Origin: Rosellinia necatrix
Lineage: Eukaryota; Ascomycota; Sordariomycetes; Xylariales; Xylariaceae
DNA: 64,000 nt
Direction: 5' to 3'
NCBI GenBank assembly: GCA_021209875.1
Contig: JAGYVD010000006.1
Coordinates: forward strand, 248,001-312,000
Positions 1 to 64,000 of the stretch are shown in pieces. The number at the start of each line of letters is the position of its first letter. Position 1 is the first letter of the stretch. The position numbers and the translations under genes were made by a program. Under the pieces are notes generated by a model. That model had not been told where the DNA came from, searched no databases, and saw only the letters and a program-made list of their open reading frames with translations.

Positions 1-510
1 CCGCTTCGCAATATACATAACTGCACTGCTTATAATTGCGATGGGATCCAAGGTAAAGTTGGCGTATAGGCCTACTGCAAGCTGCCCCGCTCAGGACCTC
101 GGCTTGCTTGTTGAATAGTCCTGCCAGGCTAATTGACCAATAGATTGGCGGTCTAAAGACCAAGCAAGGATCAACTAGATTTTAGGAATGTAAGTAGGTA
201 TATATATAAGTAGTTACTTAAAGTACTGTGCATATCATTTTTGATATGATCATCACTTATTACCACGCTCACCCTCACGCCTTGTTGGGCGGGAAAACAT
301 CACACCTGACACTAGCTATGTGTATATAAATATTCAAGCGTCTTTAGAAATACTATGAAAATTTATCTTCCGAGCAATGCATCATGTTCCTCTTCTTTTC
401 CTCCAAAAACTGAAACGTCTGATATTATTTCCTCTTTATCGCGAAGTCACAGTCGGATCTGATTCCCGTTAGTAGCGGTCAGCCGAGATGGATGGTTAAT
501 CGCGATACAC
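1..510. other. Intergenic, no gene seen
   Basis: No open frame with recognisable protein similarity on either strand. The stretch is moderately AT-rich and holds short TAGGTA-type motifs like those in other intergenic DNA of this window. It lies downstream of the membrane-protein gene on the minus strand and probably contains its 3' UTR. Confidence 0.5.
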
Positions 511-3500
511 TTACCCTTGCTCACCCACGATTATCTTGGTATACTTCTCAAGTTGTTTAGCCTGTTCCACGCAGCCCGTCAAGCTATCGTTATACGAATA
601 ACTATAAACCTGCCCCAACCTAGCTTTCCGCCGCTCCTCCATGCTACTGTCCCTTTCACTGGTATCGTGTCGTCTCTCGAGCTCGGATGCTCGGTCGAGG
701 AGGCGCTTCCTAGCGACAGCGGCACTAGGCAGGTATTTCTGCAAAATGCACAATTAAGCACACCGAGGCGAAAATTCCTGTGAGGCGGGGAGGGAACCCA
801 CCGGTACGGGTCTGTCAGCACGCAGCGCTCCCGACAGAATATAAAGATTAGTCAAAACCGTTGCGATTTCATCACGCCGGTAATTGAGAAGCTCTATGGA
901 TGCGGCGGAACCGTCCCCAATGAATTGGGGGTGGTAATATAGGGAAGATTGCCGCACCGTGACGATGTGGTCGAAAAACTGCTCACATGCGCTGGATAGG
1001 GATTATAGGTTAGCGATTGCATATTACCATACGACGTACACGCATCGGGGGGTTACTCTTAGCTCATGAGCAGGGCCGTTAGAAGTAAATCCTTTAATTG
1101 CGTATAACGTGGCGGAAAGAAGAATTGAAAATGTATGCTGACCTAATGAGCGCTGCGTATGGTAAGGGATCAAAAGGGGCGCGTAAGCGGATTTCATGGC
1201 GCGTTAAGCCCTGGGATTATTAGCACCGAAAGCGTATCCAAAGTCAAGACTGGGATGTCTACCAGTAGCTGCCTAAGCCTCACGAAGCCTTCTCGCAACC
1301 GTCCTTCGAGAATTTCAGAGGCCTGGATGGTGTGTTCCGCGGGTGCGTCTCCCCCCTCGTAGTATACATATTGCGATACGATACCTATCTTGGTTAGTCA
1401 GACGTTGCGGTTATTAGAAAAGGGCCGGGGAATGCCAACTCCTGTAAACTATGCTGCAGTTAAACATCATCGACGCTATCCCTTTGCGAAGATCATGGCG
1501 AGCGACGAACGGCCAAAGAATCCAGTTTACAATGACCGATGCAACAACTCCGAATACCATTAACGCCCCTTGGGTTGCTGCAACTCGTGTTACCGGCGGT
1601 CTATCACCTTCAGCCGCTTCTGGCGGGAATACATCTCGTGGGAGGGAATCATATAGAGATAACTCTGAGAGGGATACTACTGTAAATGAGAGGGAGCCGA
1701 CTAATCCCGATCTCTGCAACATTGTTAGTACTAGTCAGGAGCGTGATTTTGTGTTTGCTTACGGGGTGTGTACTTTGAGTGTACCTATACATCATGGGAA
1801 GCATCTACAAGAGTAGGTAAGTAGTTGTCATTCCGAGCCGAGCTTTAAAGATTGAAGGAAGCATGCGTGTACAATATTGTTAATATGCGTTTATATATGG
1901 GATGTAAGATGAAGAGCGTAGGGTTGGCACGAAAGTCAATGCATACGAATATTGTAGCAAGTACTGCCATGAGATATGGATTCCCATCCCCAGCCGCATA
2001 TGACAGGGCAGCCCAGAAGGAGCCGAGAACTGCACATAACGCTCTAGCGAAGAGATCTTGAACGTTTCCGCCGGTACTGGGAATTTCTCGTTAATTTTAG
2101 CATCATCAAAGGCAATTAGGATCTTACCGAGGGCCCATTATCAACCAACCCATCACCACAGCCCACCATCCTCCATAGCTATCCCACCAGACACGGCTAT
2201 CCGCTAAGTATGCGGGTAGCGCGAGTAATGAAGTGACTAAAGCTGTCTTGAGCCCAAATCGTGTTTCGAAACCCTGCAACCGATGAAGAAGGGCCCAGAT
2301 CTGGTGCCGGAAGCGGATCTCTAAAGATTTGGGGCAGTTACTGAGATGGTCAGAAGTCGTCCCGTCTGGAGAAGCACCGCAGCATTCGTTGGTCAGTGCC
2401 CCTTTGTGTGGCACGGGATGGAAGTCTCGGGACCTGATTTCCTTGATAATTTTGGCGATGTCGCTGAGGCTCCTGAAGTACGAGCCTAGGCAGTCAGTAT
2501 ATTGTGGGTTCCGTGCGAGCCACCAGGAATCTTACCAGCGGTGACACCTCCTCTATCATGACGAACTTGAGCATTCGTCCTATGAATGGCCTTCCGTATT
2601 GGATAACTTGGTGGGTGAAAGCGCGGATATTTAGGCTGTCTTTGCTGTATCTCGTTCATCCGAACCACGAGCGATTCAACTGAGCTGGCTGCTTGCTGAA
2701 CTGGGCGGCAGAAGGCAAAGATTTTAAAAGTGTCAGGGTGTTGAAAATGGATATGCGACAGTCTGTCGCTTGTTAAAACTTTCTCCTGTTGAGCGTTGAG
2801 CACGGCGATGTGCTCTTGTATGTTAACTAAGGTGCCACGGACATCGCTTGACACGGTGGATGGAGGTCCTAGATTATGCCGATGCCCACACATGTCCATT
2901 AGGGCGGCGTCGCAACTTTGCAGGGCAACCCTCATCGAGCGCAATAAGTTCTCGGTGGGGATTACCAAGCTATCGGCAACAAAATCGACGGTTTTCTTCT
3001 CCTTATCTCGACTGGCGGCTCTGGATACACTGTCCATCTCGATAACAAACTCAGGAAGCCCTTGATGAGGGAGGCCATCCTGATTGAAATCATCCCCCAC
3101 TGGAGATTCAGAGAACTCAGTATTCGGCCTTAGACTTACTGCAGCATTCGTGGTCAGTGACGGCCCCAACCCCATTGTAACTTGGAGCGGATAAAAGCGT
3201 AGAACTGCCCCCAAGACATAATGATCCCAACTGCGACCTTGCCACTCTGAAAACATAGTTATAAAACAGACAGGGATACATATAGAATGCTTACAAAGCG
3301 ACCTAATTACAGCTTGAACTGAATTACGAAGTATTAGAGAATCTTGCGGACTGATGCTGGTAATGGAAAAGTCGATCGCCAGGTCTCTGTGGACCTGAGA
3401 CATGCTCACGAATGCTTGGGCTAGTCGTCTCCGCGTTCTTACGGAATCTACTATAGGCGGGATGCCATCCTATGTCGCTTAGTATTGAGTCGCCAAGAGT

Positions 3501-4485
3501 GAAGATTGCCGAATCTTACCAACATAGTGTTAAAGATTTGGTGAATGCCCACGGCTAGTGGGCGAGATCCCGCATCAGGGGCCGCAATACTGCATATGAG
3601 TAGCGAAATGGCCTGCCCAATAAGCCACGGGACGCCATAATTAAGTAGCTTTATCCAGGAGACCTCATTAGCTGATATCTCTGCTAAGCATGTGTAGGAG
3701 ATGGCGATGCCGGCACAAATGACAAGCTGGTACGTGCGAATGTAGTAGGAACGGAGACATGCTATAACGAATATGAAAGTGAAAAGGAATAGGGCGAGGA
3801 TAGCGCCGAAGCCAATCCGTGCCGTAGCCGTAGCAGTAGAAACCCATAGTCCAAACGCGCCCCAACCAAGTCCCGTCGCGGTGCCGATGACGGTAAGTAC
3901 CGCTCCATCGACTTGGGCCCCAAGCGTTCGCCCCGGATGGTTGAGAATGGCGGATACGGCCATAATATAGGCATAACGACCGAATTTCTTTCGTACAGCA
4001 GGAATAAGGCAGAGAATATAAGCAATGAGGAAGCCGGAGAATGACTTGAACAGCCTGATCCCGGATCTCGTAGTAAGAACCCGGCGGATGACGCCCCAAG
4101 CCTCGTGAAGCTGTCTCGGGAAGAACCGCGTCAAGGAAAGAGGATCCTTTTTACGAAATGCGAAAGGCAAGGTCCCCTCCGCATGTTCTATGAGAGCCTG
4201 GGTATCGACATCCTCGGGGGGGAGGAAGACGGCGTCGAAGAAACCGTCTCGTGCCTCGCCAATACCATGTTTCCTTTCAATGAAGCTCTTATCATCCGAG
4301 GTTAAGGACGGAGATTTGGTAACCGGGATTTGTGGCCCGTCTGATCGCTGCGTGTCGAAGATCCTATCCAATGAACTGACAGAGACAGAGAGGGCGTGGT
4401 GCCTTCCCGGAGGGTTTTTGCGGATGAAGAGAGCGCGACAGTCTCCTCCTGATAAAATCCGCCCCACTGGCGCCGGCGCCGTCAC
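511..4485 (-). CDS. FUSC/BRE4-like (aromatic acid exporter type) membrane protein, multi-exon
   Basis: Several minus-strand coding blocks read in order as one protein of the fungal FUSC/DUF2421 (brefeldin-A-sensitivity BRE4-like) type, presumed to export organic anions at a membrane. Block 1 (about 4485-3522) has several membrane segments. Block 2 (about 3411-2530) is a soluble linker with an intron near 3290-3245. Block 3 (about 2414-2124) ends with a family-typical stretch containing YGGWWAVVMGW. Block 4 (about 2070-1880) has another set of membrane segments. Block 5 (1722-1414) contains VNWILWPFVARHDLRK. Blocks 6 and 7 (957-810 and 741-511) form the cytosolic tail, ending at the TAA at 511. 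Donors and acceptors fit fungal rules, for example GTAAGC..TTTCAG inside block 2. The 5' end is unresolved: the block 1 frame opens at a GTG, and the nearest upstream ATG (4528) is out of frame, so a further exon is likely. Family call fairly sure; substrate unknown. Confidence 0.7.
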
Positions 4486-4529
4486 TGTGACCAGCCCTGG
4501 ATGAACAACCTTGGTGTGATTCCATCATG

Positions 4530-5661
4530 AGGGATCGGGATGTGTCTTGGCGTCAAGTTGGGATGCCGGCGGGCGGGATGTCAAGACATGTCAGAGCCAA
4601 TAGAGGGAAAAAAAAAAAAAAAATAATAAAATAATAATAATAATAAAATAAATGAAAAAGAAATAGAAATGAATAAGAAATTGCTTCAGTCGGGTTCGTG
4701 TTTCCGGTCATATGTCTGCTCTGAAGTCGGGGGTCCAACAGATATGCATGCATGAATTGGGACGAAGAGCCGACTTATACAAATGACCAACCAGACGGAT
4801 CATCCACTACGGACGGCACTACCTACCTGGCCGGTGCCAGTGGTGGTGGTGGTTATTGGTTCGTCGCCTTCCTTGACACTGTGACACAGACCAATTCTTT
4901 CCAAAATAGTAGTACCCGAACAGCAGCAGCTCCTCCCAAAAGAGGGTGTTTCCACAGTGATGGGTAGATGATATGCGCAACCAATACATTTGCCGTCGTC
5001 GCCGGTGGTTGGTGACTATTCAGCAAATATGGTGGGTGGAACGTCATATTGCAGCGTCAATCACGCTGGAGGGGTCGTATGCAGGTGATGCGCGCTCCCG
5101 AGGTCCCGTCGTGGCACCTGCAGGAGGAATCAAAATCACGTAATGCTATTCCACTTAAGCGCATCCTGAAGGCGGTATGGCAGATGCAGCGTGCATATTC
5201 ATATATCGAAGTAGTTTGATATGGTTAGACACCACATCGCGATAACAAAGGTGCCCAAATCCTAATGAAGCCTAATGAAATTCGTGATTAGGTACCTAAA
5301 GTCGTTCATTACCCCGCCGGTGTCCCAGGCCGACCCTGGCATTTTATTCCCAGAAGTGGGGGTTTTCTTAGCTGCCCCTCCAAATCCTTGGTGCTAGGTA
5401 CATGTCGGGCAGCGTGAAACACGGCATGGCCAAAGGTACCGGCAGGTTACCTGAGTGGTGCTAGCTTATTCGGCCACCAGCGAGAAACTTCCCATCCATC
5501 CCGTCCCATCCTCTGGCAAGTGCAACAGCCTCACTTCTTCCAGCATCACTGATTCTCCCGACTACTATTGCCTCGCCCTCGTCCTGCGGATTTCTCTTCC
5601 CCTGCCACTCTCGCTTTTAGTACCATCCACGAAGACAGTCCCGTACTCCAACGTAATCAAC
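4530..5661. other. Intergenic and NTF2 5' region; (TAA)n/poly-A tract
   Basis: No gene recognised. An A-rich low-complexity tract with TAA units lies at about 4607-4680. The last 200 bases before 5662 are pyrimidine-rich and probably form the promoter and 5' UTR of the NTF2 gene. Confidence 0.5.
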
Positions 5662-6452
5662 ATGGACAGTACGTCCACACGCTATTGCGCTCCCCCTCCT
5701 CCGCGTGCTCTAACATGCTAGCTAACACGCGCGCCCGTTAGGTCTTGCCCCCCAGGATATTGCGAGTATGTCTCCCACTCGCGCGCGCCCTCGGCGGGAT
5801 GCCTCGCGACGGCATCTTGCTGGGGCGACTCACATGAGAACTACTGACCGATTCCGCCCAAGCCCAGTTCGCGGAAAAGTACTATTCCGACTTTCAGGCC
5901 GACCGCGTCGCTTTCGTCCAGCTGTTCTACGTATGTGCCCTCCCGCCTTCGGGCACCGTGCCTCTGGACAAGCCGCCAGAGTAAACGCCTAGGCCTCTTC
6001 TGCTAACCGCCGCCCAGCGAGAGGTATCAAACCTGACTTTCGAGTCCAACACATTCCAAGGGATCGGTCCTATTGGACAGAAGTGGACTGTACGGCAACA
6101 ACGTGCCATGCTCGCCCGGTGAGACGAGTCGGGGCTAATGCAGGCTACAGGAAGAGTTCCTAAAGAACGCGAAACTCAAGGTCACCACTACCGATGCCCA
6201 GCGGGGTCCCCCAGGCTTCGTTATCGTCCTTGTCACCGGCCTTATTCAAGTAAGACATATCGGAAATCCGGCCCTTTTCTTGGATACATGTACAAGTTCA
6301 TTTATTTACCTTAGTTTTGTATACTAACCACACACACTCTCCAGCTCTCCGAAAACGATGCGCCCATGAACTTCGCTCAATCCTTCACTTTAACGATTGA
6401 CGCCGGCGGTGTTTTCTGCCTCAACGATATTTTTAAGCTTGTCTACGGCTAA
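5662..6452 (+). CDS. ntf2: Nuclear transport factor 2 (NTF2), six exons
   Basis: NTF2 is a small homodimer that binds FxFG nucleoporins and Ran-GDP and carries Ran back into the nucleus. Six exons join in frame: 5662-5668, 5742-5765, 5863-5930, 6018-6089, 6151-6249 and 6345-6452. They sum to 378 nt, which is 125 residues plus stop, the usual length of the family. Recognisable blocks are FAEKYYSDFQADR near the N terminus, LTFESNTFQG in the middle, and a C terminus ending NDIFKLVYG. The last intron has a perfect TACTAAC branch site near 6322. The first exon codes only two codons plus one base, so the start would be missed by ORF callers. The gene looks intact and is presumably essential. Very sure of the identification. 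Confidence 0.95.
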
Positions 6453-8414
6453 ATTTGATCGCCATTTATCTCGAGGGTGGATGATGGGTAGATTGGGGCA
6501 CTACGTTGAAGATGCGCATACAATTGCGCTATACCCACGTATTTCTGTTTACGTCGATCGGATGAGAAGGCCGACTACTCTCGACACGAGTCGCGTTTCG
6601 TCAAGTGAGAGAAGGGGTTGTCTATCGGCTAGATCGTGAAGGAGTTGGGGAGATTTCAATCGACTAGTATTACCCTGAGTTTTCTACTCATCAACTTAGA
6701 CTATACCGAGTGACCGGTACCTGATCGTCTTGACGCCCAAATATGGCAGTTGTTGCACTGTCGTGACAATTGCCCGCGGCGTTTATTCTGTTTATCTCTG
6801 CCGCAGTTTGCTTACCTCTCTCTCTCTGTGTTTATTCTCCTTTCTTCTTTTTGCTCCTTTTTTTCTAATTTTGCCCAATGTAATTTCTCTCATGTTCTAG
6901 CTAAGGTCCCTCTATTGCACGCGCCCAATTAGTTACTCACATGAAATAACAATGCACAAAAGAGCCAACTAACTTCCGCCTAATCAACTTTACCATTCAC
7001 TCACCGCCTACTATATAGCCTGGTATATCGGTAGCAGTGCCCACTGTACCTTGTTTGGTTTAGTACCCCCGGAACAGACCGTCCTAGGCCTATCTAACAG
7101 ACTCATCTTTTCACGGGAGTTCTTCAGTAGGTTATTAATTTTATTAACATGACCTGTAGGCTAGTCTAGTCCCTAAGTGCCTACCTAGGTATAAGGAAGG
7201 GTCCAGTTTTAGGACACTCTGTTGGTAGAGAATTCACAGCCTTGTTAGGCCTTGTACTTCCAGGCTGGTGCAACACATTTCTGTAAAGCACTTCAGTTCC
7301 AACTTTTTCGGGCGGAATAATATTAGAACGTCAATAATTCTGGGCTACAGTAATGTTGTTATAAAGAAACTCAGCTCTATAAAAGGAAATAAACAAATAA
7401 ACATTGGTTGGACTGCATTACCAAAAAAAAAATAGCAGCCCGGCTACACAAGCCGTGGCTGATAGAAATGGGATAAAAGTCTAAACCCTGCTGCTCGAAC
7501 AGTATAATATAACGCTAGTAACAAAGTAAAATTTTTTCTCTCGACAATGATGCCCCAGATAACACCTTGATTCCAGCCTATCCTAAAATGCGGACTCGTC
7601 AGGTAGGTAGTTGTTGACCATTATTGCGATGAGAGGGCGGGCTTTATTGCCAAAGGTCTCTAAACAACCGCCCCATACACACATAAATCCCAGAATGTTG
7701 GAGTAGAAAAAAGTGGGATACTAAATTGAATAATACGATGAATGAGACTTGATGTGGGGTTAAAAGTGGTATGTATGTGTGGCCTTTCTATATGAAGCCC
7801 CTTGCCGAGTTGTGTGTTGACTGCCCACCTCCGTAGACTAGCTACAACACAGCCTCTGACCGATATTATAACATGGCACACATCTTGTCTTTACTTAGTA
7901 CATCTCCTAAACTGCGACCGCTTCGCCATCCTCGTACCATTATTACCGGCCGTATGGGTGAAAGCCCATACCTACGTAGTAGGCATATTATAATGGACAT
8001 TACCCCGGAAGCACATTAAATGACCATGAGAGAGAGCAGTGACTGACGGCGATGACTATGGTATCACAGCCCTAGGGCTGCTAGGCTATTCACTATTCTG
8101 GTCCTACCACGCTTTACTTCAATATTGGAACACCGTTACTCATCGACAACCATCTGCTGCTACTTGCTCGTGCTTTCTTTCACCGACATTGACATCTTTG
8201 CAACACTTATAGCCGACCGGCTAACCATCCCTTCATCAAGTACCTGTGGTTCGAGGGAGCGGTACAAGGGCACCTAATAATCGTGCCTCGTCATTCATTC
8301 ATTTGCTCATAAAGATAACTCGTCAATTCTATTGCCTTACACGCCTAACGCCCTGGTCGCATGGGGTACACCCGACTCCTCGAACTGGATCGGTGTAGTT
8401 TGGCCTGAGGAGGC
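6453..8414. other. Intergenic, nearly 2 kb, no gene seen
   Basis: Only short open frames without family resemblance. There is a CT-rich tract at about 6790-6870 and scattered poly-A runs. No tRNA-like cloverleaf was noticed by eye. The right end is the 3' side of the HUL5 gene on the minus strand. Confidence 0.5.
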
Positions 8415-11400
8415 TTAGCTGAGATCAAAACCTGCGCCGGATTGTACCGCATATAAAAGCTTGGCTTTTAGAACTGCAGCTGACTTATAAACCGGGAGCT
8501 TCAGAAGATTAACGCAAGTACTCGTGCTTGGCAGCCTTTCTTCGTCGTTACCCCCATCGCGGATAGTGAATTGGGGCTTCAGCTGCGAGAAGCCTAGGAG
8601 GGGTGCTCGCGGCGTGGACGTGACGTACTTCAGCACGTCTCTACGTTCCGAGTCTTTTAGCTTCCTCATTACATCCCAGAAGAATCGAATGGTCGGGTGC
8701 TCTTCGCCATCATCGCCGATGACGTAGAGACCAGAGTAGGATGTGTTCTGTCTGAGGTCCTCCACATCTATTTCGGAGCTGTCTCCCCCGATAAGGCGCT
8801 GCAGCTCGGATTGGTTAAACATGGAGAGCCAAGAAGGGTTGATGATCGTGCCTAGACCACGAAGGAAAGCCTTCGTCTGTCTGTATTGCTGAGCAACGAG
8901 TCGATGGTTTGCGACATACGATATATAGAACGGACGGTCCTTGTTCGTGACTGGTATGTTAGCACCATCCTTTTTCAATGGCCGAGTAATTGTGCGCCTT
9001 TGACCAGACGAATCCCAGACGGAGTCGGCAATGGTGAAGTCTAACGAGAGATCCGCAACATCCCCTGGATAATTCTTCAGGCTTGTTAATCCCTGGTAAA
9101 GCTCGGGGTCAAGATCTCGCAGATCATTGAGATTTGCTCGATAATCTGTTGATGTACTTTGCCCCGAAGAAGCCCATTTGAGGAGGAAAAAGCTGGCAAA
9201 CGAGATATCGATGAGGATTCCTTCGTACATACACTTCCCTACTATGCGGCCGAGGAATTCGTAACGTCTTACTATATCGCCCATGTCATTTTTCCAATCG
9301 ATACTCGTGTCCAGGGTGCCGCGGTGGCGTAGTTTTGCTACCATGTCATCGAAGATAGACGGGTTTGGATAGAGTAGATTTTGATCGTTGCATATGAAGT
9401 AGGTATGACCATCTGTGCGTTCTGGGCGGAAAGCATCGTTGGTAACACTTATTAGAAACTCTTTCGTGACACCGCCACCATCAATACCGGCTTCTGGTTG
9501 ATTAAACTGGTCCACAAAGGTGATTTGAATCGGCTCCTTGAGCCCCTCGCCTAACGTATAGAATTGCTTGAACGCGTCGTCGAATACGCTTCCACGACTA
9601 ATTGTAGCGGTATGGCGTCCAAGATAGCTTCTCCCGAGAGCGGTTGGGCCATCAGAACCATCTCCGCCCGATAAAATTGCCAGCCGCCATCGATCAGGGT
9701 CAACATGACCACCTCGGCGTTTAGATTTATCTAAATGAACAAACTGCCGGAAGATTTGGACTCGGACCTCAAATGGGATGGCAAATGGCATGTTCCGAAG
9801 AACCTCCAGTTTTGGTCCGATAGTCCCTCGGAACTCTTCGGAATGGGTTGCTCGAAGACGGCGGCGATCTGTGGCCCGGGAAAGCCAATCTCCGGAGATA
9901 TTGCGAGAGGATGTTGAAGGGTCACCTCCATTATCGTTCCCTTCTTCATCAGATACCTCGTCGTTTCGTAATTCTTCTAGCACGACGGCTGAGATAAACA
10001 CGCCCATATCGAACTTAGCGGTCATGAGCCAAAAGTCTTTGGGAAGGAAAGGCCGTCGAGAATCCCTCTCGTATAATGCTCGCATGGCAGATGACGCCAC
10101 ATGCCTGAGGCCAAGAATATCCACGCCAGTAATGCCAGCAATGCCAGCAATCGAGGACCGAGCGGATTTTGAGTGGCTTGTATTGAGTCTTGCCGGGTTC
10201 ATACCCATCATGGCATCTAGACGTTCGGAATTCGGTCTAGGTCGCATGATATCAGGTAAATTGTAATACAGTTGAAAAGTTAAGTGCTTAAGGAAGTTAA
10301 TGAGGTTTTTCAGTTCATCTAAGCCTAAACCACTGGCCCGGATTCTCTGTGTTGCCTGACTCTGCTGCAGGGCTATGTCGGTGGCACGGGGTAGAAAATC
10401 CTCATCATCAGTAACTCGGAGTAGAAAATTGTATAACTCCAGGAAAAGAAGTACAGTTCTCCACTCTGAGTCATGTACCGGATCCTGCTTCAAAAGCTCC
10501 GAAAAGGAGGTAAGGTTCTCCTTGGCTTTTGCTTGTTGCACAATAGTGGTGAAAATATTAGTCTTGGATGCTGCTTTCCAGAAGATTTTGACAGAGGGCG
10601 AAGTAAAGCTCTTTCCGCCTTCAGTAATTTGGAGGTCGCCTTGAAAAAGACGCATCTTGATATCGTCACTGTGGGTTGGGAAGCATTGTAATAGGACAAG
10701 AGTATATCCAGCAAGTAAGCTTGTGTCGTCAGGGAGATGAGTGGTAGTTGAGGCGGTACTTTTCCGTGTTAGTTCGTATATTAAATGAGTTGGCTCTTGA
10801 CACTTACGTGGCAAATCTGTTTAGAAGATCTGCAATGCCATCTTCGTTCACCAAGAATTCAAGCTGGCTGACCACATAATCAGGCAACGGTACAAAATCT
10901 TCCCTGGTATCCTCGTCAGAGTCTGATGTGTACCCATCGTCTGTTTCGGTGGGGGGCGTTGACCGCGATCTGATGTCGACTGTAAGAAACGACATCTGAA
11001 TATACAGGGCCTCGAGGTATCTAGAATCTTGTGATACAGGTGCTGCCCTGTTCAGTGCCACGAAATGAGCCAGGAGCCAAAGTAAATCATCTCTTGTCAC
11101 ACCCCTGGGAAGTTCAGGGGCGGAGAAAGACTGTATGATGCTTTGCGACAAGGCCCTAAGATCTAGAAACCGCGCCATACTTTCGGGTCTACGCTGTAAG
11201 AGATCTAGCCGTGAGGTGAGGAAGGTAAATGCGAATGTTTGATATACATTTAGATTTGGAGCCCCTGGCAGCAAGTTAGCGTGAATAGAAACATAAACAG
11301 GGAACGATGACACTGCGAACGGCGACAGTGTGGGTTACACTTTGCCCCGGGTGTTGAGGCTGGATGCTGTCTACACTAATACCAACTTACCGCTATCTGT

Positions 11401-12153
11401 ATTTGGCGCCAACGGAGCAACCACGGCCTCCGACAAGACCCAGTCCTGTTGAGACAGGTTAATATGCGATTTACCATTCGCGAGCTGCGCAAGAGCAACA
11501 TAATATGAGTTCAGCACGGGTTCGACAGAAGCAGGCCGTTGTTTGACGATAATAGTCGTAATAACAAGAAGGGTCTGTGACGAGGTCTCATTACGCCTAT
11601 TAGTGGCTCATTAGTGTACTAGTTTGGGGAAGTCGTGTGATACAAGGGCGACATACTTCTCTAAGGCCCTCACGAGAAGGCGTGCTAAGCGATCCCATGC
11701 AATGGGACTGAATAGACTGAAGTCGATTGGCAAGGACAGATTTGAAGAGAGACTCAAGATGTCGGAGATGAACCAGTCCAAGCGCTGCTGGTCATCGGAT
11801 CTAGTTGGCGCTAGGATGGCAAGCAGAAAGGGAAGGGCTTGTTTTATTCGTTGGCGAAGATTCTGGGGAGAAACGGGATGGCGATAGAGAGCATCGTATT
11901 CCTGCCGCCGCACGTCCCGGAGCCGTCGGCGATCGAGATGGCCCCTCCATACCTTTTGGAGACGCTTGGTGGCCGCAAGCTCCTCCCGTTCGCGGTGTCT
12001 CCGTTCACGTTCAGCCTGAGCCTGGGCTACCGTCTTGGAGGCGCCAGACTGTGTGGGGGTCCAGCTGGCGTTGGCCCAAGGGTTTGTATTCCGTTGCCCG
12101 CTGAGGTCGACGTTCCGAGGTCGCCGAGACGAACCCGAGAACGTCGGAAACAT
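8415..12153 (-). CDS. hul5: HECT-type E3 ubiquitin ligase, Hul5/UBE3C family
   Basis: Hul5 is a proteasome-associated E3/E4 ligase that extends ubiquitin chains and helps degrade misfolded proteins. Four exons on the minus strand (12153-11620, 11574-11391, 11312-10808, 10758-8415) sum to 3567 nt, exactly 1188 residues plus stop. The N terminus has an IQ-like segment (about residues 62-80, RLQKVWRGHLDRRR) after a basic stretch, as in Hul5/UBE3C. The last about 390 residues are a HECT domain; the catalytic cysteine is about residue 1156 in LPSTSTCVNLLKLP. The 45-nt first intron is short but has a CACTAAT branch site. Intron 3 has GAACTAACAC. The ATG at 12153 is followed directly by the conserved F-x-F-S-G start. 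No damage seen. Confidence 0.93.
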
Positions 12154-12942
12154 AATGGGCCGTGGGTTGGCGATGGGTCGATCGAGGTGCGTATCCTCGG
12201 GAGAGCACTTCCGACGAAGCTATGAATGGAGAAGGGAGAAGGGCGATATGCGCAAGACCTCTTCACAAAGCTGTAACTGAAGCTAACATGCTGTCACGCT
12301 GTCGCAAGCCGTCGTGTATGCTTGTGGGCGTCGTATGTACATAGACGACGGTTGATCCGTGGTTGACGTAATGGTTTGGGGTGCGCAAGGTGTGCTATTA
12401 GACGAGCCTTGGAGGGCACTTGGAGGGGTCAGGTCGGTCGATCGGTCGGGTCGGTCGGTTGGTTCCAGGTTGCAGTCGAGAGGGAGTGAGAACACTAAAT
12501 ATTAGGGTTTGTGGCGCTTTGGGAACTACCTATGTCACGGCGGAAATGTGTTGCTCAGGCTGGCCTTTGCAAAGGGGGGGTTTGCGCAGTAGCAGCTTTG
12601 CGCGGTGCAGGAAGCTTGCCTTGAGCAACACATACCTAGGTAGTTATAACTTATGGGGTGTCGTTGATTGTTCAAGGACCCTTACCGGGCTTACTTACAC
12701 AAGCTGAAGCTTCGGTGACATTCCAGTGCCATGTCTGTACCCAAGTACCTACCTAGTCTACGAGCGCACCATCCTGGCCCTGTCGTGACTAGGTAGGTAC
12801 TTGCCCACATGGTACCTCCGTGCCTGCCTTGCTTACAAGTGCCCAATGTACCTGTCTGAGTTACTAGCACCGCAGAATGTGATAGAAATACATGTAGGTA
12901 CCCAAGGTACCTTCTGTCAGACACCTAGACTTAGGTAGACGT

Positions 12943-12973
<31 letters not shown>

Positions 12974-13349
12974 CAAGGTACCTTAGGTAGTTATATGGTA
13001 CTTACTTACTTACTTAATATGGCTATTATTAGCGTGCAATCACATACTTGTGCATATAAGTAGGTAGTTCCAGTTCATAGTTGGGACCAAACTACCTAGT
13101 TAACTACATAAATGCCTAAGCATGCATTTCCTACCTACATAGACCACTATTGAGATAAGATAAGGATTGCTGGTGTTTGATGCCTACCACTAATGGGTAG
13201 GTAAGTAGGTAACATACTCACCCATCTGACCTCACTCACGTCATCCCGTTCTTAGACACTTGAACCACTGGTCACTGGTCCCGAGGCTTACCATACAACT
13301 CTTCAACGTTTGGTTTGTATACAAAATACCCGAGTTCCCTTACGATCGC
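12154..13349. other. Intergenic with (TAC)n microsatellite and CCTAGG palindromes
   Basis: No gene recognised. It contains GGTCGGTC-type repeats near 12430-12460, an ACT/TAC trinucleotide run at about 12945-12971, several ACCTAGGTA-like palindromes at 12745-13210, and one copy of a dispersed element (12913-12972) described separately. Confidence 0.55.
12913..12972 (-). repeat. Dispersed element, copy A (inverted)
   Basis: Read on the minus strand this is a TAG trinucleotide run followed by TATTAACGTCTA, a slightly diverged spacer, and TCTAGGTGTCTGACAG. The same order recurs near 27139, 27186 and 32069 on the plus strand. This copy has a few extra bases between the two core blocks. Confidence 0.7.
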
Positions 13350-15435
13350 TTAGCCGAGCTGGCCCGGCGTAAGCTCCTTCGCAGTCTTCAGAATCTCGCT
13401 CAGTGTAACATTTCTCTGCGCAGCTGTCCCATATTTGCCGGTGGACACCACCTTCGTCCCCGACGGTGACGAGCTTTGGTAGTTATCTGTCGGCTTGCGG
13501 TAAGCCTCGCCTAGTCCTGCGTCCTCTGGCCAGTAGGGCATCTCGTTTGGGCGGTACTGGTACATCATGCATTGATCGAAGCTTACTTGGGGCATCGAGG
13601 CGAAGAAGTCGTCGAACCTGGGCTCCAGTGCTTGCTCTAGACAAGTGATGGTCAAGTTTGTCTGGACATCGACGGCGCGCCGTTCGGGCTCCGGCTGCAG
13701 AAGCGACCATGGGTTGCGGCATGTATCTACGGCGCAGGATTTCGCGGCCATGAGCAGAGCGTTCAAGCGCGAGATGAGGCGGTTGATTGCCTCGTTCCCG
13801 TCTGCCTGAAGCGAGAGATTGGTCAACTCGCCCGGGTCCGATGCCGTGTCGTACAGCTCCGCCTCGCCCGTGCACCACTTGGAGTACAAGTACGTCCCAC
13901 CGTCGGCGCGCACGATACGCAGCGTCTTATAGCTATTGTCAGGGTGTGGGATGACACCCCAGGGGGTCTCTTCCTCGCCTCTGCCCCAGTACTCGACATT
14001 GATTACCTCGTGGCCGCCCCCGTCCACAGGGCACTGCGTGGGTTCCGCTTCCGGGTTTTCCCAGTTCTCCAGGAGACTGCGCCCATCGAGGAACGGCGGG
14101 TATGCTTCGTTGTCGGGGGTTAGACCTGCGATATCGAGGAACGTTGGTGTGAGATCGAGATGTGCCCCCGGCAGATTGGATGTTCGATTTGCTGGCACGC
14201 CAGGCCCTCGCACAATGAACGGCACGTTCGAGGCCTCGCGGTAATGAAGCGATTTACCTGCAGAGACACGGTGGTTTCCAATGTGCCACCCATTATCACT
14301 CGTATAGACCACGTATGTGTTGTTGAGAATCCCACTCGCCTCAAGCTTGGCGATGACATCTTCGACAATGTCGTCTACACCGAGCAGAGACTGCGCTCGC
14401 GCACGGTAGAGTCCATCCAGCTTTTCGATCGTGGTGTCGTTTAGGAGCGCTTGGTTCTTAATCCATGATACTTTCTGCTGTTGATAGGAATCGTCCGGGT
14501 TCCAGTTTACCGCACGGGGCGCTTTAAGACCGGGAAACTCATTCTCGTAGCGAACAGGAGGGACAGGCCACTTTCCACGACCCAGCTCCACATGAGGGGT
14601 AGTCGGGGCTATCCCAAGGAAAAATGGTTTGTCCTGAGCAGCCAAATTCTCAATTCGATCCACGCTTGTATCCGTGTCAGTCGTCCAACCCGTTTAGTGC
14701 GAATGCCGGGTGCTGTTACTTACGCCATGGCACGAATAACGTCGGACTGATGGTATCCAGGATACGAGATGGGTGTCTGCCCGTCGAGCGACATCACTAC
14801 ATTATTATACTCATAGGTATAGTCATCCACCTACGCAACACTTTAGCACGTATCAATCCGGGATCGAGAGCCAGGGTGATATACAGCAGTTTGGATATGT
14901 GTCCAGCCTCCTGGTCTTTTCTCGTAATTGGCTACATTGTAGCCATTCATTATCTTCCCGATATCTAGAAGCGAGAGTCAGCGTATGGTAGTAAACCGAG
15001 AGGCAAGCACATACACTCCGTGTTGTATCCTGCAGCTGTTAGCCAGTGAGGCAAATAGTCTTCATTCTGCCCAGATATCAACCATTTGTCATAGTTGCCC
15101 CTTATTGCCAATAATTAGCCATTATTGTGCCATGTTGATACTACAGTAACTGACCCAGGAGCGCTGACTTCCGTAATGTTAGTATTATGGCCCGCCTGAC
15201 CCCTCAATAACGAGGCTCTGCTGGGACAGCATTTTGCGACCGTTACATAGTGATGAGAAAAGGTAGTGCCTTTCTCGATTAACTCTCTCCTTAGGGCAGG
15301 TTGATAGTCCAGGGATCCGAGATGGAGATCTTGGTCATCCGTCATCACGAACACAATGTTTGGCCGCTGGGCCTGAAGCCCACGAGCAAAACATTTGGCA
15401 ACGACGCTGCTGAGGGCAAATAGGGAAAACTTCAT
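13350..15435 (-). CDS. Secreted sulfatase (type I, CxPSR motif)
   Basis: Five exons (15435-15155, 15100-15015, 14964-14885, 14830-14724, 14664-13350) sum to 1869 nt, giving 622 residues. A hydrophobic signal peptide covers about residues 1-22. Metal-binding aspartates lie in VMTDDQD (about 30-36). The formylglycine site is C69 in CCPSR, the CxPSR signature of type I sulfatases. Later blocks include TTPHVELGRGKWP and YTSDNGWHIGNHR, typical of fungal arylsulfatase / N-acetylglucosamine-6-sulfatase-like enzymes. The product probably hydrolyses sulfate esters outside the cell or in the secretory pathway; the substrate cannot be read from sequence. A TTG six bases upstream also opens the frame, but ATG at 15435 is the credible start because it begins the signal peptide. 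No inactivating change seen. Confidence 0.88.
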
Positions 15436-16241
15436 AGTCAACGGCTGGGTCTATGTTTGATGAAGCAAGCATCGGGGGAATACCGAACCGGAGGGAAAGG
15501 CTTGCATCATGACTTATATTGATTGCTACACGAATACAACGTCCCAGCTTCCCCTTTAGTTACGTGACAATGGTGATCCTTAACCGTTACATCGACTTCG
15601 TGCAGGGGATAAGACGTAGGCGAGGCAGAGAGCACGCAATTTATACGAGCCCTTCGTTCTTGATTGATCCCACGGGTAGGATAGAATAATGACCTCGTTT
15701 CAGGTCTCGGCGCTAGAATAAACTTGCAATAATCGAGCGACCGTGTTATTTGAAATGCGTATTTTTGATCGTGCTGGGTGTCATCGCGCGCTTTAGTTAC
15801 GCCGGGTAGCTCTGTTTACCTGCGGCGTGACCGGGCAGGGTGGTTAGGAGCCAGAGCAGCGCTTTATGCTCAAAACGTTATTGGCAACGATCATGGCGCA
15901 ACCGAGTCTTCCCTAAAGAAGTGGCCGGGGCAACGTGGACGGTATGGGAGTTCTCCAATCATTGCGATCGGAGGCCGACTTCCACTCCGGCGGTTTCCCC
16001 TCTCCTTCCTTCGCGCCCCGCTGCGAGCAACATTGCATCTCTATTCCCGGCACCTACGCTGCACTTCGACCCCAAATGGTTTGCCGAGCCGTCCTCGCTA
16101 CGGCCAGAGGAATATTACGTTCATAGAATATGTGCTGGTTTGTTACTATATTCGGTTACATATGTACACCAGGTTCTGAGAGTTTCGGTCAATCTGGGCC
16201 CCGAAGATTGTTTGACTGGGGTATGTTTAGACACAATCTCT
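15436..16241. other. Intergenic, no gene seen
   Basis: About 800 bases between two minus-strand genes: the promoter of the sulfatase and the 3' side of the transporter. Open frames on the plus strand here show no family resemblance and partly mirror the transporter's last exon. Confidence 0.5.
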
Positions 16242-18086
16242 CTACGGGCTGTTCCGTTCTGGGTTTTGTCTAACCTCTATTTCGATTTGGTGTCGGAGCT
16301 CTATTTCTTCCCGTGCGGAATTGTCCCCGAAGAGCTGGCCAATAACTTCAAGGCTTGCGCCCGCCGTCTCCGGGACCATAAAAAATGAGAAGACGCCTGC
16401 GAATACGCAAAAAGCTGCGAAAAAGACGTAGGTGCCCCAGCCAATTCTTTTCAGCATGACGGGAACAATAACACCAATAATGAAATTGGAAACCCACAGC
16501 ATACCCGTCGACGCGCCGACACCTTTAGCACGCTTCGAAGTTGGAAATATCTCGGCTGGTAAGACGGTTGTAAGAGGGCCGTAGGATGCCGCATAAGCAA
16601 GCACGTATATGTCTGTATAACGTCAGTCTTGTCCGCAATCAATTCCCAGTGAGTAGCCATGAATGTCGTACAAGTTAATGCAACACCAAACCAGCCGACT
16701 GCCACATGCTGCGTCCAGTTTGCTCCGAATTTACCAACAATAGCGGCTGTGATGATATGTGGCACGGCCATGGCGAACCCGCCTCCGATGGCAATCTTGC
16801 GTCGACCGACCTTATCAAGGAATAACAGGGCGGGAACACCAGCTGCGAATTGCGCAATGTTCACAATACCGGCCAGGATGAGGGAGTTGTTTTGGTCTTG
16901 ACCCAGGGAAGCAAAAAATGTTGGAGCGTAGTAGACGAACGCGTTAATCCCTGAAAATTGTTGGAAGAATGGAATTGCTAAGGCGACGGTGGTCCGCTTC
17001 AGGTACTTGGGCCTGAAAAGATCGACCCATTGCAGAAGCTCTAACTTCAACGGACCTGTGTTCGGGTGCTCGCTGGCATTGACCGCTTCCTGCAATCGAG
17101 CCTCTATGAGAATACTCACCCATTCTTCCTGGACCCGGAAGTCCGTCGGCGAAAGACCGCGAAGCTTTGCGAGTGAGGCAAGTCCTTCGTTATTTCGCTT
17201 GCGAAGTGCCAGCCATCGCGGCGAATAAGGAAACAAATGAATGCCGATGCCTACCGCGAGTGCTGGGATGATTTGTAGACCAAAAGGAAGTCGGAAGCTG
17301 ATATCTCCCGTCAGGTCTTTTGTGCCATATGTGATCCAATACGAGGTAATCGCACCAACAACAATGCTGATATATTCAAGGACTAACAGCGACCCTCTGA
17401 TATTCGCTGGTGATATTTCAGAAATATATAAGGGAGCTCCCATAGCCACTAGGCGGTAAAAATCAGCACAATATCTAACGATTACTATCGTATGCCAACG
17501 AGGTGCAGGTGGAGAGATGAGGACTGACAGGTACCAACGCCAATACCGCCAATTGCTCGGCCGACTACAAGAGCAGCGAAATTCGGTGCTGTAGTCTGGA
17601 TAATAGCACCAACTGTGAAGATGGATGTAGCCATCGTCAAAGCCCATTTCCTGGAGAACCTGTCTGCCAGGTACGGCAGAAACAGGCAGCCAACGAAAGC
17701 CCCAAGCTCCAGGATGCCGGTCATGAATCCAATGTTGAACTCACGGGATGGATACCCGGGTCCGGTTTCGGGGTACCGGTTGAAAAATTGACGCATAGTC
17801 AAAATAACAGAGATCACACCTTGGTCTAAATGGTCGCTAGTCAGATCAAGAGTCGGGATCACGCCCATGGGCCAAGCATGCGCTCACCATAGCCAAAGGA
17901 AAACCCTCCACAAGAAGCTAGGGCAGCCGCACCCAGCACGTAAGGGGATTCCACAAGAGAGCTGAGCCCGCCCTTTCCATATTCGATTTCGGATGATTCG
18001 CCCAGACGGAGTTCTTCGGCGTGGTCAACATGAGCTTTGTCCGCACCGCCGATGGGATCATTATCTTCCGACGATAGCTGAGCCAT
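16242..18086 (-). CDS. MFS sugar-porter family transporter
   Basis: Plasma-membrane proton symporter of the sugar/quinate/polyol porter family. Four exons (18086-17888, 17825-17535, 17448-16672, 16612-16242) sum to 1638 nt, giving 545 residues and the family's 12 membrane segments. Signatures: GYDQGVIS after TM1, LADRFSRKWAL in loop 2-3, PYSPRWLALRKR in the central loop, FFQQFSGINAFVYYAPTFF in TM7, DKVGRRK in loop 8-9, and VPETAGASLE where PETKGLSLE is usual. The last intron starts inside VALTY; reading through it gives a false in-frame extension. The true start is ATG at 18086; the upstream frame extension has no support. It could serve the neighbouring sulfatase or P450 genes, but there is no direct evidence. 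Substrate unassigned. Confidence 0.9.
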
Positions 18087-19100
18087 GACTGTGATAAGGA
18101 TGCAATGTGATGGGAGCGAAGGGGAAAAGATGGAGTTATCGGCGCCAAGTGCTGGCACGACCAAAGATGCCCGAGACTAGAACATCCTGAATAAAAACAG
18201 GGCGGGAATCCTCCCCAATTAATGTCTTCGCTCATTATGAAGTCCTCGTGTCAGCCCGGAGATAGCGAATGTTCATCAAGGGCATCTCAGTCGGCTTTCC
18301 CGGCGAGACTCAAGTCCGGCTTCCAACCCCCATGGGGATTGACAGCGGAACTATTTAGCGAGCATGGAGTGCAGGCGGTGCAGGCGAAGGTCTGGCGAGG
18401 TGCAGTCACCTATGCTGCTTCCCATGTCGGCCGTTCGGCGAAATATTTCCCTTTTAGAAGTAGCGCAACGGGTGCTGAATTTCAACTTACACTACATGCC
18501 GCTTTTAGTCTGAGCCTAGCCTGAGAAAGACCCGCTTTTGCATCAGGAATTAGTGGAGAGTTAGGCGAAAAATACCGGGGCATAATCCGGGGTCAATCCG
18601 GGGAAGAATAGATAGCCAGACCACTAGGGGAACGCCTCGACCCTGTTGAAAAAAAAGACTATTGCATCAGCTAACAACACCGTCAAATAAAGTTAGAGAA
18701 TAGAATAAATAATCTCAGTATTGATTGGTTTGGATGTATTCAATCTACCATGAGATTGATCTCTTAATTTTGTTTATTTTATTGCGTTGTCGACACCCAA
18801 CGGATGGGTATTTTGGCACGTTGCGGAAGCTGGGTTGGAAGGTATCTTGGTACAGCGGCTCTAAGATGGCTAGTGTAGCGCTAGGAAAAGAGTTGCACGT
18901 ACCTAGGTAGGTGGCTTACAGGCTATCTTAGTCGCAATACGCACTAAGGTAAGATACATAAGTACCTATAGTTATTCGCCTAATAACCCGCCGAACCTCT
19001 TCCTTTTTGAACCAGCGCCGGCGAGCCATATTGCCGCCGTGTTCTTCCATCGTGGCCGTTCCTGCGAGCCCAGCGATGCGCCCCTGCGGATCCACGTCGC
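18087..19100. other. Divergent intergenic region between transporter and regulator
   Basis: About 1 kb between the starts of the transporter (minus) and the Zn2Cys6 gene (plus). No coding sequence recognised. It would hold both promoters. A CGGGGNNNATCCGGGG pair (CCGGGGCATAATCCGGGG and TCCGGGGAAG) lies around 18577-18605 and could bind a Zn2Cys6 factor, but this is only a motif guess. Confidence 0.4.
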
Positions 19101-21268
19101 ATGGCTTCCCGACACCGGAAGCGGCCCGTGCCCTGTGCCAAATGCAGAGGTAGATAGGCTTACTCTCGCGGGATCGCCGTGATCTGAAGTGCTAACCAGA
19201 GCTCCGTGTAGAGACACACACTAGGTGTAAGACACGGCCCAGCTCCACGTGCGCCCATCGGGATGTTGCTGAGTAGGGATAGGCGATGGTGGGACGCCTT
19301 GCGCCCACTGCCAGAAGACGAGTTCGCCGTGCTTACCGGTGCGGAAACAAAGGCCATTCCGCTTCAAGCCGGTGGCACCTGATGCGCAAGCCCCCTCGCC
19401 TGCTCCGGGAGAGGCCCGGGAAGACTCACTTGCAGAGGCTGCCATAATCTTACAGACCCTAACTAGTAGACCCTACACAAGCCTCGAGGCCAACCAACCC
19501 CCCGGCACTTTCGACAGTCCCACCTCCGAGGCGCCCGCAACAGGGTCAAGCAAAGACCAGGATTCGCCCGAGTTCAGCAGTCATGCCTCAATAGCTGCTC
19601 AAAAGTTATCTTACTCTCCCACCGATGAGCCGCACTCACACGTACCGAATCCTCTTCCAGCTCATGACCGGGTCAGGTTCCTGCCCCGTGGCAACTCCCA
19701 CTCTACCCTGTGCCCGGGTTCACATGAAGCGTCGCAAGCAGGCGGCTCATCTCGGAGAGTTGACAATATCAGATCAACGGAGCGTCCTGATAGTAAAACC
19801 ATTCTAGGTTTCCAAGAAGCATGTCTAGTACGGTGTTTTGCTGAACGCCTCGCTGATGCCGTGAGTCACCAGCTGCCCATTATCCCAGGCCCCGGCTCCA
19901 AATTGTAAGAAATTGGGCGGTGGCTTTCGGGATTGTTGAGTCTCTTGTGATCGCAACTAAAACCAAAAGGCCAACGACGACTGCTCTGTTTCGCATATAT
20001 GACTGACCCCATACAGTTTGACACAACCGACCAACATCGAGCGTACCAGACAATTGTTCCTCACGAAGCAAAGAAAAAACCGCTTCTCCTCAATGCTATA
20101 TGCACCGCAACTGCAAGCTACCTCACTATCCTACAGTCTACGCGAAGCCCTGAGGGCATAGTTTATTACAATGATATCCCGCTTCCAAATCTCAACCAAG
20201 AGTCGACAATACATTACCACAATGCGTGCATATCATATATGATCGACTACCTAAATGATCCTCAGGACCCTTTTGATGATGTGCTGATCGCTATTCCCAT
20301 CCTGCGTTATCACGAACAGGTTGACAGTTCGTTGTCCTTTCCCGTCCTGCACCGGTATGGTCTAACCACGGGATACAGGACATCTGACCGGCTCGGATTC
20401 TGAGACTTACAGCAATGCTCTCGGAGCCATCTTTCGCGCTAAACAGTCGAGCTTTATTACCCTTCTGAGTGACATAAGCAATTCTAGCACTAGCATAAGG
20501 GCACCCGTTTCGAAACGGTTTGCGCTGCGGCGCTCGGCGTCCCTCATTGCGTTACGACAAGAGATATGGGGTGTACTACATTACCGCAGGCCTTTCAGAC
20601 TATCGCTACCAGTTCATTATTCCAGTGACCTCGCCTTGTCTCAGAAGGATGACTACGATGATTACGACTGGACAAACCACATTCTCATTTGGTGTGCCTA
20701 TCTTCTGAAGAACTACTATGGGACAGAAAGCGACGCAGATGTCACGGTGGAGAATCGAAGCAGGGCCGAAAACTGGAAATCCCTTAAATCGTTCGAACAA
20801 CAGTGGCAGTTGCTCAGTCCGAACCCTTTCGACCCTATCTTCTACCAAGAACGTGATCCGGAAAGGGGGCAGTTTTTCCCTATTATATGGCAAGCGAATG
20901 ATGGCAGGGTGATAGGGATGCAGCATATCGAGTTTGGCCGCATTGTACTAGCGGTGCATAACCTAAAGCACCATATCCTCGGGGTCGGCGCCGCTGCCGC
21001 CGCCCGGGACATGGAGAGCCAGCTGAGAAAATCCACGAGGATCATTTGCGGCCTGGCCTTATCACACAGAATCCAACCAGCAATGACTTCGGCCTGCGCT
21101 GCCATCTCGTTATGCGGCGAATACTTTCTTGACCCGAGGGAGCAGGCCGCGATCACAGACTTGATGGCCACCATAGAAAGAGAATATGCGTGGTCGACGT
21201 CGTCTATCGTGGAATCGTTGAAGAGATCGTGGAGTTCTTTGCGAACAGAATTGGGGGTTTTAGAATAA
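19101..21268 (+). CDS. Zn2Cys6 fungal transcription factor (ARCA-like)
   Basis: Five exons (19101-19149, 19212-19226, 19283-19860, 20017-20326, 20379-21268) sum to 1842 nt, giving 613 residues. The DNA-binding zinc cluster is split over the first three exons, the second only 15 nt long; joined, cysteines 12, 15, 22, 28, 31 and 38 give C-x2-C-x6-C-x5-C-x2-C-x6-C. Branch sites GCTAAC and TCTAAC support introns 1 and 4. The large C-terminal half (from FDTTDQHRAYQ onward) is the regulatory region typical of fungal C6 factors such as ARCA-like proteins. It probably regulates nearby genes: the transporter upstream is divergent and the P450/reductase pair lies just downstream. No break seen once the micro-exon is used. 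Targets are inferred from position only. Confidence 0.88.
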
Positions 21269-21695
21269 TACCTCAGTCATACAGCGCCCCAATGGTGGTT
21301 ATCCGTCGTGATGACCAACATGTCAATTAATTCTCCACCCCATCTACAACTTTCGTTAATCAATTATTACATGATCTACGATGGCACCCATGAGAAATAG
21401 AGTTGTAGTTAGCAAGACCAAGATGAAATCTCATTGTTGCGTTGATGTAGACAAGGCTTCTAACACGAAGATAGGGGCTTGGCCCAGTGCTCTCCGCTGG
21501 GCTGACATCGTTCCGGTAATTACATAGGATATGCAGCGTTGGGGAGTTGAGATTGAGATGCACTCAAATCCATTGGTTATGCTCTTCGGTGCTAGCGATT
21601 ACCTAGTATATTCCCTTTCTTCACCACGTTCTAAATCATGCAGGATTGAGTACATCATCCGGAGAGTCCGTTCAACCTTCTCATCTCACCCCAAG
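21269..21695. other. Convergent 3' intergenic region
   Basis: 427 bases between the stop codons of the regulator (plus) and the P450 (minus). No gene seen; presumably both 3' UTRs and poly-A sites. Confidence 0.5.
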
Positions 21696-23249
21696 CTACC
21701 GTCTCCAGATTTTAATAGGCATGGATCCGCAAATCATGTTGAAGGCTTCCTTCCGTTCAAGCTGCCAATCCGGATCAGGCGCAGCGAAATCGTACCGGTG
21801 CACCAGTGAGGCCAGGACCATGGTTTGCTCGAGATACGTGATGTTTCGCCCCAGGCAGGATCGGGCTCCAGCCGAGAAGGGAATGAAGCCAGACTGTGCC
21901 TTGCTCCTCGATTCCGGGTCCAGCCATCGCTCGGGCTTGAAGGACTCCGGGTCTGGGAAGAGACTCTCGTCCCTGTGGGAAGCATAGATGGTCATGTTGA
22001 CACTCGTGTTCCCCGCGATCCACTCGCCCATGATCTGGGCACCTTGGGGCGGCGTGCATCTCGGGAGGCCGGCTGCCGTGGGAGGCATGAGGCGGAGGCC
22101 CTCGTCGATGCACGCGCGGAGGTACGGGAGGTCCTTCACCTTGTCGTACGGGGCGACGACATCCTCCGGTTCCAGCACGGAGTCGAGCTCGTTCCGGAGG
22201 GCGTCGAGGTGCCGCGGATGCTTGATTAACAAATGCAGGTTCTGGGTAAGGGCCATGGCCGTCGTGTCGGAGCCGGCGTTGATGATCGCGCCCACCTCGG
22301 AGACGATCTCGCCCCATTCGAGGTTGTTCGGGTTCCCGCCCCTGTCCTCCATCAGGGACTGGAAGAAGTCGTCGAGCTTCTCCCCCGCCTGGTACCGCCT
22401 GAGACGCTCCGCGGCCTGGTGATAGATGATATCCCCGAATGGCTTGCCGTCGTGGAACCGCGTCTTCCAGCGGCTGGGGATGACCCCGACGAGCCACTCC
22501 AACCATGGCCACAGGCTATACTCCCAGCAGAAGGCCGCCGCGACGAGAACAAATTGCTCGAACGAGAACCTGTAGCGTGCCCTGTATCGTGTGCCGTCGC
22601 GCCTTTCGGCCACCACCTCATCGGATCCCGTATCCAGTAGATCCATCTGCGACGAGAGCGCGATCGAGTTGATGGCCTCGATAGTCCACAAATTAATCCA
22701 CTTGCAGAAGTCCACCGTGAGGTGGGCCTGATCGAGCTTCCTCCCCTCGAGCGGCGCGGTGCAGAGCCCGTCGAAGGCCTTGAAAAGCCTCTCGGTCGTG
22801 TTGGCGACCTTGTGCTCCCATCTCTCCAAGTTCTTCAGAGCGAAGGCGGCGGAGAGAAGTTTGCGCTTCCGGGCGTGCTCCGGCTTGTCGACGACGTCGA
22901 ACAAGTTCCGATGTGAGCCGGCGAGGACATCTTCCTTGATGTCCTTCGTGCAAGGGGTGTTGTGACCGTATATATCTTTGACAGCGCGAGAGTCGCAGAA
23001 CGAAAGACTGTTGGGGCCGATCCTCAAGATGGGTTGTCGGGTGCGCTTGTGCGCGAGATACAGGTCCCGCGACCGAAACCCTTGCGCGGAGAGGTAGCAA
23101 TAGTTTAAGTCGGTGAAAGGGGAGAGCCAAGAGTAATTTGGGTATTTCTTCAACCCCTTAGCGTCAGTCAGATACTGAATGACTGGAAGGATGACGAAAT
23201 ATGCCACCGCAGCGCACACTGCAATTGCTACAAGTGTGAGCCCCAGCAT
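21696..23249 (-). CDS. Cytochrome P450 monooxygenase
   Basis: Intronless 517-residue P450, ATG at 23249. An N-terminal membrane anchor (about 1-25) places it on the ER. I-helix oxygen-binding motif AGSDTT, K-helix ExxR within DEGLRLMPP, and heme-ligand loop FSAGARSCLG with cysteine about 465 are all intact. It resembles the fungal P450s often annotated as benzoate 4-monooxygenase-like, so an aromatic or phenolic substrate is plausible but unproven. GC content is much higher than in flanking DNA. The start lies 610 bases from the start of a divergent NADPH-P450 reductase, its likely electron donor. No sign of truncation. Confidence 0.92.
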   Translation of the reverse strand: MLGLTLVAIAVCAAVAYFVILPVIQYLTDAKGLKKYPNYSWLSPFTDLNYCYLSAQGFRSRDLYLAHKRTRQPILRIGPNSLSFCDSRAVKDIYGHNTPCTKDIKEDVLAGSHRNLFDVVDKPEHARKRKLLSAAFALKNLERWEHKVANTTERLFKAFDGLCTAPLEGRKLDQAHLTVDFCKWINLWTIEAINSIALSSQMDLLDTGSDEVVAERRDGTRYRARYRFSFEQFVLVAAAFCWEYSLWPWLEWLVGVIPSRWKTRFHDGKPFGDIIYHQAAERLRRYQAGEKLDDFFQSLMEDRGGNPNNLEWGEIVSEVGAIINAGSDTTAMALTQNLHLLIKHPRHLDALRNELDSVLEPEDVVAPYDKVKDLPYLRACIDEGLRLMPPTAAGLPRCTPPQGAQIMGEWIAGNTSVNMTIYASHRDESLFPDPESFKPERWLDPESRSKAQSGFIPFSAGARSCLGRNITYLEQTMVLASLVHRYDFAAPDPDWQLERKEAFNMICGSMPIKIWRR

Positions 23250-23859
23250 AGTAAAACCGAATAAATTATTATATGATATTATAGTTTCATGAGAGATGTA
23301 AATTTTGCAGTTAATGAGTGCCAGAGATGTCTCTGAGTCCGCACTTTATCTACCTATGAACGACCAACATGCGAGGTTATATCTGCGTATAAAGACGATC
23401 ATGTGTATCGAAGCTGGCACACCATTGCCCACTGACACCGTACAACGCCGATGATAAGGCTTATACTAAATGATTGGAGAATCCTAAGTCAACGAAGCAC
23501 ATGTGATCAATTCTTGACTGCAACAGAAATAGGAAACTATTTAGCGATGGTGTACTCACGTCCCACGCTGCCCGTTTTGGTGAGAACCGGCGAAACATTT
23601 CCTAAAATTGCCTAGGCTAGGGAGATCCGCCCCCCGGTGGAAGACCGAAAGGCTCCGGTATCCATCAAACAAGCCGCGAATGCCCCGTGTATACTCTCGT
23701 CGCCTTTCAATGCAGCACTTAACCATTTAATGAAACAAAACGACATCAATGGCTTCCTCGTCGGCCTCGTGTTCAGCGACGAAGCATCGATGCTTTCCAG
23801 GAAGCGTTCTTCGCAGAAAATCAATTGTTCTTTGAGAAAGGACCGGATAACCGTTGAAG
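23250..23859. promoter_or_regulatory. Shared divergent promoter region, P450 / reductase
   Basis: 610 bases between two start codons pointing away from each other. No coding sequence recognised. The head-to-head order of a P450 and a reductase suggests joint control, perhaps by the Zn2Cys6 factor downstream of the P450. No specific binding site is claimed. Confidence 0.5.
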
Positions 23860-26064
23860 ATGAATATCACTATCCGCCCTCTCGTTGGTGTCCCGGGTGC
23901 ACTGGTAGTGAAGGGTGCTGTTCGGGTGCTCAATAGGTATACCACTTACCACGATTATATTCTGCTTCCCCTGATTTTACTTGCCTCTATCATCATCTAT
24001 AACAGAGGCAGTATTCTGCCGAAACAGGATCCCTACGCATACAAACTGTTTGAACGGCCTCAACAGAATCTAGCTAGTTCCCAATCTCCTGGCCGAATCA
24101 CTACGAGGAATATAGCGGAGAAGATTGAGACGACTCATGCTGACTTGGTGGTCTTCTGGGGCTCTCAGTCAGGAGTTGCCGAGGGCTTTGCCCAGCGTCT
24201 TGCCCATGAATTCGCCCGTCGCTTCAAGAAAACGGCGCTTGTTGCCGACCTGTCTGACTTTGATCCGCAGACAGTGGCGCTAATACCACGGACGAAACTT
24301 ACCGTCTTCATCATGTCCACATACGGCGAAGGCGACCCAAGCGACAACGCTTTAGAATTCGTTGCGTGGGCTAGAAGCGAGCCTGAGTGCTCCTTGGAGA
24401 ATTTGCAATACGCTGCCTTCGGTTGCGGTAATCGCAACTATCAGCATTACAATAAGACCATCGATGAGGTCGTTGCCGGACTGTCAAACCGTGGAGCCAC
24501 GGCCATTATGCCTACAGGCAAAGGGGATGAATCAACTCGCGCCACAGAAGAAGACTTCCTCGAATGGAAAGGGAGGTTCTTTGCCGCACTTGTCTCCCAG
24601 TTTAATTTGACCCAATACGAGGTCGAATATGAACCTGGGGTTAAAGTTGTCGAGGAAAACCCCGAGGTCCGAGACCAGCCCCTTGGACCTCATGTCCCCT
24701 TTGTTAGAGGCATCCCGAAACAAGGTCAGTCCAAGATCGTATCTGTTCCAGTCGTTGCACAGCGCACGATTGCGACCTACGAAGAGTCCGGTCGGACTTG
24801 CGTTCATCTCGAGCTCGATTTCACAGCCCATCGCCAGATCAAATACAAAACTGGCGATCATATTTCCGTCTGGCCCGTGAATCCGGAGGAGGAAATCTCT
24901 AGCTTACTCCGGATCCTCGAGCTGGAGCCAAGAAAAGATGTGCCGATCAGGGTGCTACCCCGAGACGGCAGCCACGAACCCAAAGTCCCGAGCCCTACGA
25001 CGCCGTACACGCTCTTCCAGCACCATCTCGAGATATGCGCTCCGGTGCCACGAGAGAGCGTCGTATTCTTGGCCGATCTCGCACCGACGGAGAGGATAAA
25101 GGCAGAGCTGAAAGCCGTGGCGCAGTCAAAGGACACCTACGCGCAGTTTCTCGAGCAGAACCACATGACGCTCTCCCGCCTCCTCCAGTACGCCAAGGAC
25201 ATCGACCCCTCCGCGGCGGCGACGTGGGCGGGCCTGCCGCTGTCGTTCATCATCGACATGCTACCGGCGATGAAGCCGCGGACCTACTCGATCTCGAGCT
25301 CCCCGGCCGTGTCGCCGCGGCGCGCGAGCATCACGGTGACCACGAACCCGACGCGGCTCGCGGCCCGCCCGGACGTCGCGATCCCGGGCCTCGCCAGTTT
25401 CTACCTCGCCTCACGCCTGCCCACCATCACCACTACCACTACCACCACCACCACTGGCGCGGCGACGGGCGAGGAGACGAGCCAGGCGCCGTGGACGCTC
25501 CACGCGCAGGTGCGCGCGTCGGCGTTCCGGCTCCCCGCCTCCGCCGCCGTGCCCGTGGTCATGGTCGCGGCGGGCACGGGGATCGCGCCGTTCCGCGCGT
25601 TCCTGCAGGAGCGCGGCCACCTGGCGGCCGTCGGCCGGGCCGTCGGGCCGGCGCTGCTGTTCTTCGGGTGCCGCGGCGCGCGCGCGACCTCCTGTACGGG
25701 GACCTACTCGCCGAGCTGCGGTCCGGGCCCCTCGCCGGCCGGCTGGAGGTCGTCGCCGCGTTCTCGCGCGGCGGGGACGGGGACGGGAAGGAGGGGAGGA
25801 AGGGGGGAGAAGAAGAAGAAGAAGAAGAAGAAGAAGTGGTATGTTAGTGATGCGCTGGCGGCGCGGGGCCCGGAGGTCGGACGGCTGTTGACGAGGGATG
25901 ACGCCGCCTTTTACGTCTGCGGGGCCGCGGCGATGGCGAGGTCCGTCAAGCGTGTTGTTAGGGAGGCGGTGATGGGGTTGGAGGGGTGGAGTGATGCTGA
26001 GGTTGATGGTTGGGTGCTGGAGAAGAGGAAGGCGAATAGGTGGTTTGAGGACGTTTGGGGCTAA
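23860..26064 (+). CDS. NADPH-cytochrome P450 reductase with two cancelling frame shifts
   Basis: Single open frame of 734 residues from ATG 23860 (a TTG six bases upstream is not needed). It passes electrons from NADPH via FAD and FMN to P450s at the ER. Membrane segment about 33-48; FMN motifs GSQSG (about 101) and STYGEGDPSDNA (about 153); FAD motif RTYSISSS; NADPH motif GTGIAPFRAFLQER; conserved C terminus ending WFEDVWG. Between about 25680 and 25835 the main frame reads a non-family Ser/Pro/Gly-rich stretch, while the next frame holds the expected block (LLYGDLLAEL, VVAAFSRG). A shift at the GCGCGCGCG run (25672-25687) is undone inside the AAG repeat (25806-25837). A threonine run (about 25421-25455) is also unusual. 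Likely a specialised second reductase serving the divergent P450; the housekeeping copy would be elsewhere. Confidence 0.88.
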   Translation: MNITIRPLVGVPGALVVKGAVRVLNRYTTYHDYILLPLILLASIIIYNRGSILPKQDPYAYKLFERPQQNLASSQSPGRITTRNIAEKIETTHADLVVFWGSQSGVAEGFAQRLAHEFARRFKKTALVADLSDFDPQTVALIPRTKLTVFIMSTYGEGDPSDNALEFVAWARSEPECSLENLQYAAFGCGNRNYQHYNKTIDEVVAGLSNRGATAIMPTGKGDESTRATEEDFLEWKGRFFAALVSQFNLTQYEVEYEPGVKVVEENPEVRDQPLGPHVPFVRGIPKQGQSKIVSVPVVAQRTIATYEESGRTCVHLELDFTAHRQIKYKTGDHISVWPVNPEEEISSLLRILELEPRKDVPIRVLPRDGSHEPKVPSPTTPYTLFQHHLEICAPVPRESVVFLADLAPTERIKAELKAVAQSKDTYAQFLEQNHMTLSRLLQYAKDIDPSAAATWAGLPLSFIIDMLPAMKPRTYSISSSPAVSPRRASITVTTNPTRLAARPDVAIPGLASFYLASRLPTITTTTTTTTTGAATGEETSQAPWTLHAQVRASAFRLPASAAVPVVMVAAGTGIAPFRAFLQERGHLAAVGRAVGPALLFFGCRGARATSCTGTYSPSCGPGPSPAGWRSSPRSRAAGTGTGRRGGRGEKKKKKKKKKWYVSDALAARGPEVGRLLTRDDAAFYVCGAAAMARSVKRVVREAVMGLEGWSDAEVDGWVLEKRKANRWFEDVWG

Positions 26065-27138
26065 ATACCTGCAGTATGGCCTGTTGAGTTATTAAAAGCA
26101 TTATGGTCAACGGACTTACTTCTCCGGGCATCAGTGTAATATGGCGATAACCTTAGATAAGTATTTATCTAGACACTGTAAATGCCACCACCTGACACTC
26201 TAACTGAACAAGCTTTGGATAGCCTCGTAACGTGTTATGCATTTGGTATGAATTTAGATTTGAACATCTGGGGAAAACAAGGCTAACTAAGTATGTAGTG
26301 TGGTGTACCTAACCTAGGTAATCGCCTCATCTATTAAGCCTTATGCTTATGGCGCATGCGTTTGGTAGGATTTATGCCCATGTACTAGCCCTTGAATCAG
26401 ATGCTGACGGGTGGATCCACCCGTCGAACTATGTATGTACATACTGCAGATCTAGGGGGAATTCCTGCTGCAGGTTTAGGAACGTGCCTTACCAGATAGT
26501 TACTAACTAAACAGAGTAGGTACTTACTTTGGGAGGTGCTTCGAGGGAGGTTTTGGATCGCTTAGCTTCACGTGTCTTATAAGACTAGACTGGGTCTATT
26601 CTATAGGTATTGAGCCAGTACATTGTAGACAAGCCAACACATGTTAGTTTCACTTCTATGTGTGTACACTACCTACCTAGGTACTTGTATTCACCTGGCT
26701 ACCTTACGAACCTAATTACCCACTTCTAAGTGCATGCGCCTATGAGAGCACTACACTAAATCACTTCGGCTGCTACTAGCTTACCTCACCACACCCAGTA
26801 AATTGATGGCACAAACGTGCAGAGAGACACATGATAATATCTAGACCCATTGCTGCTCTTGCCTTGGGGCTCTCGTCAAAAGTCTTTTATACGCTGCTGT
26901 CTAAGCAAGTCAGTTGAATGGGCTGAGTAGAAACATATGTAATCCCCTTGAGGTAATAAAAGGCAAGCCTTTACCTATTATGGTGGAATGGAATGTGATG
27001 GCTTTATTTGCTATATTACAATAGCAAAATGTTTTCCAGGTTTCTTGGCTACACAGAAGGTACTTAAGTAAGCAGATATAGAACTCTCTGGCCTAAGCAA
27101 CTTGCTGTATGTTAACACTTGCTTGAGGTTTATCTAGG

Positions 27139-27183
27139 TACTTGAGGTAGTAGTAGTATTAACGTCTAATCTAGGTGTCTGAG
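27139..27183 (+). repeat. Dispersed element, copy B
   Basis: GAGGTAGTAGTAGTATTAACGTCTAATCTAGGTGTCTGAG-type sequence; matches copy D almost base for base over the core. Confidence 0.75.
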
Positions 27184-27185
27184 GG

Positions 27186-27240
27186 TACTTGAGGTAGCAG
27201 TAGTGATATTAACGTCTAATTAGGTACTTAAGGTAGAGAG
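27186..27240 (+). repeat. Dispersed element, copy C (variant)
   Basis: Immediately follows copy B: ACTTGAGGTAGCAGTAGTG then ATATTAACGTCTAAT, then diverges into TAGGTACTTAAGGTAG. It shares the first core block but lacks the TCTAGGTGTCTGA block. Confidence 0.65.
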
Positions 27241-28018
27241 GTAGGTAAGTACCTAGGTAGGTAGATAACCTAAATGCTTCGCCTGCTTATCTCGATGGTG
27301 ACTTGGTTCTTAGAGAGTAGGTAGTAGATGATGGGCAGGTACTGGGAAGCATCAGGTGCCTGCTCGGGGCTCACCGATAGTTCGCAACTCTAAAACCAAA
27401 ACCAAAACCTACCTGTGTACCCTAGGTAAGTTCTTTAGGTAGTATGTAGATACTTCATGTTGTGAGTCAATTACCTCCGGGGTGCCTCCCTGATTGCTTC
27501 CATAGCTTCCATAGTTTAGCTGCGATTAGACAAGGAGGAATACCGAGGGGAAACTCTGACGTCCCCCTACGAGAAGAGGGGAAGCACGTACAACATGAGT
27601 ACCCCAGCAGCCGTTACAAGATACCTGTGTGCCCCACCACCAGGGCTGTCCCTCGTGAATTTTTTTTTTGTGTGGTGCAACCCACTTCAAGTTACAAAAC
27701 TCAGGCTTAGAGGTAGGTACCTAGGTACCTGCCTATCGTTGCCGCTGCTCGGGCGCTGGGGCCCTTTTGGTGGCTACTGCAGCTCTGAGGGGTGCTATGT
27801 ACTTGCTGTGAATGCTCTGCTGGAAGGTTAAGGTAGGTAAGGTGTGAAAACACAAAATTTGTCGGGAGTGATAGGACCCTCCCTTCCTCTCCTCTCTTTT
27901 TTCTTCCTCAACGACAACTTTATCCGTCATCTCGTCGCCCATAAAACCCCAAAAAGAGATTTCAGTTTTAGAGCACGATCTTCATCGCTCGTGCCCCATT
28001 CCTGGTCTCGCCCAAATA

Positions 28019-28075
28019 CAACAACCAAAAACACCAAAAAAATTCGGAAAATCACAAAAACCACACACCCCTCCT
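28019..28075 (+). promoter_or_regulatory. A-rich tract in probable PAB1 5' leader
   Basis: A run of CAAAAACACCAAAAAAATTC-like adenine-rich sequence about 500 bases before the PAB1 start codon. In other eukaryotes PABP binds A-rich tracts in its own 5' UTR and represses translation. That this tract is transcribed is inferred, not shown. Confidence 0.35.
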
Positions 28076-28565
28076 CCACCGCCATATCTACTCCTACCTC
28101 CCTCGCCTACATCGCCACCCGCACAACTCTTATTCCCTCTCTGCTCAGTCCCAGCCCTGATCATAATTCCGTCGAGCCTTCTCTCGGCACACAGTGGTCT
28201 TCGACACGTAGACCGCATATCCGAAACCCTGCCCCGAAGTGAGTTATTGCATTTACTCGCTTCGAGTCTTCTTTTTGTGGTGCAGTCGTCCATGCGGCAG
28301 TCTTTGTCTGCTTGATCCACGTGTCTCCTGATCATCGTCTCGATTGTCAAGGCCCGTTACTTCACAATTCGTCAAACCACTTCACTTCAGTTGGTAAGCC
28401 AGCGGCTATCCCCATTTCATCCCCGTCCGGCGACAGCAAGTGCATGTGACCGCCTCTACCTTCATCCCCCTCCCCCCTCCCCCCCGGTCATCCTGCGAAC
28501 CGCCAGTTCCCTCCGATGATGGCTAACAATCCCTGTCCGAATAGCCAAGTCAATTGATCACCGAA

Positions 28566-30957
28566 ATGTCTGCTCCTACTGCTACCGGCGCTGTTGATCA
28601 GCTCGCCACCGAGCTTAGCAATACCACTCTTAATGGTGGCGACGCGCGACCTGCCACCATCGACACCAATGTCGCTCCGAACGTGACTACCGACGAGCCC
28701 GACACCGCTGGCCCTACTCCCAGCTCGGCTCAAACCCCCCCACCCTGCCGCCTCCGCCTCGCTCTACGTTGGAGAGCTTGACCCCACGGTCACCGAGGCT
28801 ATGCTGTTCGAACTGTTTTCTCAGATAGGTTCTGTGGCTTCGATCCGCGTCTGCCGCGATGCCGTTACCCGCCGTTCGCTTGGATATGCCTATGTCAACT
28901 ACAACACCACCGCCGATGGCGAGCGTGCTCTTGAGGAGCTCAACTACACCCAGATCAAGGGCCGGCCTTGCCGCATAATGTGGTCTCAGCGTGACCCCAA
29001 TCTGCGCAAGAGTGGCCAGGGTAACATCTTCATTAAGAACCTCGATGCCGCCATCGACAACAAGGCTCTCCACGATACTTTTGCTGCTTTTGGTAACATT
29101 CTTAGCTGCAAAGTTGCTCAGGACGAGACCGGGAACTCGAAGGGCTACGGTTTTGTTCATTATGAAACTGATGAGGCCGCTGCCGCGGCCATCAAGCATG
29201 TCAATGGAATGTTGCTCAATGAGAAAAAGGTCTACGTTGGTCATCATATTCCCAAGAAAGACCGACAGAGCAAATTCGAGGAGATGAAGGCCAACTTCAC
29301 TAATGTTTACGTCAAGAACATTAGCACCGACGCCAGTGATGATGATTTCCGTGAGCTTTTTGAGAAGTATGGTGATGTCACATCTTCATCTCTGGCTCGC
29401 GATAATGAGGGCAAATCTCGTGGTTTTGGCTTCGTTAACTTCACGACACATGAGGCCGCTGCCAAAGCAGTTGACGAGCTGAATGGTAGAGATTTCCAGG
29501 GTCAGGATCTTTACGTTGGACGCGCTCAGAAGAAACATGAGCGCGAGGAGGAATTGCGCAAATCGTACGAGGCAGCACGCCAGGAAAAAGCCAACAAATA
29601 CCAAGGCGTAAATCTGTACATCAAGAACTTAGATGACGAAGTTGATGATGATAAGCTGCGCCAGATGTTCTCCGAATTTGGTCCTATTACCTCAGCTAAA
29701 GTCATGCGCGACTCAACGATTGAGGGTGAAGAAGGGGCGGATAGCAAGGACAAGGAGAACCAAAAGGATTCGGGAGACGAGAGCAAAGAGGAGGGCGATA
29801 AGAAGGATAAAAAGTCCGATAAGAAGCTCGGCAAGAGCAAGGGCTTTGGCTTTGTTTGCTTTGCCAATCCTGACGACGCTACCAAGGCCGTCGCTGAGAT
29901 GAATCAGCGTATGTTCAACAACAAGCCTTTGTACGTGGCCTTGGCCCAGCGCAAAGACGTTCGGAAAAGCCAGCTTGAGGCTAGTATCCAGGCTCGCAAC
30001 CAACTCCGAATGCAACAGGCCGCAGCAGCCGCCGGCATGCCTCAGCCTTACATGCAGCCCCCAGTTTTCTACCCTGCCGGCCAGCAGCCAGGCTTCCCCC
30101 CTCAGGGCGGCCGTGGGATGCCATTCCCCGGCGGTATGGGTATACCAGGCGTCCAGGGAGGGCGACCCGGCCAATTCAACCCTGGATATGGATCCCCTCA
30201 AGGTGGTCGAAATGGGGGAATGCCGCAGCAGATACCCCCCAATATGTACGTACCTGGGCAGTTCCCCCCTGGAGCCCCATATGCCCAGCCTGGTAACCCG
30301 CAGTTCATCGCAGCTATGGCTCAGGCGCAGCAGGCCGCACTATCAGGCGGCCGTGGCGTTTCGGCTTCTCGCGGACCTATGCAAGGCATGCCCGGCAATA
30401 TGGGTATGCAAGGCCCTGGCTCTATGCCTGGGTACCCTCCCAACTCCCGACAAGGTGGCCCCGCTGGCCGCGGTGGTGCTAACAACCGTAATGGCCAACA
30501 GGGTGGCCAGTTTGCTCAAGGCGGACGTGGCGCACCTGCTCAACAATCTGCTGGTGCCCCCCCGCCCGCTGCTGCTCCCCAGGACTTGACCCAGGGCTCA
30601 ATTCTCCAGTCCCAGCTCCAGGCGCATGCGGGGAATCCTGGGCATCAGAAACAAATGCTGGGCGAAGCTATTTTCCCAAAGATTGCCGCAATCCAACCCG
30701 ACCTTGCTGGCAAAATCACTGGTATGCTCTTGGAGATGGATAACACAGAACTAGTTCAGCTGTAAGAACGCCTTTACGATACCCTACTTTACCCACTAAT
30801 TACCTACTAACGAACATTTCATAGTGTTGATGATGACGCACAACTTCGGGCTAAGGTTGACGAGGCAATGGCTGTTTACGACGAATATGTTAAGACCAAC
30901 CAAACTCCTGGCGAAGGCGAGGCTGGCAAAGAGGAGAAGGTCGAAGAGAAGGCTTAG
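28566..30957 (+). CDS. pab1: Poly(A)-binding protein PAB1, frame broken by one base near the N terminus
   Basis: Cytoplasmic poly(A)-binding protein that protects mRNA tails and links them to translation initiation. ATG 28566; one intron 30762-30824 with CTACTAAC branch site; stop 30955-30957. Four RRMs start near residues 64, 152, 245 and 349. A Pro/Gln/Gly/Met-rich linker follows, then an MLLE domain (about 690-755, ending in [13 protein letters not shown]) and an acidic tail. RRM4 carries a charged Lys/Asp/Glu insertion at about 383-422. The N-terminal 57 codons and the rest lie in different frames; they meet at a run of seven C (28735-28741). Dropping one base makes the total 2328 nt, exactly 775 residues. 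As the gene is expected to be essential and everything else is intact, an assembly error is the simplest reading. Confidence 0.93.
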
Positions 30958-32747
30958 GTCGGCTACTTCTGATCGACCCATGAATCATCCTTCTTAAAGA
31001 CGATGGCTCTCTTTCGGCTATCCCCTTTGATGCTTTATTTTTTTAAAGCATAATTGATTTCTACAAACAGGTTTCGGAAAAGTTCTTGATGATGCCGACC
31101 GCGCCCGGACGGCGGTTGACAACATGGATCTCGTGCATTTTTCATCTCATTTTTTTTCTTCGGCGGATATTCAGTCATCGCTGACCCCCCTGCAATGTTG
31201 GCCAGGATCTCGCCAGCGCATACGAGGGAACTCGGCGTACGTCTTTCATGTATTGATAAGCCCTGTGCTCTCCATTTAGGGAGTATTGGCTGGATGTTCG
31301 GGGTTTTACGTCAGGCGTTTGATGGTTGTGCTCGGTCAGCTCGTGGACTCGATGCCTCGCACCGGATGGAATGTGGCGGCACCATGGTTTTCAACCAAAA
31401 ATACCCCTTAAGGTTGCCGGTGGGAGGATAGAAGTTGATCTGCTAATGAAAAAAATGTTCCTACTATTTTGGCTTGCGCACCGTGAACGCAAATAGGGAG
31501 GACATCGCCCGAATTCTCTCGGTTGTTTAACCATGTGACCCGATTGACGAATGGCTATAGAACGAAACACCTAATACCAAAGCACAACAGATTCGAAGTT
31601 TGATTCTCAAATACGTAGTGCCTACGCAGCCAGTCACCTAGTTACAGGGGTGGAGTAGATCCTTGCTATACAAGTCATTTCATGCAGCCCTCTCTCTCCC
31701 TTTCTTTCGTTTTCTGTCTAATCTGCTGTGAGATAGTTATAGATTCTCGAAACCTAGATAGTTCCTGGTCGAACAGAATTTAAAATGCAGACAGAAGTGG
31801 CAAATCACGCCTGGATCAGCCCATCGGTCGATTAATTGCATGGTTCGTGTTCCAAACAACCAATCGTGTGTCAGTCCGGCAAGGGCCTCCTAGGTCAGCT
31901 ATAGAGGGGAGCATTCATTTGTTGATTATGCCGGTGGTTCGGACGCACGAGATCATGCTCTCTGTGTCCAAGTTTGCCGACCTGCCCGGGTATCCATAAA
32001 GATCCCTGTTCAACCGAGCATGGGTGGAAGGCTATCGGATAGCATCCGGTATGCTCTAGATACTGTACGTAGGTAGTAGTAGTAGTATTAACGTCTAATC
32101 TAGGTGTCTGACAGTGCTAGTTACATTTTAAAGGTAGGTAGTCAAGCAGGCGCTTGCATACGGTACTGACCGTCCGGCCAGGGTCCAGCTTCTATTCCGA
32201 GTGCATGGCAGACATCGCCAATCTTAACCTCAGCCTTGTTCGTTCCATCACGCGAGTCACGCCAGCAATCCAGATCAAGCGCCACCAACTCGCTCAAATG
32301 CCTCTTTTTTCCTTCCCATCTTATTAATCAAGTATTTATTGGACCAAATGTTTATCTACCAAAACCAAAATAAGAATGGGCAATTTAGGTAACCAAATTT
32401 AGTATTTGTTTTATGAAACATAAAGCCGTCAAACCAAAAATTATTCCAGATGTGTGCTTTTTGAAACTGAATATTTAATATTTTAAATATTATATCATAG
32501 CTAAGCAAAGCGTAATGTTTCAAGGGCCAAATTTAAAGATATCTTCCGCGTATTTTTTTTTTTTTTTTTTTAAAAAAAATATTTAACGTATGTTTTCTTT
32601 TAGTGCTTTAAACCTCTGAGATAGGTTTTGCCTGGAGGTACTAAATCAAAATGGAAAATTTACCTAAGCTATGCTACTTTTAACATACATATAGTAACAC
32701 GCAGTAATATAAATTAAAACTAGCCAGTTTCTTTTAAAACAGGTTTG
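30958..32747. other. Intergenic; AT content rises from about 32,340
   Basis: 3' region of PAB1, then no gene recognised. One copy of the dispersed element lies at 32069-32114. From about 32,340 the sequence becomes AT-rich with few CA/TG dinucleotides up to the transposon edge at 32753, which looks like RIP spreading out of the repeat. Confidence 0.55.
32069..32114 (+). repeat. Dispersed element, copy D
   Basis: GGTAGTAGTAGTAGTATTAACGTCTAATCTAGGTGTCTGACAG-type sequence, matching copy B through both core blocks and copy A at the GTCTGACAG end. Confidence 0.75.
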
Positions 32748-32752
32748 AGTAT

Positions 32753-33061
32753 TATAACAAGGCTTGGCTTGGAAGGGTAATAATTGCTTTATATTTATAA
32801 TAATCTTTTTTGGTTTTAAGGAGCGATGTGTTAAAAAAGAAGAAAATCTAGCTATTCTAGCTCGGGCTGTTATTTATGCCAGATCTTTATATAGTAAGTT
32901 TCTACAGTCTAAATCTTTATTTTTACAGGTGGTTAATTAATTTCCCAGCTTTATATATATTAGCTTTTTTAATATATTATTACTTTTTAACAAATATTTT
33001 AGCATTTTTTTTAATTTTTTTTAAGCTTAGCGTATTTATAGCACTAATAGTCCGTATAATA
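32753..33061 (-). repeat. Outer element LTR, left (3' LTR)
   Basis: 309 bp. The first about 130 bases (outer side) keep many C and G (for example CAAGGCTTGGCTTGGAAGGG), while the inner side is almost pure A/T. Equal in length to the right LTR and alignable throughout. Confidence 0.85.
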
Positions 33062-35329
33062 TAATTTTTTTTTTTTTAAAGCTTGTTTTTAAAACAGTAA
33101 CTTATTAAGTCGCGCGGTTATTAGCTGGCTTGTTTAAATATTATTAATAGTATTTTTTAACTAGTTTTTTAACGCTTTTATTTTTAAAATGTTTATAAAG
33201 TTTTTAAGTTTAATACTGTTTAATAAGCTAACTTTTTTATTTAATTAAATATTTAACGTGTTTTTAAGTTTTTAAAAAGTTTATAATTTGTTTTATTTAA
33301 TAATTTTTAGCTTTTATTAAGTCTATTTTTTATAAAACTTAGTTAAAGTTAAACTATGTTTAATTATTAACGCAGTAAAGCTTTATAAATAAAATATAAA
33401 ATAAATTATAAATTTTTACTTTTAAATAATATTAATTTAACAACGGTAAAAAAAATTACTTTTTTTATTTAAAAAAGTTTAAGCATTTTTTTATCGAGCT
33501 TTTTAGCAGGCCGTTTTGTTTTAATATTATAAACGTTAAACATTACTAGCTGATTTTTTATATATATAAGCGCTTTAGATCGTTATTTATTAGCTTATTT
33601 TTTTATTTAGCTTTAGCTTTTTTAAATATTTTTTACGTTTTTATAGATTTTAATTATTTAATATATATATAAAATACTTTTAAATTATATAAAGTTTTTA
33701 TAAAAAATTATAAGTTGCTAAATAAAAGCTATAATTTACAAAAAAATTATATATAATAATACTAATGTTATATTATTATATATAAATTCCGTTATAAAAA
33801 GTAAATTTTTTAATTAAATATTTTATAATTTATAAAAGCTTATAAATAAACTTTAAAAGTTTAATTAAGTTGTTTAATTTATTTATTAGTTTAAAAATAA
33901 AAACTATATTTATTTTGCTTTTTATATTTATTAGCTTAAAGAATTTTTTTATAAATAAAAATAAACTTAGAGTTTTATTAAAAATAATATTAAAAATATT
34001 CTATAAAGCTTTTAATATGTTTTAATAAATATTTAAATAAAATTTTCCGTTTTTTACTGTTTTTTTAAAAGTATAAAATAAGCTATTTTAATAAACAAGT
34101 TTATTATTACTTATATAAAATTATACTTGTTAAATAATAATAAGTTAATTATAAAATTTATTATTACCAACTATTAAAATTTATAATATAATTTTATAAG
34201 TTATAGTTGTTTATAAAAAAATGTTATAAAAGTTTATTTTATTAGCATTTTAAATATTTATAAATATATTTTTTATTAATTTTTTAAACTTAGCTACTAG
34301 AAGTTTTTAATAATAAGTTCTAAAGTTTTATTTATTTTTATATAGCCGGCTATTTTTATATTATGTTTAAATTTTAATATATTTTATTAAAAAATTCTAG
34401 TATTTAAAAGCGTTTTTTTTTATAAAATAGCCTATCGATTTTTTCGACATTTTTTTTCGAGGTTACAACTTATATTTAATACTTTAAGTTTTTAAAAACA
34501 GCTTTTTTAACTTTTTAAATAAAAGATTCTGTTTATATAAGCGTTTTAAAGCTATATAATCTAGCTAATATAATAATAACTGCTAGAGCCGCTAAAAATA
34601 ATAAGCTATATAAATAAAAAAAATGTTTATTTTATAAAACTAACGTGATCGGCTGGTTTTTAGTTCTTTTTTTTTTTAGGCGATATTGTTTTAAACGTAA
34701 TAAAATGTTTACTTTTTTATTCTGCTGTTCTAATTAATAATTTATAATAAACTAATAAAATAACAATTATTAAAACTATTTTGTTTATTATTTATTAAAA
34801 ATTTTTGCTGTTATAAAATATGCTAGGTTTTAATAATCTAAATATATTTTTATCCGGTGTTTAGTTTTTTTTAAATATTATTTCTATTTATTAAATAAAT
34901 TTATAATAGCAAATAGTTTTTATTATATATTTTATAGTTTATTTTAGCAAGCATTAGTTTTTATAAATAAAAAACAATAGGTTTTAATTTATTATTATTA
35001 TTTTTATAATAAAACTGTTTTTAAAATAAAATCAGAAGCATTTGTTTTTATATATAATATTTTTATTAGATTAAAATATATAAATATTAATGTTTTTATA
35101 AACTGTTTTTAATTTTATAAAATACTGCGTTTATAAGTTCTTTTATTATTATTTTTTTATTTAACTTGTTTTTGTTTATTAAAAGTTTTATAACTTTTAA
35201 AAACTTAAAAATAAAACGTCGATAAAAATTAATAAAACTTATAAACTGCTAGCATTTTTAAAATTAATTAATATTTGCTATTTTTAATATATTATATTTT
35301 ATTTTTAGCTATTAAAATTTTATCTGTTT

Positions 35330-35630
35330 TAATAATATATTTTAAAAATTTTATTTTTTAAACCTGCTATTTATATTTTTAAAAAGCAATAGCTAAGTTA
35401 TATTTTATTAGTTTTTTTAAGACTTTTTTAATTAATACGTTATGTTTTTTTATTATGTTAGCATATATTAGCAAGTTATTTAAATATATTAAAAGTTTTA
35501 TATTAATAAAGTTTTAAAATAAATAGTTTATTATAGATTAGAAAATAAATAAGGCGTTAATAAGTCCTATAGGCATAACGTTATATTTAAACAGGCTGTA
35601 TTTGCAGCAAAAGGCGGTTTTTTATTTATG
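35330..35630 (-). pseudogene. Decayed Gypsy reverse transcriptase fragment (outer element)
   Basis: The minus-strand translation gives a chain of short frames matching the palm region of Ty3/Gypsy reverse transcriptase, interrupted by stops at former Trp/Gln codons as expected from RIP. Non-functional. Confidence 0.65.
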
Positions 35631-38146
35631 TTTTTTTTTAATATAAATTAAATAGAATTTTAATTTAAAGTTTAGTTTAAAAAACTATTATATAGTTTAT
35701 AATTTTATTTATAGTTTATTAATTAAAAAAATAAAATATTAAATAAGTATTATTATATTATTAAAGCTTTGATAGTTAATAATTAGTCGTAAAAAGTTAT
35801 TAAAGTTTTTTTTTTTTATAAATATAAAAAAAATATTATATAAAACAGTTAATTTTTTTATTCTGCTGGTATTAAGTATTTTTTTTAGCTAAAGTTTTAA
35901 TATTTTTAGCTTCTGCGTATTTATAACATATAGCGGTTTTTATAAAAAAGTTGTTTTTTTTATTAAATTAATGCTATAATTTTATAATTAATAATTTAGT
36001 AGTTTATATATAGCTGTTTTAAATATAATAAGTAAAAATTTTTAGAATTTAATAAGCATTTAATTAAAAGCGGTTTTTATAGCTGCTTAAATTAAAGCTG
36101 TATTAAAATTTAAAAGTTTTAAAAGTATTTTATTAGTGCAGTTTTTTTAACAGTAAAAAAATAAAAATCGGATTTTTTTCGTAGCTTTAAAATATCTTAT
36201 AGGTTTATATTTTATTATTTATTAGTTAAAAAATATAATATTATATTTTTGTTTATATTAATTAATTTAAAAAAGCTTTATAAAATAATTTTTTAATGCT
36301 ATAATACTAAGTTTTTAATATAATATCTGCTGTTATTATAACTATAAAAATATTAAAACTTATTATTAGTTTAAAAACTTGTTGTTTAATAATAAAAGCT
36401 TTTATTTCTATATTTTTATAAAAAACATTATTAAAACTAACATATTTATGTTTAAAAATATTTAAATTAAATGTTTTTTATTATTATATAATAATATTAT
36501 TAATATAATAAAGCGCGTTTTAATACAAAGTTTTAAATATTATTATTTATTAAGCTAGAAGTTTTTTAGCTCGAGGGTTTGTTTAGTCTTATAAATATAA
36601 AACGTATTTTTATATAGCCTGTTATTTTTATAAAATATAGCATAGCAGGCATTTAAAAATCTAAGTTTAACTTAATATTAGTTTTAATTTTTATAAATAA
36701 AGCAGCAGTAAGCTAAGTAGTAATAGCGTTAATTTTAGTTTTTTTAAGCAGTAGCGCTATTTTTTTTATAGCTTTTTATTTATTTTTAATATTTATAATA
36801 TTAATAGCAAAAAATTTTTTGAACGTAAATAAGTTTTTTTTTTAAATGTTTTTTTTAGCAAAGTATTTTAATATATAATAATTAAATCGATTATATTATT
36901 AGTAGTTAACTTTGTTTTGTTTTTATTTATTAATAGCAGCTTAATCGACTTTTTTAAAAATGTTAGCTATATTAGTTTATTATTTATTTTTTAAGTCTAA
37001 CTTAAGCTTATTTTTATTTTTTTTAAGCTTATTTTTTTTTAAAAATCGGTCTGCGGCTAAATTAAAGCAACTTTTTCTGCTATAATATAATAAGCCCGAT
37101 TTTAAAAGCTTTATTATTAAAGGAGGCTTATTTTTTAACGTTAATAATAACCTGGGGTTAATAAATATAGTTTTATAAATTTGTTTTGTTTTATAAACTG
37201 CTTTTAAAAATTTATTATTATTTTTTAAAATTGCTTTTTTTAAAAGTAAATTAATTTAGTAATTTTATTAGAAAGTATTTTTAAAATATAGTTTTAATAT
37301 ATAATATTAAATTATTAAACTTTTTATTAAAGTTTATTATTTCTATTAAATATTATAATATGTTTTTATTATATTTAAAACTTATTATTTTTCTGCGTTT
37401 TAATATTTTAATAAAAAGTTTTTAAAACGTTTTTAAAAGCTGTAAAATATAATTTTTAATTATCTGTTAATTTTATTATTTATATTTAGTTAATTTTTAT
37501 TAATATTATATTTAACTTTTATTTATTAATAAAAAGCTTATTTAATTAATTTAAGTTTAATTAATATAAAAGCTGTTTTTATATAACTTAATATATATTT
37601 TTATTTTAATAAGCTAAAGCTTAAATTTAAAAAAATTTTTGTTATATTATAGTAAAAGTTTTAAATAAATAAAGTTTATTATAAAAAATAGTTATATTAA
37701 ACGTTTAAAAGCTTTTATTAGCTAATTTTTAAGTTTAAATGTTTTATTGTTAAAACAACTTAAATTATTTCAAAAAAGTTTAAAAAGTTTTTAGCTGCTG
37801 CTAAAGTTATTATTATTATTATTAAAAGCTTTAAATAAATCGTTATTATTTAAGTTTTTATAATTTAAGCCGTAAAAGGTTTTTTTATTGCTGCTAGCAG
37901 CTGTTATATATAAGCCGGTTTTTATTAAATTAAATTATATATAAACGTTTTAAGCTATTTGTTAAGCTTATATTTTTTTAAAAAACGTTAAAAATAGTTT
38001 TTTTTTTTATTTAGTTTTAAAAAACAAATATTTTATAAAAAGTTGCGTGCTAAAAACAAAATTATTAATAAAAACATTTAATGTTTAAGTTTAAACTTGT
38101 TGTTTAAAATAGTTTATTATAAATTAAATATTAATTTTATAATTAA

Positions 38147-38378
38147 TGTTGCACCAGTCACAAATAAGAAGTCAAGGCTTCAGTAATAAGTGATATATTG
38201 TACGAAAATCTACAGATGAAAAAGGAAAGAGTAAGTGGGAGGAATTAGCCCACTAGAATTCTAGCTAAGTGCAGGTGTGTGGGGTGGGTCCAGTCTGTGC
38301 GCTGTGCGCACTAGTTGGCAACAGGTGTATAGATATTAGTCCGTGCCATATGTATTAGCTAACCAGTTATCTGTAACT
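38147..38378 (-). repeat. Inner element LTR, left (3' LTR)
   Basis: 232 bp, starting TGTTGCACCAG and ending GTAACT on the plus strand. Its first third is less mutated than that of the right LTR, its last third more mutated. The central about 100 bases are nearly free of RIP changes. Confidence 0.9.
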
Positions 38379-39359
38379 ACCTCCCCCTCCAGAAAAAAAA
38401 ACGGCTTGTTTTTTAAGTCGTGTTTATATTTAAACATATAGCTTTTTAATATGTTTTCTAGCAAAAAAAAAGATTGCCTCAGGTCTTTATTTTATGCTAC
38501 GCTCTCCGGGCTTTTATATTATTAAGTTATCGCATAAGTTTTTCTGTATTACGTTACTAACTTTTCTTTATTTATTATTATGTTTGTTTTTATTTCTGCT
38601 TTATTATTTTTTGTTGTATTATTTTATTGTTATTTTTATATGCTGCACTTAACTTATTATTTTCTGCGGCTTTAAGCTAATCTTTTAAACGTTTCAGAGG
38701 TTCTGCCGCGTTTAAATATCTTTTATAAAATTCTTTTAATAATTTTACGCTGTTTTTAAAGTTCTAGGCAAAGTATTATTTATTATTGGTTTCTTATTTT
38801 TTTTAAGTTACTTAATATTACAATTTCTTGTAGTATATTTTTAACGATTTAATTTTTTCGACTATAAACTTTTCTTTTTTTTTAAGCTCTATTACTTCGT
38901 TATCTAGGTTATCAGCTTTTTGTTCCAGCAGTAAGTTATTAAAATATAATCGCAGTTTGTTAATATAATAACAGTTTATTGCTTTTTATAAAAAAAAAAT
39001 ATTTAATACAAAAATATTATTATTTTTATTAATTATTTTAAACTTTTATTACGTTATAAAAAAGTCCAGCTTATTAGATAGTCGGTCGGTCTTCTACGAT
39101 TATTTTTTTTTTAAAATTAACATATAATTACTTATATTAAAGTTAGGTTCTTTTTACTTATAGTTAGCCTGTTTAATTATATAAGTTTAAGTTTAAATTA
39201 AATATTTTTTTGCCGAATCTATAAACTAGGCGATTTTTTTTGTCCTGTTTTAAGCTTCCGTTCTTAAAGTTTTTTTTTTTTTCGGGAGCTTTTCTAACTT
39301 CTCTGCTACAGTTCGGTTTTTCTAATTAAAATAGAAAAGTATTAGGAATCTTATTTCTG

Positions 39360-40100
39360 CTTTATAAAGTAATATACCTGTTAATTCGTGTAGTAGTACT
39401 GCTTATATATAATCTATTGCTAGGATACGTTCGGACCAATTATTCTAGTAGTAATTAACATATAGTTATAGTTGTTGATCTAAATATTTATTTATAATTT
39501 CTGCCTGTCCTGCAGTTTTATAATAGCTAGTAGAAGCTAAAATATGCTTTATGCCTATTAGCTTATATAACTTGTTTATAAATGCTAAAATAAATTATAA
39601 ACTTCGATCTAAAGTTATTGTTGCTAGTATATTAAACATTTAAAATAGCCCTTTATAATACATTTTAGCTGCGTTTATTATAATAGCTTATATAATATAT
39701 AAAATCGTCCAAGCTTTTTTTTTTAATCGGTTTATTATAACAAACGCGTTATTATAACCATGTTTATCCTAAGGCATCTGTTTAAAATTTATTACTAAAT
39801 ATTGCTACACGCGGTTAAGTACTAGCAAAAGTTTTAGTTTGCCTAAGGTTTTGTTACGTAGTACTTTTGCCAGGCGGTATTTTATATAGTTTGCTACGTA
39901 AATGTTGCAGCTGTCTGCTAGTCTAGGCTACTAATATTTTTTTAATACTAGTTTCTTGGTTTTACGTTTTTTTAGATATGCCGTAGGCATACAGTCGTAG
40001 ATTTTTTATATTAACTTAGTTCTTAGGTATAAGTAGTCTAGTACTACCAGTTGTTTATTTACCGTCGTTAATCCGTCTATTATTTACTAAAAGTTATTAT
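39360..40100 (-). pseudogene. Decayed Gypsy integrase region (inner element)
   Basis: Minus-strand reading shows the C-terminal half of a Gypsy integrase core, including a block equivalent to the conserved DGQxE region, followed by typical downstream residues, broken by stops. Non-functional. Confidence 0.65.
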
Positions 40101-41199
40101 CTTTAGTTTTTTTAGCTTTACGTCGGTAAATTTTTATACCGGGGTTTTCGCGGTTTTTTTTTAATATCCTCTCGATCAGTCGAGGTTTTTCTAGATTTTT
40201 TAGTTCTTTACGTAGGTATACTACTAATATTTAGCAGTTATACTTTACCTAACCCAGGATATATCTTATAGTACTATCCATAGGTTAAAATATTATTAAA
40301 TGTTTTTAGGCTTTTTTTTTTGCTTTTTATATCAACAGATCCTCTTGTTTTCAAGATAAAGCATTTATAACCACGTTTTTTTTTCCTAGTCAAAAAATAA
40401 TAAAAAAATCGTATTTTAAAAACAAGTTAGTCTATCCCGCTTGTTATAAGTTTAAATATTATTTCGTGCTAAAATGTTCTAGAGCTTAATAATTAATAAT
40501 TACTAGAAAAAGTTCTTTTTATCCGCCGACTAGTTTGGGTCGCTATTTTTTTAAAGCTATAGCTACTGCTAACATTTTTTTATCGGAGATTTTATAATTT
40601 AACTTAGCATTATATAATATTTTTAAAAAATAAGCTGTTAGATGTTAATCTTTTTCGTGTAACTAAAATAACGCGCCGAAAGCTACTCCGTTAAAAGAGT
40701 TAGTCTTTACTTTAGTAAATAAGTTATAATTATAATGTTTTAGTAGTGGTGCAAAGGTCAGGGCCTTTTTTAATACGCTAAAGGCCTTGTTATATTCGTT
40801 AGTCTATTTAAAAGCTTCTTCCTTTTTTATTAAACAGTTTATAAAAAAAGCTATCTGATTATACTTATTTATAAACTTCTTATAGAAGTTGCAAAAACCT
40901 AAAAAAGACTGCATACTTTTTATAGTAGTAAATGCTTTCTAATTTACTACAGCTTTTATTTTAACAAAATTAACACGGATACTGTCAACACTTACTATAT
41001 AGCCTAAAAACTTGGTCTGCTTTATATAAAATTCTAACTTTTTTAAGTCGGCCTGTAATTCTACGTCTTGTAGTTTTTAGAGCATTTTCCGGACATATAT
41101 GCAGTAAGTTTCTATATTATTAGAATAAATAAAAACGTTGTCCACGTATACGCTATAAAAATTATTTAAAAAATCAAACAATATATTATTAATATATTT

Positions 41200-41706
41200 T
41201 TAAAACATAAAAAGTCCATTCGTTAAACTAAACAGAAAAACTTTATAATAGTAGGCTTTATACTTAGTATAGAACATAATAAGGTCTTTGTCCCCCGGAT
41301 ATATTTTAATACAATAGAATGCTTGTTGTATATTAATTTTTATAAAAATTTTAGCATTAAAAATATAAGACAGGGTTTCCTTAATAAAAAGCAACAAGTA
41401 CTGGTCTTTTTTTATAATTTTATTAAGTTTTCAATAGTCTACATAAAAACAGAGTCCTCTGCTAGCTTTTTTAACAAATAATACTAAAAAGGCATACAGT
41501 GCGTTGTTTAGCTTAATAAATCTTTTTTGCAAATTATTGATCAAGTGTTCTTGTACAGCGTGCAGCTCGTTAAATAACATTTTGTATAAAAAACTATACT
41601 TTAAGTCTTTTAAAAACTTGCCGTTTATAAAGTCTATTTTATAGTCCACTTGTAGTCGGTAGAGGGGCAATTTATCTAAATCCTTTTTATTAAACGCGTT
41701 TAACAA
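41200..41706 (-). pseudogene. Decayed Gypsy reverse transcriptase (inner element)
   Basis: Two adjacent open stretches (41706-41431 and 41397-41200) on the minus strand read as the start of a Ty3/Gypsy reverse transcriptase: the LFVKK..GLCFYVDY block, then IKETL, KIFIKINIQQAF and KVFLFSLTNG. They are separated by a short gap with stops. Several residues differ from the usual family residues as expected after G-to-A change. Confidence 0.8.
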
Positions 41707-43288
41707 GTCGTAATATTTAGAAAGTATAAGTTCTAGTACTTTTTTCTCCGCGTTTTTACTTTTCTGGTCTTTTTTTTAGTTAATTAATTTATCGATTTAA
41801 TAAATACTAGTAATTTATACCTGGTTATTAGTTTTATTTTTATATACTAACGTTTTAAAAGCAACAGCGCTAAAAATAGCGATTTAAATGTTCAGTCTCT
41901 TTTTATACCAACTTATTCTGTCTCTTTTTATTTAATAAGGTCTAAAAACATCTAATTTTTAATTTAAAAATATAGATCGTTTTTTATTTAGCATGCTTTT
42001 TCTTCTGGTTTAAAGCTTTAAAAGCTTGTTAGGCGGAGGTACGTTTTTCAAGTTTTAGTTTATTTTTTCTATATTTTTTAATATAAAATCGGATTTTTTT
42101 ATAATTTTTATTCTTGCTACTAATATTTTTTTACAGAAGCTTTCCTTAGCTTTTTTTTTTTAGTTTTTTTAACAGGCATTTTTAAAGTCGATGTTTCTGT
42201 CCTTTTGTTCAGCATCTGTTTAATATTTTAAATGTTATAACCACGTTCTAGCTTTATTTATAGCTAACGTGTAATAGCATTTATAATTTTTTAACAAGTA
42301 AAATAAAAAAATTAATATATGCTGTTTAATATTAAGCAATATATTATGCTGTTTAAACTATTTTTTTTTTAATACCACCTTCTGTTCTATATTTAAAATA
42401 CTAACAAGTATATTTTTAAATGTCTTTTTATATATTTTTAAAATCAGGCGTAAAGCACAATTAATTTTTTAATCCGACTTTCCGTCGTACTTAATTACTA
42501 GTCTAAGTCTAAACTTATTTTTAATAAATAGGTTTAACAGCTTTATAATCTTTTTAGCAAAAAGTACGTTTATATTTATATATACACCAGCTCCCGTGTT
42601 ACTAAATACGTTAAAAATAATAAACAATAGTTTATTACTACATAAAGTACAAATATATAATAAAAGTTCTCTACTTAAGTAGTTATTTATTAAGTCTTTT
42701 TTTATTTTTACGCAATAACACCATCTCTAAAAAAAAATCTATTTTTCTTAAAGTCACTTTTTTCCCGTTTTTTTTATCGCGCTTTTTTTAATTTTAAAAA
42801 AAGCTGGTCCAAACTTATTTATAATTATATTTATGCAAACATTACGTTAAACCTAATCCACGGCTTTTATAAAACAGTTTTTAGTAACATATTTTTTCTG
42901 TTTACATTAAAAGCACTTGCTTTCAGCAATTAATTATTTTATTTCCTTTATTATAAGTTAGAGTCTCTGTCTTTTTATAAACGTGTTTACTAGCAGGGTT
43001 AGTCGCGTTATTATAACCAAAAAAGGTCTAATATAACAAATATATATTATATCTTATAGGTTATTTTTTATTTTATAGGCCTTGCTTCTTTTTTTAATTA
43101 TTTATAAACAAATAATAAGCTACTTAAATATAATATTTTATATAAACGTTAAAATCTATAGTGTTTTTTAAATATTTAAAAATAGTTTTAATAGTTATAC
43201 AGAATAACAACTTGTTTTTAAATTCTTTTTTCCACTTAGCTTTATTAAAGCATGTTTTTTCAGCAAAACATATAAAATCCGTTTTAAA

Positions 43289-43552
43289 CTATATAAATCT
43301 AGCAAATATATACTTATTAAAATTCAAAGCCTTATAATCAGCTTTTGCTTTTTTTAAAACATTTATATTTTTATAAATATTATATAAATGTTGCATTAAA
43401 TCTTTTAAAGTCGTGATTATATTTAAATATTTATTAGATAAATATAAAACCAAGTTTTTAAATACTTTTCCAGCAAAATAGGACTTAATATCGCTTATTT
43501 TTACATTATTACTAGCAAACCAGTCCACGTTCACTTTAAAACAGTTGGTCAT
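43289..43552 (-). pseudogene. Gag-like fragment (inner element)
   Basis: An 87-codon open stretch on the minus strand resembling the capsid region of fungal Gypsy Gag proteins (hydrophobic-helix spacing, then a segment ending in ALNFNKYIFARFI). It lies 5' of the RT as expected. Fragment only. Confidence 0.5.
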
Positions 43553-44696
43553 GTTTTAATACTATATTTTAAATTCCACTTTATTTTTTAAAACGTTATT
43601 ATAAAACTTATTCATAAATATTTTAATCGATTTCCGTGTTCCCTCTTTTAAAATTCTAAAAACAGGTGTTCTTTTTATACAACCTAATAAATTAATAACT
43701 CGTTAATTAAATTTATTTAATAAATCTTAAATATAGTCGCGATCAGTTATTATAATCTTTAGTTCAGCTATAACATAGTTTATAACTACGTTATTATTTT
43801 AGCTTTTAAATAGTTTAAAAGTAAAAGGTTTATATCTTTTGTCCTGTTTATATAATTTATCTAATTCTTGTTATACTTTAACAAAGCTTTTTTAAATATT
43901 AAACAGTTGTTTTTAAGCTATTATTAGCTCTATTTTAATATTTTTAAGTTGTTTTTGCTTTTTATTAAACGCTTCTTCGTATTTTATAACATAAGCGCTA
44001 AATTTTATAGCTTATTTTATAACGGTTTTTATTTATCCGGCGGTATAACATACAATAAAATAATAATTAGTCGCCGTTTATTAAAAAGCTATCAGCATAT
44101 ACATTTTAATTTTTATTTTATTAAAAAAAATAATAAAAATAAAAAAAGTCCGTGCAAAGTTTACAAATAATTCCACGTCAACAAGTCCGTCGAAGTCAGG
44201 CTAAACAAAATTGCCCTCTTTTATAATAAGTTTCTAAAAAAAAGCCTATCGGTTGCCTTTTACAGCAATCACAGCAAAATTCTATACTAAAATGCCGACC
44301 GCTTTATAAAAAAACTTATAAATCTTGTTATATAAAGCGGCCTAAAAGTCCAAAGTTTTAACTTACAAATAAAATTCTCAAGCAAAATCAAACAGTAAAT
44401 TCCGTGTAGCTTTAGTTTTAACACCAGCTTTAATAATCAAGTATGCTATACTAAATCTTTTAAAAATAACTTAAATATACTTAGTCTTAAATGTATTACT
44501 AAAAGTCTTTTTAACAAAGTACGCCGGAGACTTAAAAACCTTACGTAATAAAATAGCGTCCTAGCGTGCTAAATTTTTAGCACGTTTACAAGCACCGCTA
44601 GCAAAAAAAATCAATACTATATCGTCGATATTATTTTTATATAAAAAATATTTAAAAAAGCAGTCCTAATGCTTTAAAATAAAGTGATCTATAGAT

Positions 44697-44928
44697 TGTT
44701 GCACCAGTTACAAATAAAAAGTTAAAGCTTTAGCAATAAATAATATATTATATAAAAATCTACAGATAAAAAAGGAAAGAGTAAGTGGAAGGAATTAGCC
44801 CACTAGAATTCTGGCTAAGTGCAGGTGTGTGGGGTAGGTCCAGTCTGTGCGCTGTGCGCACCAGTTGGCAACAGGTGTACAGATACTGGTCCGTGCCACA
44901 TGCATTGGCCAACCAGTTATCCGTGACT
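44697..44928 (-). repeat. Inner element LTR, right (5' LTR)
   Basis: 232 bp, aligned without gaps to the left LTR. Differences are almost all C/T or G/A. The last third keeps C and G lost from the left copy. Confidence 0.9.
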
Positions 44929-46267
44929 ATTAACTATTATTTAAACTTTAGTTTTTTATACTATTTAATTAATAAAGCTTTTAAGCTTTTTAATTTGTTT
45001 ATAAGTATTTATATTTTAAGCAAAGTTAATATATTTTTTAGCTAAAAGTTGCTTAATTTAAGATTTTTTTTGTTTAGTTTAATAAATAATAATTTATTAA
45101 AACATTTATTATTGTTTAACAGACTAAAATAATTTTTATAAAACATAGAAGTATTAAATAGCTGCTTTTTTTAAGCGGGTAATAGTTTTTTTTTAAGCAT
45201 TATTATTTTAAATAGCTTAAGTAATTATATTTTAAACTTTTTTAAAAAAAGCGTTATTAGCTTTAATTATATATTTTTAAAAGTTATAAGTCTGGACTTT
45301 AATAATTTTAATATAATTTTATATAAAATAGCTTATTGTTAAATAAAATTATTAAATATTATTATATTATTTTTATAAAATATTCCGATTAATTTAATTA
45401 ATATTAATTATATATTATATAAGTTGCTAAATATTTTTATAAATATTATAATATATTTTATAAAGCTTTTTATTTATAGCTTTAAAAATTTAATAATTTT
45501 ATTGTTATAAATAAATAAACATTGCTTATAATTATATTAAACTTAAAAAGTTATATAATATAAGTTATTTTTAAATAAAAAGCTAAAATTTTTTAAAAAC
45601 TATAAGCAGTTTATAATATTAAAGCTTATAATTGTTTTAAAACTTATAAAAATATATTTAAAGTTTAATTTTATAGACCGTCGGAAAAACAAAAAAATAA
45701 AAATAAATTTTTTAAAACTAGTAATAAAAAAAAATATAATAAAAAATTGTTTTTTTAGCTTTTTAAGCTGTTAAAAACATAGCGTTAAAATATTAAAAAA
45801 TTAAAAGCTTAGTTGTTTTAGCTTAGCTAAAATATTTTTAACAAAAAAAAACTAGTTTGTTTTATTAGCAAGCTAAATAAAGTTCTAGTTATAAATTTAA
45901 AGTTGTTTTAATATATTTAATAGTATTATTTTTATAATAGTTATATTTATATTTTTATTGTTTTATTTTTATTAAAAAAATTAATTAAGTTTTTTATAAT
46001 TAAAATTAAATTTTTTGTTTATTGTTGTTTTATTTTTTTAGATTTATTTTTAAATTTATTAGATTTTTTAATAGTTTGTTTTTATCGTAGAAATTTTTAA
46101 AAAAATAAAGTTTATCGCAAATATAAACTAAAAAATAGTTTTATTAATTAAATAATATTAAAAAGTTGTTTTAAATAGTTATAAAGTTTAATAATATATA
46201 TATATTTATAAAAACAAGTGCAAAAGTTCTATAAATACTAAAGGTTTTTTTAAAAAAAAAGATTATT

Positions 46268-46576
46268 TATAATAAAGCTTAGCTTAAAAAAATAATAATT
46301 ACTTTATATTTATAATAATTTTTTTTAGTTTTAAAAAGCAATATATTAAAAAAAAAAAAAATCTAGCTATTTTAGCTTAAACTGCTATTTATACTAGATT
46401 TTTACACAGTAAATTTTTATAGTTTAAATCTTTATTTCTACAAGTGGTTAGTTAATTTTCCAGCCTTATATATGTTAGCTTTCTTAATACGTTGTTGCTT
46501 TTTAACAGGTATTTTAGCATTCCCTTCAGTCTCTTTTAAGCTTAGCGTATCTATGGCACCAGTGGTCCGTGTGACA
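46268..46576 (-). repeat. Outer element LTR, right (5' LTR)
   Basis: 309 bp. Heavily A/T on the inner side; from about 46440 to the outer edge C and G content recovers (for example GGCACCAGTGGTCCGTGTGACA at the end). Mirror image of the left LTR's gradient. Confidence 0.85.
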
Positions 46577-46915
46577 AGTATTTATAACAGGACTCCCTAG
46601 GGACCCTAAGGTGTGCTGAGCTAGTCCTTCCGCAGTGTACGCAGTGCTCCCATCCCACATATCAACACTCTTCGGCACGTGGCGATAATACCGTTCAGAC
46701 CTGGACCCCTCCACCGGGTGAGGGCTCTCTGGCTGTTCCATGACAGGTAGGACTGGACAGCCTGTTCATAGTGCCCGTTGCCTGTTTCCCCTCCTTCCCG
46801 TCTCTTTCTAAATGCGCCTATATTCCTTTGTGCCTACTGGTCCCCGAATGAAAAAGTGCGTAAAGGTCAAAGGAGTACTGGACATCGGTCGAGTCCATCA
46901 TGCATGTATCGCTTT
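46577..46915. other. Intergenic, no gene seen
   Basis: Normal base composition resumes directly after the right target-site duplication. It holds the 3' side of the WD40 gene. One open frame on the minus strand reads into the LTR and has no family resemblance. Confidence 0.5.
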
Positions 46916-49900
46916 CTATTGCGCGATACTGTGGTATGACCAGATACGCACTCTTTTGTCGCCAGAGCCTGCGGCGAAGAACCCACCAGTCGGACTAGCA
47001 GCGACCGATGTCACACCGTTTGTGTGTCCCTGGAGCATCAACTGAGAGTAACCGGTGTACGGATCCCAGAACTGCACCCACCCATCTCCAGAGCCAGATA
47101 TTACCCAGCGTGCATCCGGAGTAAACGCAACACTAGAGACATAACCTCGGTGACCTTCCAACGTCCGGATATATCTTCCTTCCTTTGGTGCAGTATTACC
47201 CGGGGGACTGGGAGGAGAAGGCGGAAGGCCCCATATTTTGATCGTCCTGTCTGAACTGCCACTCACAAGCTCATTGCCGCTAGGAGAGAAGGCGACAGAA
47301 TAGACGCTGTCATGTTCATGCCCGTCAGAACCTTTCAGGTGCTGTAATTGGTGCCCTTCGGTATCCCAAACACGCACGTCATTGTCCCAGCATCCACCTG
47401 CCACATACTTAGTATCTGGTGAAATAGCCACAGAGAGAACGGCATCTTCAACAGTGAGGGTTAATATATTCGTGCCATATTCAATGTCCCAGAGGCGAAC
47501 GGTGCGATCCTTCCCACTAGACACTATAGTCCTACCATCCCGGGCAATATCCAGGGAAATTATAGCACCCTGATGTCCTGCGAGGGTATATTGAAGGGTT
47601 CGGTTAGCGATGTCCCAAACCCGAAGGAGCTTATCGCCTGCACCAGTCACAAGATATTTGCCATCAGGACTAAAGCAAACGCTTCTAATATACGCATCGC
47701 CGGTAACATTCATCTTTTCATCCTGTAGAACGCAGACCCTTTCGCCATTGGAAACATCGTAGATTTGTGTCGAATGATCGCAACCAGTTGCTAGGTATTT
47801 TCCATCGTGACTGAATTGGACAGTGGCGGCTACGCTCTCATGAGGTAAAGTGTGAATAAGGTCCACACCAAGAACACGCGGGACGTGTTGGTTGAAAATT
47901 ACGATCCAATCATTCTGGGCCATGACGTCACTAAGCGTGTCGGGATGCTCTCTGCCTAGTGCTTGTTCTCTTAGCTCTGGTTCTTGTCGATATGTCGTCT
48001 CGGGCTCTTCATATCCCTCCGAGATCGCTGGGGAGAGAGGCCTAGAACGCAATGATATGGACGAAGAATCGGCAATTGATATCGCATCCCTTATGAGCGT
48101 TGTTAGTAAAACATCAACGAAAGGAGTCCTAGCAACTTACATTCCGTTCTTATGGGCCTCATTTAGCATAGATATTTTCCATTCTTCTATATCAATGCCA
48201 CCCCCATTTCCCCCATTTCCCCCATTTCTCCCATTTCCCACTAGTATTATCTCTTCGAAATGCATATCCTCCAAATGTCGGAAGTACTCATCGTCGCCCT
48301 GGCCGCTCTGCGAGCCACAAAGCGTACAAACCCACTTCTTCATCACACTATTTTGCGTCCGTCTGGACGATTGACGGCTTTGCGAAGAGGACCAGCTATC
48401 ACTAGAGTCTTCCTTGAAGTATAGATTTCCAGAGAAATAATCCAGGTTGAATTGGGCTATTGACGGCGATTCTACTTCGCTGATGTTCGGTGGGTTACAG
48501 TCAAGATTGCAGAGCTGAAGCCATGGCCCATCACTTGGTGTCGTGTTTTCGGGGTATTTAGTCATGTCAAGAGGCAACTCGTTGCCTTCAGAATCAACAA
48601 CGCTTATTTCCCCGGAGGCTCCCTTTTTCGGAGCCACACTTTCGGCCCATTCGGCAACCGAGAAAGAATATTTGATACCGCTATCATCCCTATGGGGTCT
48701 CGTTGCATAATCTGTATTAAATGTCGCAACAGGGTTGCTTGGGCTGAAAGGCAGATCCGTCGGCCAAGGGAGGGAACGAAGCGAAAAGTCATGAACATGC
48801 TGCAAGACGTGCTCGACCAATTCGGGCGAATCTGAGGGTCCTTCGCTGTCACATAGTGGACATTTAGTAATTCCCATCACCTTGGTTTCTGCGTCTGATA
48901 GTAGGTCTTCGAGATTATCAGAGATCGCATCCGGGTGTCTAGACATGATATGGTTTATTACACCAGAGAGCGACTTGAACACGGGAGCGTCGCCGGCGCA
49001 GCAAGGACAATGCCATTGAGACGGGTGGTCATTCATGAAATGGTCCTTCCATTCGTTATGTGTCGCGAATAAATTGTACGGCTTTGGACAATTCTCGAGG
49101 ATACATGTGTACGGGTTTATGTCGTTCGCTAGATGTTTTCTTAGCCAGTTAGCATCCCGAACCAAACATGGAGAGAGTCCCTTACTTCCACTGGCTAGCT
49201 TCCGCCTCACTCGCCGGGATGGCTTGACAGCAGCAGGGGCATTTGACCAACTTCTGTTCCGAAGGAGCATGCGCCTTGGGATATCTTGCGGCGGCTGTAA
49301 TGGTTGTAATGCGGGTGGCCGTTGAACTGGGCCGGCGGCTATCTCGAAGTCCGCCCCATTTCGAATCCAGGCCCGAAGCCGACGTCACAGTCGTCAGGGG
49401 AGCGCCGTGTCTAGGACTACCCAGCAACGCCTGCATTGTCGCAGCTACATTCCTGGCCGAAGTGGAGTTGGCTCCCTGCTTGACATAGCTTGACGGCGTC
49501 TCAGCGATAGTCTGCTGTGGGGTTATTGAAATGTCTTTCAGACCGTGAGCGTCTTCCAGACTGCGGACGTCTTCCAGACTACGGGCGTCTTCCAGACCGC
49601 GAGAGTGTCTCTGAGCTTCTAGAAACCGATGTCGTCGTCGGAGGTTGGCCTCGATGAGACGTTCTTGAATTGATGTGAGCTTGATGTTTGCGAAATAATC
49701 GACGCTGTGTGTTTCTCCCCCCTCATTTTCGGGCCTGCCATTCTCCGTTGGCCTCGACACGATAATGCAAGCGAGATGTGCTCTGAACGTGCGGTACTTC
49801 TCCCGATTCCCATCAAAGGAACCATCCGCTTTTTCAAGTCGAGATTTGCGCCCGCTTCGTCGAATCTGAACCCCCAGGATGGCCAGACTGTCTATAGTAG

Positions 49901-50219
49901 AATTAATATTGGAAATTATATCCGTGGTATCGGATTTGTTATCTGCAGCAATCGAGCATTCACCGAAAAAGCCCTGTAGCATGAAGAGGAGCCCTCGGAT
50001 GAGATAAAGGTCGGCAGGCCGGTGCTGGAATCGCTGATCTAATGACGCCTTCGCGTGAGCGGTGGCCCCAACGCTATCGGCCCAGAGCCTTAGGTCGGCC
50101 AGTCGGGTCTGCATATAGATTTTGTCTTTGCCCTCTAGCCGTTGGATGCTCTGCCTGGCGCCTTCGAAGCACGACCTCGTCAGATCAGCAAGGGAGGCTT
50201 TTGCAAATGCGGGATCCAT
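46916..50219 (-). CDS. Fusion protein: fungal helical N-terminus + AcuF-type C2H2 zinc fingers + TPR relic + Tup1/RCO-1-type WD40 propeller
   Basis: Three exons (50219-49186, 49139-48141, 48089-46916) sum to 3207 nt, exactly 1068 residues; both introns have GCTAAC or ACTAAC branch sites. Residues 1-344: helical region common in fungal accessory proteins (ADSVGA..ASLDQRFQHRP), an LEDxR repeat (about 205-230), and a first Cys-rich turn (KCPCCCQAIP). Residues 345-677: C2H2 fingers of the AcuF-like type (NPYTCILENCPKPYNLF, QWHCPCC, KCPLCDSEG, VCTLCGSQ) and a GN-rich repeat. Near 700: one TPR-like unit, LREQALGREHPDTL, as in fungal NLR repeat arrays. Residues about 745-1068: seven WD40 blades closest to the Tup1/RCO-1 corepressor (SVCFSPDGKYLVTGAGDK, RTVRLWDIEYGTN, VQFWDPYTG). 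The Tup1 tetramerisation domain is absent. Divergent from the subtilisin gene. The role, perhaps sensing or scaffolding, is inferred. Confidence 0.85.
49545..49615 (-). repeat. In-frame 24-nt repeat coding LEDxRS units
   Basis: Three to four copies of a CTGGAAGACGTCCGCAGT-like unit (element strand) inside exon 1 of the zinc finger-WD40 gene, coding repeated LEDAR/LEDVR octapeptides. Confidence 0.8.
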
Positions 50220-50587
50220 AGCAGATGCCGTTGTCGTTGACTCGAGTTCACTCGAAGAGCTCGACCCGTGAGGGCCTTAAGAGACATATACCTAAACGGG
50301 TGATGGCTCAGTAGAAGGCAGGCTCGCGCAGTCTATGAATTTGTCAGATGGAGGAAGAGGGCTGTATGCTTGATCTGCTTTCAGCTGTGAGCTGTGGCCC
50401 CTGCACATTTGCATCGCATGGCTGGCCAACCCGACCCCTGACCTCAACTGTGTGCGGGGGTGCCGCCCAATCAGCCACCAGTGTGCTTCCTGTCGATATA
50501 ACTAAGATAGCCTCATCGTAGATCATCGTCGTCGGAGATCAAGATGGCGCCATCTTTCCCTCGCCTGGCCTCCTTGCCCGTGTCACT
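50220..50587. promoter_or_regulatory. Shared divergent promoter, zinc finger-WD40 / subtilisin genes
   Basis: 368 bases separate two divergent start codons (50219 and 50588). No coding sequence recognised. The distance suggests co-regulation of the two genes. Confidence 0.55.
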
Positions 50588-53500
50588 ATGGCGCCTGCGC
50601 AAGATGATCCCGGTGCGTTGCAACTCGTTGCTTCCATAGCTCTTACATGTTTCGACATTCTTTTCCCCCTAGCTGTCAGGCACAAGAGCGGCGCGGCTGC
50701 CAAGGTCGCCATTCTGCTCAAGTCCATCGCGGAAAATCTACAAGAGCTTTCCAAAATCCCCCCTGATGCGCAAGCTGGTTCGACAAATGTTCTTCGGGAT
50801 TTATTACGCATAGCCGAGGTATGGAACAGCGCCCGAGCTACAGCAGCGACTTGAAGTAACTGGATCAACAGTGGCCACCCCGGCAGAATCAGTCCCATCG
50901 AGAGAAGAGCCCTTATGAGCTATGGTCTGCTCTTGTTCATCGACCTGATCTCCAGATACAGCGATCGGTTACTAAATTTTGCAAAGAACGGCCCAATATC
51001 ATCGAGCCCTTCGGATCGCGCTTTGCCGGTTTCTTGGACATGCTCACGAAGAACATTACGGGATCGCAGCGTGCCCTTGTCCACTCCGCCGCTTATCTGC
51101 CGCCTCCTCCTAGGGATGAATATCCTGACCAAGTTCACAAGCTGCTCCTCGACGGGGTAAAACGCTACGCAGCTTGCATGCTGGAGGATCATGTAGGGCC
51201 AGAACTCCAGGGTGCGGCGAAAGCCAATTGGCATATCACTAGGCTGTGCCTCGGATCAGGCTTCCGTTCAGAGGACCAACGAGTGCTTTTCAAGCTCATA
51301 ACCACAGCTTCGAAAATGACACACTGGCAGGAATTAGCCTTCCAAATTCCGATGCAAGTCCATTTTTCTTACACGCTCCCTCCATATGTCTTCACACTTA
51401 CCTTTTCTCCAACACCATAAAGAAACCTCAGCAGCCAAAGGCATAGATACTGCTCTATTCGATCCCTCATCCCTCCCATCCTTGAGACAGAATTATCTCT
51501 TTTTTTAACGAACTCTGCACCAATATCAAGGTATTCGGTCGGGCTAATCGAACACAGAATGAACACCAAAACGAAAAATGCTCATGAATCGCAGCAGGGT
51601 CAAGACACCTCCGATACTCCCACCTTAATTGCAAATGGAGATGCTTGCAAATCCCTCGACAACCCAATTTTTGCTGGAATACGTATTGGCAAGTGTAAAT
51701 TCATCTTATTCGTTCAAGCTAGCAGCGCTAAGGACACTCCTGTCAAACTCGGATCGCCCCTAGTCGGATGTTGGGTAGCCCCCTGCAGCAGACGCCAAGC
51801 AAAGTTGCTGCTGGCTCTGCTACTATCTACTATGAACACCTCTCCTTTCCTTTCCTTTCCTTTCCGAAACACGAAAAAAATATGAGAGTAAGCGCAGTCC
51901 AGAGTTTAGGCCCCAGTATAAATTTTGGGGTTTTCCGATTGTTGGGAAATTTCGGGAGCTGCGCTTTCTCACACAGTCGCCCGCGGTAGGCAGAGTTGTA
52001 AAAGGAAAGCGATGCCCCATACGATAAGGTGAACTCCCTGCTTCCAGGGCGTGATCGAAAAGTAGTGAGAGGTAACGTCTGATTAATAGACGAGAAGTTG
52101 CACAGCTAGTCATATTCGTCTCCTCCCAATTACTGACAAGTCAACAGAGTTAGGTGAAGACTACCATCTCTACCAACTGCAAGAACCTGAACAACTGAAG
52201 TATATCATATCGCGCCATGGTTTACCACTTTCCGAACTGTTAAAGCTAGGCGACCTCACAGTCGAGCAGAAGGTCAAGTTGTCTTACACTGTCGCTCGGG
52301 CATTCTGGCGGTTTTACAACTCGGAACTGATGAACACCAGGTGGACAAGTGAAGACATCTTCCTCTTCCGTTTAGATCAGCAACTATTCTCTGCCGACGA
52401 TATTCTTTTGAGGGCTTTCGTTTCTTTCCCATTCCGCGGCCAGTACAAGGAACCCCCCGCAGAGTCCTACGATGAGGGGAACTACACCCACAGGTATCCA
52501 CGAATACTATGCTTGGGGATAATTCTTCTGGAAATTGGGTTAGGCCAGGCAATACCAGTGGGAAATGTGTCGGAATTTGTCTTTGCAGGGCATGCAAACC
52601 TGGTTCATATGAAGGCAAGAAGGAAGTTGGAGGAGTTGAAGGGCGCCAAGTGGGATGCTTTTGGGTCGAAGGACTGCTTTGTCGAAGCCGTTGAGAACTG
52701 TTTGCATTCCGTCAACTTCAATGAGACAACCAACCGCCAGAGATCCCGGCATAAAAGAGATTCGAGTGAAAAGCCAGACCTCTCAGAGAGGAGAAATGCG
52801 CTCTACCAAAAGGTGGTTGCGCCCTTATCCCGCCTAGCGGTGGTAGGATTCGAAGGCTCCGATGAACCACCATTGATCCGAATTCCAAATGAAGCACACA
52901 GTAAATCAATATCCGCCAACGGCAATAAGGAGCTTCAAAATTCCTGGGGTGAAATTCACCACGCCCACTCTTCGTTCCTCTCCGGCCCCTCGGAGAGCGA
53001 GGGGGGATTCTTCCCTCATCTCCAAGTCATAGCCGGACACATAAATCGCTGCCGAAGGCTGGCGAATACCGCAAAACCAATCCGAGTCGCCATATTGGAC
53101 ACCGGGTGTCAGAAAGAATTAGACTTTTTCAAAGACAATTGTAGGTCGAAACGGGTCAGAGGCTGGAAAGATTTCACCATGGCAGGATCGCAAAGCGCAA
53201 TCGACACGTTTGGTCATGGAACATTCATGGCACGGCTGCTCATGCACGTCGCGCCAATAGTAGATATCTATGTCATTCGTGTGGCAGAAAACACCGAGGA
53301 CCTGCAGAACCATGAGCAGAATATCGTCAAAGTATGTGACATGTTGTTTTCCATCAGCAACGTACTGACAATCGACTAGGCCATCGTACACGCCGGACTG
53401 GACCCGGAGTGGAAGGCTGATATCATCTCCATGTCTTTTGGGATGCCCAATGAGCGTAAGAAGGAATACAAGGCTATTTCAGATGCCATCGACAAGGTCA

Positions 53501-54027
53501 CAAAAGAGCGCGATGGTTCTGTGTTGTTCTTCGCAGCGGCCGGGAACTCAGGGATAAGACAAGAGAACTTCCCAGCCAGCCATGAACACGTCATATCTAT
53601 ATATGCGACGAACTCAGACGGAGACTTTTTGGGGTCAAATCCATCCCAGCCGCATAATGGACCCAAGCTTCTCGGTGCTTACGGTACCGATATCCCTTCC
53701 TTCATCAAGGAGGAAATCCAGACGCCTTTCCCAAAAGCGGATTTGAGCGCGGGAAGCTCAATCGCAACCGCTATCGCAGCCGGGGTTGCTGCTATGATGC
53801 TATCATATGTCGCAGCATTGCCGACATTGCTCAACTTCAAATCGGCAGAGACGGAGTGCGCTAAACTTCATACGAAGAGCGGGATGCAGCAGATGCTGTA
53901 CGTCATGTCAGCCCTCAAGGGACATAAACATTGCTTCATCAATCCGATAGGGTTTTGGGGCGAGAAAGGGAAGGAGATGGAGGTGTTCACGGCCGTTTGC
54001 GCTGCGGTCGATCAAATTAAGGGCTAA
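50588..54027 (+). CDS. DUF7580-type N-terminus with subtilisin (peptidase S8) domain
   Basis: Multi-exon gene. Exon 1 (50588-50818) and exon 2 (from 50872 to about 51362) join in phase and form a helical N-terminal region of the fungal DUF7580 type. The middle (about 51.36-52.15 kb) I could not resolve into exons. From 52148 (acceptor CAACAG, CTGAC branch site) the DUF7580 part continues (LSELLKLGDLTVEQK, ARAFWRFYNSELM). A peptidase S8 domain follows; an intron at 53332-53379 splits it, and the gene stops at 54027. Catalytic residues appear present: Asp in VAILDTG, His in DTFGHGTFMA, oxyanion Asn in AAAGNSG, Ser in SAGSSIATAIAAG. No signal peptide, so it should be intracellular. Intracellular subtilisins of this build occur in fungal heterokaryon-incompatibility and NLR gene sets; HET-Q2 of Podospora is one. 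The candidate substrate gene is the convergent neighbour. Confidence 0.82.
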
Positions 54028-54209
54028 TAATGAGAGATTGAAATCCGATGCCACATTGGCCATATAATTTTTCTAAACGATAAGAGCATAACCTACGCGT
54101 CACTGTCAGCCTCATCATGAGTTCTAGAATTTCATCTCGACCCATGACCGTAAAGGGGCGCTCTGGTCGCCTACTTAAGACCTCTGTATCGATCGAGCCG
54201 CTTCTTCAA

Positions 54210-55047
54210 TTATCCCAATGGAAGATGAATGCACACCTCATTCTCTCCAATATCCACTCTTTCGTACTCAACCTCTTCCTCCAAGTCCTCATCAATCTCC
54301 TCTTGCGTAGCCTCAACAAGAACCAGCGGCTCCTGTGCTTCGCCCGCGGCACCGGTCAAGAACGCGCTCTTGTGGGTGAACAACCCCGTCTCCAGCCCCG
54401 CCCTACGGGTGCGAATGACATGAAGCCGATACGCGAACACGATGCCCGGGGCCGTCTCATACGAGTCGGTGACCGTCTTCTGGCCATCGCGCCTCGCCGT
54501 CCCACCAATCTCGACGGGCAGCGTTCCCGCGGGCGGGCCGGACGCCTCGGCCGCCACGGTAAAATCGGAGCCCCTTTCCTTCGCCACGGTGAACGACGAT
54601 GTGGCAACGCGCAGCCCCGAGACGACGTAGACCGGTCGCTTGCCAAACATGCCCGAGTCGATCTGGGCGCGCACCGCGGGGAGGTTAGCGATGGCGCTCA
54701 CCACCTCGGGCGTCAGCGGGTCTTTGAAGCTGTGGATTTCATGATCTGTTTCACCGTAGTTGACGCTACTGCTCTTGCCGGAATCGCCGCCCGCCGAGAT
54801 GGACGCGAGGCTCTCGAAGGTAAACCACATGCCGAGACCGCCGGACCGTGACTGCGAGCGGCTGTGGGCGTGATTCGGCTCGACAATGGTTGTCTGGGGT
54901 GGTAGTTGAATCTCGCCCGCAGCGCCGTGGCCTACGGCCGCAAGGACGGTCGTCGGTTTGGACCAGTGAGGGATCACCATACCAAGGCGGAGGGGGGCCA
55001 TCAATGGCGAAGGTAAAATCCGGCAGTAGAAACCATGTGCTAGTCAT
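54210..55047 (-). CDS. Possible fungal gasdermin-like (HET-Q1/RCD-1-type) protein, one-base frame break
   Basis: Minus-strand gene with ATG at 55047 and stop at 54210. It opens with MTSTWFLLPDFTF and later has VYVVSGLRVA, SGPPAGTLPVEIGG and DSYETAPGIVFAYRLHVIR, blocks I associate with a widespread fungal family of about 280 residues. The last about 49 residues, beginning just after a Phe at about 229, form an acidic tail (EEIDEDLEEEVEYE). Fungal gasdermins such as HET-Q1 are about this long and are activated when a neighbouring subtilisin removes a short C-terminal tail, and this gene is convergent to a subtilisin-domain gene 182 bases away. The first 18 codons are out of frame with the rest; the switch lies at a run of six G (54992-54997, plus strand). 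Dropping one base gives 837 nt, 278 residues. It is either an assembly error or a disabled allele. The family call rests on memory and context and needs a structure search. Confidence 0.55.
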
Positions 55048-57163
55048 CGTGGAGTTATTTATGAATGTATGTCTCAAGAGGTTGGACTACTGCTGGTTAT
55101 TTGGCATGCTGCGAATAGTAAAAAAAAAGAGAATCAATACGGATGATTCGATTAACTCATTAAGATCAAGGGTGCTGGTTAGGATCTTTTGTGACGGTGA
55201 TTAAACCAATAGCCCCCAATATATATGTAGTACTGCATGTTACTACATGTCTACCTCGGGCAGAGTTGGGCTGAAGAATAAGCCACAGCAGTGCCTAGAG
55301 GCCCTCACAACACTACAATTATAAAACCAAAGAGCGCAGCCAAGTAGAATCGGAAGAGTAAAAGGTGGCTCGGATATGATAAAATGAAAGAAGCAATGCC
55401 AAAAGGAAAAGGACGCTTTAGACAAAAGTCTAATGAGAATGTTGAATTATGTCGACTGGAGCATAACTACCATTCAACTGAGGCATGCATGTGGGCCGAG
55501 TGTAGTTTATCCTTGATCTACCTAGTGTAACTCTGCCTGAGGATTCATTACCTAGGTAGGTAGTCTTCCTTGTGAGCTTGAGGAAGAGGAACAGGGACGC
55601 TAAGCCTAATCTGCCGTGCGCCATGAAAACCAATAAAACCTCGTGGTGCAATCTATAGATGGGCTTTACAATCTGAGCTGTGCTGCTTTAAACCTGAGCT
55701 GGTCCTGAGCTGGCCTTGAGCTAGCATAAAAGCCTGTAGTCCTATTTATGCAGTCCCTGCCCAGTAGGTAGACTATAAAGTTTGTGACAGTAGTTATCAG
55801 ATGGCCAAGTTTCTATTGTATTATTGTATTATTATATTACGGTTCTCCACCCCAACTATCACTTCGCTTTTCAATCGTTAGTGTACAGGTTGTTGCCCCT
55901 CTTTTGGCCAGACCCTCGACCCGTGTTCGGCTAGACCCCCTCCCACGAGCTGCCTCCCTGAGTCCCCATGGCCAAGGTAGTTAGTAAATCGGTAGACACC
56001 GCAGGTACCTTTCCTCCGCCTATGACGGCCCACGAGCACACTACCGAGCTACCTAGGTACCTCACTACATTAGGTATGCACCAATTACACCAACACAGCG
56101 GGCCCTTATGTAACCAACCTGCTCCTGCTCCTACAACCAGCCTACCCAGTTACTGCTACCTACCTTGTGTCATGCACTACCTAACCTACCTCATCCCACA
56201 TCCCACATCCCACATCCCACATTTGACATTCCATATTCCACAGACATACATCTCTCTCTAACCTCGGGTTAGTCCATCTTAGGTAAGGACCGTCCCGCCA
56301 ATGAAATAGAGCCTCCAGACAGCAAAGCTAGACGCACTCCGTCGCTCTTGGATTCCCTCGGTAGCCTCAGGGTAAGTCGGTCTGTCGGTCTGGGAGCCTG
56401 TGCTTGAACACTCCGTCTCACGGCAGACATCGCCCCGTGGCCCCAAAACCGAACACGCACGGGTTGGCCCCGTTCTTGGCCCCGTTCTTGGCCCCGTGCC
56501 GATTCCGTATTGACACCGTATTGGCAGCTTCCAATTCAACCGGCAGGTCCCCCTCTCCACGCGACCTTGTGGCACCATCAAACCGGCCTGTTCCGCGGAC
56601 AGCTATGAGTGAGGCGCAACCCGTACACCTACCTTAGGTATACCTTCTCTCGAGACGAACTGTCGCGACTGGACCGCACGCCCCTTCGATCCCGACCTTC
56701 CCCGACCCCGTTGCTCAGCCGCAAACGATGCTTTGTCTGTTCCATTATCACAGCAGACCACCTACCATTATTCCACGATAACATCAGTCTGGTGAATATC
56801 CACCGGCCGACCCCCGACGACTGCAATCAGACCAACGCTACTCCAACATCTCACCTACATCCGGCTGCACGAGACCGGTACGCGTACCGAGCGAGCGCGG
56901 CATCGATCGACAGCGCCGGCTTTGTTATTGGCTATATTGATCTATCTCATCCGTTCCACCTTTCCAACTTCTAAACAGGAGCGGATTCTTTGGTACCCTG
57001 GGAGCCCTCTACAGGCTAGTCGTATTCGACGCGTTCTGTACACGGCCCTAGAAGGGGGGATAGGAGCAGATTGGGAGAGTGAGAGTGTGAGAGAGTGTGT
57101 GAGAGAAAGAGAAAGAGAGAAAGAGAGAAATAGAGTGGGATAGAGAGGCATAAAGACAGCAGA
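55048..57163. other. Intergenic, about 2.1 kb, low-complexity tracts
   Basis: No gene recognised. It holds ACCTAGGTA palindromes (55550-55563, 56050), a CCCACAT 7-mer repeated about four times (56192-56222), and a purine tract of GAGA/AGAG units at about 57075-57140 just upstream of the next start codon, probably in its 5' UTR. Confidence 0.55.
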
Positions 57164-59318
57164 ATGGCGGGGAAAAGACAGCCCATTTCGCTCGAGGCGG
57201 CGCTAGAAGAGGAGCGAAAGGAGATCGAGAGCTTGATGTCCATGACACAAGCCTCGAGACGGGTACCCTCGGATGGCCCACGATCTCCTTCCCCCTTTAT
57301 GAGATCCCCCGTTCGAAGCATGCTGGATATCGGTAGCCCTCCGCCACCGCGGCAGGTCACCCGAAGCATGCTTGACATCGACACTCCACTGCCCACACCC
57401 TCAAGCACCCGTACATCGCCCACACTTCACTCTAGGGCACCAGTCCTGGACGATTCCGTGCGCAACCGGAGCATGTCCGACACAGTTCCAAACCCTGCCT
57501 CAGATGCGGCTCCTCGCTCACCACCCCTTGTGGCACCAAGAAACACCGATTTAACATCTGCCTACAAGTTTCACGATATCTTGCCAACAAATGTGGGACA
57601 AGCCCTACCACCCAAGCGCGGCTCGGGCGGCGCGCCCCGGGGAGGCTCTATTGGCGAGGCTCTTCGTGGATCTGACCTTTCCAATCTAGTGCTCCCAGGG
57701 GATTCCACGCGCCCCTTTGCTTTTCGTAAGAATAAATCCAAGTCGCCAAATAACAGGTTTTCCCTTCGGTCGAGCTCACCGTTTGGAAATGCGTCCAAAC
57801 GCTCCCCGACCCAACAGGGCAGCACATACATGCTGGACAATGGCGAGATTTTTGACATGAGCAACGCCTATCGTCGCCTTTCGGATGCGAACTTGATCTA
57901 TGGAGGCTCAAGTTTAGCTTCACTAGCTCGCAAGAAGCCAGATGACTCCGATGGTTATGGGCGGATTGCTAAGGACAATCTTAGCCCCTACGGAGAATTA
58001 TTGCCAGATGAGAGCGACGATGACGCACCGAATTCTTCAGACGAGGAAAACGAGAGAGGCAGAAAACTGACGACACGGGCCGAATCCGAAGACGGCCAAC
58101 CTAGCGCGAACGGGGAAGCTAAGAGCCTCATGGCGGCGGTTGAGGATGAGCGTAAGTTAAATCCCGATCCAGACAAAGGCCCGGGTGCTGATCATATATG
58201 TAGGTAAGAAGGTGGTAGTGCAGCCGCAGTATAGATCCCTGTTCGACGACCCAGCCATCACAGTCACAGGCCCTGCCGGGGAGAGAGCGAAACCAAAGCC
58301 ATCGAAACAGGTCGTTCAGCCGACCACTAGCTTTGATCAAGAACCCATGTCGGGGACGCAGACACCCCTCGACCCTGACCTAGATGCTGATGTGAATGCT
58401 ATCAAAGCCGCACAGAACCTCCAGCTTTCTTTGACTCCCATCATCTCCACGCCAGAGGTGCACCGTTCCATCCGGATCATCTACCGGGGCGAGTTCCCCA
58501 AAATCCAGAAAGAAGCTGAGGAAGATCACCGCCGGCTAAGGAAATATGTAGTAGCGACTGACTTGAGCGACGAATCTACTCATGCGCTAGAGTGGGCCAT
58601 TGGGACGGTTCTTCGTGATGGTGATACACTCATTGCCATGTATTGCATGGATGAGGAGACCAGCAGTTCGGTCGACGCCGGCAACCCTGTACCCGACGAC
58701 CCTAAGGCTATGAAGGAGCAAGCCGCAGTGGTCAATGCCATGGCCAAATCATCGAATGCGAGGACAAGCCAGAGTAGCAGCAGTCCAAGTTCTTTTGCTT
58801 TTAACCGGGCAACCAACTCGCCGCGCTTGCGGGCGGCCGACGGTGGTAGCGCTACATCGTCCCCAGCACCCGGGTCGAGGAACAAGAGTAGGACGGAAGA
58901 GGAGAGGGAACGAGCCGCTGTGGATATCACAGAGAGGGTATCAAAACTACTACGAAAGACACAGCTTCAGGTGCGAGTCATTGTGGAGGTGATCCATTGC
59001 AAGAGCCCGAAGCAACTTATTACGGAGGTTATTGACCTAGTCAATCCAACGCTCGTAATACTAGGAAGTCGGGGAAGAAGCGCTTTAAAAGGGTGAGGCA
59101 AACACGGCAATACCATGGGCAAATGACGAGCTAATACAGGCTACAGAACTCTCTTGGGGTCCTTTTCTAACTATCTGGTGACCAAAAGTTCGGTCCCAGT
59201 TATGGTGGCCCGTAAGCGACTGCGTAAGAAGAGCAAGTATCAACCGCCACCGATGAAGCAGGTGAACAATTTGGCCAATCCGTCGGCCCGGAGCCTAGAA
59301 ATGGCGAGAATTGACTAG
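57164..59318 (+). CDS. Universal stress protein (USP) domain protein
   Basis: Three exons (57164-58151, 58204-59092, 59147-59318) sum to 2049 nt, giving 682 residues. The first about 330 residues are a disordered Ser/Pro-rich region with the repeated motif RSMLDI (two full copies plus one RSMSD) followed by an acidic segment. The C-terminal part is a USP fold: KYVVATDLSDESTHALEWAI at its start, and after an intervening disordered Ser-rich insert, VIVEVIHCKSPKQLI, LVILGSRGRSALKG and SVPVMVARKR, which include the G-x2-G-x9-G(S/T)-type nucleotide loop. This matches the long fungal USP proteins thought to act in stress signalling. Intron 1 starts GTAAGT and intron 2 GTGAGG. Intact. Confidence 0.9.
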
Positions 59319-61976
59319 ACAGATAGACCAGCGAGTCGGGACACCCCACGCAACATTTTCGTTCTTTCTTCGACCGGCTCTTGATTAGGGGAGGAATAAT
59401 GCATCGCATATAGGGTGCTGGGAGCGGAACAGACATAGGTTTATGAGCTATAGAGGCTATGTGTGAGTAGGGGTTAAGCTATGTTCACCTACACCTTTCG
59501 TTGATTGTAGGGTTAGCCCGCCCAGCCCCCCATTTTATTTCCCTCCCCCACACCGTTTTGGAAATGGAACGAGTGCGAGAAGGGGTCAGGGGTCAGGGGG
59601 ATGGGGGGGGGGTTTGATAGCATCACCTGATGTGGCGAGGCACTCACCATTTACAACAACAGCTCTACGCAGTTGCGCCCGTCTATTGCGCTGTGAGTGC
59701 CTAATGACGATGAGACGCACCGACTGGCTTTTATTTCCCTCTCCTTTCCCTCATATTATCATCTTTTTGAAGCGTTGACTGGCTTTTCCTAATTGTAGAT
59801 GCGAATCTCCTTAGCAAAGTTCAATACACGCAAGTCGTCTTGTAGTAATATTAGTCCCCGAAAGCATTGGGGTCTTCCTAGTTTTGGGCGTTTCTGATTC
59901 GCGCTTGCGCTTTGTTTGTTTATTTACCTCTGTTTTTGCCCGTATCGCCGTGATTGGACTTAACTTGCAGTAAGCGTCATGTGAGAAGGACTGGCGACAA
60001 GCAACCAATTACGGGAGAGAGCGGTGTTTGCCAAGACGCGCCGGGTGGGTTCACAACGGCGGGATTGGCGGGGTAGTGTGGATAACATGCGGGTGTGCGT
60101 GCTTAATTGATTGCATACATCGGGGAGAGACGCGTTAAGTGCGTGCAGGAGAACGGACGGGGATCAATAGACTAAGCTTCTACACTAAAGTTGGGTGGGT
60201 TAGAGCTTACGGCACTGGTAGGCAGATAAGTCGTTATCAGAATGTACTATCGCATATGGGTAGGTTACTGTGCGTAAATAGGGTACAGTAGGTTCCATCT
60301 CTCCCGTTTCTGTCCGCCGTTTAGGTTAGAGGGGGTGCGAAATGAAGAGAAGGGGGGCGGGGGCGGTCGAAGAGGGGTGGTGGAGGTATCGACGCTGGTA
60401 TCATCTAGGTACCGCGTACTATCTACGGAAGGGGGGTGGGATAAGGAGATTAGCACCGTCGTGGTTCTGCGCGCCAATCAGAAACCACTGGCAGAGGGTG
60501 GTGGGCAGACCGACCAGGGAGCTGGCGTCATGCCATTGGACAGATGACTTTGCCATGGTGTGGATGAACCACGTTCACCACGTTTAGATAGTACATCGCT
60601 ATGTACATGGTGTGTAGTTCTGGCATTCCGGATGATATCCCGGACAAGCATCCTACTCTAGAGAGTGTGAATATAATAATACCGAGCCATCCCCCTCCCG
60701 ATCCGGAATCGTCCAATCCAAGCGCCCACTCTCGAGACAGGTCGCCCAAAAAAACACTTGACACCCAGTTTTGGTTTTATTGGGCCTCTGCGGATTCCGT
60801 GGTCTTTGCTCACTCGCTTGCTTTGGGCTGAGTCGGATTCCCCTACTCGGCTGGCTGGCACATTTGTAAGTCATCTATCTACCTCTCTCTAACTCTCTCT
60901 CTGTCTCTGTCGGGGTAAGGGTAAGTGCCCATAGGCTAGGGTGCTCCCGAATAGGTAGTCGCATGTTTTGGTACATAACACATCATCCACTGGCCGGCAG
61001 TAACCAATGGGGGGGTCCCGCCTCGACAAGCACTAGAAGCAGCAGACCCCCCGGTCGCCCTTGATCGCTCTTGGCCGCCCTTGCAGCTGGTCTCACCATA
61101 GTGTAGTGACCCAGATCGAGCGGGTTGATTGGGGCACCATCCTTCCTCTCCCGCCGAACAGCCCTGCGACTGTTCCGGGCGGGGTTTCCCAACCTCTCGA
61201 TTTCAGTGAAGGTCCCTGGCAGGCTAACAACACTGGCACCTATCTAGTACCTACCTACCTACCCATTCATATACCTACCTCATACCTAAGCCTAATCAAA
61301 TTACCTACCCAGGTACCTACACTTACCTCTGCCTGCCTGCCTGCCCACTTCTTATTAAGTGGTTAGGTACATGCCCCCTTCTGCCCCCGTCCGCCCCCCC
61401 TCCCTCCACTCCCCCCCAAGTCTCCCTTACAGCGTGCTGTATGACCTCCAATCAACTACCTATCGGGTCTACACTTATACCACACCCAATATTCGGCTTC
61501 ACGTTCGCCGCACTTGAAACCATCTCCCCCTCGACCTCTGCTGCTGAATATACGCTTTTGTCTGCCTTACCCCCGCGCACTGGCTACCTTGGAACCCTGG
61601 CGAATAAACCTTGGAACCTTGGCAAATACACTTTGCGCTTGTCGTGTATTACTGCGGCCGGGAACCACCTAGGTTTAGTCGTATGTGGCGCTGTGACTGG
61701 GCTCAACCATCCCAACCGTGAACAGCAGAGCCCGAACAGGAACAACCCGAGCAGGAACAACACCAAACAGCACTTTATCGCCCGCCGTGCCACCGCATGT
61801 AATCCCCCCGTCCGACTCGACGGACAACCATCAGATCAGGCAGATCCACAAACAAAGGGACAGCCACAGACGCGCGCTTCCACAACCACGCCCGTAACGA
61901 CAACCACAGTCAGACATAACGACAGCGACGGCGGCGACGGCGGCCTTGGTACCCTGGTTCTGCGCCCGCGGATTCG
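59319..61976. other. Intergenic, about 2.6 kb, no gene seen
   Basis: Only short open frames without family resemblance. Features: G-runs at about 59600-59613, GGGGG tracts at 60330-60440, CT repeats at 60880-60910, TACCTACC repeats at 61240-61325 and C-runs at 61375-61430. Confidence 0.5.
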
Positions 61977-62514
61977 ATGCAGCCGTTGGTATCGGTGAAC
62001 ACCCACACCCACATATCACTTGTCAGCATCCACGTAACACCAAGCACCTTTTTGGCCGCTCTTGTGCTCTTCTTCGTCTGTCTCTTCGCCTACGTCGCTT
62101 CAGCCGGCTGTGTGCCTTCTCCCTTTCGAAGTTTGCCGCCAATCCGTATTCCCGGCTTCGGCAGAAAACCATCCCCTATCGTCAGCCCCGAATCACTCAT
62201 CATCGAAGAAGTCGAGGAGATACGATCGTATAAGGAGCTGCCCGCGCTGCCTCGCCCCCAGCCCAGACGACCCCTCCTCCAGCTAACGCAAACACCACAT
62301 TCGAGTCGGCCCTCTTCAAGCCGCAGCTTACGGTCCCTGTTCTCCCCACGCACCAAAGCGCTCCCCAGTGCGACACCACCCCCCGGCCCAAGCCCAACCT
62401 CAAGCCCAACCCCTAGCTCAAGTTCAAGCCTGAGCGCGAGGACCCCGAGGACTTCAAGAACCCCAAGGACCCAGGCCAACACCGATAGGCAGCTGGTCCG
62501 CCTCGCGCGAGACG
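61977..62514 (+). CDS. Probable upstream coding part of the next gene (frame not joined)
   Basis: An open frame from ATG 61977 encodes a hydrophobic segment (LAALVLFFVCLFAYVASAG) followed by a plausible coding stretch (SPESLIIEEVEEIRSYKELPALP) and a Ser/Pro/Arg-rich region. It is in a different frame from the ORF starting at 62515, and no convincing intron joins them. Either a small exon boundary is hidden here, or there is a one-base error in a C-rich tract, or the next gene starts independently at 62515. Confidence 0.45.
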
Positions 62515-64000
62515 ATGACACCCATGGACAATTCCGAAGCCAGTCTGGACGACGTCGACTTCGCGACCCCGATGTCGCCACAGCTGAGCCATCTCGACCA
62601 CCTACTGACGGGTTCCGACTCTGGCTCCTCGGTCGGGACTCCAGACGCCCACGACGAGAGCGACATCAACCTGGATGACATTGATGATGATGACACATCG
62701 GTAGTATCCGGCGGCAACTACAGCCCACCCGCTTGGCGGCGTCTTGAAAACGGCGATCGGTGGTATGGTAGCTGGCGCATCGGGGGCGACGTCCCTGTTC
62801 GTCGCGCCTTGAGCAGGGCAATGTCCTTTGATGACGAGTGCCAGGATGACTTCCAGGGGGACCGCCAGAACAATTGCAAGGACGACTGCCAGGACGACCG
62901 CCAGGCCGACCTCCAGGACGACGACTGTCCGGCTGATTATCTAGCCGACATCTTTGAAGCCGCGCGCAGAACTCGCCTGCCCACTGGAAGCCTAAGCCCT
63001 GAAAAGGAGGGCTCGCCAGAGCCAGAGGCTCGTGACGATGACGACACGTTGGTCAATAAGGAACAAACAAAAAGCGTCTCCCCAGCCCCAGTTAAGCAAG
63101 AAGTAAAGGAGGAGGCCCCGGTGGAAGCCCCGGTGGAAGCCCCGGTGGAAGCCCCGGTAGAAGTCCCAGTGGAAGCCCCAGTGGAAGCCCCAGTGGAAGC
63201 CCCAGTGGAAGTCCCAGGGGAAGCCCCAGGAGAAGCTCCGGCGGAAGCCCCAAAACCACCTGTGGAAGCATCCACATCTCCGATTCCCGGTAGCAATTGT
63301 CAGTACCAGTTGCCAGTCTTTGCGTCTCTCGTATACTAATTCTATATCTCAGATATTCGGTTTGCTGTTCGCGCGGACATCCAACATCACACAGAACCTA
63401 TTGATGCCGCCGTCAGTTTCGTTCAGACCAGATACCATACGGCCACCAAGTCATGGACTAATTTCATCCTCACAATATTAGTCTCCATGCTATGCTTATC
63501 CGCCACCCGCTTACTCTTCCAGCCTGCTTCATTCCGCCCTGTCCCCGACCTTGTGAAAGTTGCTGGTCTGGCGCGGTCTTTCGAGCCGCTCATCTACTAT
63601 TCCGAGAACAGTATTTCCCAGGTAGGCGATCTGCAGGCCACCGGAGTCGCTGTGTGGGATCTCGGCGAAAGCGTGCGCTCAAGCAACCTGACCTCGGCAC
63701 CGCTCATCGTCAAGTCGCTCGACGATTTGTCCGACAGCCTCAAGACGCTAGCCGTGGAGCTTACCAAATTTTTCGCCAATGTCGACGGCGATATTGACAG
63801 TATTTTGATCGTAATGGACTGGGCACGGCGTGAACTGTCCCAGCTACACTCCCTCCCTTCCCCGCCGTTGGCCACCGCTTTTTCGAATCTTCATAGTTTA
63901 TTATGCGCAGCTGGTGTTCTCGAGGATCCAGATACAGGTGCACCAACAAAGTTAGGCGCCGCAACAACCGCCTTGTTCGGCATATCGCAATCTCAGCACA
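62515..64000 (+). CDS. Conserved fungal membrane protein of unknown function, 3' truncated by the window end
   Basis: ATG 62515 opens an acidic, disordered region (DDVDFATPMSP; a CQDD/RQDD-rich stretch at about 62837-62930; an EAPV tandem repeat at about 63115-63245). An intron at about 63298-63351 has a TACTAAT branch site. The downstream exon has a membrane segment (FILTILVSMLCLSA) and then a conserved region (VAGLARSFEPLIYYSE, GVAVWDLGESVR, LSDSLKTLAVELTKFFANVDGDID) that I recognise as a widespread but unnamed fungal family. The frame is still open at 64000. No function is assigned. Confidence 0.7.
63115..63245 (+). repeat. In-frame 12-nt minisatellite coding EAPV
   Basis: About eleven copies of GAAGCCCCGGTG-like units inside the coding sequence, giving a Glu-Ala-Pro-Val repeat with GEAP and VEVP variants at the end. 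Unit length is a multiple of three, so copy-number change keeps the frame. Confidence 0.85.

What the first reader, a model, noticed from the sequence alone, without database searches (positions are those of the whole stretch)
46916..55047. Candidate three-gene cell-death module: zinc finger-WD40 sensor, subtilisin, gasdermin-like protein
Seen: a divergent pair (zinc finger-Tup1-type WD40 and DUF7580-S8 subtilisin, 368 bp between starts) plus a convergent 278-residue protein with an acidic C-terminal tail after a Phe. Known: in Podospora anserina the subtilisin-like HET-Q2 cleaves the C-terminal tail of the gasdermin-like HET-Q1 and kills the cell; fungal gasdermin genes often sit beside protease genes. 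Inferred: this locus is such a module with an added WD40/zinc-finger partner acting as sensor or regulator, which I have not seen described.
Basis: partly seen in the sequence, partly recalled or inferred. Interest (0 to 1): 0.9.

Follow-up and report, generated by a model that had tools for sequence, protein, structure and literature searches.

The report
Three-gene fungal gasdermin cell-death module
A fungus carries, side by side, a pore-forming suicide protein, a protease likely to switch it on, and a third gene likely to be the sensor, whose end is a copy of a central gene-silencing protein (Tup1), as if it were bait.

Summary

New points: (1) the zinc-finger N-terminus is conserved, but its C-terminus is swapped: WD40, TPR, ankyrin, kinase, kinase-HET, NACHT or nothing; (2) the WD40 here is a copy of the Tup1 corepressor propeller (68% identical to own Tup1), behind a TPR relic; (3) four DUF7580 genes without protease also have a divergent zinc-finger partner, suggesting a sensor-transducer pair with exchangeable outputs.

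I infer a split, decoy-like sensor driving a protease-gasdermin pair. Sensing, cleavage and killing are untested. The window's gasdermin has a frame break near its start (assembly error or decay).

The parts
46916..50219 (-). Zinc finger-WD40 gene (putative sensor), 1068 residues; exons 50219-49186, 49139-48141, 48089-46916
   Evidence: gene model, canonical introns; homolog in R. necatrix 90% identical over residues 1-720
48734..49214 (-). Conserved zinc-finger core, residues 336-480 (spans the first intron)
   Evidence: 138/145 identical to R. necatrix; weak zf-C2H2 Pfam hits only
47930..47977 (-). Relic of a TPR unit, residues 716-731
   Evidence: aligned with the start of the TPR part of P0243 and P0246; by my reading
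46919..47920 (-). Tup1-like seven-bladed propeller, residues 735-1068
   Evidence: 234/342 identical to the genome's own Tup1 propeller; PDB Tup1 1erj E 2.2e-86 in one stretch
50220..50587 (.). 368-bp shared region between the two divergent start codons
50588..54027 (+). DUF7580-S8 protease gene; coding blocks 50588-50818, 50872-51357, about 51559-51711, about 52144-53331, 53380-54027
   Evidence: tblastn of five relatives, the third block found with four of the five; Pfam
52147..52900 (+). C-terminal half of the DUF7580 part (approximate)
   Evidence: Pfam PF24476 E 3.4e-20, profile positions 120-313
53080..54027 (+). S8 subtilisin domain (approximate), crossing the intron 53332-53379
   Evidence: Pfam PF00082; triad kept in relatives: Asp 47, His 45, Ser 46 of 47
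54210..55047 (-). Gasdermin gene; N-terminal residues in another frame than the remaining 277-codon frame 55043-54210 (frame break in a base run near 54,990-55,000)
   Evidence: 177 homologs, fold, alignment with intact relatives

Best explanation
A three-gene regulated-cell-death module of the fungal gasdermin kind in which sensor and protease are separate proteins. The zinc-finger protein is the sensor: its constant N-terminal and zinc-finger part couples to the DUF7580 part of the protease, and its swappable C-terminal part meets the trigger. In this lineage that part is a copy of the propeller of the corepressor Tup1, plausibly bait for something that targets Tup1. When the sensor is disturbed, the DUF7580 part releases the S8 protease, which cuts the gasdermin in the disordered linker near the conserved Phe and removes an acidic tail of about 49 residues; the freed N-domain makes pores in the plasma membrane and the cell dies. 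Shown here: gene structures, gasdermin fold, subtilisin fold and conserved triad, linkage in other Ascomycota, domain swapping, Tup1 origin of the propeller. Inferred: sensing, contact between sensor and DUF7580, cleavage, pore formation, bait role.
For: Fold: RCD-1 best; profile search of the PDB hits only RCD-1 (4 of 4 hits at E<=10). Linker disordered, Phe 87 of 89, acidic tail. Triad, subtilisin fold. Three genes consecutive or nearly so in six species. Own genome: 5 of 5 gasdermins within 10.2 kb of an S8 locus, random maximum 2 of 5 in 20,000 draws; all 3 DUF7580-S8 fusions found have gasdermin and divergent zinc-finger gene. Swapped C-termini, Tup1 copy and TPR relic. The WD40 part is the least conserved part against R. 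necatrix, 276/347, while the compared protease part is 446/455.
Against: No activity of any kind is shown. Pfam finds no gasdermin family in any of 89 relatives and the single-sequence PDB search finds only chance hits. The window's gasdermin frame is interrupted. Kinase nature of DUF7580 is not shown. Only 33 of 67 listed zinc-finger homologs, one of them by coincidence, share a contig length with a listed partner (partner lists capped at 120). Two of the five own gasdermins (C7, C8) have an S8 gene but no DUF7580 or zinc-finger hit nearby, and four own zinc-finger/DUF7580 pairs have no gasdermin hit.
Confidence: 0.6

Rival explanations
1. The zinc-finger protein is a transcription regulator. 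Its C2H2 fingers bind the shared 368-bp region and its Tup1-like propeller represses the protease gene, keeping the death pathway quiet; there is no sensing by the propeller.
For: Divergent arrangement in 7 of 7 paired DUF7580 places of this genome; C2H2-like fingers (weak); Tup1 is a corepressor (recalled).
Against: The same position holds TPR, ankyrin, kinase, kinase-HET or NACHT-type parts in relatives, which are not corepressor parts. Tup_N is absent from the Pfam scan of exons 1 and 2. The propeller is the least conserved part.
Confidence: 0.2
2. The module is old and real, but the copy in this window is decayed: the gasdermin frame is broken and the protease gene carries an extra stretch, so the locus no longer works in this strain.
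For: Frame change in the gasdermin; unresolved joints and a 429-nt single-copy stretch inside the protease gene; the R. necatrix protease annotation covers only 455 residues.
Against: The break lies in a run of one base, a common place for assembly errors (recalled); the remaining 277-codon frame, the S8 exons and the 1068-residue zinc-finger frame are open and well conserved.
Confidence: 0.25
3. The C-terminal parts of the zinc-finger protein are plain scaffolds for assembling or placing the complex; their exchange reflects drift and recombination, not recognition.
For: WD40, TPR and ankyrin parts are general interaction scaffolds (recalled); the window's repeats are not alike (mean identity 32%), unlike the strongly conserved repeats of Podospora HNWD receptors (PMC12881547, passages read).
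Against: Faster divergence than the neighbouring parts; different junctions of the Tup1 part in relatives; HET and NACHT-type parts in some relatives.
Confidence: 0.2

Closest known systems
HET-Q1/HET-Q2 of Podospora anserina (gasdermin activated by an S8 subtilisin)
   Same: Gasdermin of about 280 residues with a short C-terminal tail after a Phe, next to an S8 protease gene (PMC10989679, passages read)
   Different: HET-Q2 is 388 residues (PMC10989679); here the protease has DUF7580 and N-terminal helices (relatives 809-915 residues) and there is a third, divergent zinc-finger gene
Q2-like multidomain proteases beside fungal gasdermins (two-gene clusters)
   Same: Protease gene beside the gasdermin gene; repeats such as WD40, TPR and ANK in the system; kinase-like fusions and two- or three-gene clusters are mentioned (PMC10197012, PMC12881547, passages read)
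   Different: There the repeats are described as fused to the protease; here they sit on a separate zinc-finger protein, and the WD40 part is a Tup1 copy
RCD-1 of Neurospora crassa
   Same: Same fold, best structural match
   Different: RCD-1 works by two antagonistic alleles and not by proteolysis (PMC12881547, passages read); here a protease gene is adjacent
Sensor-helper head-to-head NLR pairs with integrated decoys (plants; rare in Sordariales)
   Same: Divergent pair in which one partner carries an exchanged extra domain (PMC12258605, passages read)
   Different: No nucleotide-binding domain in either window gene by Pfam; the output is a protease-gasdermin pair
Tup1/RcoA corepressor
   Same: Propeller 234/342 identical to the genome's own copy
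   Different: No Tup_N part found in the window gene; fused behind zinc fingers in a cell-death cluster

Membership tests
Fungal gasdermin | Gasdermin pore-forming fold | tested here: met
Fungal gasdermin | Sequence relation to a known gasdermin | tested here: inconclusive
   Profile of 89 relatives: only RCD-1 chains among hits at E<=10, best E 0.011; no Pfam gasdermin match in 89
Fungal gasdermin | Short C-terminal tail behind a protease-accessible linker | tested here: met
   Residues 222-238 pLDDT under 50; Phe 87 of 89, acidic tail of mean 49 residues
Fungal gasdermin | Kills cells by membrane pores | not testable with these tools
   needs expression
HET-Q2-like S8 protease (Q2-like) | S8 fold and catalytic triad | tested here: met
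HET-Q2-like S8 protease (Q2-like) | Gene within 10 kb of a gasdermin gene | tested here: met
   182 bp between stops in the window; consecutive tags elsewhere
HET-Q2-like S8 protease (Q2-like) | Cleaves the gasdermin tail | not testable with these tools
   needs a biochemical assay
NOD-like receptor | NACHT or NB-ARC nucleotide-binding domain | tested here: not met
   None in the Pfam scan of the three exon frames of the zinc-finger gene or the protease frames (for the WD40 exon 25 of 60 families were shown); two distant zinc-finger relatives do carry one
Protein kinase or pseudokinase (for DUF7580) | Profile or fold relation to kinases | tested here: inconclusive
   hhalign probability 0.6%; fold list filled by subtilisins; order of strands and helices looks kinase-like to me
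Tup1 corepressor | Tup1-type propeller | tested here: met
   234/342 to own Tup1; next best-scoring own locus 40%
Tup1 corepressor | N-terminal Tup_N part | tested here: not met
   Not in the Pfam scan of exons 1 and 2; the only own-genome Tup_N match is at C2:1383622 (27.1 bits, cut-off 28.7)
Allorecognition (het) locus | Balanced or trans-species polymorphism and incompatibility phenotype | not testable with these tools
   no population data or strains

The most novel reading that the evidence does not exclude
The divergent zinc-finger/DUF7580 pair is a general receptor-transducer system of fungi, independent of NLRs, whose receptor half takes up copies of cellular proteins as bait. Here it guards the corepressor Tup1, taken up more than once at this locus, and its output is a protease that fires a gasdermin: an integrated-decoy receptor wired to pyroptosis-like death without a nucleotide-binding domain.
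Probability: 0.33. Interest if true: 0.92.

Novelty: new variant of a known kind. Interest (0 to 1): 0.76.

Why it matters
A 2025 review calls the nature of the stimuli that activate these fungal death pathways a major open question (PMC12881547, passage read). Here the putative sensor is a separate gene whose exchanged part can be read off: a Tup1 copy in one lineage, other domains in others. That makes the question testable, by looking for what binds both Tup1 and its copy. The zinc-finger/DUF7580 pairs without protease or gasdermin suggest a wider sensor-transducer family with several outputs.

Tried and rejected
Single-sequence PDB search with the gasdermin frame gave only chance hits; the profile was needed. 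Pfam on 89 relatives: no gasdermin family. Kinase relation of DUF7580 by hhalign: not shown. PDB profile search with five own DUF7580 proteins: one chance hit. The fold searches of the DUF7580-S8 model listed only subtilisin-like and sedolisin-type proteases in the rows shown, so the N-terminal helices and DUF7580 remain untested by fold. Repeat origin of the 429-nt stretch inside the protease gene: one copy found. A gasdermin upstream of the C6 protease: none in C6:431.0-437.5 kb; it lies on the other side. Rejected: 'the zinc-finger gene is a chance neighbour', because of locus tags and pairing in the own genome. One contig-length match (6105) is between different sources and is coincidence. 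Literature: no held paper contains DUF7580; none holds 'fungal gasdermin' with protease and C2H2; the listings of searches showed no title on such a module. Clave et al. 2022 is not held, so its architecture tables were not seen, and absence from it is not claimed.
Full report
What was checked. The window is 64 kb of a 49.1-Mb genome in 12 contigs (G000, contig C4:248001-312000). The closest homologs of all three proteins are from Rosellinia necatrix and other Xylariaceae, so the organism is a close relative of R. necatrix (my inference).

Gene structures. The zinc-finger/WD40 gene runs 50219-46916 on the minus strand in three exons with introns of 46 and 51 nt and translates to 1068 residues. 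Its start codon lies 368 bp from that of the protease gene. The protease gene (50588-54027, plus) has coding blocks at 50588-50818, 50872-51357, about 51559-51711, about 52144-53331 and 53380-54027 by tblastn of five relatives (the third block with four of them); the joints inside 51358-52146 are unresolved. Pfam gives DUF7580 and Peptidase_S8. The gasdermin gene lies convergently at 55047-54210; its first residues are in another frame than the remaining 277-codon frame, the change lying in a run of one base near 54,990-55,000. Relatives are intact there.

Linkage elsewhere. Locus tags are consecutive for all three genes in Phialocephala subalpina (PAC_11567-11569), Cladophialophora immunda (PV07_09761-09763), Talaromyces pinophilus (DPV78_000394-396), T. 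amestolkiae (BHQ10_000690-692) and Scytalidium lignicola (B7463_g5277-5279), and nearly so in Endocarpon pusillum (GJ744_002989, 992, 993). Adjacent pairs are seen in others: gasdermin and zinc finger in Xylaria hypoxylon and Neoarthrinium moseri; gasdermin and protease in Clarireedia, Pseudocyphellaria, Conoideocrella and Bipolaris oryzae; protease and zinc finger in Xylaria bambusicola, Fusarium floridanum, Neonectria ditissima and Penicillium frequentans. By shared contig length, a proxy only, 14 contigs carry all three, 18 gasdermin and protease, 7 gasdermin and zinc finger, 11 protease and zinc finger, one of the last a coincidence. Of 67 listed zinc-finger homologs 33 (one by that coincidence) have a partner this way and 34 do not; the partner lists are cut at 120 of 177 and of 223.

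Own genome. Five gasdermin loci were found (C4 window, C9:1.05 Mb, C7:5.40 Mb, C8:0.905 Mb, C6:0.448 Mb). Each is within 10.2 kb of one of 25 S8 loci; 20,000 random placements never gave more than 2 of 5. DUF7580 was found at 11 places. Three are fused to S8 (C4, C9, C6), and all three have a gasdermin and a divergent zinc-finger gene nearby. On C6 the zinc-finger gene runs into a protein kinase domain and is followed by a HET frame; whether these are one gene is open, but the Alternaria relative P0263 is one 1690-residue protein with both. On C9 the zinc-finger gene was seen by eye and its homology confirmed among 13 fragments (E 8e-14 to the C6 one). Four more DUF7580 genes without S8 (C2:5.41, C9:1.61, C5:2.65 and C8:4.51 Mb) also have a divergent zinc-finger gene. 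So 7 of 11 DUF7580 places are paired, and all 7 pairs are divergent; counting only hits it is 6 of 11, against at most 2 of 11 in 20,000 random placements. Two of the four unpaired places contain several stops. Five zinc-finger places are not near any DUF7580 hit, and two gasdermins (C7, C8) have an S8 gene but no DUF7580 or zinc-finger hit nearby.

Swapped sensor end. In the 67 zinc-finger homologs the N-terminal part is kept while the C-terminus differs: WD40 (12 of 67 by a profile of the window's repeats), TPR (for example P0243, P0246, P0255), ankyrin (P0264, P0268), kinase (for example P0257, P0258, P0261), kinase plus HET (P0263), NPHP3_N/NACHT type (P0290, P0302), or nothing recognised (for example P0252, P0253). 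Some of the last may be annotation errors. Within Xylariaceae, WD40, TPR and none occur behind N-terminal parts that are 64 to 90% identical to the window's.

Tup1. The window's WD40 part is identical at 234 of 342 positions to the propeller encoded at C2:1384367-1385465, which lies 0.65 kb downstream of the genome's only Tup_N match (27.1 bits, just under the cut-off of 28.7). The next best-scoring WD40 locus is 40% identical. In the PDB a regular WD40-repeat protein scores highest, in three stretches; yeast Tup1 (1erj) is second and matches the whole propeller in one stretch, E 2.2e-86. The window and nine relatives carry a Tup1-like part (59 to 77% to own Tup1); three further WD40 relatives are at 32 to 41%. 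The junctions differ: in the window, R. necatrix and Xylariales sp. No.14919 a short TPR relic precedes it; in X. scruposa, X. curta, X. flabelliformis (two proteins) and X. cubensis a longer Tup1 piece is joined further upstream; in X. bambusicola (two proteins) there is no relic. This fits more than one uptake, but one uptake with later trimming, or wrongly predicted introns in relatives, is not excluded; in the window the junction lies inside one exon. Between window and R. necatrix the WD40 part is identical at 276/347, the linker at 199/230, the gasdermin at 240/262, the N-terminal part at 311/329, the zinc-finger core at 138/145 and the compared part of the protease at 446/455.

Interpretation and limits. 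I read this as a split-sensor version of the known fungal gasdermin-protease clusters, with the zinc-finger protein as sensor, DUF7580 as the linking part and the Tup1 copy as likely bait. Chemistry, contact and killing are not shown, and a transcriptional role of the zinc-finger protein remains possible. Reviews describe gasdermin-protease clusters, repeats and kinase-like parts fused to the protease, and two- or three-gene clusters (PMC10197012 and PMC12881547, passages read); none of the passages read names a zinc-finger partner or Tup1. The primary survey (Clave et al. 2022) is not held and was not read. In Aspergillus fumigatus a CHAT protease allele acts at a het locus (PMC11138114, passages read), so proteases of this pathway can be incompatibility determinants.

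Noticed in passing
window 32001-46000: A block of very low G+C (14 to 26% in 2-kb steps) directly beside the module, looking like RIP-mutated repeat DNA.
   Followed up: no
G000:C6:437722-448900 (L009, L055, L071, L065): Second module of the same kind: DUF7580-S8, divergent zinc finger-kinase gene followed by a HET frame, and a distant gasdermin.
   Followed up: partly
G000:C9:1052286-1059931 (L004, L005): Third module: gasdermin, DUF7580-S8 and a divergent zinc-finger gene in which I saw no repeat domain.
   Followed up: partly
G000: C2:5413882, C9:1606006, C5:2654004, C8:4510652: Four DUF7580 genes without S8, each with a divergent zinc-finger gene and no gasdermin hit; several have a hydrophobic N-terminal helix-like start.
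   Followed up: partly
G000:C5:2650572 and C8:902016: HET domains within about 3.5 kb of a zinc-finger/DUF7580 pair and of a gasdermin-S8 pair, respectively; the genome has 129 HET matches.
   Followed up: no
G000:C7:5395757-5400319 (L006, L007): Gasdermin next to an S8 gene preceded by a weakly patatin-like stretch (E 0.014, under the cut-off).
   Followed up: no
window 51712-52140: 429-nt stretch inside the protease gene that relatives appear to lack; one copy found in the genome.
   Followed up: partly
P0255 (Phialocephala subalpina PAC_11567): Named as a major facilitator protein in the database; it is a zinc finger-TPR protein with a transporter piece at its end, probably two neighbouring genes fused in annotation.
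   Followed up: no
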